Shown: positions 1-64,000 of the stretch, in pieces
Position numbering within the stretch: the stretch's first letter is position 1
Layout: every line of letters starts with the position of its first letter
Assembly (NCBI RefSeq): GCF_029227915.1
Contig: NC_079888.1
Coordinates: forward strand, 12,633,001 to 12,697,000
Source of the DNA: Hydractinia symbiolongicarpus
Taxonomy: Eukaryota > Cnidaria > Hydrozoa > Anthoathecata > Hydractiniidae
Length of the DNA stretch: 64,000 nucleotides
Direction: 5' to 3'
Translations under genes and position numbers: made by a program
The notes under the pieces: model-generated
The model's database searches: none
The model's input: only the letters and a program-made list of their open reading frames with translations
What the model was told of the DNA's origin: nothing

Positions 1-78
1 ATATTTTATTTTGAAAATTGATCTGCAAAATTGTTCGTCTATTCGAGCCTTAACAAAATATTTTTCCATCAATTATAG

Positions 79-2800
79 TCCAAGACATACTGTACATCTC
101 GAAAGTTGTTGAGAACTGCAACACATTGAAGACCACAATGGCAGGAGTGTTGACTACAATCAATGATCAGGAAACAAAGGCCAAAGAATTACGTGCAAGA
201 ATTGCAGATCTTCAAGCAAATGTAACCACGGTAAGTGCCTTGCGTTTGAGACCAAATGACTTTATTCCAATAATAAGTAGTATTGAAAAAAAAGCAGCTA
301 AAAATTTGACACAAGAAAGCAAAAAGTAACTTTCTAACTTTGGACATTGTCTCAGAACCCTGGTGATCAGGTTTCTGATATCTATATTATAATACCCGTA
401 TACGTCTGTCCGTCATGCATAATGGTACCGCAAGTAGTGAGACGCGCGCGATGCGGTATAAAAAGGAAGGGCAAACCGACTAGTATTAGATAATACATTT
501 TAGTCATGTAGATCATGCAACCTGGGCAATACAATTGTATAGGCATTATAAGTTACCAAGCCCGGTCGGCACTTACACCTTGGCGATATTTTGCAGCACA
601 GCCCAAGTTAATCCATTATAATTTATATTAGTAATACCTTATTCCTAAAAAAGTGGAAATCTCTACAAGTTCGCAGTAAAGTTTTTTGCTACACAAGTTT
701 GTTCTTATAAAGAAACTTTAGGTCCAGATTATGTGTTATGTCGGACAGGTATTAACCCTTATAATAACTGTTTAAGAGGGCAATATTCGGTATTGCCCAA
801 AATAAACAGTTATTTTATGGTTTATTATCCGAGTACTGCATTTTACGACAAAAAATATAACATAAGCAGGATGTAGAAACCATGTCTTTATAGTAACTAT
901 GGAACGTACATTCTAACTAAAAATTTTTTTTTTAAAATCGAATATCGTGTAAACATTACAGGTTTTGATTGTAGCTACATCATAGAATTCTTTAAAAGAT
1001 AAAAGTAAGTTTCACTTCTGTTTCGCGTTTTGCTTACTTTTTCTGTGTTTATTTACATTTAAAGCCAACATATTTAAACTTTACACACGGTTGCTACGGT
1101 GGCGGGCAATACCGTGGAATATTGCCCGTTATAACGTAAGTTCTAACCAATCACATTGCGCGATTTTCGAAAATATTGATGCCGCCCTTTTACCCGGGTA
1201 ATAATTCTATTTCTTAAATGCTCTTGTGGTTCAGCCTAGTACCTTGAAATAAGTTATAAGGCATCAGACCCTGGCAATTACGTGCATTTACGTTTTTTAG
1301 CAATACAACGACTTAAAGGAATCATTGTACTCAAGCAATTTCACAGCATTTACATCAGAGCTCATTAAGATGGCTACCAACATGTCCAGTACAAGTCCTA
1401 CTCTTGCTCAAGCTATCAAGAACATAAACAATTTTAATGCGATGATAATTGGAGCTGGTAAATCAGATGCAGAAAAATTAGTAAAAAATCTGACCACAAC
1501 TTTCAAAGTCATTGCTAAGAAGTTTCAATGTGTTACAAGACAGGCCAACTTACTTAACTTCGCAACTGGTGAATGCAAAATTGGGAGTCAAACAAACGAT
1601 AACCTGTATGCAATTTTACAAACAGAAGAAGTTGCAATCAATAAGGAGTGTACAGAAAACAAATTAATTAATAGAACTACCTTTGATAATTGGTTGCAAG
1701 CAAAAATGCGCTTATACAACGCCCAATCAGATTGTGTATTAAACGACGAGACGAAAAAAGCACTAGTTTGCGTAAATTGGCTAAATGGTATGATTAATGC
1801 ACAAAATGCTGCTAAGGAAAACTTGACCACTGCTCAAGTTCTGTATTTCATTGAAACATCCATCTGTCCTCCTGCTCAAGTTACAAGTTCAATTAGTTTG
1901 TCAATATGCGCTAAGAAAAATGACAAACACACGCTGGCTCAAGTTAGCCAGCTGTACGCAAAGTACAACCAAACACAAGTATCGTCAGCGTATTCTTCAT
2001 GCGCCTTCTCGAGCACCAATCAACAGTTGGTATGCTTCGAAAAAGATGATGGCATTGCTCTAATCACTATCCAGGCAATCTACAGCATGTTTCAGAGCAG
2101 CGTTGTGGAAGGAGCGTACAATGCTTGCCCTGCCATTGAATTATCAAGGTCTATAACATCGTATGTTTGTAGGAAGAAAACAGGTGGTGAACTTGTTACG
2201 TCTGCTCATTTTGATGCTTTTCGAGATATTTATGGCACAGTAGCTGTTCAAAGCGCTTACGATAAGTGTGCAAGCACAACAGGCAAAGATGCACCTGAAA
2301 ATCATCATCGTCGCCACAAAGAGGGTGACAATCTTTAGTGAGTTGCTATTACTATAATTACTATAATTATTATTACTACTTACTATTATTATTACTATAA
2401 TTTCGTATCGCCTTAAATAGTCCATTGTCTTTATCTCCCCTTCTCCCACCACCAAGCTTTATAAAACTGTTAGGTGCATCTGCACACGGATGTTACGAAA
2501 GGAATTTTTACTTGACATTTACGGGAGGGAGCGTTCATTTTATCATTTCATTGATTACGGTTATAATTATTTGCTGCTGAAATACTGGAGATATTAAACG
2601 CGATTTACAGAGCAAAAATACTATACAAATTTCCTTGTTCCATAACTTATAATTGCCATGTTTTTATAATATGTTTACTTTATAGTAAAAAGGGTGATGT
2701 TGAGGAAGATGTTGACGATGAAGGCGAAGATGATGAGGGAAATGACCGAACAGATAAAGTTATTTATCCTGAATTAAATGAAATAGACATGTACAAGTAA
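79..2800 (+). CDS. Unrecognised cysteine-pair repeat protein, probably secreted (3' part of a spliced gene; 5' end outside window)
   Basis: Three exons join in phase: 79-230 (acceptor ATTATAG, donor GTAAGT), 1301-2337 (acceptor TTTTTTAG, donor GTGAGT) and 2686-2800 (acceptor TTTATAG, stop TAA). Exon 79-230 starts two bases into a codon, so earlier exons lie left of the window. The visible 433 residues have a helix-rich start (around ADLQANVTTQYNDL), then at least five degenerate units of about 45 residues. Each unit has two cysteines about 14-17 apart; the clearest are AYSSC...LVCFEKDDG and AYNAC...YVCRKKTGG. A HHRRHK patch and a strongly acidic tail (EEDVDDEGEDDEGND) follow. The cysteine pairs and NXT/NXS sites suggest an extracellular protein, but the signal peptide would lie outside the window. 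The TAG apparent at 2336-2338 overlaps the donor GT and is removed by splicing. I do not recognise the family and assign no function. Confidence 0.78.
231..1300 (+). other. Intron of the cysteine-repeat gene
   Basis: The intron is bounded by CACG|GTAAGT and TTTTTTAG|CAA and links two phase-0 exon ends. It contains a possible 103-bp Helitron-like fragment at 381-483. No other gene is seen in it. Confidence 0.7.
381..483 (+). mobile_element. Possible minimal Helitron-like fragment
   Basis: It begins A|TCTATATTATAATACCCG and ends CCGACTAG|T, the A|TC...CTAG|T insertion pattern of Helitrons. The 5' end resembles the start at 11519 (TCTATATAATAATACGCC). There is no clear 3' hairpin and it is very short, so chance is possible. 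Confidence 0.35.
2344..2402. repeat. TTA/CTA-rich simple repeat
   Basis: Degenerate ATTACTA and ATTATT units lie just inside the last intron of the cysteine-repeat gene. Confidence 0.7.
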
Positions 2801-3617
2801 AACCTTCATACGCCAAAACCATATCTGATATGCGACTCTGTCTAAATGCTTTATTAACGCCATGCACAAGAGCTAGCGTTTTTTTGTTTTTCGTGGTCTG
2901 TGCAATAATTGGATTATCGAAAATGATTTATTTCAAAGTTCTTGCCGAACACAAGATGTATTTATTTTCAAAGTTGTTTTATCTATATTTACTCAGGTTT
3001 CTAAATAGTTGCCTCGATCTTTTAATGTATCAAGTAGCTGCTATTTATGAAAAAATAGGAGCTGATTTGATATAATTTTTCTGATATGATCCTATTTTCT
3101 GAAGTTGTTGATATTAATCTGCGTATTTTCTGTGTTAGAGAACCCCGCGCTACCGCATTTCATTTCGGGAAGATGCTGTACTACTGCGGTCGGTTTTTTC
3201 GGTGCTTGCCTTGATTTTTATTACCCGCACAAAATTCTTTCTGCGTCCCCTGCACCCCGAGTTGATAATTATATCTCTGCCTAGTATTTTGTTTTCCTGA
3301 CTCATGTGCTGTGATATTAGTGGACTCTTGGACTCGTTAAAACGAAAGATAAAACTCGTCGAAGTCGCCTAGATTTACGAATACAGAAAGGCAGATTTCA
3401 GGGGACGGGTGTATGGGAATAAATAACTTCTCTCATTGTTATTGGCTACTGGACACTTCCATGTCTTTCCGATTGAAAAAAGCTGCAGAAAGTGTTTGAG
3501 GAATTGTTCTGTACTGACATGAAATTAAAAGCCTTTATTAAATAAATGGAAGTTCCTGAGTTTGAAATATACGATTACGGAATGAAGATTGAAAGAAATT
3601 GCGAATAAAAATATTAC
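2801..3617. other. 3' flank of the cysteine-repeat gene
   Basis: No coding signal is recognised. AATAAA occurs at 3418-3423 and 3541-3546 on the + strand, either of which could serve the upstream gene if its 3' UTR is long. The open frame at 2830-3075 has no supporting features. Confidence 0.4.
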
Positions 3618-3842
3618 TGAAGAACATTATTTCCCTGTGTCACCTTAGTGAGTGCAGAAGAAAATCAGTCTTGTCTTTTCTGCGACTTTTCTTGAAGAAC
3701 ATTATTTCCCTGTGTCACCTTCGTGAGTGCAGAAGAAAATCAGTCTTGTCTTTTCTGCGATTTTTCTTGAAGAACATTATTTCCCTGTGTCACCTTCGTG
3801 AGTGCAGAAGAAAATCAGTCTTGTCTTTTCTGCGATTTTTCT
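3618..3842. repeat. 75-bp minisatellite, three copies
   Basis: Copies start at TGAAGAACATTATTTCCCTG at 3618, 3693 and 3768 and are nearly identical. The period of 75 is divisible by three, which keeps an open frame across them and explains the apparent repeat protein at 3599-3856. Confidence 0.9.
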
Positions 3843-6837
3843 TTTATTTAAGTTAGCAAGACATTTTGGTGAAGGTTAACGTTCGTCACAACTTTGTACT
3901 TTTGTAGTTTCAAAGCTTCTGACAATAGGAACTTCTGAATAATGATGATAATTATGACTGTTTTTTTGACACGTTATGAGGCCTATAAAGAGACACTAAT
4001 TTTTTTTATTTTATTTTTTTTTTGGGGGGGGGGGTGGGAGGTTTTGACAAATTAATAGCATAATATTAAATAATTCCTGAAAATAAGAAGTGCCCACAGT
4101 TAATTTAGCGGTTAAAGAACGTGTAATGCTGACAGGCGTAGAAAATATTTATGGTTCTACTACCAACATGGTGAAAATAACTTTAGTACCTATTACAACC
4201 TTAGCCAGCCAGTATAATATGGCGATATCTGTTCTTAGTATATTTTGTTTTGTTGAAAGCATAACAGCTACAAAGTATTTCGGAAATAATTCAATGATTT
4301 TGAAAGTTTACTGTTTACACAATGATTTTACAAGAAAAATAAAAACACTGTTTCAATTGCTGTTGTTTATTTTAGACTAGCCGTGTAAAATATGCACATC
4401 TATCTATCTATCTATCTATCTAACTTTTAATTAGCTCGCTCTACCTGCACAAAATCTTGATATACTCTTTCCATTTAATTTCTAATTATTATATATATCT
4501 GTTGTTGCTTTTGTTATTGTCATAATATAAATTAAGCCTTCCACATAATATGCATGTTAGTGTTGTTTTTGCTCCTTCTTCTGGCCCCAACGTTTTTCAT
4601 CGGATAAAGCATTTACTTTTCCTTCAAAGTGCTTTTCTTATAGCCCTTAATTTTCCTCCCGTAAATGTGTATATTAGTTACACAGTTTTGCACCACTGAC
4701 CATAAAAAATTTGTACGTTTCTAAATAATCCAGTTTCTCAGAATATTTAACCTAATAATCAGCCAAAATTAGGCACATCTTCCGATTAAACCCAAGTAGA
4801 TAGAAATGGTCAATCTCGACAAAAAAGCAGCCCATTCTAACTCACTTCAATTTTAACGTACTTTGGATAGGATTCCGGATTTATCATATCCTCGCTCCCC
4901 ATCGCCCTACCTGCTCTGATCCAAAGTGTTTTGGAAACGCAAGTTTGTTGGACGCCAGGATCTTCCACTTCTATCTACTCTATTTCGAAAAATTTTACCT
5001 AAGACAGTCTCAGGCCCTTTACTGCTCTGATTTAGGTGGGGGACAAGGATGCTTATAATATTTTTAAATTAAAAGCTGTGCCAGAATAGAAAAAATTCTA
5101 AGCTAAAGAAATGGATGCAAAAGGGATCATCTTATATCGATCAACCACAAAAATTAAAGACAACAAAGGCCGTAATAAACGTCAAGAACGATGACAAATG
5201 TTTTATGTACGCAGTAATCTCAGCGCTTTATCCACGAACATAGGACCCACAAAGACTATCAAAATACAAAGAATACATTAAAAAATTAACTTTGATGTTA
5301 TATACTTCCCAGTAAACATAGAGGACATATCAAGGTTCGGAAAAAAAAAACGGATTCGGACACGATAAAGTTATAGAAGTTATAAGGTTCACGGGAAACG
5401 AAAACACAATTGATCTGGCAGCAGGAAATTTATATTTTAGACGTTGTTTAAGATATTTTTTGTCAAGCAATGTGTTCCAAAAACATACAGAGATCTGTAA
5501 GGACTGCACAAACCCCATTTAATACCTCAGCGCTGTTGACTAAACAACAGAACTAGATAGATGACTGCGAAGGGAACACCATAGCTACTAGGCCACGCTA
5601 GTTTATCCAGTTGGACAAACTCTTCGTACTTCAGGGGATCATGTTCAATTGTGTGCAACCCCGAGGTGTAAGTTTATTTTAGAATCACACGATTGGATGC
5701 GGGAGACGGCCTCACCTTCCTGGCTGACTCCGTGATTTCTCAGTCCGTTCATTGCAAGACAGTAAGTTGATTTTGATATATACTTTTACGAAAATCATTA
5801 CTTGTGGTGTATAAAAAATTATAATTAAAAAAAAAATCATGGTGGGTTCTGGTTCCAATGAAAGCGAAACATTATATTCAAGCATCCTCTAAACTCACCG
5901 TCCAACAATTCTAAAACCTGCCGGTCTCACAAATAACGCTGTACAAGAATCCTTCACAAACATTTTATTACAAAAGTTTTGAGAATGTTCCACCCTTAAT
6001 ATTAATCTGTGTTTCTATATACAAAAACATATGCGTTCATCCTCTCCTTCCCCTCAGCAGCCTATCGGCAAAGCAACACCTTCCTAAGCATTCTACCACT
6101 TCTATGAAGCTTACCATATTCAATAGTTCCAAAATCATTCCACAATGCAAACTTACTCGTATATTAACCACCCAATCCATTTCTCCCAACAGCATTTCCT
6201 TCTGTACATTTCCATACTCTTGCAACCGACCACGAAATGTTTTTTCACCTCTTCCCACTGATGATAACTTTCAAGATCCGAACTAAACAATTGATTAGGA
6301 TGACCCTCTACTGAATGAAACTCACCTTATTAACCTTGGAATTGTTAAACTTCTCACTATCTTTATCATACCCATCTTTATCTTCAAGCAAAATCAATAT
6401 ACCCTTCAACGATTTAAAGGGGGTATTAAAACCGAAATTACAAGCACTATCAGCCTTATCAACGTTCTATGTCTAAAACCCTATCATACAATGTTGCAGT
6501 AATCGTTTAATTTCTCCTAAGCTCATTTGCCAAATCTTCATTATTAACAACTTCATATTCCAATTTTATCCCATTATGGTATACAAAGCAGTTTTTTCTG
6601 TACTCACAATAACACTCCCATAAACGTTAAACGGGCATAGTACTCTCAAGCCACTCAAACTCCAGTGGAATACAGAACATCCCTTCACAAACTATACCAA
6701 GCTGATTCTTTTTTTTTTCTTTTCTTTTTTTTATTAAGCGAGTATTTATACCAGATATACGTGTCAACTAAAAGCTGATTTAAATATGTGTCCAGTTAAA
6801 ATATATAAAAAGACATTAATTAAAATATAAATATATA
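3843..6837. other. Intergenic, no gene seen
   Basis: AT-rich sequence with a poly-T/poly-G tract at about 4009-4038. No splice-consistent coding segment is found; the open frames at 4090, 5330 and 6037-6286 carry no recognisable domain. Confidence 0.4.
4376..4425 (+). mobile_element. 3' remnant of a TATC-tailed SINE
   Basis: The stretch GTGTAAAATATGCACATCTA followed by about six TATC units matches the 3' end of the complete SINE at 38399-38420. It is a 5'-truncated copy. Confidence 0.65.
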
Positions 6838-7198
6838 CAGTAGATGTCCGTTAATTCGAACACGCAAGGGACTAAATTATTTGTTCGAATTAACGAATGT
6901 TTGGATTATCGGAAGTTCAGAAAAAACAAGAACTTTAATAAACGTTTAAAGGTTTTATGCTAATATAACTTTTTTACAACTTTACTACAACTTTTTATAA
7001 AAACCTTTTAACGTGGTTTGCTTGGCGATGGGGTGATGGCGAAAAAATTGTTTGAATTGGCGAAATGTTCGAATTAGCGGAGTTCGATTTAAACAGCTCA
7101 AAACATAAGACTTTATTAAACCAAACTCAAGGGACTTGGCAATTTGTTCGAAATAACAGAAAGTTCGAATTAAGCGGCATTCGAATTAACGTCTACTG
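6838..7198. mobile_element. pogo/Tigger-like MITE
   Basis: The left end CAGTAGATGTCCGTTAATTC and the reverse complement of the right end (CAGTAGACGTTAATTCGAA) match. Further GTTCGAATTA motifs lie inside. The left flank is TA as expected for a TA-targeting element; the right flank has mutated. No transposase frame remains. Confidence 0.6.
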
Positions 7199-7259
7199 AA
7201 TTTTAATTAAAGAGTCATTAAATTAGCAGTCCTTAAATTAACACTGCGTTTAATTAACA

Positions 7260-7306
7260 GTCATTAAATTAACGCGAATTTTGAAAAACCGCGTTAATTT
7301 TATGAC
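7260..7306. repeat. Foldback hairpin, 17-bp arms
   Basis: GTCATTAAATTAACGCG (7260-7276) pairs with CGCGTTAATTTTATGAC (7290-7306) with one mismatch around a 13-base loop. Further ATTAAATTA units lie on the left, suggesting part of a small MITE. Confidence 0.65.
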
Positions 7307-7640
7307 TCGTTAATTTCATGGAATAAGGTATTTGTTCTTCTATACTTTACATTTTTTATTATGGGACCGAGGTTGCTTACTTTTGAAGAAAATCTATCGG
7401 ATTCGAACATGAATGTAATTTAAATCCAAAATGTAAAAAACAAACTGTTGTTTTGGAACGAAGTGAGTGTTGTTAGTTGAATTTCCGCGCCCGAAGGCGT
7501 AGGACATTCTTTAAAACCATCGTTTTTTTCTTTCGGAGCATTTTTTGAGAAAAAATCCTGGGATTTCACGTTGGTCCGTCACAGATGTAAACTTCGTACC
7601 CAAGCTCCTTAACTACTGGGAAGTCTAGTATTGACGCTTC

Positions 7641-8010
7641 AGGCCAAAATTGGTATTTGTTTTCGACAAAATTCGGCACAGTTAACAAAAAAAGTATGCT
7701 GAACATAATGGTGACATAATAATTTTGATTTTTGTCACCTAAATTTCATTTTAGGCCAAAATTGGTCCAAAATTAGAACTACTTTATTTTTAACAAAATT
7801 TGGCACAGTAAACAAATAAAGTATGCTGAACATGATGGTGACATCAAAATTTTGATTTCTTGTTGTCTAAATGTCATTTTAGGCAAAAATTGGTCTAAAA
7901 ATTAAAACTACTTTATTTTTGACAAATTTTGGCACAATTGACAAAAAAAGTATGCTGAAAATGATGGTCACATCAAAATTTTGATTTTTTGTCAACTAAT
8001 GCCGTTTAAG
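7641..8010. repeat. Tandem repeat, about 112-129 bp, three copies
   Basis: Copies start at AGGCCAAAATTGG (7641), AGGCCAAAATTGGTCC (7753) and AGGCAAAAATTGGTC (7882). Each contains GGCACA, AAAGTATGCTGAA and a GTGACAT or GTCACAT block. Confidence 0.85.
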
Positions 8011-11000
8011 ACCATAAACGTTTCAATCGCAAGACTTTCAACCATGAAGGTAGGCTGTATTTTTTGTTAGCAATTTCTTTTAAAATGTAAGTTTATTATG
8101 ACACGTTTCGTTTTGTTTGCGTTTGTTGTAAGATATAATGTCACTGATGGGCTTTATCTTCAGAGGTTCATGCACCAAACCCCTTCGAATGTTTGGCACA
8201 ATAACACAACGAATTAGCAGGTTTTCATCAAATATTTTGGTAGCGCGCGGAAATTCTTAGAGCCCCCAGGGCTTCTTGTTATGTTTTTTTTAAACAAAAG
8301 AAAACGTACGATGATACATCACAAAGAGAATTTTAAAAATGTATCAAACAATTGTATACGCTTCCAACTTGTTCTCTTTGGGATGAAACGAAGTATAGTA
8401 ATCAAAGTAAAAAACTGATTGGACTTTTATCCAGAGAACGTTAGCTACTAGAGAAACTGGAGAACCTCTTAAAGGCTATTTTTGCTGTACTGTTTGCTTT
8501 TGTATGTTTAAAACTGAAAGAAAAATCGAAACCGAAACCGAACCTACCTATTGAGAAAACGAAAGAAAAACAGGTGTGTTGTTTAGATTATCTGGTAGAG
8601 GAATGAATTTAGGTGTATAACGATTTTTTAGCCCCTTTAACTTTCAGAGAATAAAATGGCTGCCGTAAACAGAAAAAACTTTTGGCTACGAAATTTAAAA
8701 AAAATAACAACACTGTTTTTATGGCAGCGAATTAAAAGAAGACGTAACAGGAAACAACAGCTAAGAAAGAGGAGAAAACTTTTTCATGAAAAAGGGAAAA
8801 GTTATTATTTATTGTTAGTTTATTAATTTCACTTCCAACGGCCCCCCCAACAAGCTGTTGATTTTTGTGGTTGTTAGAAAAATTTGAAAAGAATTTATGA
8901 ATCCATAACTTTTGTTCACAAATTTAATGCTAACAGGTCTCTCTGCTGTATTTAACACCAAACACTTTTCTAAAAGGTGTTTTTATTTTGTGTATAAAGA
9001 AGTGTAGAAAAATTTGTTGTTTTTTTTAATATTTTTCTTGAATAAAATGGATTGCGAAATTGTTTACATTTTCTTGAACTTCATTGGTTAAAAAGATCGA
9101 GAGAAAAAATACGCGCTTGAAAAGTTGAATGGGTTTATCTTTTTGAGAAAAGCTCGGGAGCATCTTTTTACGTCGAGTCAGCAGTCATTCTACTTCATTG
9201 CGCATGCTCGCGGGAAAAGCTCTCGAGCTTTTTCCGCTCGAGCGGAAAATGCAGTCGTATGGAAACCTACCTTAAAGCCGGTAGAAAAACCTGTGGGACA
9301 TGTGCCAGAAGCTTTGGCCAAAATTTTGATCCAATGATGAATAAGTGGCGAATTTTATACATGTAAGCAGTCATTACTGGTGAAAAGCGTCGTGTTCCTG
9401 CAGGCACTTGGCTCCCTGGAGGAGGGATTGAACTTCCGTGTTCATATTTATATATGCTGCAAATATTCAGAAAAACTATAATTAAAAAAGCAGAAAAAAT
9501 CTCGCATTTTAAGTAAAGCAAACATTGTATTCCATATCTCTTTTTCCTATATGCTCTTATCTGGGGGTGCGCTTATAAACAAGGAATAAAATCTTGGTAA
9601 GGATTTGGTGCGCTTAACAACGGGTGCGCTTATAATCGGGTCCGTAAAAGGTAATTTTTCTGTTGTTATTATTTTCAACAGTACAGAATGTGGTGATTCA
9701 TTCCCCCATTTTTGACTCTAGTAACTCCAATAATATTTTAATGATTTATTGCCCATTAACTGTAGCATCTTTACCTCTACTTTTAAATCACCGTCAAGTT
9801 GAGAGATTGGATGATTTATGGCGATTGCTTGCAGAGTCTTTCCATCAAGGGAAGCGTTTATACCGCAGAGTTCACTTATCGTATTTCTTAAATTTGTAGC
9901 GAACGTATTAATCTCCATACCCTTCCTAAATTCCTACGATCTTTCCGCTTCACTCCGTTTAGAGTTTACTCTTCACCATTAAATTCATCTCTTAAGCACG
10001 TTGCAAGTTTTCGTACGAAATCTCAGCATCTACATCTATAGCACTGACTGCTACCATAAAAGTGGCGGCTTTCAAACAACATAGCAAAGTCTGTACTTTC
10101 TTATCATCAGCGTTACTGAGGACTCCAGTTTGAACTATATCCATAGAGGTATCCATAAAGTAAATGAAATTGAGTTATCCCCCTTAAATTTCTAAACCGA
10201 TGGGATTTGGCAGCTTTTCCACAAATTAACAACTTTTAATCAAATACAATAAATATCTCGGTAGAACCTGCATAATCTTATGTGTTGTGGGACAGCGAGA
10301 TAAAGAACTACATCAAGTGTATTGATATATATACTAAAAGGCAAGCAAGGCAAGTTTCGCTTCTCCATACAACACCAGCCATCTCTCTGGCAGCCACAAC
10401 CATCAATTTACCAACACCTGTAATAACAATGTGTTTTGTAAACATATGTGCAATTTAAAAATAAAGGAGCTAAATTTAACAGCCCGATCTCTAGTCCCAC
10501 TGATTTTAGGTTGCGAATCCTATTTTATATCACAACCAGACAAGCAAGTCAAGGAATATACGACTTTTGTTCCCTTGAAGTATTTTTTATCAATCTGTGA
10601 AACAGGATTCTCACATGTCATACAATACTTAAAAAGCTTTTCTCTTCAAACACGAGGTACACGTTTTCATTGGTAGGACATGTTATATTACCGAACGTTA
10701 ATTTTAACTGTTCGGTCTCTGTAGTTGAGACAAAATCAGAACCCGATTGTTCGACACGCTTTGTAGATGCCTCCAACCATTTATTATTGTAGCTGGAGTT
10801 GCAAGTTCAATCAAAGAGTTTTCTGAAGAGTAAAATTCAATATGAGAAAACCAGTAAGGTATAAAAGATCTTAAAAACACGAAATTGTATACTCACGTTG
10901 GCGGCGACTTCTATGCATGGTGTAGTGTACGTGTAACAAAGTGATTGATTTTGAAGAATGAACTGGAACAAACAATATTTAAGACAAGAGTAAGTAAAGA

Positions 11001-11518
11001 AAAACCAAAAGTGCGATAGAAATTGTAACATACCTGCTTTCCGTGTCCAACAATATCCACGAATTTTCGAGCAATAGTTCAAGAAATGCTGTTTTATGAC
11101 TTAGAACATTTTTTTAAGATGGAGTTCCAAGTTAGACCTATTTGTTCGAAATAGTTTATTTATATTTTACTCATTGACCGTGAGGGATATTATATGAAGA
11201 TATTCAAATAAAGTATTTGAAAACACAAGTAATAGGACACATAATGATTATACTACTCTTTTTTCTTTTATCAATTGCCAATATTTTATGCAAAACTTGA
11301 TATATCCTTAAATTTTAAATTTTGTGACCGATGGACACTTTCAAATATTTGGGAATTACTAACGCATAATTTTTAAAATAATCTTCACAAGCATCTTTAT
11401 GGTACTAAAAGTGATTTTTCGAATAGTAAGATCGTATTCTTTTCTCCAAGGTAAGATACTTTTAATTTTGTGACATTTTACTGTACATCCGTCACGTCTA
11501 TCCGTCACGCTCGAAGTA
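8011..11518. other. Intergenic, no gene seen
   Basis: AT-rich DNA without splice-supported coding segments. It holds a perfect palindrome at 9229-9248 and GTGCGCTTATA-type repeats at about 9565-9640. The open frames at 9125-9918, 10431 and 10837 look like chance. Confidence 0.4.
9229..9248. repeat. Perfect 20-bp palindrome
   Basis: TTTTCCGCTCGAGCGGAAAA is its own reverse complement and directly follows a second palindrome, AAAGCTCTCGAGCTTT. Probably the core of a decayed inverted-repeat element. Confidence 0.7.
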
Positions 11519-11682
11519 TCTATATAATAATACGCCAGTTCCGTGTCTGTAACAGGCAAAAGTGGATGTACATATCTGCCGGATACCATTCTTGTTTTGT
11601 TTAACATTTTTAGCAATTTCTAGTATCGAGACTATCGTGCCCTAATCGTCTGATGACGGACTGCCCTCAGGCGTTCGACTAA
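11519..11682 (+). mobile_element. Possible short Helitron-like copy
   Basis: It begins A|TCTATATAATAATACGCC and contains GTGTCTGTAACAGGCAAAAG, shared with the copy at 29362. It may end CTAA|T at 11682. The 5' end is convincing and the 3' end tentative. Confidence 0.45.
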
Positions 11683-13344
11683 TGGATGGTATTTTTCGTG
11701 TGACCAAATTACAACCATCACTCTTGCTTGTTAATGAGTTAGCCTCTGTGAAACAGAATTTTATACTTTTTGTATAAGTTATGCAATTTATCAGGTAAGA
11801 ATTATTTTATTTTTGTTAGCTAGATTTAACTGGATAAAAGTAAGAAAATTGTTCTTGGCTTACTAGCTATCACCTCCAGGCTAACCTACTTCTGAAGTTT
11901 TCCAACGAAAAGCAAAATTTATATTCGTAAGGTTTTTCAAAGCTCGCCCTTATATATAGTTTATAACAGTTAATTTGACTTTTAGAACTTTCTTCTACAG
12001 TTGTCGCTAATCACTTTCAAACGTTTTTGGGGTGTCATGTAATATATGCATAAAATGCGTTTTGAGCAAGCGTTTTCTTTAAAATTGTGGCATGTCTAAA
12101 GGTATTTCTTGGATTTTGGTGGTTACTTTGCCCAACCTATTTTTAATTTTTCTTGCGAATTTAAGATAATCGTGGTATTAGTGGACAAGTATTCAATTTT
12201 GGTTCTCCCTTTCCCCAGTCTGTGTTGGGGTCAAAACAGTGATCGGCCTTCACAAAATTCAGCCTTGACATTTGGGGGACCAAAACAACACAGCCCATGG
12301 CAGCTAGCGAACTGAAGAGTCTGTCGAAATGGCGTGCCAAAGCCGAAATTCTATGCTTGAGATACAACCCTTTTTGCCCAAATCCGTCTTATTTTTTCCT
12401 ATTTCAGGAAAACTACTATAAATGCAGTCCATTAAGTAAAATACTTAATTACTACATACAGCCCATGAGAATATTTTTGCGATGTCCATTCACAGTTTGA
12501 CACTGGTTACATAAACCGACGGGTCAAGGGGGCTAATCTGGCAGATAAATTCGTGACGTACGACACCCACTTTAACTGGGTGTCCACTCCCTATTAACTA
12601 TTTATGTTTCTGACATTTGCGACATTTTTGACAACTTGACATTTTCTTCACTTTTCCAGCTATTTTTGACCGGAAATTCATACTATTGGAACCTTGGATT
12701 AACCTTGAAAAGTAAAATTTAAAAACAAACCTATTGATAGAACAGTTGGTCAAAAATTAATGCTAATTCTTTTAGATCAATTCTAAAATTGAATTCTTTT
12801 ATATATTTTAGAAAATGAAGAAAGTCTTGACATTTTTCTGACATTTTTCTGACAATTTTCTCGAAATTTTACCTATATATGTATTTTTTTAAAAGACAAT
12901 TTCTGACATTCCTGACCAATTGGACACTCTGTTTAAAAATCATTTAAAGAAGGAAAACGCGACCGGTTTTGATAAGATCTCGGAAGTAATACGAAATCTT
13001 AACGATGGGTGCGAAAAGAAAAGCCGAGAAACGTTTACAAGTACTGTATCTTAATAAATTGTATGATGTTAAAAAAAAGATAAAACTGTGGGACCGTTTT
13101 TTTAAAGCAGTTGTATTTCCAAGCCAAAAACTGATCGGCACTTTACCAGATAAAACAAACTGACATTGTTAGGCATGCAAATATTAACAAAAATAGCAAA
13201 AAGCTTATTCCAAAAATACAAAATTTGTGCATATATAATATGGTATTAAAAAAAATTACATTCATTTACAAAAGGTGATAAAATGGAAAAATCCTTATCA
13301 AATCGTTTAATAAATACATTTCCTTAAATGCACATTTTTTTCTT
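11683..13344. other. Intergenic between Helitron-like copy and DD3-3 3' end
   Basis: No gene is seen. GACATTTTTCTGACA short repeats occur at about 12600-12900. The open frames at 12109-12500 and 12944-13141 lack support. Confidence 0.4.
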
Positions 13345-13350
13345 TTTATT
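13345..13350 (-). terminator. Polyadenylation signal AATAAA for the DD3-3 gene
   Basis: TTTATT on the + strand reads AATAAA on the - strand, about 155 bases past the DD3-3 stop codon. Such hexamers are frequent in AT-rich DNA. Confidence 0.4.
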
Positions 13351-13503
13351 TTGTTAACTCCGAATAATTATCTATGAAATTTGCAAAGAGGAAAGTTTCT
13401 GCACTTAAGTGAAACAGGGTGAATTGTAAAGTGCAGAAAAAAGGTAAAACTTCTATGCCAAAAAAACTTGTATGTTATATATTACTCAGCGGAGTGAAAG
13501 ACT

Positions 13504-16500
13504 TCAATTTTTCACAATTAGTGTTCCCTTTTGAGAGCGGTTAGAGAAATTGTTATTCCTTGTGCACATGTAATGAAACGTACCCGCATTGAATTGCAAC
13601 AACATCCCTCCAAATGACGCAGGTGCATTGTTTAGTAAATTATTCATTTGGCCGGTAGTCTGGACAGATTTTGGGCATTTTGTTGATTCCACGCATTGAT
13701 AATAACCAGAGGTAGCAAATTGCACTGCAATATCTTTCTTATCGCTTGCCGTCAAAGCACCAACTTTTGCAGTTCCCAGGGCCTGCCATTTAACAGATTT
13801 GACATTGTTGAAGATACTGTCCGGATCCTCCATTGTGGCAGGGTAGTTATCGTTCCGATCTTTTAACCCCAACATGTTATTGCGGTCAGTTCCTAACAAA
13901 ACAACATTACATGATTAACAAAAAGTCAAACTTCGATATACTTCATATTGGAGAACAGGAAAATGTATTAGCTGTATTATTAGTTTAAATTTCTGTTTGA
14001 ACGGCTAGACAAGCCATACAACGCGTGAAAATACAGCATAAGCCAGAGAGCCAAAACAACGCCCTCATGTAAATAGTAATGATTTTCTTCGTCAGTGTAC
14101 AACAAGATTAAAAGTTGTGTTAAAAACATGAAATTGTTTTTTAAACTAAAATGTTTATTGTAGTTTAAAAACAAAATATTGTTTGGCGAAAAGGAAGAGG
14201 AATAAAATGTAGACGGGAAAAGGGGTGTGAAGTACTTGTGAGCTTTTTATCCGGAGTACTTACGTGGCGCGTGGCCTTGTGGTTATGGAGTTCGCTTCGT
14301 TATCACAAGGTTCGTGGTTCGGTCCGCAGCGCGGGCATGTTTAGCAAGTGTCTTTACCACAGCTACGGGTCAACCCATGCCATGTGGGTAGGTAAGGCCG
14401 CGGTATATACTTAGAGTATACATTCCAAACACAGGACCCACGTTAATAACAGTATTTCAAACACTGAAGTGGCTATATCCTGTATAAATATTCGGAATTA
14501 TAATAATACGCTTAGGTGATAAAACTTGTAAATAGTTTTAATGCAAACGTATTCTAGGTCATATATGCCTAAAACAGGACACTTTTCAAAATGAAACTAA
14601 ACTTGAATTTTCCAAGCATTATTGATGGTATGACCTTAATTCTTACTTGATTTGATAGCAAAAAATTGATTTTATTAAAAAAATAATTTTAAGGACGGCA
14701 TTGTACAAAGTTTCTTATTTTCACAATAAAGATAAGGCCCTTTTTTCCAGAAATATTGATTTTATGTCATTAAATTTGGTACATGTTTTTGCTTTAGTGC
14801 TTTTTTTTCCCAAAAATTGTGCATTCTTTGGGTCGAGGTTTTATGTTTCACTTCCGTGTACAAAGAATGCTATTAAATCTTTTTTTAGAAAGCCTTTACG
14901 GAATACCAAATTTAAAAAAATCGATTTTGTAGCGAGAGCCGATACGAAGCTTTGAAATTTTGTGTTTTTTTTTTGAACTATAATTGATGTTAATGTGCTA
15001 AGGATAGCAAAAGGATAGCAAAGAAAAAGGGAATCCTCTAATGTTTAGCAAAGCGTAAACTATGTGCTATCCAGCTAAGCTGGCTAAAGGCAGCATTCAT
15101 ATTAACACAGGGGAGGTTTTTTGCAGGACGGAAAGTGTTTTGTGTAACGTATGCGCGCAATAAAAATATTTCTGAAGAAAGGTGCGAAAAAAATTTTTCA
15201 ATCAAATTTTGAAACTTAAAATTAATTAAATCAATTAACAACAATTAAAAGAGATATTGAGTTTATGACATCGTAAGAGCAAGACATATTTTAATGCCAA
15301 GAAATAATTTTTGTTAATAAAAATCACTGCTAAAGATTTTTTAATAATTAATTGCTGGTTTAATGTCTTCCTTACCCAAGAAAAGAAGCCTGATTTGTGA
15401 AGAATAATCTCTAAAGGGTTTTTTAATCACTTTCAGGAGCGGAGTTATTAGAAGCTAGATTAGTAATGTTTACAAGACATTCAGTATCAGCTACTTCATG
15501 TCCAGGTATTTCTGTGTGTGTGTGTGTTGTGTTTGTAGTCTTTCTAGTGACATTCCCCTCACAGCTCTTAGGGGTTTTCTCTGTGTGGCTTTCCCCTGTG
15601 TGCGTTCGGCATTGGTTTGTTTCTGTACACATGCGCAGTCACATAACTGGTGTGTAGATTGGGCGTAGGCGGTTAGATGCAGTGAAGTCTTATCAACACG
15701 TGTTATCAGTGATATTCGACTTATTTTGTTTTACTTGGATCACCCTATTTCGTCAAAAACTCTGCCCAAAGCAACAACAGCTTTTGAACCTTTTACAACA
15801 GCGCTAACACTAGCTATTATTAGCCTACGAAAGAAACAAAATCGAGCTGCTATTTTCAAACTATTCTCAATTTCCTCTTACAACTGCTCGTGAATATGGT
15901 TTTATCAATGAATTTGTAAGCTGGGATGCTTCGTCTTCAAAAAAAACATAGAATTTATCTGAGAATCTCGTGGTGTCTGTTCAGATATACTCGTTGTGTA
16001 CAAGAGGTGCGCTGAAGAGGTGCTTCTGCCAGATTTATTACCGGACAAGACTTAAGACGTAAGTTCTTTTGTATCGGCAATGCACAAGTTTATGGCAGTG
16101 TTGGTGTCTGAAGAGCTGGTTGAGAACGGTTTTAATATGAAGGGTATGCTAGATAAAATAATGTTGATGAAGCTATAGTGCTAGGCGAAAGTCTTCTGAC
16201 CATTTTCTCAGTGTATGCCCCATGAACTGGACTGCATGAAAAAAACTGCGACAATATGCAATCAATTTTGGTTACTTTTCGTGAGAAGGAAATCGTAATT
16301 CTCTACAATGATTGGAATAGTCATGTAGGTGAAGAGTCCCTGGGTCACGAAGTTGTACATGATGTTGATTCGGTGAGAGAAACACAGATGCTGAAAGAAT
16401 ACTGGACTTCGCAGTTGCTAACTACCTGGTTATTGCCAATAGCTTCTTTGCAAAGCGAGACAGTCACCTGACAACGTATTAATTAGGCCTTTGTAATACC

Positions 16501-19500
16501 CAGATCGACTTTATACTTTTAAAGAAAGCACATGTAAAGATGTTGATATATTTAAAAGTAATTTCCAATGAAGAGTGCACATCACAACACAAACTACTAG
16601 TTGCCACCCTCCAAATAAAGCTGTCATGAAACAAACCAAGGACATTTACCCCTAAATTACCGACATAAAAACGAAAAGATGCAGATTCACGAAGCCGATT
16701 TAAAGAACAACTTAATTCCTATGAAGATAACTGCGTTAACAAAAATATGTAAAGGACGATTTAGTTACAGACGATTTAAAAATAAGGCGTGGGAGGAATA
16801 TTACGATAGGCTTCTGAATGAAGAATTCCCTTGGACCAGAAAAGATTTCGGTGCTAAAACAGTAATAAAATGCCTCCACTTTTTGGTTTAGAGTCAGTTG
16901 CAGAAGCATTCGCCAAAATAAAGCCTAATAATGCTGATGAACCATCATGAATTGTAGCCGAAATGCTAAAGGCTTCTGGTGAAAAAGGCATACGGCTGGT
17001 ACAAATTTTACTAATTTAATTATAAAAATTGGTTACGTGCCTGACGATTGGAGAACCAGTTATTTCGTAAATCTTTACAAAGGTAAACGTGATGCGTTGG
17101 GTGGAAACTATGGAGTTTGGCAATATGCCAGGCCGTGTTACAACAGATGTCCTTTTTCGCTTTTGTCGATATTGAAGAAGCCTTCGATCGAGTTCCAAGA
17201 AAAGTTTTCTTTTGACCTATGCGAAAACTTGATCAAGAAAAATGGATCGTCACACTGATTTAGGCTATATACACAAAAACAACAAATAGGATAAGAGTGA
17301 ATGAATCCTACTCTCATACTGTTGATGTGAAAGTGGGTGTTCATGAGTGTTTTACGCAGATGATTTAGTGGTTGCTGCTGAATTTTATAACTTCTTAGGC
17401 AGAAGAAATGCTAAAGGTGCACGCTGCTTTGGTCTTATACGACCAATTGATAATCGAATAAACAAAGAATGGCACCTGAAGAACGATATAAAGCTTGATA
17501 TGCTTAACTGTTTTTTGTTACCTCTGTGATTAGATCTGGAAGTTGCGATTTGAGTGTTGTTACCAACAGAATTTGGCCATCATGAGTTAAATTTCTAGAG
17601 GTACTGCCAAAACCTACAGTACTTACATCCGTAAGGTCCTGCTATACAGGAGCTTAAATTCACAGTGAAACGACAGAGTCATGATTTAGTGGATTTGCAG
17701 TGCTTGAAAAATAGAGTCAGCTTAAAATCGTTACTGCGGAAAATGAATTCCTGACCTAGAATCCGTTGTAACCTCCCCCAGGCTGCGTTGGTATGGGCAC
17801 ATGTAAAGAAGTAATGCCACAATCAACACACATCACTGTCGTTTACTGTAAAAGTAAAGTCGCTACTTAAGTTTATTAACTATAATAACGTTTCTACCTC
17901 CTTGTCCTTGCCCATCGTCACCAGTTTGACCATCACCACCAGGAGCTTGATTGTTATGGGTATTGGAACCTAAATCAGAATTACCATCGTCATCCGGATA
18001 AATGTGTACATAATAACAGAACTCAGACCAAACGATTATTTATTCTTCAATCCTTTTTGTATGTTTTACTTTCTGTCATGTTCGCTATTTATTTATTCTT
18101 TCTTTCTTTCTTTCTTTAATCCAGTTTATGGGGCGTTATTACAAAATCCAGTTTGGAGGGCTTTATTACAAAAATCTAGTTTGGAGGGCTTTATTACAAA
18201 ATCCAGTTTTTAGATAAAGGCACCTTAATGTTGGGGTTGTATTTAGCCATCAATCTGCCTTACCACATACCTGTCCATTGAATGTGTACCAATTCTTCCT
18301 CCTTCATTTCCAAATTAGTTGGAAAAAAATCATATTCAACCGCTGGATAAACTTGAACAATGTTTCCTCTTTTACCGCGAACATGTAAATTGTTAATGGT
18401 GACACTGTCTAAATTACCCGCAGCAGCACCTTTCGGCCTTGGCCGTAATAAAAATACATGTGATCGATCTTGGAAAGTTCGACCATACTGCGCAGTGTTG
18501 ATTGCCAATCGCATGGGTACATTTTGGGCACCAATATCCACAGCAGGGTTTTGTTGTACAGGAGACTGGACACCAGCGCCACTAAAAATTGTTTATTATT
18601 TTTAATAATTGGTAAATAATTTGAGATCAAATAAACAATATTGCATATACTCATGAAAGGTTAAGTCACGAAAGTTTAAGACATCTTATCAGGCACACTA
18701 ATACTTCGTGATAGAGATGTGATTTAGGTGCGCGAAAATTAAATCCGCGATAATAATGGACTTTTATCCATTATAAATCTATTATTATCTATTATTAAAA
18801 TCCTAGAGCTAACTATAAAAACTGTTAGAGAATCGAGAATTAGTTCACTAGCTAGGAATAAATAAAGAAGCAAGATAAGCCCTCAGCTGTCAGTCAACAG
18901 TTCCAACTGACCAAGGTTGACTAAGTTTCGTTCTCCAGTACAAAAACACTGTTATAAAATATAATCACAAGAACCAGAGATGGCCGCTTTTGCCTGTGAA
19001 CTCTATAATAAACGGCTTTCAAGAGAACAAAAAAACACTAGGAGGGAAAAATAGCTGATGCTATTTTCACAGTATTTAATTCAAATTTTATACACATCTC
19101 CACAAAAGACCTCTGAGGAAAAAGCAAAGAAAGAATAGCAAAGAAATAGCTATAGATAGCATACACCCAAGAATGATGTTTTTGAAATTTTGATAATTAT
19201 GAGGGTTAACTATATACAAAAGCGGATTCCAAAAAAACAGTTAAAAAGTTAAAGGGAACCAAGGTATGAAGTGATGTTAAGATATTCACATTTAAAAAGA
19301 ATTTTAGATTTAATTATGCTGCATAAGTTATAATGTCACATTTAAGTATTAGCAAATTTTGACATTTTCTGTCACCAGTAATTTTAGACCTGTTAAGGGA
19401 TGTGTATTCAAACTTTATCAATGCTGAGATATTTTAACGGTGAATTGATTAACATAATTTTTTTTGCCAAAATGACACTCGTTTGCTTGTTCCAGGCCTC

Positions 19501-21820
19501 TTAATTTTTGGCTGACGACCCCATAACTTGGGATCTGCATGTCCGTTTACAATCAAATTTTGTGAGCAAACATATAGGGCCTATACAAGCTTACCCAGAA
19601 ATTTTTATTCAAAATCAAGTTATTGGGTCATACAGGATATAATCAATTGATTTGTCAAATTTTCATTAAGAATTTAAATAAAATCGAAACTATATGAATG
19701 ATACATGGAACAAATTTTGGTTATTTTTATTTTGCCAAAATGCAACCAGAGATTAAAGAAAGAAAAAAATTATCATAATGTATCAGTTATATGCACAAGC
19801 TAAGCAATTTTTTTATTTGCTACTGAATATTTATTGAAAGATTTGGGCAAGAGCATAGTTACTATATGAATTCTACCTGAGATTTAAAAACAATTAGTAT
19901 ATTGCCCCTCGAAGTGTTGATCTTTTAACATAGAATGGTTTGAGCCAGCAAAACTTTAGAATAGGCTCGTAGTTATCGAGCGGTACCAGTCTACTGTAGC
20001 GTACATAATTTTTCAGAGTTGTTGAGTAGTGCAAGAAGAATTACTTTATTAAAAGATTCAAAAAATATTTATTGGGTCTAGTTTGTTTCGCCAAAACCAA
20101 CTAACATTACCAATATTAGTTTTTTCAAACTTTTACCTAGTGTTGTGAAGTGATCTGAAACCTCATAAATGGTTTTTCACATTGTTAGGTATAAAGTTTT
20201 TGTTTTGTTGATCATTGTTGATAACGAAATTTAACTAGCCATAATCCCTTAAAAAAACTAAATATGTGTATATATTTTTATGTTAATTATGTTTGCATAA
20301 CATATAAATATATTTTAAGACGTTTAGATTTTGTGTTCAGACATTGTTTACAAACTTGAACTTGTGTTCATGAAATTTCTGGCACTGTTGTTATAAAGTT
20401 TAATTATTTATAATGCAAATATTTTGCACACAAATGCAATAAAACAAGAACAAGACAAAAGAACAAGAACAAGACAAAAGGAACTTTATGTTTATGTGAA
20501 GTGAATCATAATTTTTAAAGATTCAAAGTTTGTGATATAAAATTCAGAACTTTTGTTATTCTCTAAATTGGTCGCATAACAACCTGCTAAAATGGCGGGT
20601 TTAATAAAACTTAACTAAGATCCTGTTTGCTATTTAAGTTTGGCTTGCACGGGTGATGCAAAGTACGCTTTGTCAAATTTGACAAATTGAACCATGATTG
20701 TCTTCATTAACTTGGCATTTGACATTTCAAACATTCAACATTTCAATTTTTTTGCTTTATTGAAAGTACCAACGAGTTTCTTCAAAATTGAATTAAAAAA
20801 TTAAAACCGATCTTACTAAAATATAGATATTATCATATCATGCACAATACCTATCTTCCCATTTAAATACTCTTTAAAATGAAATTTGAACAAATTTTGT
20901 AAACATAAAAGATGTTTCAAATTAAATCAAATTCCATGAGATTAGCCAATGTATAGCTGTTTACATATACATCATGTATAGCCTGCCTTAATCAAGGAAA
21001 TTGTGGACTATTTCAAAAGGCTCAGAATTTGCTTAATGATAATACATTTGTTATACATATGTATGTAATTACTTTGAAAAATCATATACTTTAAAAAGTA
21101 ATTCTGCTTTAACTTTCGAAATAAATTAAGCATAACCATGCATTTAGTATTTTATTATCAAGAGTGAGCAGCTAGCATTCATAATGTACCCAGACAAACT
21201 TATGCTACATGGTTAGGGTGGACTTGGACGTTAAACACTTCTCCTAATTATTCTTAACTTATGTAGTTCACAGCAGCACTGAAGCATTTGTGATTACTTC
21301 TGGGGGTTTGTATTCCATGAACCAATATACAAAATTACAAAAATTTAGATGTTTGAACTTTATTATTAAAATACATATATCTGAAAAAAACTATCAACTA
21401 AACCACCCACAAATAATCATGCTGTTTGTTTGAAGTAGCAAAACGCTTGCGTTGTTTTGAAAAACATGACCCCGTTTTCATTCGCAGCAAAATGAATATG
21501 GAAAAAGTGTATTGTTTTAAAACAGTCTGTCTTAACGATACGAGACCAAATTATCAAACACAGTTACTTGTCACTGTGGTAACTGTCCAAAAAAGAATCT
21601 GGTAATATTTCCTACAACTTTCTGTGAGAAGGCATAATCATGCTATGGCATGGAGTCATGTGCTTATAGACTGCTTATTAACTAAGTCATAGAGATGACG
21701 TGAAAAATTATTTTTTCAGATGTGTAATGCAACGATTAATAAAACATAGAGACTTACTAATCTTGGTTTTGTGAAGAATTGGTAAAATACGGATCATAAT
21801 CATCTGTTGAAATGTTATAC
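13504..21820 (-). CDS. DD3-3 exons 7-10: C-terminal, cupredoxin-like region
   Basis: Exon 7 (21758-21820, 63 nt, [16 protein letters not shown]) is short but exactly bridges the phases of exons 6 and 8. Exon 8 (18271-18581) holds [19 protein letters not shown] and [11 protein letters not shown]. Exon 9 (17898-17969) is a glycine/asparagine-rich loop after [22 protein letters not shown]. Exon 10 (13504-13892) holds [10 protein letters not shown] and the final [16 protein letters not shown] before TGA. Confidence 0.9.
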
Positions 21821-24800
21821 CTAATATAGAAAAGTACAATATTAAATTGAAATAATAACTTCAACATTAAATGAAAGGAGAGCTCTTTCAAAGGATAGGC
21901 GAACAGCCTTGTTCCTGGCTGCTGGTTGCAAATTCATGATGTCAGGATTAACTTTGAAGACCAGACTTGCTGGTCTAGAATATCCTGTAAAGTTTTTTAC
22001 TGATGTTAAAATTTTTGGAATAACTAATGACCAAGAACAATTAATATAAAAAAAAAGTCATTTGTTGAAAAAAAAAGCAAGAATTTTTGTATAAAAACTT
22101 TCTAGAATGAGATCACCTTAAACCAGAAACATTAATCAGTCTGTTTAGAGAACTCATTTTATATATCACCTTTTGTTTTACTTTCACCCAATGCTGAATC
22201 ATTTGACACCTTAAAACTACAAGTACATAAAGTCAATTCAAATAGTTTTAACAAACTGGTCATTACAAAATTTTAAAGGCTTCAAATATTACAATAGCAA
22301 CATAAAAAACACAACAAACATATTTTTATTACTGAGCAAGTTGATGAGTAAAGTAAAGATAAAAAATATAGATTTGCCTAAGCTTGAAAGAAAATAACCC
22401 CCACTATCTAAAAGGCAAAATGCTCTGGGAACGAGGTTGTTTACATGATGCGTAAGAAGGTGAAGAATTCTTGGATGCTGTAGAGAATTGTTGACCAAGA
22501 TAGTGTGCCAGTAGAAGTAAAATTAATCCTTAGTACATTAACTCTTTCTTCATGCTAAAAACACAATCTCATGACAAACTTTTTAGTGCAGGGAGGCTAT
22601 GGATTTAAGAGGAAGGGGACAGGTAGTTTGCAAAACATCATTCAGTAAGAGAAAAAGTAGGCTGGTGGTTGTCAGACACAGATAGATTACTTTGTGGTTA
22701 GGAAGTCAACAAGGTGGTGAAGGATGTGAAAGTTATATTGGGGGAGGAGTGCGTTTTCCAGCATAAGTTGCTAGTTTGTGATATTATCTTGAAGAGTGTT
22801 AAAGAAGCCAAGAGAATGTAGAGGCCACGTCGTAAAGTCTGGAAGCTGAAGATTAGATTGTTACATGACAATCTAGTGCAAAAGTTCAGCAGTTGGCCCA
22901 CAATGGTCAACATGATAGTGAAAATGTAGAAGTAGTTGGACTACTTTTAAGAATTGTCTTCTACAAGCTTCTGATGATACCTGCAGGTGGACGAAAAGAC
23001 CAGCTAGACATGGACAGGCCTGGTGGTGGAATAATGACATTGACCAGTGTATAAAGGTAAAGAGGAAACTTTGGGAAGAGTGAAAGTCAGGTGGCAGTAA
23101 GAATATTTACTTAGCTAACTGTAGTGCTCGCACAGCAGTATATATAGCAAAATCAGAACCAGAGAGAAACAGATTTGCAGATGTGTTAAGGAGGGAAGAC
23201 AAGTGCAATGAGGTGTTCCAGATAGCAAAGCAAATGAAGAAGACTAATCAAGATGTTGTAGGTCAGAAATGTATATAACAACGAAGGTGTCTGGCGTGTG
23301 GCCTTGTGGTTATGGAGTTCGCTTCGTAATCACAAGGTCCATGGTTCGGTCCACAGAGCGGGCATGTTTAGCAAGTGTCTTTACCACAACTACAGGTCAA
23401 CCCATGCCATGGAGGGAAATTGGGTAGGTAATGACGGTGTAAACTTAATGTATACATTGCGAACACCGGACACACATTGATGACAGTGTTTCTAACATTG
23501 AATTGGCTATCCTGTATAATAATAATACTAATACTAATAATAATAATAATTTCTATAATAATATGAAGCTTCGGTCTGTCTGTCTGCGACTTTTGCAAAG
23601 TGGATTATATTCTTCAATATTTTCTTTGATAAAGTCTTTAAAACATCGCCCATAAAATTATTCTGTAATTTACGAAACTAAAACGTTAAAACTATATTAA
23701 CGTCAAAGGAATGTATATTAAATTAATGAAGCCATTACAGTGCATCTAAAACTTTGAGGGCAAATAACTTGGAAACGAGGTGGTGACGTCAATGATTTTT
23801 CACCGCGTGGGTAACTAGGGAACACCTAGGACCAATTTGGGTATTATTCCTAAACCTGGGTTGGCAAATCCGTTTCAGAATGGATGGGTTAATGACGTCA
23901 TCAAAAAACATTCAAACCCTAATTTCTCTGCAACCTTTTATCAAATGATCCTATACATTTTCTTCATCAGCGTTTTAAAATCTATACGATGAAGGCAACA
24001 GGTATACAAATTTCTAAAAAAAAATGTTTAGGTTTTGACGAGCCATTGCTGAGGTCAGCAAAATTTTTAAACCCTTATATCTCATTAACCACTCATCAAA
24101 AGCGCATGATCATAAGCATTTTCTTGATCAGCATTTTAAGCTCTACACAATAGAGGCCACGTGAAAACAAGGTTCTAAATTATTTTTTTTTATACATGGG
24201 TTGCTGACATCGTCAAAATTTAAATGACGCTTCTTTTTCGTTTTTAATCTGCACAAGTGGATTTTTCCACGGGCTTTATCGACTAGTAACAATAATAATA
24301 TTGTATGTGGATGATTTGGTTCTCATAGTGGAGTCGATGGAAGAATTGTGTTATTTTCAGATAGGTTCTGCTGGGAAAATTTCAGATAGTTACTTCTTTT
24401 GTTGACTATCAGAGTCTTAATTGAGGTAAAAGGTAGGTTGTATGAAGCCTGTGTAAGAGGTGTTATGTTGTACGGTAGTGGGAGATGGGCAGTGAAGCAT
24501 GAAGATCTTGACCATTTAGAAAGGAATAATATGAGAATGGTTAGGAGGATGTGTCACGCCATTCTGAGAGACAGAAAGAGTTCAGATGAGCTAGAAAGCA
24601 GGCTGGGTATTCCTAGCATTAAAAATGTTAACTAGACGAGATGATTGAGTTGGTTGAGACACTTAAAAGGAATGAAGGAGGATAATCGGGTAAGAAAGTG
24701 TTGAGACTTGATAGTTTCTGGGGCAAAGCTCAGAGGTAGACCGAGAAAGACTTGGCAGGAGGTAATAAGGACAAAATTAATGCAGAGGAATTTGAGTTTG

Positions 24801-27800
24801 GATCTAACACAGTTTAGATCAGATTAGAAGAGTGTCATTAATATACCCCGTCCAACCCATGCTAGAATGGATAATGGACGTTAAGCCGAGAATGACGATG
24901 ACTAAACGCAATTATCTTCACTATTATTTTGCCATATGTTTTTTACAATGAAAAAATATTTTTGGTAGACACCGAGCTATAGTGACTAATTTTTTGATGA
25001 CCAACAATTTTTCTGATTTCTTTTTTACCTGACCGAACCTTTTTGCCAATTTTTTTACTTACCATCATTTTTTTTTCTTTTCTCTTTTGCCTATTTTTCA
25101 ATTTAATATCTAGCGAACTTCAACGCACCTACCTAATTTGAAACATCAGAAAAAACTAATAATCCAATCCTCAGAAAAGTTCAAAAATCCTATTTTTTAA
25201 CCGACTTGACTTATTTCGCCCACAAATTCGCTATTAGGCGGCTCCACTTTAATTAGCTGTTCTACGGGCCTAACCAACCCCAATTTTCACGAAAATAAAA
25301 AAATAATAATATTAAGCAAAAAGTTTTAAAGAAAAAAAAATGAACAAAAAAAAACATTTTTTCTTCTCATCTCGTGAAAATGTAATGAGCATAGAAGATA
25401 ATCAATGATGTTATTTTTTGTTGGTTGAATGTCAATCTACAAATATACTAAACAAGGTGAATCAATAACCTTACTTTAGGACCACCATTGGTAAGGCCAC
25501 TTGATTCTTTGTTCATGGTAACTTGTTGCAATAAAACTAAAATGCGCAATGCACTAATTTTGTAATCACAAAAATAGTTACTAACTAAAGAGACGTTTAA
25601 ATTTTTATGTGATTAACAACAAATATTAGCTACTTTCGCTAAAATAGTTATAATACAAGTGAAAAACAAGACAGATTATTTTCGTAACACCCTCCTTCGT
25701 TATGATTAATATATTTGTTTAAAATTACGCTAGCTAAACTGTAATACAGCAAGACTTTAGTCTATATATTTAGGAAAAATAATTAAAACAAGATAGAATA
25801 TGCTTGTTGTAACAGCCTCCTACGTTATGAATTTTAAAAAAAGATTTTACCGCTGCGAAAGACTTTAAATATTCTCAACTAAACAACCATAGTCCGAAAA
25901 AGAATTTGCACTTAAATTTACATTTTCCCATAAAACGGCACAAAAAGCATTAAAAGAACACTAAAATTGTTTGTTTGTTATTTTAAGTAGAAGAATAACT
26001 TGCTGTATAACTTTCAAAACATTGCAAGTATATTCTGTACAACTTTCAATGCTGCATAACTTTCAAAAAAACACAAGAAAAATTCTTGCTGCATAACTTT
26101 TAAAAACAAGTTTTTGAGCATGCAAGTATTTTACTGCATGCGTTATGCAAAAAAACATAAAAAAAGGTTGTCGTAACACCCTGCTTCGTTGTCCGACCAT
26201 GTATTCTTGATAAAATTATTTTTATTTCGCCGACCGACCAACTGTAAGCTACAACCGACCAACTGTAAGCTATCGAGTTCACCCATAGAACAACTAATTA
26301 AAGGTTACCTCCCGCGAAAAATCAAGTTGAGGTCATATGAAAGAGCTTGAAAGGTTGCCTAGGAATTTCAATATTTTTTTTTAAAATTCTTGATTGGTTC
26401 TTTAGAATTTGGACTAAGAAGATTCACTAATTATGCATGATGTCATGAGTATGCTCTGCAATGGAGTTAATTTAACATTTTTGAAAAGCCATTTTAAGTT
26501 AAAAATGTTTTCTGGCCATTCACTTTAACGGGTTTTGAAAATTTTACATAATTTTTTATAGTTAGTTACCATAATTATGCTCAATGCATACTCATGACAT
26601 CACAATTTCGCATAATTAGCACTACTTTTAAGACAAATATCTCGAGAACGGATAAAGATTTTTCAAAAAAATAAAAAGATTTCCAGACAACTTTCAAAGA
26701 TCTTTAATATGAGCTCAACTTGATTTTTAGTAGGAGGGAAATTTTAAGTTGGATCGCCTTATTAGACAAAAATTTTTTAATCGCATTTGAGGGTTAATTG
26801 TTCTCTATTTCCGGGCAAAATATCAGAAAAAACTATAGATTCAAACCTAAGAAATGTCCTAAAAACCATATTTTAGGATCGTTTTTATCTCATTTTGGGC
26901 AAAAATCCATCATTTTTGGGCTGATTAGTTTTTTCTAAATTCAAGAGTCGATTGTTCTCTATTTAATGATCCAAGATCTAAGGGAAGCTGGTACTGGAAG
27001 GACGCACAGGTCATTTTATAGGACCTCACCTGTGCCAGGAAGGTCCTAAAAAGACTTTAAGGGTAACATAGAGAATATGCAATGTTGCCTTGTAGCATTC
27101 TCTTTGCGCCTATCTTCTTTCTAAATAGTTTCAAGTGAGCTTAGCAGAGGAAAAAGAGATCAGAGAAGTAAAGAACAAAGCATAAGTTGAGGAACAAAAC
27201 AGAGAATATGTTCAAAAAAGAAAAGAAAAAATACTTATCGAAATTGACTTATTTATATAGTTTTCATTGTCCTATTGCTGTTGATTTTATTGAAAAAAAG
27301 CATGAAAATTCGAAATTTGTAGTCATTCTCGATCTGGAGATTAGTCGGTAAGAAGTGATTAAACTAAAAAAGCACATTAAAAGCAATTATGTCAGTGATT
27401 AAATTTTTTGATAACTTTTTTTTACCAATAAGGTATTTTGTGATATTTTTTACTCAGAAAATCCTTTGCCCATAACACCAAGCTTAATAAAAAAAGCAAA
27501 CTGATTGCATGAATAAGCAGAGGTTGAGCTATTAGTTGTGTGTTGCTTTTAAAAAAGATTGTACTACTGTAACCTTAATCTCAGTACACATCTCTGTTCA
27601 ACGCTGCTTGGGAAATAAGGTAATTCCCAGTTTACAGCAAGCTGTTCCAAATCAACACCGTTTCCTAAATGATTGTCTCGCGAAAAGGGTGATGCTTTAC
27701 AAAATGGTTTATCCAGTTTTACCAAGCATTCTTCCTTTTTACCATATATTGGCAGGGCCCACACGTATGCCACTTTCTGGGCTTGGTTGGTCGCTTTCTG

Positions 27801-30800
27801 ATTTTGTGCTTCGCATTTAGTCTTAGTTTCATAAGCTTTGGCTTTTTCCAAGAAACTGTGAAACTCTTTCCATACACCTTTGTTATTCTCACAATCTGCC
27901 TTGTTGTTGTATTTAGAGTAATGTTTCGGTATGTTTGTATTAGGCCAATTTTCCACACATTCACCTAAAAGGAAAAACACAAAGTATTTGTAAAGTTGCC
28001 ACCAGATTCTCAACTTTATTGTCTTGTGCAAAATTTAATTTCTATTGTGTATTTGAGCAGGTTGAATAGTGTAAAAACTACACTGGCTTGGAAGATCAAA
28101 CTTGCTTTCCCAGTTATATAAACATCAAACTCACGAAACAAAATTCACATTATCACCCTAACAATAATATTAAAACGATCCACTTTGTTCCATAACATTA
28201 TTGACACTTCATGCGACATCTGGTAAAAAATCAACATAATATTTGCTAAGATTTTAAAAGAATTGAAGATGTTGGTCTTAGCATCTGTGCGAATCAAGGC
28301 AGGAGCCAGTAAGACGGAGAAACTATTATTATATTTTAATGCATTTTACAGATCAGAGAACCCTCTTCAACAGGTTTCCCTTTATATTTTACAGTTCTGA
28401 AAATAGCCATATTTGTTTTAATTTTATTTCACGCTGTTTTTTAAAATACCACCGAATTGCAGAAGCAGTATAATCCAACAAACAAAACTTTTAGAGTCCA
28501 TTACACAAGTTATTTTTTACCTTTAGGTTTAACATTGAAACTTTCTGATTGAAAGTACTCGCACATTGACTCGTTTTCTGCTAAGATTCCAATATCTTTC
28601 CAGTCACTAGGATGCCAATATGGATAGTAATCTCTTTCCTCAGGACATTCATAACCATTGCGATTACCATTTGGATTTTGACGTGTATTTTTGGCATTAT
28701 TTCCAACTTTTTGGTCAGCAGTAAAAATACCTGATAAATATATTTACATGATAAATATACCTGTTAAAAAATGCAGTTAAGATGTGAAAAAAGAAAACAT
28801 GCAAAAATAGATTAAAGATTTACATATTCTTCGTCCCAACAAAAAGTTTATTTCGTTCTAAGACCTTATTCAGGGGGAAAACCCTACCGCTATACGTTCC
28901 TGAGTTTCAGGTTATAAGGCATTAAACTTGGCATAAATGATGTTTGTTACATAAAAATTAAAAAAAACATGCAATAATTTTGGACAGCAGCATTTTCTAA
29001 TAAACTTGTAGTTTTTAAATATTATGTTATTTAGCATATATTTTTTATCAAGATTTAATTAAAAGATGTTTTTATGGAATGAAATGAAATGCTAATGAAA
29101 TACATTGTTTTATAAAAACAAGCTCGACAATTTCGAGCTGCTCAGCTGGTTGCTTTGCAAGTAAACTTTTTACTGACACAGTGGTGGCATTGTGAATTTT
29201 GACAGAAGTGCACTCAACACACACGCATACAAATCTACACAATTAAGGTGTGAGAGCTCAAAGTTTGCTAAGCAAGTTGCTTAATTATTGATATCAATTC
29301 CAATTTATAATTTCAGACCCAACTGGGTTGCTTATAAAAAATATCGTTTAAACCAAGGTGTACTATATAATAATACGCTAAATGTGTCTGAGTGTGTGTC
29401 TGTAACAGGCAAAGTGGATGTGTTCATCTTCCTTTGATGTAATCAAAAAAGTTATGTTTTAAATGTAAAACTTTCTGACATTACAGCGTGACGTCAATAT
29501 AACTACTTTAACGTCAATATCTTAATTTAAATTAATGAAGCCATTACAGTGCACTTAAAACTTTGAGGCCAAATAACCTAGAAACAAGGTGATGACGCCA
29601 ATGATTTTTCACCGCGTAGAGACCACCTGGGACCCCCAAACCTGGTTTCCCAAATCCGTTTCGGAATAGACGGGTTGATGACTTCATCAAAAAACCTTCA
29701 AACCTAATATCTCTGCAACCGTTTGTCAAAAATACATGGATTTTTCCACAGGCTTTATCAACTAGTTATTAATAATAGTAAAATTTTCAAATTAAATGCA
29801 TTTAAATAAATAAACAATTACAGATTTAAACACTGTATATCTAAAAAAAAATAAAAATTTGGAATGCTGTAGGTGTCTTGAATAGTCTGCAAACTCCAAG
29901 AAATCCTGTTATGCAAAATATATGAAAATTGTTCAGAAAACCATGAACATAAGTTTACACTGTAAAATTATATGTAACAATAACAATCTCCTGTAACAAT
30001 CTCCTGTAACAATAGGCTACCTGTCTGTGTGTCCGTGGCTTTTGCAAGAAGTATTATATATTTTACAGTTTTCTTCAATAAAGTATATATATAATATCAC
30101 CTATAAAACTGTTCTGTAAATTAAAAAACTTTATCAACATCAAAGGCAAGTTTATTAGGATTAAAAGTGCCATGGCATTTCACTTTAAGTCTAAGGCTTA
30201 ACAATGTAATTAACTGAAGTCATGTCTTGTGTGGGAAACTAAATATGACCAATTTTCCAAAACTGGGTCAATTCAGCATTTCATAACTGACGGATTGATG
30301 ACATCAAAAAACCTTTAAACCTTTATTTCTACTTAAGCATTCGCCAATCATTACGTTTTATCACACAGGTTCTTTGCATATGGCGACAGGTTACTTATGA
30401 CGTTATTAAATATCTCCACCCACATAATCACGTTGATTTTTCCACAGCTAGTCAACTAGTACAAATAAATACTTTTCACGCAAGTAACAAAACTGATTAA
30501 TCTAAAACTACATTAAGATATATTCATATTTCAGTGGTGTTTTATTCCACACAATTCAAATAACCTTCAAACAAGTTAAATGTTCCAATAATATTATTCC
30601 ATTATAGTTAAGCAATTACAATATTACTATTCAAATGTTTTAGTATTTTTTAAAATGTTTTACAATATTACATAAGAATTTATACAAAAATACAAATAAC
30701 TAATAGAAAAATTTTTATGCTAAAATATTTCTAAACGCAATAAAGTGGTGGGTTACTTGGTTACTCATTAACAAAAATATGTTACTCTCAATAGAATTAC

Positions 30801-33800
30801 AAATCACTTTGCTGCGTTTAGAACTTTCATAAGCAGTGTCCCGTTACTTCATACACGTTGTGCTGTAATGTCTAGAAAGTTAACAAGACTTTTTCCAGTT
30901 ACTTTAAAGAAATATAAACACATCTACTTTACTTAATACAAACATGTGGACACATATATACATAGGGGTGGGTTGACCCAGCTTTAGTAGAGCAGTCCCA
31001 TTTTGGTTCCTAGTTACCAACGCAAAGATGTCAATTATTTCCACCTGTTATTAAATTATTTAGCTTTAAGCTTAAATAATAACTTTGCAAGTTAAAAAAT
31101 GATATTAATGTTTTTCTAAATGCGTTGATGCTATGCCGTAATGTGTACAAAGGAACACATTCACTTTGCCTGTTACAGACACACAGACACATATATACAT
31201 ATTGTCTGTTTTAATGGCATGCTTAAATTATTTGCAGTGGAAGGTAATTTTTGAAGGCATAAAAAGCATATTTAAAGCAATTCCCATTTTTAATATTGTT
31301 AAGCATGCCTAAATAAAGCGTTTAATGAGTTTTTTTTTTGACCAAATGCTATATTGGGTTGAGAGAAATTTGGGCGTGGTTTGAAAGTGAGTACTAGAGT
31401 ATAAATAAGTTTATATGTGGTGCAGTATTTTGATTTTACGTTGGAAACAATGGAATACATTCATATAAACAACAAACCACTGTGATCCAGAAAATCCGGT
31501 GATCAAAAGTAGGAAATGATCTTTCCTACTTTTAAATCTTGAATTCTATAAATTGGATTTGACAAAATGGATTGTGCATTGTCTGCTAAACATGAGCTGT
31601 CAATGTTATCCTAATTTCTGTAAACATAGAATTCTTGACTGCTCAACTTAGCTAAATTAAAGCCACGCAATATATGGTTAAGAAAAGGGGGCTTCTACAA
31701 TACAAGATAAGAGATTAAAAAATACTTCAAACTTTATGACTTTTTTTAGAAGATAAAACAAAACAATAATCAAAAACTGAAAAGATTGCCAATAAGTTTA
31801 AAAAGTAGCTGCACTGCCATAACCTCACATTGGATTCCACTTCCAAAATCATAACATCAGAATTGCAGTGAATTGCTGTAATACTATGCAGAATTGAATA
31901 CAGCAAATTGATCCGAAAAGCGAACTAGGCACGTGGGCGTAATTTAATGGAGATTTGGTTGCCCCAGGGTAATGCTAATGGGGAAAATTTATTTTGCAAC
32001 ACATGTAAAAAATCATTGCTAAGGAGCTCAAACAACAAATGGTTAGATTAAAATGTTTTCATAAGAAAAATAGGTCTAGTTGAGAGTGACCGAAATGTGT
32101 GTCCAGGACATTTACCATTCTAACACACAATAAAGGGCCCTAGGTGGTAGTGATGATTGGCAAAATCCTGTGAATTTTCTCTGTTCTAGGCCTTTTAAAC
32201 AGATTTGGCACGTGTAAATGCTAAAAACACAGGACTGGTTCAAAATATTAAATTTGGCATAGCGCAGTGAGTTTCCTAAATTTAATTTCATCTATTTCAG
32301 ACATTCATCCTTCTGTATACATTTGCAACAAACTCATACATAATCTTTGAAACACAAGTTTTGTTTTAATACATTAGTATTTTAGACTTTGTTATTCTGT
32401 TTTTTTATGCATGCCCTTTTACTTTAGCACTTCCTTTGCAATTGCCTTTATTTTTATTTGTTAAACTGGTGAGGACTGACAAATCTTTAGTTAGGAACAT
32501 TGCCTTTAATTATTCTACAGAATGTTCTATAGAATACAATGTGAAAAGTGTTTAGAGTGCAACAAGCCAGCCTTAAACAGTACATCACAAAATGTACAGT
32601 TTAACAGACTGGAGCTATCTTTTTGAAAAAAATTTTTTGATCTCGTTAAAAGTGTCTGTCTTTTGTTAAAGAAAAATTACAAATATATCAGATAAATGTT
32701 ACTTTGATAAAAAGTGAATATACAGCTATGAATTTCTCATGCAAAAGGTTTCAGGTCAATACAATTTGAAAGTACCAAGGAATTCAATAAGCATGTGTTT
32801 TGCTAGAATTTATGTTCTTAACATCTTAGCTTTTTTTTCAATTATGCAGAAGGTTACAACAAGTCTACAATTGTTTATCACATTAAATAATTATACTTAA
32901 GAAAATCAAATATTGAATCACACTGGTTGGGAAATATCAATTAACAACATATTTCATTATCACAGACATCGTCAGCTGAGTATTGATACCACCTTGTTGT
33001 ATTGTTGACAACTAATCCACTGGTATTCTCCTACTCATTTAAATTTTTTTCAGAAATAATCCTTGCTTTTATAATTAAAAAACTAGAATGTTACATAATA
33101 ACAGGATATTAAAACACTGCCACACACATTGAGACCTACAATGTTACCCTTATTTGTTGTTATAGTAATAACAAAAAGGTTATCAACATATAAGCAATGA
33201 TATTATTGAAACTATTAGTGGTATAATTAACTACATAAAAATAATAATCCCTGCTGTAAGATTTACAGAAGGGATTATTTACTTTTATAAATGATTTAAT
33301 CCAAGCTCTGTAATGGCTCTGGCATTGTGTTAAACATTCTAGAATTCTTATGAAACCCCAATATGACTTACAATTATAAGCAAACAAGTATTAGATTTGG
33401 CCATATTAAGGTTCACTATACCATGTGCTCGCAATTTGATGCAATGATACACACACTTTTTTATATAAGAAACACAAAACTTGCATTTAGCCTCAACGTT
33501 TCATAATTTTTTGTATTTTTGGCATAAAATGTTTCCAAATGTTTCTAAAAATATTGCTAGTGCTTAAAATTAAATTAACTTGTTCGTAGTTGAAGAAAAT
33601 GTTCCTTAAATATTCATGTTTTAAAATTATGTTCTTTTTACCAATTCAGCCTGGTAATGCTTCTTAATTGTTTCTGAAATTTTCTAAAATAATGGCCAAA
33701 TTTAAGCCTAAGTTTCTACCATTTCTAAATCAAAAAAGCATGTATAGCAAGATGTGACTAACATCCTCTGTTAGTTCTTCAGTCTGTTTTCGACATTATT

Positions 33801-36800
33801 TCTCACCTTTCTACTCCCCACCCTTCTACTACCTGTTCTCCCACTGCAAGTAAATGTCGACATCAGCATTATTTTAATGGTTTTAGTGGTATTTTTTTAG
33901 ATCAGACTTATCACAATTACCCTGAAGCATGTATATACTTTAAGAAATATTCATATTAAATTTTCATTAATGCTTATTTTCGAGTCTTACAACTACACTT
34001 TTGGGGGTTTTGTATGTTTTGATGTGATTTTTTATATTACTAAAATTAGTACTTCCCATACCGTTGTGTTTTAATGGACGATTTAAGAAACAATACATTA
34101 TTAGAAATCTGATAATATGACTTAAACATAAAAACTCTTGTGGTTTTAACACTTGACTTTATTAAGAATCTAGAATTTAGATTCCTTACAGCACTCCTTC
34201 ACTAACATTACACATTAATTTCACTCCTCCCATATGACCATGTATATTAAATCCAAAAAGAAAATATTTAGTAAGAAACATGCACCTTTATTTCTTTCTC
34301 GAACTGAACATTTATCATACCATTCAAAAGGTTCTTGATATCCTTTGACCTGCCGAACATTATTTCTTTTTCTGCTCTCAAATACTTCTTTTCTTTCATT
34401 ATCTAAATATAACATCACTTTAGGTTTTTTTAAAAGAAATCTTAATTTTTATGCAACCTTACATTCTCTTAAAAATTTCAGGCCTTAATATTTCCTGACA
34501 AAAAGAGAACACTTCCCTTTTTAGTCTTAAGCTTTATTTTTATGTGTCAAAGATAGTAAATTTATATGAAAATATCTCAGTCACTTTAAAAACTTTTGAT
34601 ATAAAAAATATGACAGGAAAAATGCATAATACACATACTTTGAGGTGGCTGATAATTTTGTCGGTCTGAGTTTGTTCCATCTCTCATTTTGTAATTTTCT
34701 ACAGTAATTGCATCTGAACCAGTTGTTGGTTCACAAATATATTGCAGGACAATATGACAATTTAATTTGTTGGGATTGTCATTCTCATTTCCTCCACAGC
34801 CATGCTGATTTGTCCATTCAATTCCCAAATTGCTAACACCTTTACCATTTTTTGCATTTTTTGAACTCTGGAAGTATACCTAAAATTTACAAAGACAAAA
34901 AAATGTAAAAAGAAAAACCTTTTTTTTAGAAGTGCTCTTTACCTGTCAGTTCCTATTCAAAATGTATTCTTTACTATTTTATATGAGTGCCCAACTTTAT
35001 TTAAACTATAAAGTGAACAAAAAATGTACCCTTCTTTTTTGCAAGCAGCCAAAAATACACAGAATCTAAAGAAAAACCAAGGTTGGTCTTTTCCTAATTT
35101 TCATTCTAATTCATGCAAATGTTGACATGACAATAAAAATTCTTGATTCAACATAAACTATTGACCAACACAGCTTTTAAGGTTAATGTAACTTAAATTT
35201 GTTCTCATTTCCTCTCTTAATTTAACTGTTGGTTGAGTATGGCAGTGTTGGATCACAAAAAAATATAAATTTCCAATATAATACAAAATAAATTGAATTA
35301 AAAAAGTCAGTTAATTCTATTTAATTTAATTCTATAATCAGCAAATTTGATATATAATAACAAAACGTTTTGTTTTATTTATATTATAAAAAAACTTTGT
35401 GTTGCTTTTGTTTTGCAAAAACAACGAAAATTATTTTGTATTACCATTCGATACTGATTAGCTTCATTTTTCGCGGCATTTGAAGTTTTGTCACCAACAT
35501 TGTATCCGCCTCTATTATTGTTCTAAACAGAAAAATAATTTTGTGTTAACCAACTAATTTATAAATCTGTTTAAAAAAAAATTACATATATATAACAGCA
35601 AAAACGTGGCCTAATGAAAATTAAAGGTGCCTTTTAGACATTCGTTGCCAAAACCATTTTTACCAAGCTAAAAAGTTCTCTAGTGTCAAAGTGTGAGTAT
35701 AGTCATAGACATTCCTCATTCATTGCATCCAGTAAAAAGGATCAAGCAAGATCTTTTACATGTGCTTTACTTACATGATTTAGTGTTTATCTTATTTCAT
35801 TCTTTTTTTAGCAAGAAGGCAAGTTTTATGGGGAAATAATACATGTAAAGATACAATTAACTAGCTAGCATACAATCAGGGAATTCCATGAGACAACCAC
35901 ACATGCCCAACCTGTTAAGGAGAGTGGAATTCATCGTATCAGCGATTTAATATGGGCAAGTGAATGTTATCATAGCCTCGGGTTAACCCAAGCCATCTAA
36001 GGGACAAGATGGCACATTGCATGGGCCATTGAATGGTGCAGGGAGTTGTCTGGCAGAGCGCAGACAGTAACTGGGTCTGCAAAATAAGCATTAAATACTC
36101 TACCCATCTAAGCCATAGCCCCTCCTGGAATAATAGACAGGACATCAGCACTCAGAATTACCAAAAATGTTTGACAATAAAATTTTGCCCCAATTAAGGT
36201 CAGCTGCACATTAAAAGCTCTTAGCAAAAACTAAAGTAATACATTTTTACACTTTAACTACATCATTAAAAACAGTTTAAAAGCACTTGTCGTTAAATTA
36301 AGTCATCGAAGAAAATGCAAAAACTTATTTAATTTAATGCTGTTTTTCTGCAGCTTCGAACTTTATTTTTAACCTCTTTCTTCTTTAATACTTTTTAATT
36401 AAAGTTTTTTAAAAAATGTAATCCTGCAAGTATGGTTCGGAGATTAAGTGTTCACCACCACCTGGGTGCGTGAGGATCACGTTTGCTAGAAAAGTATGAT
36501 CACAACAGGAAATGTATATACAAAATAATATTATGTTTGGAATATAATAGAACAACTAGTACTGAATGTCAATCTAAAAATCTAAAGTTATCATCGCATT
36601 TACCATGGAAGAAAAAGGAAACTTCCTACTGGTCCATACCAGTAAGAAAGCTGACTTCAGCTTACCAATATAAGGAGTAAAACTATTGAATGTGCTAATC
36701 AAATATATCCACAACATTTCTGATTGTACGCTGGATTTCTTCAAACACAGCCTTGATAGTTATCTATTCTAGATACCGGATAAACAACTAGTGGTTGTAT

Positions 36801-37175
36801 TACACAGCATTGAGACAAGCTAATTCAAATTTCAATATATATATACTACATGCCACACTGTAGCTTGATTAGGACATTTATCCTATTAAGGGCTCGTACG
36901 CAACTGCTAATCCTGAAGATTTTTCAAAAGCTTAAAGGTACAACGAGGTAAGGTAGGTTAAAAATCTTAGAGTTGTGCAGCTAGCTAAAATGTTGGAACT
37001 TAAAAGATTTGAAAAGTTTTACCTGTGAATCAAACAATCTGTTGTTGGTTTTTCTATTAGCTGATTTTTCATTTAGTCTGTTGTTTGATCCTCTAGGGCT
37101 ATGCATATAGACATCACAAAAAGTCAAAACAATACATGCCAAAAGCAGCCCAAGCACTTTAACCAAATTTGACAT
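13504..37175 (-). CDS. DD3-3-like secreted protein, complete, 10 exons
   Basis: Homologue of protein DD3-3, first described in Dictyostelium and also found in invertebrates; biochemical function unknown. Exons on the - strand, all GT/AG and in phase: 37175-37023, 35522-35445, 34879-34639, 34402-34286, 28730-28521, 27964-27574, 21820-21758, 18581-18271, 17969-17898, 13892-13504. Together they give 2025 nt, 674 residues plus stop. Residues 1-20 are a signal peptide ([13 protein letters not shown]), then the family start [16 protein letters not shown]. Later family blocks are [51 protein letters not shown] and [19 protein letters not shown]. The C-terminal 150 residues have VHIQWTGSNTHNN and [18 protein letters not shown], which look cupredoxin-like (inference). 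No break or missing block was found, so I expect an active gene exported from the cell. Confidence 0.93.
14264..14507 (+). mobile_element. tRNA-derived SINE, family A, copy 1
   Basis: The head carries an A-box-like TGGCCTTGTGG and a B-box-like GGTTCGGTCC, as in tRNA-derived pol III promoters. A central block follows: GTCTTTACCACAGCTACGGG then TCAACCCATGCCATG. The tail is ATAAT-rich. It matches the copy at 23292 closely. It lies in a DD3-3 intron, antisense to the gene. Confidence 0.82.
15513..15532. repeat. GT microsatellite
   Basis: Short TGTGTGTGTGTG run in an intron of DD3-3. Confidence 0.7.
15960..17840 (+). mobile_element. Decayed LINE with endonuclease and reverse-transcriptase remnants
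   Basis: Fragments in shifting frames read as a non-LTR retrotransposon. Endonuclease remnants include [13 protein letters not shown] (16310) and [15 protein letters not shown] (16560). Reverse-transcriptase remnants are [16 protein letters not shown] (17040), [16 protein letters not shown] (17165) and [11 protein letters not shown] (17350). C-terminal remnants around 17680-17810 include RLRWYGHM. Stops and frameshifts are frequent and parts of the RT are deleted, so it is inactive. It resembles the RTE-like LINEs often mislabelled craniofacial development protein 2-like. It lies antisense in a DD3-3 intron. Confidence 0.82.
18098..18120. repeat. TTTC microsatellite
   Basis: About five CTTT units in a short DD3-3 intron, next to a 30-bp tandem repeat. 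Confidence 0.75.
18121..18210. repeat. About 30-bp tandem repeat, three copies
   Basis: Repeats of GTTTGGAGGGCTTTATTACA with small changes lie in the intron between DD3-3 exons 8 and 9. Confidence 0.75.
18582..21757. other. DD3-3 intron 7, unique-looking AT-rich DNA
   Basis: Splice sites are TA|GTAAGT (21757) and TTTTTAG|T (18582). No transposon was recognised apart from a small tandem duplication of AACAAGAACAAGACAAAAG at about 20445-20480. Confidence 0.5.
23292..23550 (+). mobile_element. tRNA-derived SINE, family A, copy 2
   Basis: The head TGGCCTTGTGGTTATGGAG and B-box GGTTCGGTCC match copy 1. The central block TCAACCCATGCCATGGAGGG follows. The tail is a TAA repeat of about 30 bases. 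It sits within the decayed LINE at 22570. Confidence 0.85.
23552..24286 (+). mobile_element. Non-autonomous Helitron-like element, copy 1 (735 bp)
   Basis: The 5' end is TCTATAATAATATGAAGC. The 3' end has hairpin GTGGATTTTTCCAC, a 12-base spacer and CTAG|T. This is the classical Helitron terminus: no inverted repeats, hairpin 10-12 bases before CTRR, host T after it. It has no coding capacity. Internal blocks such as AATGAAGCCATTACAGTGC are shared with 29362-29765. It is inserted next to the SINE tail inside the LINE. Confidence 0.68.
25672..26110. repeat. Degenerate tandem repeats in DD3-3 intron 6
   Basis: GTAACACCCTCCTTCGTTATG (25685) recurs 128 bases on as GTAACAGCCTCCTACGTTATG. TGCTGCATAACTTTCAAAA-type units recur four times at about 25998-26105. 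Another CGTAACACCCTGCTTCG lies at about 26172. Confidence 0.55.
26300..26760. mobile_element. Foldback element with arms of about 170-200 bp
   Basis: The left arm (from AAAATCAAGTTGAGGTCATA to ATGATGTCATGAGTATGC) is mirrored on the right: ATACTCATGACATCACAATT through TTTAATATGAGCTCAACTTG. Alignment by eye is about 75% over the arms. No coding sequence lies between them. Confidence 0.7.
27574..34402 (-). CDS. DD3-3 exons 4-6: central cysteine-rich region
   Basis: Exon 4 (34286-34402) carries [17 protein letters not shown]. Exon 5 (28521-28730) carries [26 protein letters not shown] and MCEYFQSE. Exon 6 (27574-27964) carries [38 protein letters not shown] and QRCVLRLR. All three begin two bases into a codon. 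The donor of exon 4 (G|GTGCAT) is weak but gives the right family reading. Confidence 0.9.
29362..29765 (+). mobile_element. Non-autonomous Helitron-like element, copy 2
   Basis: It begins CTATATAATAATACGC and carries GTGTGTCTGTAACAGGCAAA and the AATGAAGCCATTACAGTGC block. It ends TGGATTTTTCCA hairpin, spacer, CTAG|T. It is about 404 bp, an internally deleted version of copy 1. Confidence 0.68.
30011..30459 (+). mobile_element. Helitron-like element, diverged copy 3
   Basis: Internal sequence (CTGTCTGTGTGTCCGTGGCT, later TTGATGACATCAAAAAACC) and the end GATTTTTCCACAGCTAGTCA then ACTAG|T match the family. The hairpin is partly decayed and the 5' end is not clear. Confidence 0.6.
34639..37175 (-). 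CDS. DD3-3 exons 1-3: signal peptide and N-terminal conserved region
   Basis: Exon 1 (37023-37175) starts at the only in-frame ATG ahead of a strong signal peptide and ends CAG|GTAAAA. Exon 2 (35445-35522) encodes [14 protein letters not shown]. Exon 3 (34639-34879) encodes VYFQSS through the cysteine-containing HGCGGNEN block and [13 protein letters not shown], ending one base into a codon at A|GTATGT. Confidence 0.92.
35925..36160 (+). mobile_element. SINE family B, 5'-truncated old copy
   Basis: AATATGGGCAAGTGAATGTT and CGGGTTAACCCAAGCCATCT, up to ATAGCCCCTCCTGGAATAAT, match the complete copy at 38081. The tRNA-like head and TATC tail are missing. It lies in DD3-3 intron 1, antisense to the gene. 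Confidence 0.75.
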
Positions 37176-37491
37176 TATTTTTCAACCTATATACAATTCA
37201 AAAATTCCACAATCATAAAATGCACATGTTATCTTGCTCTAAAATAACACTATCAACAGAAATGTAGTTAGTCAAGTGACAAGCGTAGCCAGCTATACAG
37301 TATTATACATAATAGGGAAACTTTAAATTATCGTAAATAGGACTGAATTGACCCTGTTCTGTAGCTAGCCGGTAAAATGCAGAAAGTTGATACGAAAATT
37401 CATGTCATGTCATGTGTTATGACGAAATGCTCCTTGATCAACATATCAAGATATTTATGAGTAATCTTGAATAAATCTTGACGGAAAGCCT
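37176..37491. promoter_or_regulatory. 5' flank of the DD3-3 gene
   Basis: Sequence upstream of the DD3-3 start codon. It is AT-rich and no TATA box or initiator can be placed with confidence. A MITE starts at 37494. Confidence 0.3.
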
Positions 37492-37493
37492 TA

Positions 37494-37654
37494 AAGGGGG
37501 ATTTTCACGAAGCGAATTGAGCGGCGAATTCGACGGCGAATTGTATCTGAGCATGCGCAGTTCGATGCAAAATCAAAACAAACAAAACTGCGCATGCTTA
37601 GAAACAATTCGCTGTCGAATTCGCCGCTCAATTCGCTTCGTGAAAATCCCCCTT
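37494..37654. mobile_element. TA-flanked MITE with about 65-bp terminal inverted repeats
   Basis: The left arm AAGGGGGATTTTCACGAAGC to GCATGCGCAGTT is mirrored by the right arm ending GCTTCGTGAAAATCCCCCTT with only a few mismatches over about 65 bases. It is bounded by TA on both sides. Low divergence of the arms suggests recent insertion. Probably a Tc1/mariner-type non-autonomous element. Confidence 0.85.
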
Positions 37655-37656
37655 TA

Positions 37657-38080
37657 TACTGTACTGTACTTTATACTGTATTCCGCACGAAATTGACCCG
37701 TTGTACGAGGTTGGTCATATTCTGCGCGCGTGTACGAAAATGGGCAATTTTGTATGGGCATTGCAATTGCTATACAAAAAATTATACGAGGGTTCAGAAA
37801 TGAATATCTAAGCATTGGTAAATATATTCACTAAGCATGACAATATCTTAAATACTCTGTAAATGTTACTTTTTAACAACCATCTCTCATGGTTGTACCA
37901 ATCTTGTACAGCCTCAAATTTTGTCTACGAGGTTGGGCCTGGGCATGTTTACTACTTATCCGATTTTTTGTGATCCATACCAACTTCGTGCAACTTAAAA
38001 TATTGTGTACGAAGTTGGGCCTACTTTACTTCTACTAAACGTGAATTTTTCTGATTCGAAGCAACTTCTGCTAATAAACG
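37657..38080. other. Short spaced TGTACGAGGTTGG repeats
   Basis: TGTACGAGGTTGG, TCTACGAGGTTGGGCC and TGTACGAAGTTGGGCC recur at about 37700, 37925 and 37995. No gene is seen. Confidence 0.4.
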
Positions 38081-38414
38081 GTGGCGCCGTAGATTACTGG
38101 TTATAACTCTCGTACTCTGTGCGGGACACCGGGGTTCGATTCCTCTTGACGGCGATTCAACATGGGCAAATGAATGTTACCATAGCCCCGGGTTAACCCA
38201 AGCCATATGAGGGAAATTGGGGAGATGGCTCCATGTGTGGGCCGTTGAATGTTGCCGGGATTTGTCTAGTAGAGCGCGGGCCCTAATTGGGTCTGCGCAC
38301 CTCAAAACGAACATTAAATACTCTAGGACTCTCCATCTAAGCCATGGCCCCTCCTGGAAATAATAGACAGGGTATATCCCTCGTATTAGTAAGGCTAGCC
38401 ATGTAAAATATGCA

Positions 38415-38420
<6 letters not shown>
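38081..38420 (+). mobile_element. tRNA-derived SINE, family B, complete copy
   Basis: The tRNA-like head (38081-38155) has TGGCGCCGTAG as a likely A box and GGTTCGATTCC at 38133-38143 as a near-perfect B box. The body includes CGGGTTAACCCAAGCCATAT, which aligns with the central block of family A, then CTAAGCCATGGCCCCTCCTG. The 3' end, GTAAAATATGCACATCTATC, leads straight into the TATC array. Confidence 0.85.
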
Positions 38421-40100
<1,680 letters not shown>

Positions 40101-41447
40101 GTTACCTTAAAAAGCGCAAGTTTATTCTTGTTTCAATAGGTTTCCAGTTGTTCATTAACGTGCAGTACTACAATAAATGAATTAAGTTAATTTTCTGTCA
40201 GTTCTTAACAAGTAGTTGAAATATTCTTGCCCCCTATTTTGTGGATAAGTCGTATGTAGCTTGTTTTTATGTATTTTTTATCTTACCAACTCCCGTATTC
40301 CTCATAGATAGGACACGTAGGTAGAAAGTTGGTATAGGTGATTATTATGATGACACAACGACAGGAAAATTGCTGACGTCAGCATTTTTGTGAAGGTTCC
40401 TTATTTCTGCTGACATCATCAAGTTCATTGTTGTTTTAAAACCATTGAAGAAGCTTCTTTCTTCCTCAATTATTTGAGGGGTAGTCATTAGTATGTGCCA
40501 TTTGCAGGTTCGAGTTTTTAGTTAACAAATTGTGGTTGTTCCACCGGACTTTTACATTTTTTTGGGTATTTCCTATGTATGTTTTCCACATGTTAGTCTG
40601 TCTTAATGTTTAGCGGAGGTGCCCGCAAGAAGTTTGTACGTGGCGTATTAGTAATTATAGCGTTTCGTTGTTTCATTGATGCACAAGACAGATGTGTTGC
40701 ACATAACATTATTGCGCGCAAGAAGATCGGTGCTACGGAAACATAAAAAACGTCCGGGCTGGGCAAATTCCTGGGTTTATCCATGGGCTGTGGACTTATA
40801 TGAATTTATTTTGTTTACATACGGAAAATCTGCACCATTTTTACTAATTACCATCCCTACGTAAGCGGTGCTTGCCAGAACAGCAGTTAATGTATTAGTT
40901 TTAGAACATTGTATGTAGCTATATCGACTCCTACAGTTTATTTTGCTAACATTATGACAATTACTTCAGAGTAACATCTTTGGTACTACCTACGAATGTC
41001 CTGTGGGAGAACATCTTTCTCTATACTGTATCTAAGAATAGTTTGATATGTTGGTTAATACACGCCATAATAGACACTGTAATGTTAAATGTGTTTTATT
41101 TAGTCAGAGACGCCGTGAATAGTAGTTTCTAAGGCAGAACAATATGGTAATGCTGGAAAAAGGTAAGTTCCTTACAGAAATGTTCATATAAACACAAACG
41201 TTTACTTGAATTATTATTTCTAACGGAATAATTATCGGGAACATTTGTTAATACAATGTTGAAAATTAATAACAATATATCGTGTTGCAACATACAGTTA
41301 GATATTCATTAGTTAAAAATAGCTCTGAAAGCGTATTACACGAAAGAGGTGTATGAGAGGATGGTAAATTAAGAAAATGATCAGAAACATTTTGTTGGTG
41401 GGAATTGATTTGGTGGGAAAATAAATTTCACTTTTTGATTATATTTT
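40101..41447. other. Intergenic between SINE region and SET/recombinase gene
   Basis: No supported gene is seen. The open frames at 40593-40864 are not supported by domains or splicing. Confidence 0.4.
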
Positions 41448-41453
41448 TTTATT
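41448..41453 (-). terminator. Polyadenylation signal AATAAA for the SET/recombinase gene
   Basis: It lies about 40 bases past the stop codon at 41493 on the - strand, a plausible distance for the 3' end of that gene. Confidence 0.5.
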
Positions 41454-41492
41454 GCTACTTTCTATATGCATGCTGGGAAATATACTAATGTT

Positions 41493-42542
41493 CTAACTAG
41501 CATTGTCCTTTGCAAATTTCTTTTTCTCAGTGCGAACTTTCATCACTATTGTGGTTACACCGTATTTTTCGATCAAATCTTTCACAACTCTGTCAGCTTT
41601 GCTTGCACTGCGAATATCTGCCTCCTTAATTAATTTACTTCCTGTTATCAGGTCTCCAAATTTTCCCCAAATTGATTGGCTATCTTCGCTGGAAAACTTC
41701 ACCCTATCTTTTCTAGTTCCAAACAAGGATGAAGTCGTTTCACACGTCGAAATCGATGTATTGTCGCTGATCAGAGCTTCATTATCGTTAAAAGGGGCTT
41801 CTGGTTCGTGCACTGTTAATTCTAAATGTTTAATTTTCTATTTTAATTATGTACATTTTTAAAGTTATCCGTTTTAATTTTCCTTTTAAAAGCTTTTTAG
41901 AACAGGGTTGTATGTAAATGTGTATTATTTAAGTATAATTGAGTTATTGACGCAACACCTTTTCATTTTATTTTAACCATATATGAAAAGCAACTTCAAC
42001 GCCTCACTCACAAAATATTAAAGGTATATTGACGGAGAACAACATGATTAGCAATGTGAAGTTAATACACCCCAGAGTCCTTCGCCTGTTACCCCAGTAC
42101 GGCAGTTTGTCATATTTATTTTGGAAAAGCAAAATCTAGTGACTACAGTGACTGGACACTTTTTCTAAAAGCAGAATATATTTTTTACAAGATAAGTCTC
42201 CAAGTGCCACGCGAAACAACGCAGCGAAACTTGTAAATTACATTTGTTTTGAAAATATGATTTTTTGGGAAAGAAATGGTTAATAGTAGTCACTTTCTTT
42301 TTTAAAAGTCTAAGTTTTTTAAAAAACGTAAAGCTTACAGGGGAATTATAACGTAATGTGCAGAAAGAATGGGATAATAATAAATTGCGTAATCAGGTTA
42401 AAATTTTAATAAGAAAACTAAAAATCAATTTGTGAAAACGTATTAAAATGCTATGTCTCAAATTATTACCTTTATCTCTAACTTCATCGTTATTCTGTCT
42501 CTTCGTCTTCGACATGATGAAATAACGAATTTTATCTCGTAG
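41493..42542 (-). CDS. Exons 18-19: C-terminal domain of the recombinase gene
   Basis: Exon 18 (42470-42542) reads LRDKIRYFIMSKTKRQNNDE and ends G|GTAATA. Exon 19 (41493-41812) continues VHEPEAPFNDNEALISDNTS, then SSEDSQSIWGKFGDLITGSK and ADRVVKDLIEKYGVTTIVMK to TAA. The W...F...LI...L pattern resembles the small Myb-like module often found at the end of related recombinase proteins (inference). The exon 17 to 18 join needs a phase-0 donor; the only candidate seen, GAT|GTGTCT at 42661, is weak. Confidence 0.6.
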
Positions 42543-45500
42543 CTGTAGTGAGGTAAGATTAAAAAAGCTCGGATGTAATGTTGACTTTTCTTTCACGACA
42601 GTCAGAGTGATTTTACCATCACTTATCTCCTTTGCAAAATGCACTTTCCTCTAGAGACACATCAACGTTATTCTCAGTTTGGCGTAGGACAGATCTCAGC
42701 TCCCTACTTGTTTCTGCGGCACTTTTTGACTTTTCTTGCAGAAAGTACGACCGTCTGGCTGTTGCCTTGGAGTGGCACATTAAATTTGCCAACTGTTGCT
42801 CCAACTCTGGCCTCAAAGAATGAGTTTTAGTGACACACGTCTTGCGGACTAGTGTTGCATTAAGACGTGGTCGCAGCAAACTCCTTCCCACTGCTTTATT
42901 CCAAAATGAGTTCAACTGGCCTGTGGCCATTGAAGAAGACATTTTATTTCCGCTCCAGCTGGTAAAAAACGGGTTGTTGGCAGAACCTTTTTCGTCGTCT
43001 AGGCCTTCTAGCCTATTTCGGAAATGTTGAAAGAATATCGATGATTCTTTATATAGATTTGCAGTGAAGCAAATTGTCGCTGGTCCCGACGTCGCTATTG
43101 TTTTGTGGTTAAAAACACTTACAATATATACTCCATTTTCCATTTTCCCCGTCATGAACTCTTTGGTTGTCATGTTAGCCAAAGCACCGGTCCTTGACGC
43201 GTTATCCAAGCAGAGATAAGTTAAGATATAATCTCGAACAGAGGTAAATTGCTTGAATGTTGGAACTTTACCAGTGGCCAACACTTCCTTGATATTCCTG
43301 CGACAATTGGATACGTGTGTTGAATTATCGAAGGTGTTGACCTCTTCAGCTGTTATGAGCTGATCTAACTGCTCCAAATCTTTCATCCATTTGTCGCTTT
43401 TGGCCTTCTTTCTATACTCCACAATCCAGTTTTCCATGATAACTATCATGCTTGGACAGTCCTTAACGAAATCTTTGAAAAGCACAGGTGTGTCACACAA
43501 AATATACTTGTAAAAATGACATAGGGAATGGAGATAACTTTTTATAGTTCCAGCTTTTCTCCGTTTTTCAAAATTCAGTAACCATTGATTCCTGATCTTC
43601 ATGCGGTCAAAAAGAACGGATAATTCGTATGAATCTTGGCTGGTGTCCTTTAAAATCAGTTGCACTTGTCTGGAATGTTGTTTCGCAGCACGTTTATTTT
43701 TTCGCTTACCATCAGGGCTAACCAACCACAATTCAAATTTGTCAAAATGTGACTCATTCCTCCATGGTGTAATTATAATATCCATATTCTCATCCTCCTC
43801 ATCTTCATCCTCACTTCCATCCAAATCTTCAATTCTACATTCTAGAAGGAAAAAAACTTTTAAATGATGATTTTCCTCAGGGAGATAAATTAAATTCTTT
43901 ACACTAAGCTATTGAAAGGCTAAAATAATATAATACTATGCATTTTTTACTAAGAAAATCCTTATGGTTCAACAGATTCAAGTATTATCAAGTTACTTAC
44001 GCGACATGTCTTTGCGGAAAATTTATAGGTAAAAAATTCCTTTAAATACTTAATATTTTCTTGTAAATAAAAATTAACAAAATAATTTTTTTTAGAATAT
44101 CCTGCCACTTACAAACAATTAGAAAATGTTCTTATTACGGACTGTTTTTTGTTTGAATCCTTTTAGGTTAAAAATTCTGCTCACTGTTTAAGTTCAAATT
44201 TCTTAAGCATAAATTTTAAGTTGAACAAAAGTGGCAAATTTCTTTAAAAAATCCTGTTTAATGCTGGATAGAAACAAGTTTAATGAGAAAAGTTACGCAA
44301 AAATCATGTACAGAGAATAAAGTCGATATTTTCTTCATAACTTGCACGCTTCAATATATGTTCATATCAAACGCTCATATCTTAGGAGCAAAATTTTTAC
44401 GCAGCGTTGTTACAAAAGAGGAGGGATTGCATACTTTTTCGGTAAACAAGTCAAACCTTACATACCTAGTGAATCGTTTTTGCTTGTTATTGGCAATTTA
44501 CTACGGACAGGTTCTATAAATAAACAAATTAAAAGTAGAGTACGTCACAAGAAATACATTAAAGGTCTTCTGTTATCAAAAGAAAACTGTAGTTTTTAAT
44601 GGTTGTTTATAAGACAGGTCATAGAATGAAAAATTATACCTTGTTCTTGTTTTTCTTCGAAACGGACAGATAAAGGCTCAATCGTCGTTATGGAAGGAGC
44701 TGAGATGAGATAAAGACGATTTATTGACAATTATTGTGACATCATAACAGAAAGGATGAATTAAACAATCAAGAGTGCCATGACGACTTCTTATCAAATA
44801 TGCACTTAAAGCTAAACATACATACCTAGTGTCTCATTGAAAATTGGGAAATCTGAGTCAGGTTCTATAAATTAACCGAATAAATTGTAAATAAGCAGCA
44901 AAATTTTGTTTTTAACGGTTTAAAGTGCTAAAAAAGCGCTAACTGGGACAGAAAACATCTTTTCTTTTTTGTATTTGAGAGAAATTAGGATAGTTTTGTG
45001 AAACGGACATGCGCTTTCGCAGAAATTAGGATAATGGTTATACCTATTTCTTCCGTTTCTTCTAAATCGACAGATAAAGGACCAACACTTGCTATGGAGG
45101 GAGCTAAGATGAGACAAGGAATCGTATATTATTAACAGTGAAAGTAATAAAATAGCGAATCAACGAAACAAGCAGCAACCAATCACCCTTTTTTTTATAA
45201 GCGCCTCCCTCATTTAAGCGCCCCATGTAACAAGTATTGTTCCCTCTAAAAGAAAGAGGCGCTTAATAGAATTTTTTTTCAGATTCGTATCAACCAAAAC
45301 AAAAAACAAAAAAACTCGTAAATGATCTTAAAAAAAATCTTCTTATTAAAAAAGTTACAGCTTAATTTTCTGGGAATTTTAACTGCCATGTAAAACTTTT
45401 AACGTAGTATTTCTTCTTTTCGCCCCAACAAAAGAAAGAATGAACTTAACTGGTTATTCATATTCGAATCACTAGAATCTTTGAAATGTTATAAGGGTCT

Positions 45501-48500
45501 CCTTGTTTTAAATACACACCCCTGTGATAATCTCCCTCCCCTAAAAACTGGAAAATTATACTTGCCTTGGGCAACTATGAAAATTCACATTTTAGAGCTT
45601 AGACGGTGACGTGTTTCAGTGAAAATCTGCTTTTTTTTAAATTTCGCGATTGAAAGTAGCCTTTTTTTGGAAAAATGAATGAATGAGTGAATGAAATAAT
45701 GAATGAATGAAGAGATCGTTTATTTGTAATAGTTAGTTATAAAACATACAAACCTACCTCTAGAAATCGTGGAAGAAGATTTTCGATGCTTAACCAAAAC
45801 AGTTTCTTCTTGTCTTTCGCCTAGTGTACATAAAAATAGTTTTCTAAGCAAATTATCACCCTAATTTTCATTAATTATAACACCCCAGATCTGTATTGAG
45901 GGTTTTGGGTGTATATTGATTTCGTTATTAAAGTCATTGTTCAACTCACTAGGTCATAAAGATTTTTAGATTGAAAGCGCAAAAAAACATTTGCATAATG
46001 TCACATGAGAATAAATTTTTCCGACTTTATAACATCTTTGCTTAACCTAGTCTTTTAACAGCGCACTTTTGAAAGTAATCTTGTTTGATTCACCTGTTTT
46101 TTAATCGTAAATAAAGTGTGATTTGAGAAGTATGTTGTTTTTAACAGGGAATTAATCAACAGGTTAATATTTTAATTCCAGTGCGTCTCACTTTAAGAAG
46201 AAAGAAATTATTACGGCATCCAATATCAAACATTTATTTTTTGAACAGGCACACAATCGTATGTCAACAAAATCTGCAATTAACAAAGTTAATAATTTTC
46301 TTACTAGTTCTACGCTCTCTTTCTTCTCGCCTACGTTCCGCAATATTTCTAACCTTTCTCGAAAACCAATCTTCATCGCTGCTATCATTGGAATTCACAG
46401 GCGACATATTTTCAGCAACTTTGAGGTACTTCATTCCACCATTCCTCATGATCTTGTTTTCCTCTTCCCGTTCGCTACTTTCGCTGCAACTACTTGTCGC
46501 GCTATCTTCGCTTAAACCATTTTTAGGTGTAAATTCCTCGAAAGCAATGGCCTCTTTCATAGCAGCCTTAAATTTTTTGTTATCTTTAATTTTGTGTGTT
46601 TCTCTCAAATGATTTTCTATTCGAACAACCACTTTTGAGCAGCCCAGAATGGGACAAATCTTTTTCCGGTAAAATCGAGGTTTGGTTTTCCTTTGCTCGT
46701 TGGCTAATCTTTTTCTCTCGTTATTTGAACTGATTCCGCTTTTATAACTTTTGGCATTCTCTTCCGTTATCTGATGTACTCGAACAAGATGAACCACTAA
46801 ATCAGTCTTGTCTTGAAAGCAGACTGGACAAGTGCACACTTTTCGTTTTCGTTTCTGTGGAAAAGTGCTCCTCAAAGATTTTTCCCATAGATTGAAAGTC
46901 TAAATAAAATTTTAACAACTATTAATTTCGGTAGGTACCTAATGTTAACCATAAACAAAGGTGAATTGCTTACTTTTTTGGCTTCAGCTACATTTCCACT
47001 CCGAATCAACTGACACAATCTTTCTGTGACGTTCAAATCCTTCAATAAGTATATTTTTCAGAAATACTTAGTAAATGTTACAAGATTTGTCAAAAAATAA
47101 GTGGGAAAAGTTATTACTGTAATACCTTTTCATCACAGTTTTCTTTTCGCTTCACACGTTTCATAGGTGGCATTTCTGGTAGCGGGTTATCCTAAAAATG
47201 GGTATATTGTCAGTGTAAATTATTTGCCGATCTTGAATTAAATCTACATTTTAATTATTTTGTAAAATTGAAACAAAACAAATGCTTGTCATTTCCTTGT
47301 GTCATATTATGGTATTTTGTTATTTATTTCTACGAAAATAGCATAGGATATATTTCCAATCGCTTTTAGAACAATTCCTCTTATAACGACGTTCCTTTAA
47401 ATAAAATAAGATCGTAAAATCGTAAAATAAAATAAAGTAAAGAGCCTAAATCGATAAACTCAGATAGTTTTACAGAAGATCCTAAGTAAACATACACGTA
47501 AGCGTCTAACTTCTAATGTTAATTCATCGACATCAGCAAACTAAAAGTAAACACGTATTGCTACTATAACTATAGCATTCTGTTACCACTGATAGTCATT
47601 TGTAAAGAGTGTTAGGCAACTTGTCAGTCCAAAATGCTCATATAAAAAACTTCCTTAAGTGCTGATTAAGCAGTAAGGTACGTTACCTTTTCCTGAGCAT
47701 CGGTAGGATTAAAAATTTCATTTAACATTTCCGCCGCATTGTATTCTTGAGTTGGCAATACTTCCACTTTCTACAGGCACAGAGAGTAAAAATAACAAGC
47801 TCAAGAAAATGTATAAAATGCCCTACAAGAATACTAAATAATGAAGGAATTAATAAACAAATAAACTTGTTTTTACTCTTCCATGTCTAGCAGGTAACAG
47901 TCAAAATATATTAATACATTGCAATTATACATGCACTTACATTTTAGCTTCGGTTAAGAAAACTGGTAATGTAATTAGAAAGCCAGTTTCAAATGAGAAA
48001 TGTTTAAAACTAACCATATCTAGAACTGGTTTTGAACTCTCAGTTGTATCGTTAATGCTTCCCTCACCTGTCGCCTGTCTTTTATCCTACAGGAGCAAAT
48101 TTTTGGAATGAACAGCGTGTTATTATTGCGATATCAATATAGATTTAGAAATATTAAAAACTAACTGTATTTGAAAATTCCCTTGCGCTCTCAACTGTAT
48201 TTTCCCCGCCTTTGTCAACTGTCTCTTGTCTTCTACCCTACGAAAGTAATACAATTCATAGTATAAAGGCTATTTTACCAAAGATTGCGTGTTATAATTG
48301 CGAAATCGATATATAATGAAAAATAATAAAAACTAACTGTATTTGAAAATTCGTTCACGCTCTCAACTGTATTCTCCCCGCCATCGTCAACTGTCTTCTG
48401 TTTTCTAGCCTGCAGAAGTAAAATAATTCATAGTATAAGGGCTATTTTACGTGTTATAATGAACTTGAGATATTTTCAGCCTTGTGATTTTGTTAAAATT

Positions 48501-50113
48501 TCTTAAGATTCTGGACTTTCAAGACTAAATTTCATATATTGGGCATTAGCTAAGTTTAAAAGTTTTTTTGGTAAATCTATTTTGAGTATCTAAGCAGAAC
48601 GTATACTTTAACAAGATTCAAAATCTTATGATACCAATTTTCATTATGTAGATAAAGTGCCCAATTATCAAATAGTACCTTATTCTGTGGATCCACATCA
48701 ATAAATGTTAATCCATCTTTTATGTATTGACTTCTTGCCAGTGCAAAGTCAACGTCATAATCACTGTTTTTCTAAAAGGTTGTGTCAAATGTGGAATGGT
48801 TATTATTTTAAAATTAATCACATTTCGTCCACATCTAAATAATATAATCACCTTCTTATTCTTTTCCTTTAGTTTACTTAAAGTGTATTTTACCTTGGAC
48901 CTCTTATCCTATAAAAAGACAGTATTCAATGTAGGCACGCATAGGCTTGATGCATTAACATAAAGAGAAATTCACAAACCTTTCTCCACCAAAGACCGCT
49001 AGCTCCATACGAGTATCGCAACTCCTCACCAGGGCAAATGTCTTTTAGTGCAAATAAGCACAAGTGCAGGCGTCCATTTAACAAAACACTTTTCATTGCA
49101 GAGTTGGGAAACTTTGAATCGTTGACGTATTTTCCTAACCTTTCTTCGTGTGTTGCATCAATGCTATAACATAAAAGTCAGATGTTACATCAACAATCTT
49201 ACGTACTTGTTTAAGTTTACACATTTTATATTCGAAATAAAGAAAATATTTTTTGAGAAAATATTCTGTCTGAAAGAAAAAGTAACGGTAGGTGACTTAC
49301 CATTTATTTTTATAAAAAAATAGGAACGATCCTATGTCATCTGGATAAGTTTTCATCAACTCATCACCTTCCTCTTCTGTTAGCAAAGTACCAGGGTACT
49401 CCAACAAGAAATCATTCTTCTGGAAGTTAATCGTCGCAAAAATTCCATAACCTACACGAGATCAATAGACTCAAAAATAGACCTACAAATAAACGAGCGA
49501 CTGAACAAACGACTGCACGAACGACTATTCTTACCAATGTAGTCATCGATGTAACATTTTTCAAATCCAGGAGGATCGGCTCCGAGCTCGCAAAAGATTT
49601 TTGCTACCTCTTCTCCAGTTTTTTTTCTTGATTTTTGTGGCTTAAGATAAGATGTTCATTGTTAGACTATTTTATGGTTACATTTAAATAAAACAACGGT
49701 TTGTAAGAAGCGGATATTTTCAACATCACCATCAAAATTTACTAAGGAATTGATTTTTCGAATACGTTAACTGATATAATAGCTTTTGTGAGCATGGCAA
49801 ACCACTCTTCGTATAAATACTAGGCGTTCGTTGGTTGGGTGATAGCTTTTTGAAGACTCAAGTATTGTTTGTTTTACACAAACTCGTCCCCAGCGCCTTT
49901 TCTCTCCTATTAGTAAAAAAGAGACAAAAGGCACTGGTACGAGTTTGCGTTTTACAGTTACTATAATCTTCTTAGTACCAAATAACTTCTTATACAAATA
50001 CATTGCCTTCTATTTCATTCATCTTCGCTGAAACTCTACAATCACTAGTTTAAATTTTTTAGTTCTATATCAACTAAATAACTCACCTCTCTTGATCTGA
50101 TTTCTGAACTCAT
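41493..50113 (-). CDS. SET domain - zinc finger - tyrosine recombinase protein, 19-exon model
   Basis: Exons on the - strand: 50113-50087, 49640-49535, 49451-49301, 49163-48980, 48908-48852, 48771-48679, 48409-48338, 48237-48166, 48086-48015, 47770-47687, 47191-47126, 47039-46974, 46899-46305, 45820-45758, 45103-45044, 44699-44640, 43841-about 42661, 42542-42470, 41812-41493. All have GT/AG ends and phases agree, giving about 1133 residues. Order: KMT5A-like SET domain (about 35-156), low-complexity linker with duplicated exons (157-350), two C2H2-type fingers (about 374-450), acidic linker, tyrosine-recombinase core (about 616-1000), C-terminal WGKFGDLI domain. Eukaryotic tyrosine recombinases of this type occur in Crypton and related transposons. 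Phase agreement argues for one transcript, but separate neighbouring genes are not excluded. The join after exon 17 is uncertain. Confidence 0.75.
42619..43841 (-). CDS. Exon 17: tyrosine recombinase catalytic region
   Basis: The exon starts after TTCTAG with ECRIEDLDGSEDEDEEDEN. An N-terminal core-binding-like helical part follows (SYLHSLCHFYKYIL). The catalytic region has DNASRTGAL (first Arg), VFNHKTIATSGPA (Lys), NATLVRKTCVT (second Arg; the usual His three residues earlier is Thr) and LMCHSKATARRSYF (His, and Tyr as nucleophile). The set R..K..R..H..Y is therefore complete and in order. The frame is open for about 400 codons to a TGA at 42619, with no sign of decay. A spliced transcript should leave before that stop. 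Confidence 0.85.
44640..45820 (-). CDS. Exons 14-16: linker exons, two of them duplicated
   Basis: Exon 14 (45758-45820) encodes ERQEETVLVKHRKSSSTISR. Exons 15 (45044-45103) and 16 (44640-44699) are both 60 nt, phase 1, and related: APSIASVGPLSVDLEETEEI and APSITTIEPLSVRFEEKQEQ. Flanking intron sequence is also similar, so this is a tandem genomic duplication of about 404 bp. Confidence 0.7.
45663..45715. repeat. GAAT-type simple repeat
   Basis: Imperfect AATG units in an intron of the SET/recombinase gene. Confidence 0.6.
46305..46899 (-). CDS. Exon 13: two C2H2-type zinc fingers
   Basis: The acceptor TTTATTTAG precedes TFNLWEKSLRSTFPQKRKRK, a basic nuclear-signal-like run. Finger 1 is CPVC-x11-HLVRVH. 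Finger 2 is CPILGC-x10-HLRETH. An acidic serine-rich stretch (SATSSCSESSEREEENK) and a basic ERRREERERRT end follow. The donor is ACT A|GTAAGA, leaving phase 1. Paired fingers of this sort usually bind nucleic acid; in recombinase proteins they could give target recognition (inference). Confidence 0.8.
46974..48908 (-). CDS. Exons 5-12: charged linker with three duplicated exons
   Basis: All eight exons are phase 0, a pattern typical of exon shuffling and duplication. Exons 7, 8 and 9 are each 72 nt and related: RKQKTVDDGGENTVESVNEF, RRQETVDKGGENTVESAREF and KRQATGEGSINDTTESSKPV. Exon 5 may instead be only 15 nt (48894-48908), because GTAAAATA is also a possible donor; both choices keep phase. 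Other exons encode DFALARSQYIKDGLTFIDVD, QEYNAAEMLNEIFNPTDAQE, PPMKRVKRKENC and LNVTERLCQLIRSGNVAEAK. No domain is recognised. Confidence 0.7.
48980..50113 (-). CDS. Exons 1-4: SET (lysine methyltransferase-like) domain
   Basis: ATG at 50113-50111 starts a 9-codon exon ending GAG|GTGAGT. The SET domain runs GYGIFATINFQKNDFLLEYPG (exon 3), then CIDATHEERLGKYVNDSKFPN and ICPGEELRYSYGASGLWWRK (exon 4). This matches the KMT5A (PR-Set7) pattern G(R)G-IFAT, DF-EY-G, C-DAT, GEEL-Y-YG. Two deviations may affect catalysis: the usual NHS is NDS, and the usual Y-D-Y is Y-S-Y. The likely role is methylation or reading of a lysine substrate, as an inference. Confidence 0.85.
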
Positions 50114-52149
50114 TTTCGTGTTCTGACTTTAAATTAACTATTTTTTCTGACTATTGTTTATAACCTGCTTTTTAAAAATATTTATACACTAAATGTTGTA
50201 CATTATTTTACAGGAATGTGTAATGTGTCAAACCTTGCTCGACTAAATAAACACTGACACGACAACATATATACAAACTGAAAGCTGCCCTAATTAAAAG
50301 CCATACATCACACTTACGTCTTTGACGTAGCTTATAAGTTGTTTCTTAGTAAAAACTTACACGTTCTTATTAAAACTGGTTAAATTATTTACCCTAATTC
50401 CTCGGTTGAGCACTATACTGGGGCCATTATTAGAGGTAAATAGTGTATTGAGCCTTATAATCGCCTCATTCAGGGAAAAGAAAGTTATTCAAATATTTTG
50501 ACAATGATTTTAACAATGATAAAACAAACCATAGAGATATTTTAATGATATTTCTATGATAAAACTAAAAATGCACTTCGGTTAGTTTAAAAAACATTTT
50601 ACTGAATACAAAGTTCTGCAGTGTTTTTTACTCCTGAAATTCTCCTGTCAATTAAATGAAGAATTTCATTCACTTCAGAATTTCCATATATGTTTACTTT
50701 GCGTGCCCCTGTTTAAAACTATTGGGTCCAGGGTTTTTTAACATACTACTCCCCCTCCCTCCTTTCACAACTTTTGATAGGCTTTTTCTTTAAATTCAAT
50801 CAAACTTGGCACACTTATACTACGTCACGACAGGAACGAATTTCTGACGTTATTTAACATATTTTGCATAATTCGCGTAAAAAAGGATAATATTTCATCC
50901 TTACCCTTATAAAGGGATTTCAAAGAAATTTAAAGGGTAGTTTTACATATTGATCATACAGCATAGCAAAAAAGAGTTATAAAAAAAACCCGGCAGGGGG
51001 TTCGGCATCCGTCCCCATCCCCTGGACCAAGTAGGGTTACAGCCTGAGATTTAAGTAAACACACTTGCAATTTTAGAGAAAACATAGGTTCTTTGTTTGG
51101 GCTAATGAAAACAAGTCTAAGAAGAAAGTTTGTGATACATTCGCACAAAAAAATTTCTTTGATCTACGTACAGCATACGCACTCACATGAGAACAGGCCT
51201 GAAGAAAAAATTTTGAAAGCTGGGGGGTAAAACAGTACATAAGTATTTAGTATATAAGGATACCCCAGTATGGTTGGTGCTGAGGAAGAAGAAAATATTG
51301 TCAATTTTACTCCAAATTCTATAATTTCGCTTTCAGGTTTCAGGTACAAAGGTACAAAAATTATACTGGTAACGTCTTTTTGATGGATGATCTCAAGGAG
51401 CATAGCTCATTTTCACGTTTGCGCAGCATGTTTTGCGCTTTGACACAGAGGCGCGTAAAAAGGTTTTCTTGTCTCGCACCAAAAAAGTAGGTTGGAGGGA
51501 GTATTATGATCTTGTGATTTACAAATAAAAATAGGCAGGAGCAATAGCTTGTGTGCAGGTCAGAAGTATTAAATACTTCAGGTCAAATTCTTTTATATTT
51601 TATTTTTATGGTTATTTATTTGTAACAGCTTAGAGTACTGCCGAAGATAGATATTTTCAAGTTACGTCGGCGGATCGTTCTTAATGCGTTAAATTTAATA
51701 TATGATTTTCAAGTTACTTTTAAAAGTGACATCATAAAAATTTTAATGGTTCTAGAAGGTTCGAATATTTGGAGGGCAAAATCAAAATCAAATCAATCTC
51801 CCATTTATATATTTTTAGCATAAAAAGAAGAAAAACTAGTTGGACAAGTTGATGGAAAAAATCTGGTCTACTTGAAACGTTAAACACATTATTATATAAC
51901 TAACATAACTTTTGGATGAGGTTTAATGTTAATGTTGCTTTCAAATTTCGGTTTTTAAAGGAGTTGAATTTTATGCTGCTTGCATAAAAAAGGCGTATAA
52001 ATGAATTTCTTTTCTAAATTCCCTACCTGGAAAACGCCCAAAATAAATTGTTTATTTTGAAACGATGTCCCGGAGCAAAACTATTTCTAGGTCCCTGAGT
52101 TTAAGCAATATAAATATGCGACACATTTTCTGGTTTTCTACGGAATAAT
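50114..52149. other. 5' flank of SET/recombinase gene and intergenic DNA
   Basis: No gene is recognised. Open frames at 50954 and 51164 lack support. No terminal inverted or long direct repeat matching the other side of the recombinase gene was noticed. Confidence 0.4.
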
Positions 52150-54660
52150 AATCAAGCTAAGCTATCAAGATGGCGGAGAGCGCGGGCGTGTTGTTGTTAT
52201 ACTTGTTTGTACTTGGCTTATATGTTTTTAATTATGAAAAGCAACGTTTTACTACATCGAATCGTATTAACAAAACTTGCAGTGATAGAGAATCGTTCGA
52301 AAAAGATGATTTATCTACTCGACGTAGAAATATAACAAATCAATATTCGAAATCTGTTACTGCTTTCATATTAATCTGGCCCTAATTTTACATGTATCGC
52401 GGACTCTGTTAAATCTAAAGGTTTTACTGTGCTCCATCAAAATATTAAAGGGTTATGTGGGAAGAAAGATCTCCTTGAAGATATTTTATTTGAAAATAAA
52501 AAAATCGACATTCTCTCCTCGAGTGAAACATTTGTTGCTAACGACGAGTTGTTTGACACAGAAATCCGAGGGTTCGACTTCGTGCATAAGAGTCGTACAA
52601 CTGGAATGGAAGAAAGAGTGGGTGCATATATCAAGCAAGGTGTTCCATATGTGAGAAGAAGAGAAAAAAGGATATTGAAATTTTATGGCTCTTAGGAGAT
52701 ATAAATTGTTTTTCTTATAAGAATCGATCACAAAGAGATAAAAGATATATTCACTACCTTTGGTTTCAAACAATTAATTACACAACCAACGAAAATAACC
52801 GAAAATAGTGCAACTTTAACAGACGTTGTACTATCAAATTCTCCAAACACCATTTCACATGGTAAAACGCTTTCATCCAGTCTAAGCGATCACGACACGG
52901 TTGACTGTATCAGAAAGAAATTTTTTACAAAATTCGCTTCAAAGAAATTAACGAGTCGAAATTACAAACATTATAATTCAGAAACAGTCTAGATGAGTTA
53001 GGGACAATACAACACGCAATTTATTACGAAAAACAAGAAAGTCAGGTTAAGATTGCGACGTCGGTCTATTAACGGAAGAAAAACTACGTAAATATTCTGA
53101 TCAAAAAAGCCGAGATAGAATACTGTAAAAATCAACTCCAAGACAATATTTCAAGTTTGAAACTTTCTGGAAATGCTTGAAAAATCTCTTTCCTGCGAAG
53201 GCAAAAAGGACTATATCAAACGCTAAACGGAACCGAGACCGCAAATAAAAAGAAATTGCAAATGGGTTCTGCTTGTTTTTCCACAGATAATCGAGAAATG
53301 TATTCATCAACAACTTTCAAAATACATGGAATCAAATAATCTTTTGTCATGAAAGCAATTTTGGGTTCCGTAAGCATAGATCAACTGAAACGGCTGCAAC
53401 TTTGTTCTTGGATGACATTCACAAAGCAATGAATAAATCACAACTAACTGGCGCCATTTTTTATCGATCTTAGCATGGCTTTCGATACAATAATTCATAG
53501 CGCCATTCTAAATAAACTACCGAATTATGGCATTCTCGATCATAAAAAACAATCTTTTACAGATTACTTAACCGTTTAACCGTTGGCAGCACGTTTCCTA
53601 CAACATCACCCTATCTTCGAGTCAACCCGTATTTTATGGTGTCCCTCAAGGATTAATACTGGATCCGCTGCTTTTTTTACTCTATTTTAACGAGACTGAA
53701 AAGCAACTCGAGAACTGCGAAATTATGATGTATGCCACGGTCATTAACTTTCATCACAACAATATATTTTCAATCGAACATGCACTCACCAAAGACTTAA
53801 AGAATTTATCTGACTGGTTAGAAGAAAATGAACTCATCTTGAACCTTAAACAAGAAAAAAACAGAGGTCATACTTTTTGGGACACAATCACGACTTACAA
53901 GACAAAACCAAAACATCAGCATTATGTATCGCTCAGATAAAATTAACAATACAGAAAGATACCAGTATCTAGGAGTCAACCTGGATCCACCACTGACTAT
54001 GGTTGATCATTTCAACTCTGTATACAGGAGGGTATCTGGGAGACTTCGAATGTTACGTAAAATTAGATCTCATCTATCAGCTACCGCAGCACTGCGTATC
54101 TATCAGGCTATGATCGTACCGAACGCAACATATTGTTCACTTACAAATTACTTCCACCAGCCATACAGAATGCATATGCTCGAGTTACTAGATAGCACAT
54201 AGTATCATCCGACACGACACTCACATACAACAATTCATAATTATCAGATGCGAAAGCTCTTTACCACCGTGCATGAATGTTTAATAGGCGACGTTCCTAT
54301 GTTTGAAGAGTATTTTAAGGTGATATGTCACAACATCGGGACAAGGAACAATCACCACCTTCTTCGTGACCCAATAGTTAAGCTTGAATCGACAAAAATC
54401 AATGCTGCACTAAACTATAATAAACTTCAACTTGATATACGTTCAGAAATTGACACAAAGGACTACTGCCAAGTTAAAGTTTTATTCTGTATGAATTAAA
54501 ATTTGAGTTTTTTGGAATGTTTATATACCTATCAGTTGAGTATGTCATTTGTGCTATGTGCTTTCTCTTTTTTCTGTGGTCCTCTTTTTTGTTTGTGATT
54601 TCTAATATTTTAATTGTGTTTATAATGTACATATAATAAAGAATGTTTTTAACTTTTCAT
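52150..54660 (+). mobile_element. Decayed CR1/L2-type LINE
   Basis: A start in good context (AAGATGGCGGAGAGC, 52170) opens a short N-terminal frame. Endonuclease remnants follow: LHQNIKGLCGKKDLLEDIL (52432) and NKKIDILSSSETFVANDE. RT remnants are FGFRKHRSTETAATLFLDDI (53360), FIDLSMAFDTIIHSAILNK, FYGVPQGLILDPLLFLLYFN (53636) and the C-terminal RVSGRLRMLRKIRSHLSATA (54030). The catalytic FADD box is degraded (MYATVINF). It ends near AATAAAGAATG (54636). Frameshifts and stops make it inactive. The RT order and the C-terminal block resemble CR1/L2-group LINEs. Confidence 0.82.
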
Positions 54661-57600
54661 ATTTATTAACGAACAGGACTTTATAGAAAGAACAGTTTAT
54701 TTTTAACTGATATTTAGAACCTGTAAAATATTATTGAAATAAATTAAATAAATTAAAAACCTTAGAAAACAGTATATTATTTCATTTTAACCCAATTTTT
54801 TGACCTGCGTAAGTATTTGAGGGTAGCATAACGTGCATGCTATCCATAAAATCTGACAGAGTTATACCTCGGCACATTTGACGTCAGCATTCTTTGTGTG
54901 TCGTCTTGAGAAATTTTTAGGTCAGGTAAAATATTATTACCTATCAAAACGGTGTTAGAGACCGTTCTGTATAATACTTGGCTATTTTGCTATAATTTTC
55001 TGTTGGTAATATACAATAGTGTATAACATCATCTATTTTTACACATAGTGAATCCTGATAAATATTATATCTCGCATTAGAAGCGTAAAAACCAGGGAAG
55101 ACAGAATTCGCAATCGAGAAAGCATTTTAGATATCAAAATTTAAATTTGCCGCAGGCACATTATGACCCCCGCCCATGATAGAGTTAATAAAGAATAAAA
55201 GTTAGAATAAATAAAGTTTTAAATTTTTCAAATATCTTTGTTGCTTTATCCAACTTTAAAACGCTCTAAAAAAAGAGGACAGCCTCAGAGAGCACTTTTT
55301 TCCTGCTATTTTATCATTTAAGGCTGGTTATTACTTACAAGTCGTTTCATTCTTAAAAAAATTTGGACCCCCGCGTTGCTTGAAAGATGCTGATAAAAAA
55401 ATATTCATTTCAGTGCATTAAAAAACCCTTTTTCTCTCACTCGAGCAATGTAAGACAGCTTAAACTTTCCCCAACAATATTCTTCCGTTGGCCATTAAAA
55501 GGCTACCACCTTATATTTTGCGCAAAAAAACTGAAGATTTAATTATCGATGTTCGGATGTAAAACTATGGAGGTGTGGAGAAAGAGGAGAGCAATTAATT
55601 AAAAAAAGAAAAGGAAACATTGTTGTAGTGCAGCCTTGAAGGAAAAGTTGTGAAATAAGTTAAGTTTTTAACATTTTTGATCTAAACAGAGCGCTTATGT
55701 GATAAAAGCGCTTAATCAACGCATCTTAGTAACAAAAAAAGAACGAATAAGAAATATTTTTCAGTAGCACCTCCCTAATGCAAGAATTTGTCTGTCGTAT
55801 TTTAAATGTGACGCATTGTAAAAAAATCCTTGTTTTAGTTAAGTTTAAATCCCTAACGTTCTTAATACTTTTATATTTGACACGTTGTAACAATTTGTGT
55901 AGAAACTCGGTATATATGCAATCCTGTTAGAAAGGAATATTTAAACGATTTATCAGTTTGATCAACGTGTGCAACGCAACATAAGATAAAAAACACCTAC
56001 AAAAAATTTAAATAATTATGTTTATTTGTTGAAGAAAGCTGTTATATTGTGGCGACCTTATTATATTAAAATCCAATCATACAAAAAATATGCAATATCA
56101 AGCGTGTTCATAATTAGCTGTAGTTTATCGATTATGGTTATGTTGTTTAAATAATATAATGGCAAGCGATATTTCGTATATGTGTGCATGTAAGCGTCAG
56201 GAAGTGTGTACCGGAATTCATTTTGTATTCATTGTATATCATCATCAGCATGCGGTCGTTGCTATCAAGAATATTTTTCATCTGTAATCTACAGGAAAGT
56301 AACAAAGTTAAAATTTATCAAACAAATGTTTTATATCTTTGTGATCATCGAAAAATTTATTCATATACTTTAAAAAGACAATCCAAATTATTGCATTACG
56401 ATAAGTAATTTTACCTATATAACACGCCAAATATTTCAAAGCTGAGAAAAATGATAAATAAGCTTAACAATCTGATTAGTAGAGTTGAAAAATGTATATG
56501 TACATACTTTGGAACAATTGACTTCCCCACAAATGCCACATAATCAAACTGTCATTAATCCTGTTGCCATTTTCTTGCTCCTGGTACACTTTATTTACTT
56601 TATCTAAATGACAGAACTAAACTTAAAAAACGCATTGTAATAGGAAATCCATTTACAGTGATAAATATTTCGAATTTAAAATTCTATGGATTGTGTTGTC
56701 AGGAGTTTCATATTTGAGACAACTATCTGGTTTTTTGAGAAAGCTTCAAAACCTATTGCATTGTGGAGTGTTTACAAGGTTCGTTAAAATGCACTGAATG
56801 CATTGATAAACTTTCTACCAGCATTTTTTTCCTTAATACTTTTAACCGAAATGAAAAATAAAATAATGAAAAATGATTTGTAAAAAAAAAATATACAGAA
56901 TACATAATCAAGAATTTCATTTTTAGAAAAATAATTTCTTGAATCGAACTTTACAAAAGACTTAGTATAGACTCAGTATAGACCACACACTCAATTATTA
57001 ATAACAAACCTGCAACTTAAATTCTTACAGCCTAATTGGTCAAGGAAAGCAAGCAGAATTCTGTTATATCATATCTGTTAATATGATATGCACTCACAAT
57101 TGCTCTCCACATTGGAATGTGGATATAGAGGATGTACACCAACCACAATCTAGGAAATTAAGATCTTAAAATAATTGGGTAATTGGGACTCTGCTGCTTA
57201 TATGGTGGCATAATGTATATATACATCTTTCATGTCTTATATTCCTTTACTGCAGCTAGATACCATATTAAGACAAACTTATTATTAATTTGAATGTTTG
57301 TTGCAAAAAATATAAAAACAATCAGACATACATGGAATATGTGGTACAAACAGTATTTTGCCGTGTAAACCCATTTACGTCATTGAAAACATTTCGTTGC
57401 ATCAAATTATTTATATAACTTTCATTCATTATTTTTTATTTTACGTGTAAACTACACAAACAGACAATCTTCTGTACAACAATAGCTACCCATTATACAG
57501 AATTTATCACAATGACCGCAATCCGGGTAATTCTCACTTGACGCATCAGCTGGTTTTCTTAAGAATTATGCCCAAATACGTTTACAACAAGTATATATCT

Positions 57601-57741
57601 TTTAGAAACCAAAAAAAAGCCAGCGTGTTGTCACTCTATGGCAAACAAAAATAATAAAGAGAAAAAGAAACATCTAATCAGTTACACATAAAAGATAAAT
57701 GTAATATATATAGCTAGCTACATATAGCTATAAAACTTAGC
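54661..57741. other. Intergenic, no gene or element recognised
   Basis: AT-rich DNA without a supported coding segment. GAGCGCTTATGTGATAAAAGCGCTTAA near 55690 is a small inverted motif. Confidence 0.4.
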
Positions 57742-57745
57742 CTAA

Positions 57746-58076
57746 GGGGCCTTCGAAAAAAATTTTCGGGCCTTGTTAGCAGGATATCGCCGCTAAGATT
57801 CAGAGACCCTTCCCCTCTTTTAGTGGATTTCCGTCTGTGAAATACACACATTCGGATAAATTCTTGGAAGGCTCAGGGGCGTGTTTTGTAGATAAAAGTT
57901 ATCGGAATTGATGAAAATAGGAATTATGCTCACGAACAACGAAGAATGTTCAGGCCACGAACAAATTTTTAAAATTTCTCAATCCTTAGCGGATTTCTTT
58001 TTCAAGCTTCAGACTCCCTCCCCTCTTAGCGGTGATATCCCGCTAAGGGGGCCCGAAAAAAAATTTCGAAGGCCCC
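57746..58076. mobile_element. PIF/Harbinger-type MITE with TAA target duplication
   Basis: TAA (57743-57745) precedes GGGGCCTTCGAAAAAAATTT. The right end GGGCCCGAAAAAAAATTTCG then AAGGCCCC is followed by TAA (58077-58079). Inverted ends of about 28 bases and TAA duplication are typical of PIF/Harbinger non-autonomous copies. No transposase is present. Confidence 0.78.
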
Positions 58077-58251
58077 TAAGTATGGTAGCTTTGCACTTTA
58101 AAATTAAGAGATTATATATAGCTATGTTGAGAGGCCATGTTCATTTTTTCAACAATTATTTCCTCATGCAACTTATTATGTATATACTATTTCTAGTTTT
58201 CAAGGATGTTGTATAATAGAAAATCACAACTTTGAACTTTCATCTTTACGA

Positions 58252-58312
58252 TAGCTAGCTAGCTATACATAAACTGCTAACATAGATAACTAGCTAGCTA
58301 GCTAACTAGTTG
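58252..58312. repeat. AGCT-rich tract
   Basis: Runs of AGCTAGCTAGC with short breaks. Similar tracts recur at about 62455-62560 and 62697. Confidence 0.5.
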
Positions 58313-58524
58313 AATATCAAAATAAAAGTCTATGATATTGTACATATTCTTAGCATGTTAACAAAAAGATTAATAAAGAAGCAAAAATATAATCAACACA
58401 GAACAAGAAACAATCCTACACCTCTGTAAACTTTCACTAACCAATATTCACTGTTTGTAATAATAACCTCGATATCCTCCGTTTGTTATTTTTGTCTTGA
58501 TTGCTTTGTACCACGGGAGCACTA

Positions 58525-58752
58525 AATATGAACATCGGGAGCACTGCTCCCGATATGCAAAATCGACAATTTGCATTTCGGGAGCATTGCTCCCTGGATG
58601 CAAAATGAAATTTGAATTTCGGGAGCAAAATTGTTACAGGGAGCAGGCAATTTGAATTTCGGGAGCAATGCTCCCTGGATTCAAAACTAAATTTGAATCC
58701 AGGGAGCAAAATTGTTACATAGGGAGCAAATAATTTGAAAATCAGGAGCATG
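58525..58752. repeat. GGGAGCA palindromic repeat cluster
   Basis: At least six units of AATTTGAATTTCGGGAGCA and its reverse complement (TGCTCCCGATATGCAAA, TGCTCCCTGGATTC) in alternating orientation. A TATC array follows directly. The open frame on the - strand here is a product of the repeat. Confidence 0.8.
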
Positions 58753-58758
58753 AATATT

Positions 58759-58759
<1 letters not shown>

Positions 58760-58854
<95 letters not shown>
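58760..58854 (+). repeat. (TATC)n microsatellite, about 24 units
   Basis: Pure TATC array at the end of the GGGAGCA cluster. Confidence 0.95.
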
Positions 58855-59158
58855 AAAAAGATTTTTTTGATTATCTTGTCTTTTTAAAAGTTTCCTTTCT
58901 TGACAAAATTCGCCGCCGTACAGCTTTGTACATATTCGCTCTCACAGCAAAAAAGCCCAACTTCGTACAGTAAATGACATCGTACGGAACATCTGAACAC
59001 CACACACGGCTGATTTTTATTATGACGTAATAATTACCCAATTGTATTGCCTTGAGTCCGTGTTTACAACATGTTATAGGCATTTGTTACCATATTTGGT
59101 TAGTTTATTTATAACTTTTAGTATATAAACTTGTATTTTTAATAAAATGTTACATTTA

Positions 59159-59190
59159 CTGATGATGGCCGCGGAAACGGCCGAAAGGTC
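59159..59190 (+). ncRNA. Hammerhead-ribozyme-like core
   Basis: CTGATGA (59159-59165), a stem-loop (GGCCG CGGAAA CGGCC) and then GAAA (59183-59186) give the conserved hammerhead core around stem II. AAATG-TTA-CATTT just upstream could be stem I. A convincing stem III and cleavage site were not found, so it may be a relic or a simple hairpin. Hammerheads occur in Penelope-like elements and other retroelements. Confidence 0.35.
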
Positions 59191-59881
59191 AAATAAAAGA
59201 TGCAAAAATAATTTAAAACGACTTTGAAGCAAATACTCTGAGACAGTGAAATTTAAGCTATTCTTTACTTTATCTTTATTCTTTATTTCTTTCGTCGTTT
59301 TATGTTACTTTGTAAGATGAACTGGACAGTACCTTGACACCGTCTCACATGATTTATGGTCGTGACATTTCGAAAGCTGAAAGAGTCATTAAAACAACTG
59401 TTGACATGCGTACGTTATCAACTGATGATTGTTTAAATCATGGAGGTATATAAAAACAGGAGATACAACTCGCGAATCGTCTATTTAAATTATTATTAAA
59501 TTTCTATAGAAAGCGGTGTCCTTTAAGCTATGCGAGATGCAAAATTCACTTGATATACACAGATTTGCGGCACATTTGTGTTTGCTTAATTTTTTAAAGG
59601 CCAGTCTAATACATATTTCCTGAAGGCTGAGGTCTAAGTGGCTTTTGGATTTTTGTAGCCAATCATCTTTTAGAGGATATGCAAACATTAAAAGCACGAG
59701 AAAACTTCTGTATTCTTGAGAGAAAGTGGAAAAACATTTAAAATATGTGTTGCAACAATTGATGTTTATACAGTTTATAGGCTTTTGTTTCTGAAGCGCG
59801 GGCAAAACCCATTATGAATGTTTTGATTTGCTGAATGATTCTTTTGTTTCATTTTTGTACGCTAAAGTTTTGTTTATTTAA

Positions 59882-60135
59882 GGCGGCGTTTCCATGAAGG
59901 TTTCACTTCGCCCGAAGTCAAATTCAGTACTTCTATGCGCTATGAAAACACTGGTACTGTTTACATAAACAAAGCGAAGTGAGTTTCACTTCGATCTGAT
60001 TTTTTCTTCGCTCGACAATTCATCGTGTAAACAGACCGTTGTGAAAAAAAGTTGATGCACATGTTCAAATAAGCATTTAGCGGAAATTAAATGTCAAAAA
60101 ATCTTTTTAGCAAAATACGGCCCTTCAACGCCGCC
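59882..60135. mobile_element. TAA-flanked MITE (PIF/Harbinger-like)
   Basis: TAA|GGCGGCGTTT at the left and AACGCCGCC|TAA at the right. It is 254 bp with short terminal inverted repeats and internal CGAAGTGA/TTTCACTTCG mirror motifs. Confidence 0.7.
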
Positions 60136-61417
60136 TAAGGTCTTTTATCGTAAGAAAAAAAGCATAAATTTTGGAAATCATCTAAAATTAACGTGTATTA
60201 GTTACGTAGAAAAGTAAGATGACAAATGTGAAATGTTAAATGTGAACATAGAGTGAAGTTTTTATAGAATGATGTACTCCAGTAAAAAAAATTGTTATTT
60301 TGATAAGGCAGTACATAAGTGTATCAAAATTAACTTTTTACAGTCGTTAAAAATCTTCATTTATACCTTTACCGCGTCTGGAAACAACTTTATTTCAAAT
60401 AATTTTCAAGGTCGCGTAAAGCTGAGAGGAGTAGGTCCCAATAAATAAGCATACGTCACATCCTGCAGAAAGTCCGTAAGCGCAGCAGCTCGCGTTCTCT
60501 CATCGCTCATCACTTATATGGTTTATCGCCCAAAGTTCATTGCCCAACACTTATCGCCGATGTGTTGCCACTGGTTGTTTATTTTTTCATCTCCTTGTCG
60601 AGTTTTTGACATAATAAGAAATTGTTCTGCAAGTAAAGCAAACCCGGTTGCTTGCAAAACAACAAGAAAATTGCTTCGAGCGATATTTTTTTAAGGTTTT
60701 AAGAATTAAAAGAAAACAAAAACAAAAAAAAAGACGATTTTAAATACGGGAAATTTTCAAGCATAGGAAAAACAAAGATGCTTATAATCAAATTCTGGCG
60801 GAGTTACGTGTGACGCAGTTCAGCAATATCTTTCCTCCGCATGCAAACAAATTTTATGTAATGTTGAAATATCCTCCGTGATGGAGAACCATTGAAATGC
60901 GTTATCGAAAGATCGAATAATGTTCGTGTCGTGATAAATTGGTAAAACGGTGGTATTAATATTGTATGAAATAAAAATCACTCTTAGCGCCTTTTTTTAT
61001 GAGACCGGGAAACTCGGTCTACCAAGATATCCCGCATGACCGAGATCTCGGATTTTTGCGAAAGAACGCTGAAAATTGAAATCGTCTCTATATAGTGCAT
61101 ATTCATCTCGCCCCGGTTACAACGAGAAACTCGGTCAACCGAGATCCCGGCTTACTTGCCGGGATCCGGTCAAACGGGATGGATATTGGTCCATGTAAGA
61201 CAGAAAAACCTGGTGGCAAAGTGCGGAAAAAGTTTATGTAACCTTAGAGGAGCAAATAAATATCTATCACTATTACTGCATATCGGTATCCGGAGAATTG
61301 CTCCCCGGAGAATTGCCCCCAGGGAATTGCCCCCCCCCCCCCCGAAAAATTACCCCCTGGAGAATTTCCGTCAGAAAGTTTACCATATTAGACAACCCTA
61401 ATCCATCTATATATTAA
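60136..61417. other. Intergenic with hairpin-rich repeat
   Basis: AAACTCGGTCTACCAAGATA and AAACTCGGTCAACCGAGATC form a direct repeat about 120 bases apart (around 61010-61190). GATCCCGGC-TTACTT-GCCGGGATC (61143-61166) is a perfect hairpin. A run of 14 C lies at about 61330. No gene is seen. Confidence 0.5.
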
Positions 61418-61780
61418 CTAGTCGATAAAGCCCGTTGAAAAATCCACTTGTGCAGACTAAAAATGAAAAAGAAGCATCATTTAAATTTTGACGACGTCAG
61501 CAACCCATCCATAAAAAAAATAATTTGGAACCTTGTTTTCACGTTGCCTCTATTGGTAGACCTTAAAATGCTGATCAAGAAAATGTATATATTTGACAAA
61601 CGGTTGCAGAGATATTAGGTTTGAAGGTTTTTGGATGACGTCATTAACCCATCTATTCCGAAACCGATTTGGGGACCTAGGTTTGGGAATATTACCCAAA
61701 TTGGTCCTAGGTGGTCCCTAGTTACCCACGCAGTGAAAAATCATTGACGTCACTACTTCGTTTCCAAGTTATTTGGCCTC
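61418..61780 (-). mobile_element. Helitron-like element, copy 4 (reverse orientation)
   Basis: Read on the - strand, it ends GTGGATTTTTCAACGGGCTT then TATCGACTAG|T, matching the ends of copies 1 and 2. Internal sequence (AACCCATC, TGACGTCAATGATTTTTCAC in reverse) also matches. The 5' end is lost. Confidence 0.65.
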
Positions 61781-61905
61781 CGTGTGTCTGTGACAGGCAA
61801 AGTTGATATCGTCATTTTACTTTGATGTTGCCGAAATTCTCTTTGAAATCGCCGAAAAAATTATGTCCATTTTGCTAGCGGGTTTACTTTGGTTACATCA
61901 CGTGA
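61781..61905 (+). mobile_element. Helitron-like fragment, copy 5
   Basis: GTGTGTCTGTGACAGGCAAA and following bases match the 5' part of copy 2, in + orientation, head to head with copy 4. Confidence 0.5.
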
Positions 61906-62770
61906 TGAAAACTACTCAATTTGATTTGCTGAATTAAATGTAACGGCTAACTTTCAAAAAATGGTGTCCTCTCGCCACCAAAAAAACCCACAACGATCTT
62001 GAAAAAAGTAAAATAAGTGGTTCAAAAAGCATATTTAAAAAGAAAGTCCAAGTGAAGAAGTAGAAAAGTGAAGTGAGAAGTGGAGCTAGATGTAAAGTAA
62101 AGTTAGAAGTAGAAAACAAAGGCTAGAGTTTAAAGCGGATTTGAAATCACAAATAGTAAGAACTTTGATATTTTTAGACGTGGAGCAAGCAGACTCGCGT
62201 TTCCCAGAAAAAGCCACAGTTTTATATTTTACCGTGTATGTAGCCATATTTGTCTACGTTTTGTTGCATAATTCATGTGCCCCGACGCGTAACTAATGTA
62301 TTGTCCTAAAATTCAAAATGCTATATAAAATGCTACATATTTTAGTCAGCCAACAGGGCTGACTAAGAAACGGGAAACTTTGGTTTGTTGAACTGTAATG
62401 TTATTAATTTTACATTACTATTGCTTCTCTTTATATGTGTTTTACTAAGCATAAATAGCTAGCTTTAGTTTTAGCTAAGTGTTCCCAGTTTAAGTATATT
62501 TAACTGGGTTTAGTTTAAGTATATTTAACTAGCTACTATTAGCTAGCTAATGTTACCTTCCAAGTCCAGCTCCCCATCCCATGGCTAGCTTTAACCTAAT
62601 GACTTCTGTTGTTATTCCTCTTTTTTAATTATCTATAGGTAACTATTATAATTTCCAAATCTCTCTTTTTTTATGAGCACGAATTATGATGTAACAAGTT
62701 AGCTAGCTACCTACAAAATCTTTCAAAGACTTGAACTTTTTCAGGATAGTAGGAAGTACTTTTAGGAACT
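61906..62770. other. Intergenic, no gene seen
   Basis: Contains AGCTAGCTA-type tracts and TTTAAGTATATTTAACT repeated at about 62490-62530. No coding signal. Confidence 0.4.
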
Positions 62771-62920
62771 GTATATTCGTACGCACTTTAATATGACGTA
62801 AAGTGCGTACGTAGAAAAAAGGAAAAAAGAATTCTAACCCTAACCCTAACGCACTTTACGTACGAATATCGGATGAACATATACGTACGCAAATGTGGGC
62901 AAAAGTGCGTACGAATATAC
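62771..62920. mobile_element. MITE with interstitial telomere-type repeats
   Basis: The ends GTATATTCGTACGCACTTT (62771-62789) and AAAGTGCGTACGAATATAC (62902-62920) are perfect inverted copies, flanked by ACT on both sides. CGTACG motifs recur inside. CTAACCCTAACCCTAAC, nearly three units of the animal telomere repeat, lies at about 62835-62851. Confidence 0.8.
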
Positions 62921-62965
62921 ACTACGGTATTTTTATGCCCATAGAGTATATACATGAATTCCGTT

Positions 62966-63258
62966 GTTTACATTTTCAGTGGTAAGCTTTTTCGGCTTTG
63001 GCATTTGCGTGGCAGGAAAAAAGATTGGGGTGCTAGGTGAAGCAAAGTAATTATGAGTTTATTTCTTCAAATGAAGGCATTCCTAATGAATTCAAATAAA
63101 TTAGAAGGCATCAACCTACACTCGATGATAGTTATAACCCCAACGATGTCCCCGTTAGAAGAAATCAACAGTAAAAGACCTGTCTTCACCAAATCCTAGC
63201 ATTTCTTTTCCTGCCACGCAAAAGCCAGAGCCAAGGAGTTTACCGCTAAAAAGTAAAC
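62966..63258. mobile_element. MITE with about 75-bp terminal inverted repeats
   Basis: GTTTACATTTTCAGTGGTAA and TTTGCGTGGCAGGAAAA at the left are mirrored by TTTTCCTGCCACGCAAAA and TTTACCGCTAAAAAGTAAAC at the right, with moderate divergence. The interior is non-coding. Confidence 0.75.
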
Positions 63259-64000
63259 AAATGACGTCACGCTGGAATTTATCTATAATTTTTTTCACAT
63301 TACCTGTGCACTTTACAAGGGGGACCACATGCAATATGACAAGTGGAACGAATTTTATTGAATTTAAAGTATGTGTGTTAAGTTATTTATTATTTTTTTG
63401 TTTCTGATTTTGTAATCTAATGGGCGACGACTGTATGCACTGAAATGACTGATTTTTCTAAATTTTGATGTGTTTCATAACCTTTTTTTGTGGAAGATTG
63501 ATGGGTAATGGCAATATACGACATGCTGAATGAAATTATTTTTGTTGATTTAGATGTGTTTCTCAAAAACCAATCTGTTTTACATTTTGTATAAACTTTT
63601 GTTTACGAACCGTATACAATGTTTCCAAAATAATGATCTTTTTTAATTCAAGTTTATGCTTCGCTTATTGATTTTTTGACATTTAGGTTCAGAATTGTTG
63701 GTAAAAGGCAGTACGGATCATCGTACTAAAAAAGAAAATTTTTGTGTTCCTAACTGATTGATTTTTACATTTTTTGTACATTTTTGTGGGAGAGAATGGT
63801 ATGCAACTGAAATGACTGATTTTTGTAGATTTACATTTAATGTTTTCTAAACTATGGCTTTTTCATATTTTTGTATAAGCTTTTAAGGGAAAGACAATAT
63901 TTAAAATGTGTAAAGAACTTATTTTTGTTGATTTTTGCTAACTCTTGCAGGCCAACCTTTTTGACATTTCAGAATAAAATACTGAGGGTTTTTAACATAA
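63259..64000. repeat. Degenerate long tandem repeat at window edge
   Basis: ACTGAAATGACTGATTTTT occurs at 63440 and 63807, followed by similar but drifting sequence (TTTCTAAATTTTGATG, TTTTGTATAAACTTTTG, TTTTGTATAAGCTTTT). It suggests diverged repeat copies of about 370 bp or less. No gene is seen. Confidence 0.4.

Follow-up and report, generated by a model that had tools for sequence, protein, structure and literature searches.

A probable tyrosine-recombinase DNA transposon with a KMT5A-type SET domain and microsatellite-bordered ends in Hydractinia symbiolongicarpus

We analyzed a 64,000-nt stretch of the forward strand of the genome of the colonial hydroid Hydractinia symbiolongicarpus (GCF_029227915.1, NC_079888.1:12,633,001-12,697,000), hereafter the window. 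A gene predicted on its minus strand (41493-50113) encodes, in one frame and in this order, a KMT5A-type SET domain, two CCHH zinc fingers, a tyrosine recombinase and a tail. With a probability of about 85%, we read this locus as a member of F1, a family of large DNA transposons with a tyrosine recombinase and one of several families that each use a microsatellite of their own. This reading draws on the joined frame, an intact copy, dispersed copies, element ends at microsatellites, a SINE-like source of the tract, and nearly the same terminus next to different tracts.

The SET-finger-recombinase gene

The initial annotation had proposed a minus-strand chain of 19 exons with GT/AG ends and mostly agreeing phases, running from SET through fingers to recombinase. 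The chain was borne out, although with 21 exons rather than 19; acceptors (AG), donors (GT) and phases are consistent in all of them from 50113 to 41493, and the three parts lie in the order and on the strand proposed. In the window copy, the frame starts at the ATG at 50113, stays open past the catalytic tyrosine and is broken near the end of exon 20; after that tyrosine this copy has 8 bp fewer, the extra bases being present in all five other copies examined. The C11 copy, in turn, is open across its 21 exons up to a TAG (1222 aa). The consistent exons, the intact C11 frame and conservation in other families speak against a chance exon chain. Separate adjacent genes are made unlikely by family F4, in which SET, fingers and recombinase up to the second arginine share a single 1272-codon frame (L031), and by joined deposited proteins from Hydra, Saccostrea and Hydractinia. 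As a gene prediction, the observed three-domain fusion is thereby confirmed at this locus. Families F5, F2 and F4 carry the three parts in the same order and strand as F1, and annotated proteins from Hydra, oyster (Saccostrea), coral (Acropora) and brittle star (Amphiura) likewise join SET and recombinase. SET alone was matched in the 10-kb stretch of family F3 (L036), and fingers and recombinase alone in the stretch examined of L034. The sole deposited protein seen for F1, P0009, which comes from the C4 copy and represents a cluster of 8, begins in exon 10 and has no SET; exon 8 of the C4 copy contains a 1-base insertion and an altered donor.

The SET domain spans exons 2-4 (48980-49640, minus strand) and bears the motifs CIDAT, VNDS and GEELRYSYG. 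Its exon-4 frame matches PF00856 (E 1.5e-8), and the closest solved structures by sequence are those of KMT5A/SET8 (E 2.4e-16), followed by EZH2 (2.5e-14), which together with the CxDAT and GEELxYxYG signatures identifies it as KMT5A-type. The usual cofactor motif of SET domains, NHS, reads NDS here, and methyltransferase activity of the window SET is therefore doubtful. NDS recurs in the SETs of F1, F2, F4, F5, P0004-P0008 and P0025, F3 has NHS, and neither motif was found in P0002/P0003. By sequence the SET is nearest to KMT5A/SET8. Host KMT5A has a C-terminal SET and the published KMT5A-like genes an N-terminal one (PMC10368294); the F1 SET also occupies the N-terminal part, with a recombinase joined to it, and most element SETs looked at have NDS for NHS. 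In a 17-row SET tree, in which 1 of 14 inner branches is starred and 7 are open, eight element SETs group on one side of an unstarred branch (support 94/93). A single capture of the KMT5A SET by the elements is suggested at most, since five of the seven host rows are named insects and the outgroup includes a very long branch.

Exon 14 (46305-46899, minus strand) encodes the two fingers, recognized by alignment with relatives; their Pfam matches are sub-threshold only, and their Cys/His positions recur in the aligned relatives. This exon has at least 54 matches in the genome, six of them 98-100% identical. Exon 20 (42470-43841, minus strand) holds the recombinase and the start of the tail, which continues in exon 21 (41493-41821, minus strand; 36% identity to the F5 tail). 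Arg216, Lys246, Arg332, His356 and Tyr365 (numbering of window:42636-43839), the catalytic series of tyrosine recombinases in its proper order, are invariant in five aligned sequences; the histidine of the HxxR box, a usual feature of these enzymes, is not present. Up to E 1, the exon had no match in Pfam; PHROGs and PDB sequence searches were likewise negative, and an NCBIfam search returned nothing informative. Support from the fold comes from a low-confidence AlphaFold model (pLDDT 58, pTM 0.42), with which Foldseek ranks 1-26 were all tyrosine recombinases or kin, four at E < 0.001; these include XerH, XerA, Cre, Tn1549 Int, lambda Int, one topoisomerase IB, and MrpR and YopR, which we take to be such kin. 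A second model, built for P0004 from Hydra, improved on the first across SET and recombinase, though with a pTM of 0.41; its Foldseek ranks 1-25 were SET8 structures and all 50 matches listed were SET domains, the recombinase part being absent among them. A recombinase profile devoid of SET columns retrieved SET-bearing proteins outside its build set, from Hydractinia (5e-79), Saccostrea (1e-65), Acropora (3e-29) and Amphiura (1e-18), and matched 0 of 12 PR-Set7-type proteins. The window-type recombinases P0001, P0009, P0010 and P0011 were not matched by this profile and are tied to it through hhalign (88%, E 3.2e-6) and the low-confidence fold only.

Element copies and their microsatellite borders

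The F1 element extends over ~19.5 kb (39258-58758, gene on the minus strand), as delimited by homology with five other copies and by reading both termini. A search with the query masked at 38401-39320 revealed six gene-bearing copies on four chromosomes, namely the window copy, C4 (98.3-98.9% identity to the window per aligned piece), C11 (99.8%), C14b (98.8%), C14c (96.3-99.4%) and C15 (98.5-98.8%), which rules out a single-locus artefact. C4, C14c and C15 show large gaps or inserts relative to the window; ends are exact and common to the copies, and flanks differ wherever seen. Of 63 variants among copies, 13 are synonymous and 5 create stops; four of the stops are confined to C14c, and the fifth is shared by C14c and C14b. 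The initial annotation had left open a mobile element or a domesticated host regulator and had called for a search for near-identical paralogues with precise boundaries; these six copies, 96-99.8% alike, dispersed and with defined ends, favor the former, and domestication at this locus found no support because variation among the copies shows no sign of constraint. Members elsewhere may still have been domesticated.

The right F1 terminus fits the pattern AATATTCATGYTCCYGA at 58742-58758. Subterminal repeats with GGGAGCA/TGCTCCC, detected by TRF at 58524-58751, are perhaps protein-binding sites, and the F5 end has counterparts (GGGAACA/TGTTCCC). Truncation of C14b at its right end was rejected, since the pattern, by which alone this end was located, puts the terminus at C14:14861798; the C14b break at w57490 is thus more likely an insertion. 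No terminus was found for the right end of C14c in the stretch examined.

On the left (gene 3') side, the window element adjoins an (ATCT)n microsatellite (38416-39257, plus strand; 211 copies by TRF), and on the right (gene 5') side a (TCTA)n tract in the same orientation (58759-58854, plus strand; 24 copies). The left tract is the 3' tail of a SINE-like repeat in host DNA (38083-38442, plus strand), which has a tRNA-type B box (GGTTCGATTCC at 38133) and no match to the A-box pattern. Over 366 bp, this repeat shares 92.6% identity with L040:1330-1695, where the (TCTA)25 tail is unbroken; a further, partial copy at 35929-36141 of the window is 77% alike and has no TCTA tail. Among 16 match rows for the left end, 13 begin at probe base 1-2, the rest being one internal duplication and two pieces of one fragment. 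A TCTA-type tract adjoins 11 of these 13 ends, counting one (TATCCATC)n (L044) and two mixed tracts, and the other two have no clear tract; (TCTA)n also adjoins all four right ends seen (window, C4, C11 and C15). Given a background of two such runs, amounting to 124 bp, within 146,641 bp, the chance of 11/13 is ~1e-32 for a tract type picked after seeing the data, and 1.5e-22 if any simple repeat qualifies, such repeats making up a published 0.70% of the assembly. Tract lengths differ between copies, and the tracts on both sides share one orientation in F1 (window, C4, C11, C15) and in F5. The latter family has (AAAT)n at both ends (downstream tract read for ~23 bases), yet its terminus, AATATTCATGTTCCCGA, is nearly that of F1, AATATTCATGCTCCTGA. 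A degenerate terminus pattern occurred 19 times, with the tract side read for 5 of them, and its reversed control 0 times. In F2, (ATT)n adjoins 3/3 gene-3' ends. The microsatellite as a putative landing site is a new point of this analysis.

Alternative origins and comparison with known systems

Some transposons terminate in short tandem repeats, and the tracts could be terminal TCTA repeats of the element itself that expand after insertion, with no targeting, as their copy-to-copy length variation would allow. We consider this unlikely: F5 pairs its similar terminus with (AAAT)n on both sides, one F1 left end (L044) adjoins (TATCCATC)n, and the window tract belongs to a repeat that also exists with its tail unbroken. 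The same tracts would permit homologous exchange between microsatellites, so that the SET-recombinase gene might be cargo of another mover; a virus-like agent is the other such candidate, telomere repeats being an insertion target of large endogenous viruses that have recombinases (PMC10871703). In F1 and F5, nonetheless, the gene stays linked to the terminus and to the subterminal repeats, and neither virion nor replication genes were noticed in the ORF listings of the F1 unit (the Pfam scan covered five window pieces). We consider such a mover very improbable.

A host chromatin gene family grown by segmental duplication, without transposition, would accord with a 2023 paper that reads 65 KMT5A-like Hydractinia genes, 22 of them embryo-activated, as likely H4K20 methyltransferases, notes sea-urchin similarity at both protein ends and describes expansions in Hydractinia, Hydra and sea urchin (PMC10368294). 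It is very unlikely in view of the exact common ends, the differing flanks and the several chromosomes involved; moreover, the copies carry a recombinase, a word absent from the main text of that paper, and vary without sign of constraint. DIRS/Ngaro-type retrotransposons also employ tyrosine recombinases, and ORF reading uncovered fragmentary reverse transcriptase-like ORFs at 53572-54499. These lie within a stretch (53366-55438) missing from the C4 copy, no conserved reverse transcriptase was seen in F1 by ORF reading, and a gene with 20 introns is ill-suited to copying via RNA; an origin from such an element, its reverse transcriptase lost or hidden, is extremely improbable.

The initial annotation had suggested, as one possibility, a Crypton-like element that marks chromatin at its target. 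The Crypton way of working fits: the recombinase is the only candidate mobilizing enzyme seen in F1, with no conserved reverse transcriptase beside it. Membership is uncertain in view of the missing Pfam match of the recombinase exon (Crypton recombinases being DUF3504 kin), the extra domains, the 13-20 kb size and the microsatellite targets. Cryptons are described as tyrosine-recombinase DNA transposons that are proposed to form a circle and to reinsert where short direct repeats occur, those of animals being devoid of a C-terminal domain and of terminal repeats (PMC3212892); F1, in contrast, has tract-length rather than 4-6 bp direct repeats, a SET, fingers, a conserved tail and 21 exons. 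Endogenous nimaviruses, large crustacean viruses, share with F1 a recombinase, which in them typically contains a C2H2 zinc-binding domain, and specific insertion into a tandem repeat, although their targets are a single telomere-type motif, (TAACC)n, or 28S rDNA, and the term "SET domain" is absent from PMC10871703. Capture of a host epigenetic enzyme has its parallel in LINE, DIRS and Gypsy retrotransposons, but these took up cytosine DNA methyltransferases, and "SET domain" is again missing from the paper (PMC5890265). Large size and a tyrosine recombinase also recall Starships, the giant transposons of fungi (PMC12134995); in F1, however, no cargo gene was noticed in a non-systematic look, and the recombinase exon matched nothing in Pfam at an E of 1 or less. 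Starships are fungal elements that combine cargo genes with a tyrosine recombinase, the captain, bearing DUF3435. Among titles and abstract starts, with Repbase and most subscription papers outside the scope, we found no publication in which a transposon combines SET with a tyrosine recombinase; the terms SET domain, tyrosine recombinase and Crypton all occur in two reviews (PMC9406493, PMC10380595).

Proposed mechanism and meaning

The product of the one intron-rich gene is a recombinase whose N-terminal SET resembles that of host KMT5A/SET8 and precedes two zinc fingers. We propose, as the most likely course, that it binds short inverted sites (ATTCA-type, beside the tract) at both element ends. 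The ends would be joined into a circle whose junction contains microsatellite sequence, and this junction would then recombine into a matching microsatellite elsewhere, the crossover falling inside the tract and leaving tract on both sides. Tract preference would have diverged by family, to (TCTA)n in F1, (AAAT)n in F5 and (ATT)n in F2. The SET may methylate or dock on histone H4, whereby the recombinase could reach nucleosomal DNA or escape silencing.

We give even odds to a broader scenario, and no more than that because F3 yielded SET alone in the stretch examined: an animal-wide superfamily of large tyrosine-recombinase transposons, in at least cnidarians, molluscs and echinoderms, would have gained the KMT5A SET once and then radiated by switching microsatellite types as safe landing sites. 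It would explain the greater part of the KMT5A-like expansion in print, among it genes that turn on at embryonic genome activation. Some of the additional histone methyltransferase genes described from animals of this kind may be transposon parts, which offers an alternative reading of the reported H4K20 methyltransferase expansion and its early-embryo activation. F1 would unite a recombinase transposon with a domain of the histone methyltransferase type, in a family series that pairs nearly the same terminus with different microsatellites and so makes it testable, by part swapping, how a eukaryotic tyrosine recombinase chooses its target; microsatellites would appear as safe harbours for large elements.

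Structure of the SET-recombinase gene

On the minus strand, a single chain of 21 exons runs from an ATG at 50113 to 41493, with AG at every acceptor and GT at every donor, and is too long to have arisen by chance. The GT/AG-ended chain described in the initial annotation thus stands, with 21 exons in place of the 19 it had counted. In the window copy the frame is open across SET, fingers, and recombinase and breaks downstream of the catalytic Tyr, where 8 bases are missing with respect to the five other copies examined. The copy on contig C11 is open throughout (1222 aa), which bears out the earlier proposal of one gene carrying the three parts. Exons 7 and 8, together with adjoining intron sequence, form a tandem duplication (48115-48450; 84-85% alike).

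The exon-4 frame matched the Pfam SET model (PF00856, E 1.5e-8), and the best solved relatives of this domain are KMT5A/SET8 (E 2.4e-16), followed by EZH2 (2.5e-14). SET domains usually carry an NHS motif; this position reads NDS in the window SET and in most element SETs compared, remains NHS in another family (F3), and is neither in two Acropora proteins (P0002/P0003). With NDS in place of NHS, any methyltransferase activity of the SET part is putative. All Pfam matches of the two fingers fell below threshold; in a finger-region alignment, their Cys/His pairs recur in every row that covers them (six rows at the first finger and seven at the second) apart from P0009, the deposited protein of the C4 copy, in which one finger Cys is lost. 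Searches of Pfam, PHROGs, and PDB sequences gave no hit for the recombinase. All five aligned sequences keep its Arg, Lys, Arg, His, and Tyr, Foldseek ranks 1-26, obtained with a low-confidence query model, are tyrosine recombinases or their kin, and profile comparison related window-type to Hydra-type recombinases (88%, E 3.2e-6).

SET and recombinase in other families and species

A locus of family F4 (L031) holds SET, fingers, and recombinase as far as the second Arg within a single frame of 1272 codons, the His and Tyr part coming next in a different frame. Order and strand of the three parts are common to F5, F2, and F4. A 10 kb stretch of F3 (L036) matched SET only, and another genomic stretch, L034, matched fingers and recombinase only. 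Minisatellites were recorded upstream of SET in F2 (L050/L051; ~89 bp, from BLAST offsets) and F3 (L035-L037; 114 bp); L034 has one of 155 bp.

Single deposited proteins with SET and recombinase were found in Hydra (P0004), Saccostrea (P0005), Hydractinia (P0006), Acropora (P0002/P0003), and Amphiura (P0036). The recombinase profile used here was built from Hydra-type proteins with the SET columns excluded; its matches to P0005, P0006, P0002/P0003, P0007, and P0036 are independent of the building set, 0 of 12 PR-Set7-type proteins matched, and window-type recombinases were missed. Counter to fusion, P0009, the one deposited protein of the window's family (F1) examined, starts in exon 10 and lacks SET.

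A second architecture, with an N-terminal SET, is displayed by two Hydractinia proteins from contigs C14 and C5, P0006 and P0007; P0006 has a protein kinase domain between SET and recombinase (PF00069, E 2.8e-28), and P0007 matches the recombinase profile only partially. A stretch of P0005 (Saccostrea cucullata) matches Herpes_teg_N (E 1.9e-6). The Leptinotarsa decemlineata protein P0026 is modelled as a LIM kinase with a PR-Set7-type SET at its end and may be a gene-model fusion.

Copies and their landing sites

The finger exon has at least 54 genome matches, six of them, the window's own included, at 98-100%. Five other F1 copies, compared with the window over 20 kb each, align rightwards from the masked-tract edge (39321-39323; C15 from 40898, the start of its stretch). 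Individual aligned pieces are 96.3-99.8% identical, and several large inserts or gaps occur. BLAST found no match to the window in the left flanks of C11, C14b, and C4. The remaining visible left flanks differ by eye, those of C14c and L045 beyond the tract lying outside the data and that of L047 comprising six bases. Near-identical copies at several loci, with flanks that differ where visible, favor the mobile element that the initial annotation had offered as one alternative. Among the copies, 63 variants include 13 synonymous and 5 stop-making ones, the latter all in C14c and one also in C14b; those compared show no sign of constraint.

About 440 bp of the C14b left end (L023) occur twice in tandem. 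L041, L043, L044, L045, and L047 have the left end without a near-identical finger exon among the finger-exon matches, and are perhaps internally deleted derivatives. Nested ORFs at ~52375-54499 resemble LINE endonuclease and reverse transcriptase fragments, and 53366-55438 is missing from the C4 copy.

A probe of the left end (gene 3' side) of the F1 unit (39258-58758, ~19.5 kb) returned 16 rows, corresponding to 13 ends, one internal duplication, and two pieces of one end-less fragment. A TCTA-type tract, a type picked for background and chance values after being seen, adjoins 11 of the 13 ends, two of these tracts being mixed and one (TATCCATC)n; of the other two ends, one lies at an old degenerate tract and one has no tract. 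The right ends of the window copy, C4, C11, and C15 adjoin (TCTA)n, that of C14b was located by pattern only, and that of C14c was not found within the stretch examined. The left tract in the window forms the tail of a SINE-like repeat, in which a tRNA-type B box lies at 38133 and the A-box pattern had no match. This repeat ends in an unbroken (TCTA)25 tail at L040:1330-1770, and a TCTA tail is missing from a partial copy, 77% alike, at window 35929-36141. A further partial copy, with a (TCTA)6 tail, lies at 4374-4422.

F5 (L040, L058, L059; ~13.6 kb), read in a single copy, is flanked by (AAAT)n at either end, the downstream tract known from ~23 bases only, and its 5' terminus AATATTCATGTTCCCGA is near-identical to AATATTCATGCTCCTGA of F1. 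A degenerate pattern of this terminus occurs 19 times in the genome versus 0 for the reversed control, with adjoining bases read for 5 of the 19. The gene-3' end of F2 adjoins (ATT)n in 3/3 copies with differing flanks. The SET-recombinase element is real and mobile, and the families whose ends were read (F1, F5, and F2) occupy distinct microsatellites.

Proposed movement and relation to known elements

Read inwards, the F1 and F5 ends carry ATATTCATG at one side and AGATTCA at the other, which looks like an inverted recombinase site flanking a tract-derived spacer. Movement would proceed through an element circle and a crossover inside the microsatellite tract. The SET part may act on H4, by methylating it or by docking on it, to open nucleosomes or resist silencing. 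The element is a new variant of recombinase transposon. Its nearest known counterparts, in the portions available of each source, are Cryptons, recombinase transposons proposed to move as circles by way of shared short repeats (PMC3212892), nimaviruses, with recombinase-driven insertion into telomere repeats (PMC10871703), and retrotransposons with a cytosine methyltransferase (PMC5890265).

A published survey puts the number of KMT5A-like genes at up to 65 in Hydractinia, of which 22 become active early, and at 61 in sea urchin, and describes an N-terminal SET and C-terminal ends that are alike (PMC10368294). The term 'recombinase' is absent from its main text as available, as are 'Crypton' and 'methyltransferase' from that of two Hydractinia genome papers. 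The F3 stretch, showing only SET, lowers the odds of a wider reading slightly, from 0.55 to 0.5: with roughly even probability, these elements would belong to an animal-wide SET-recombinase superfamily that captured SET once, switched among microsatellites, and gave rise to most of the published KMT5A-like expansion.
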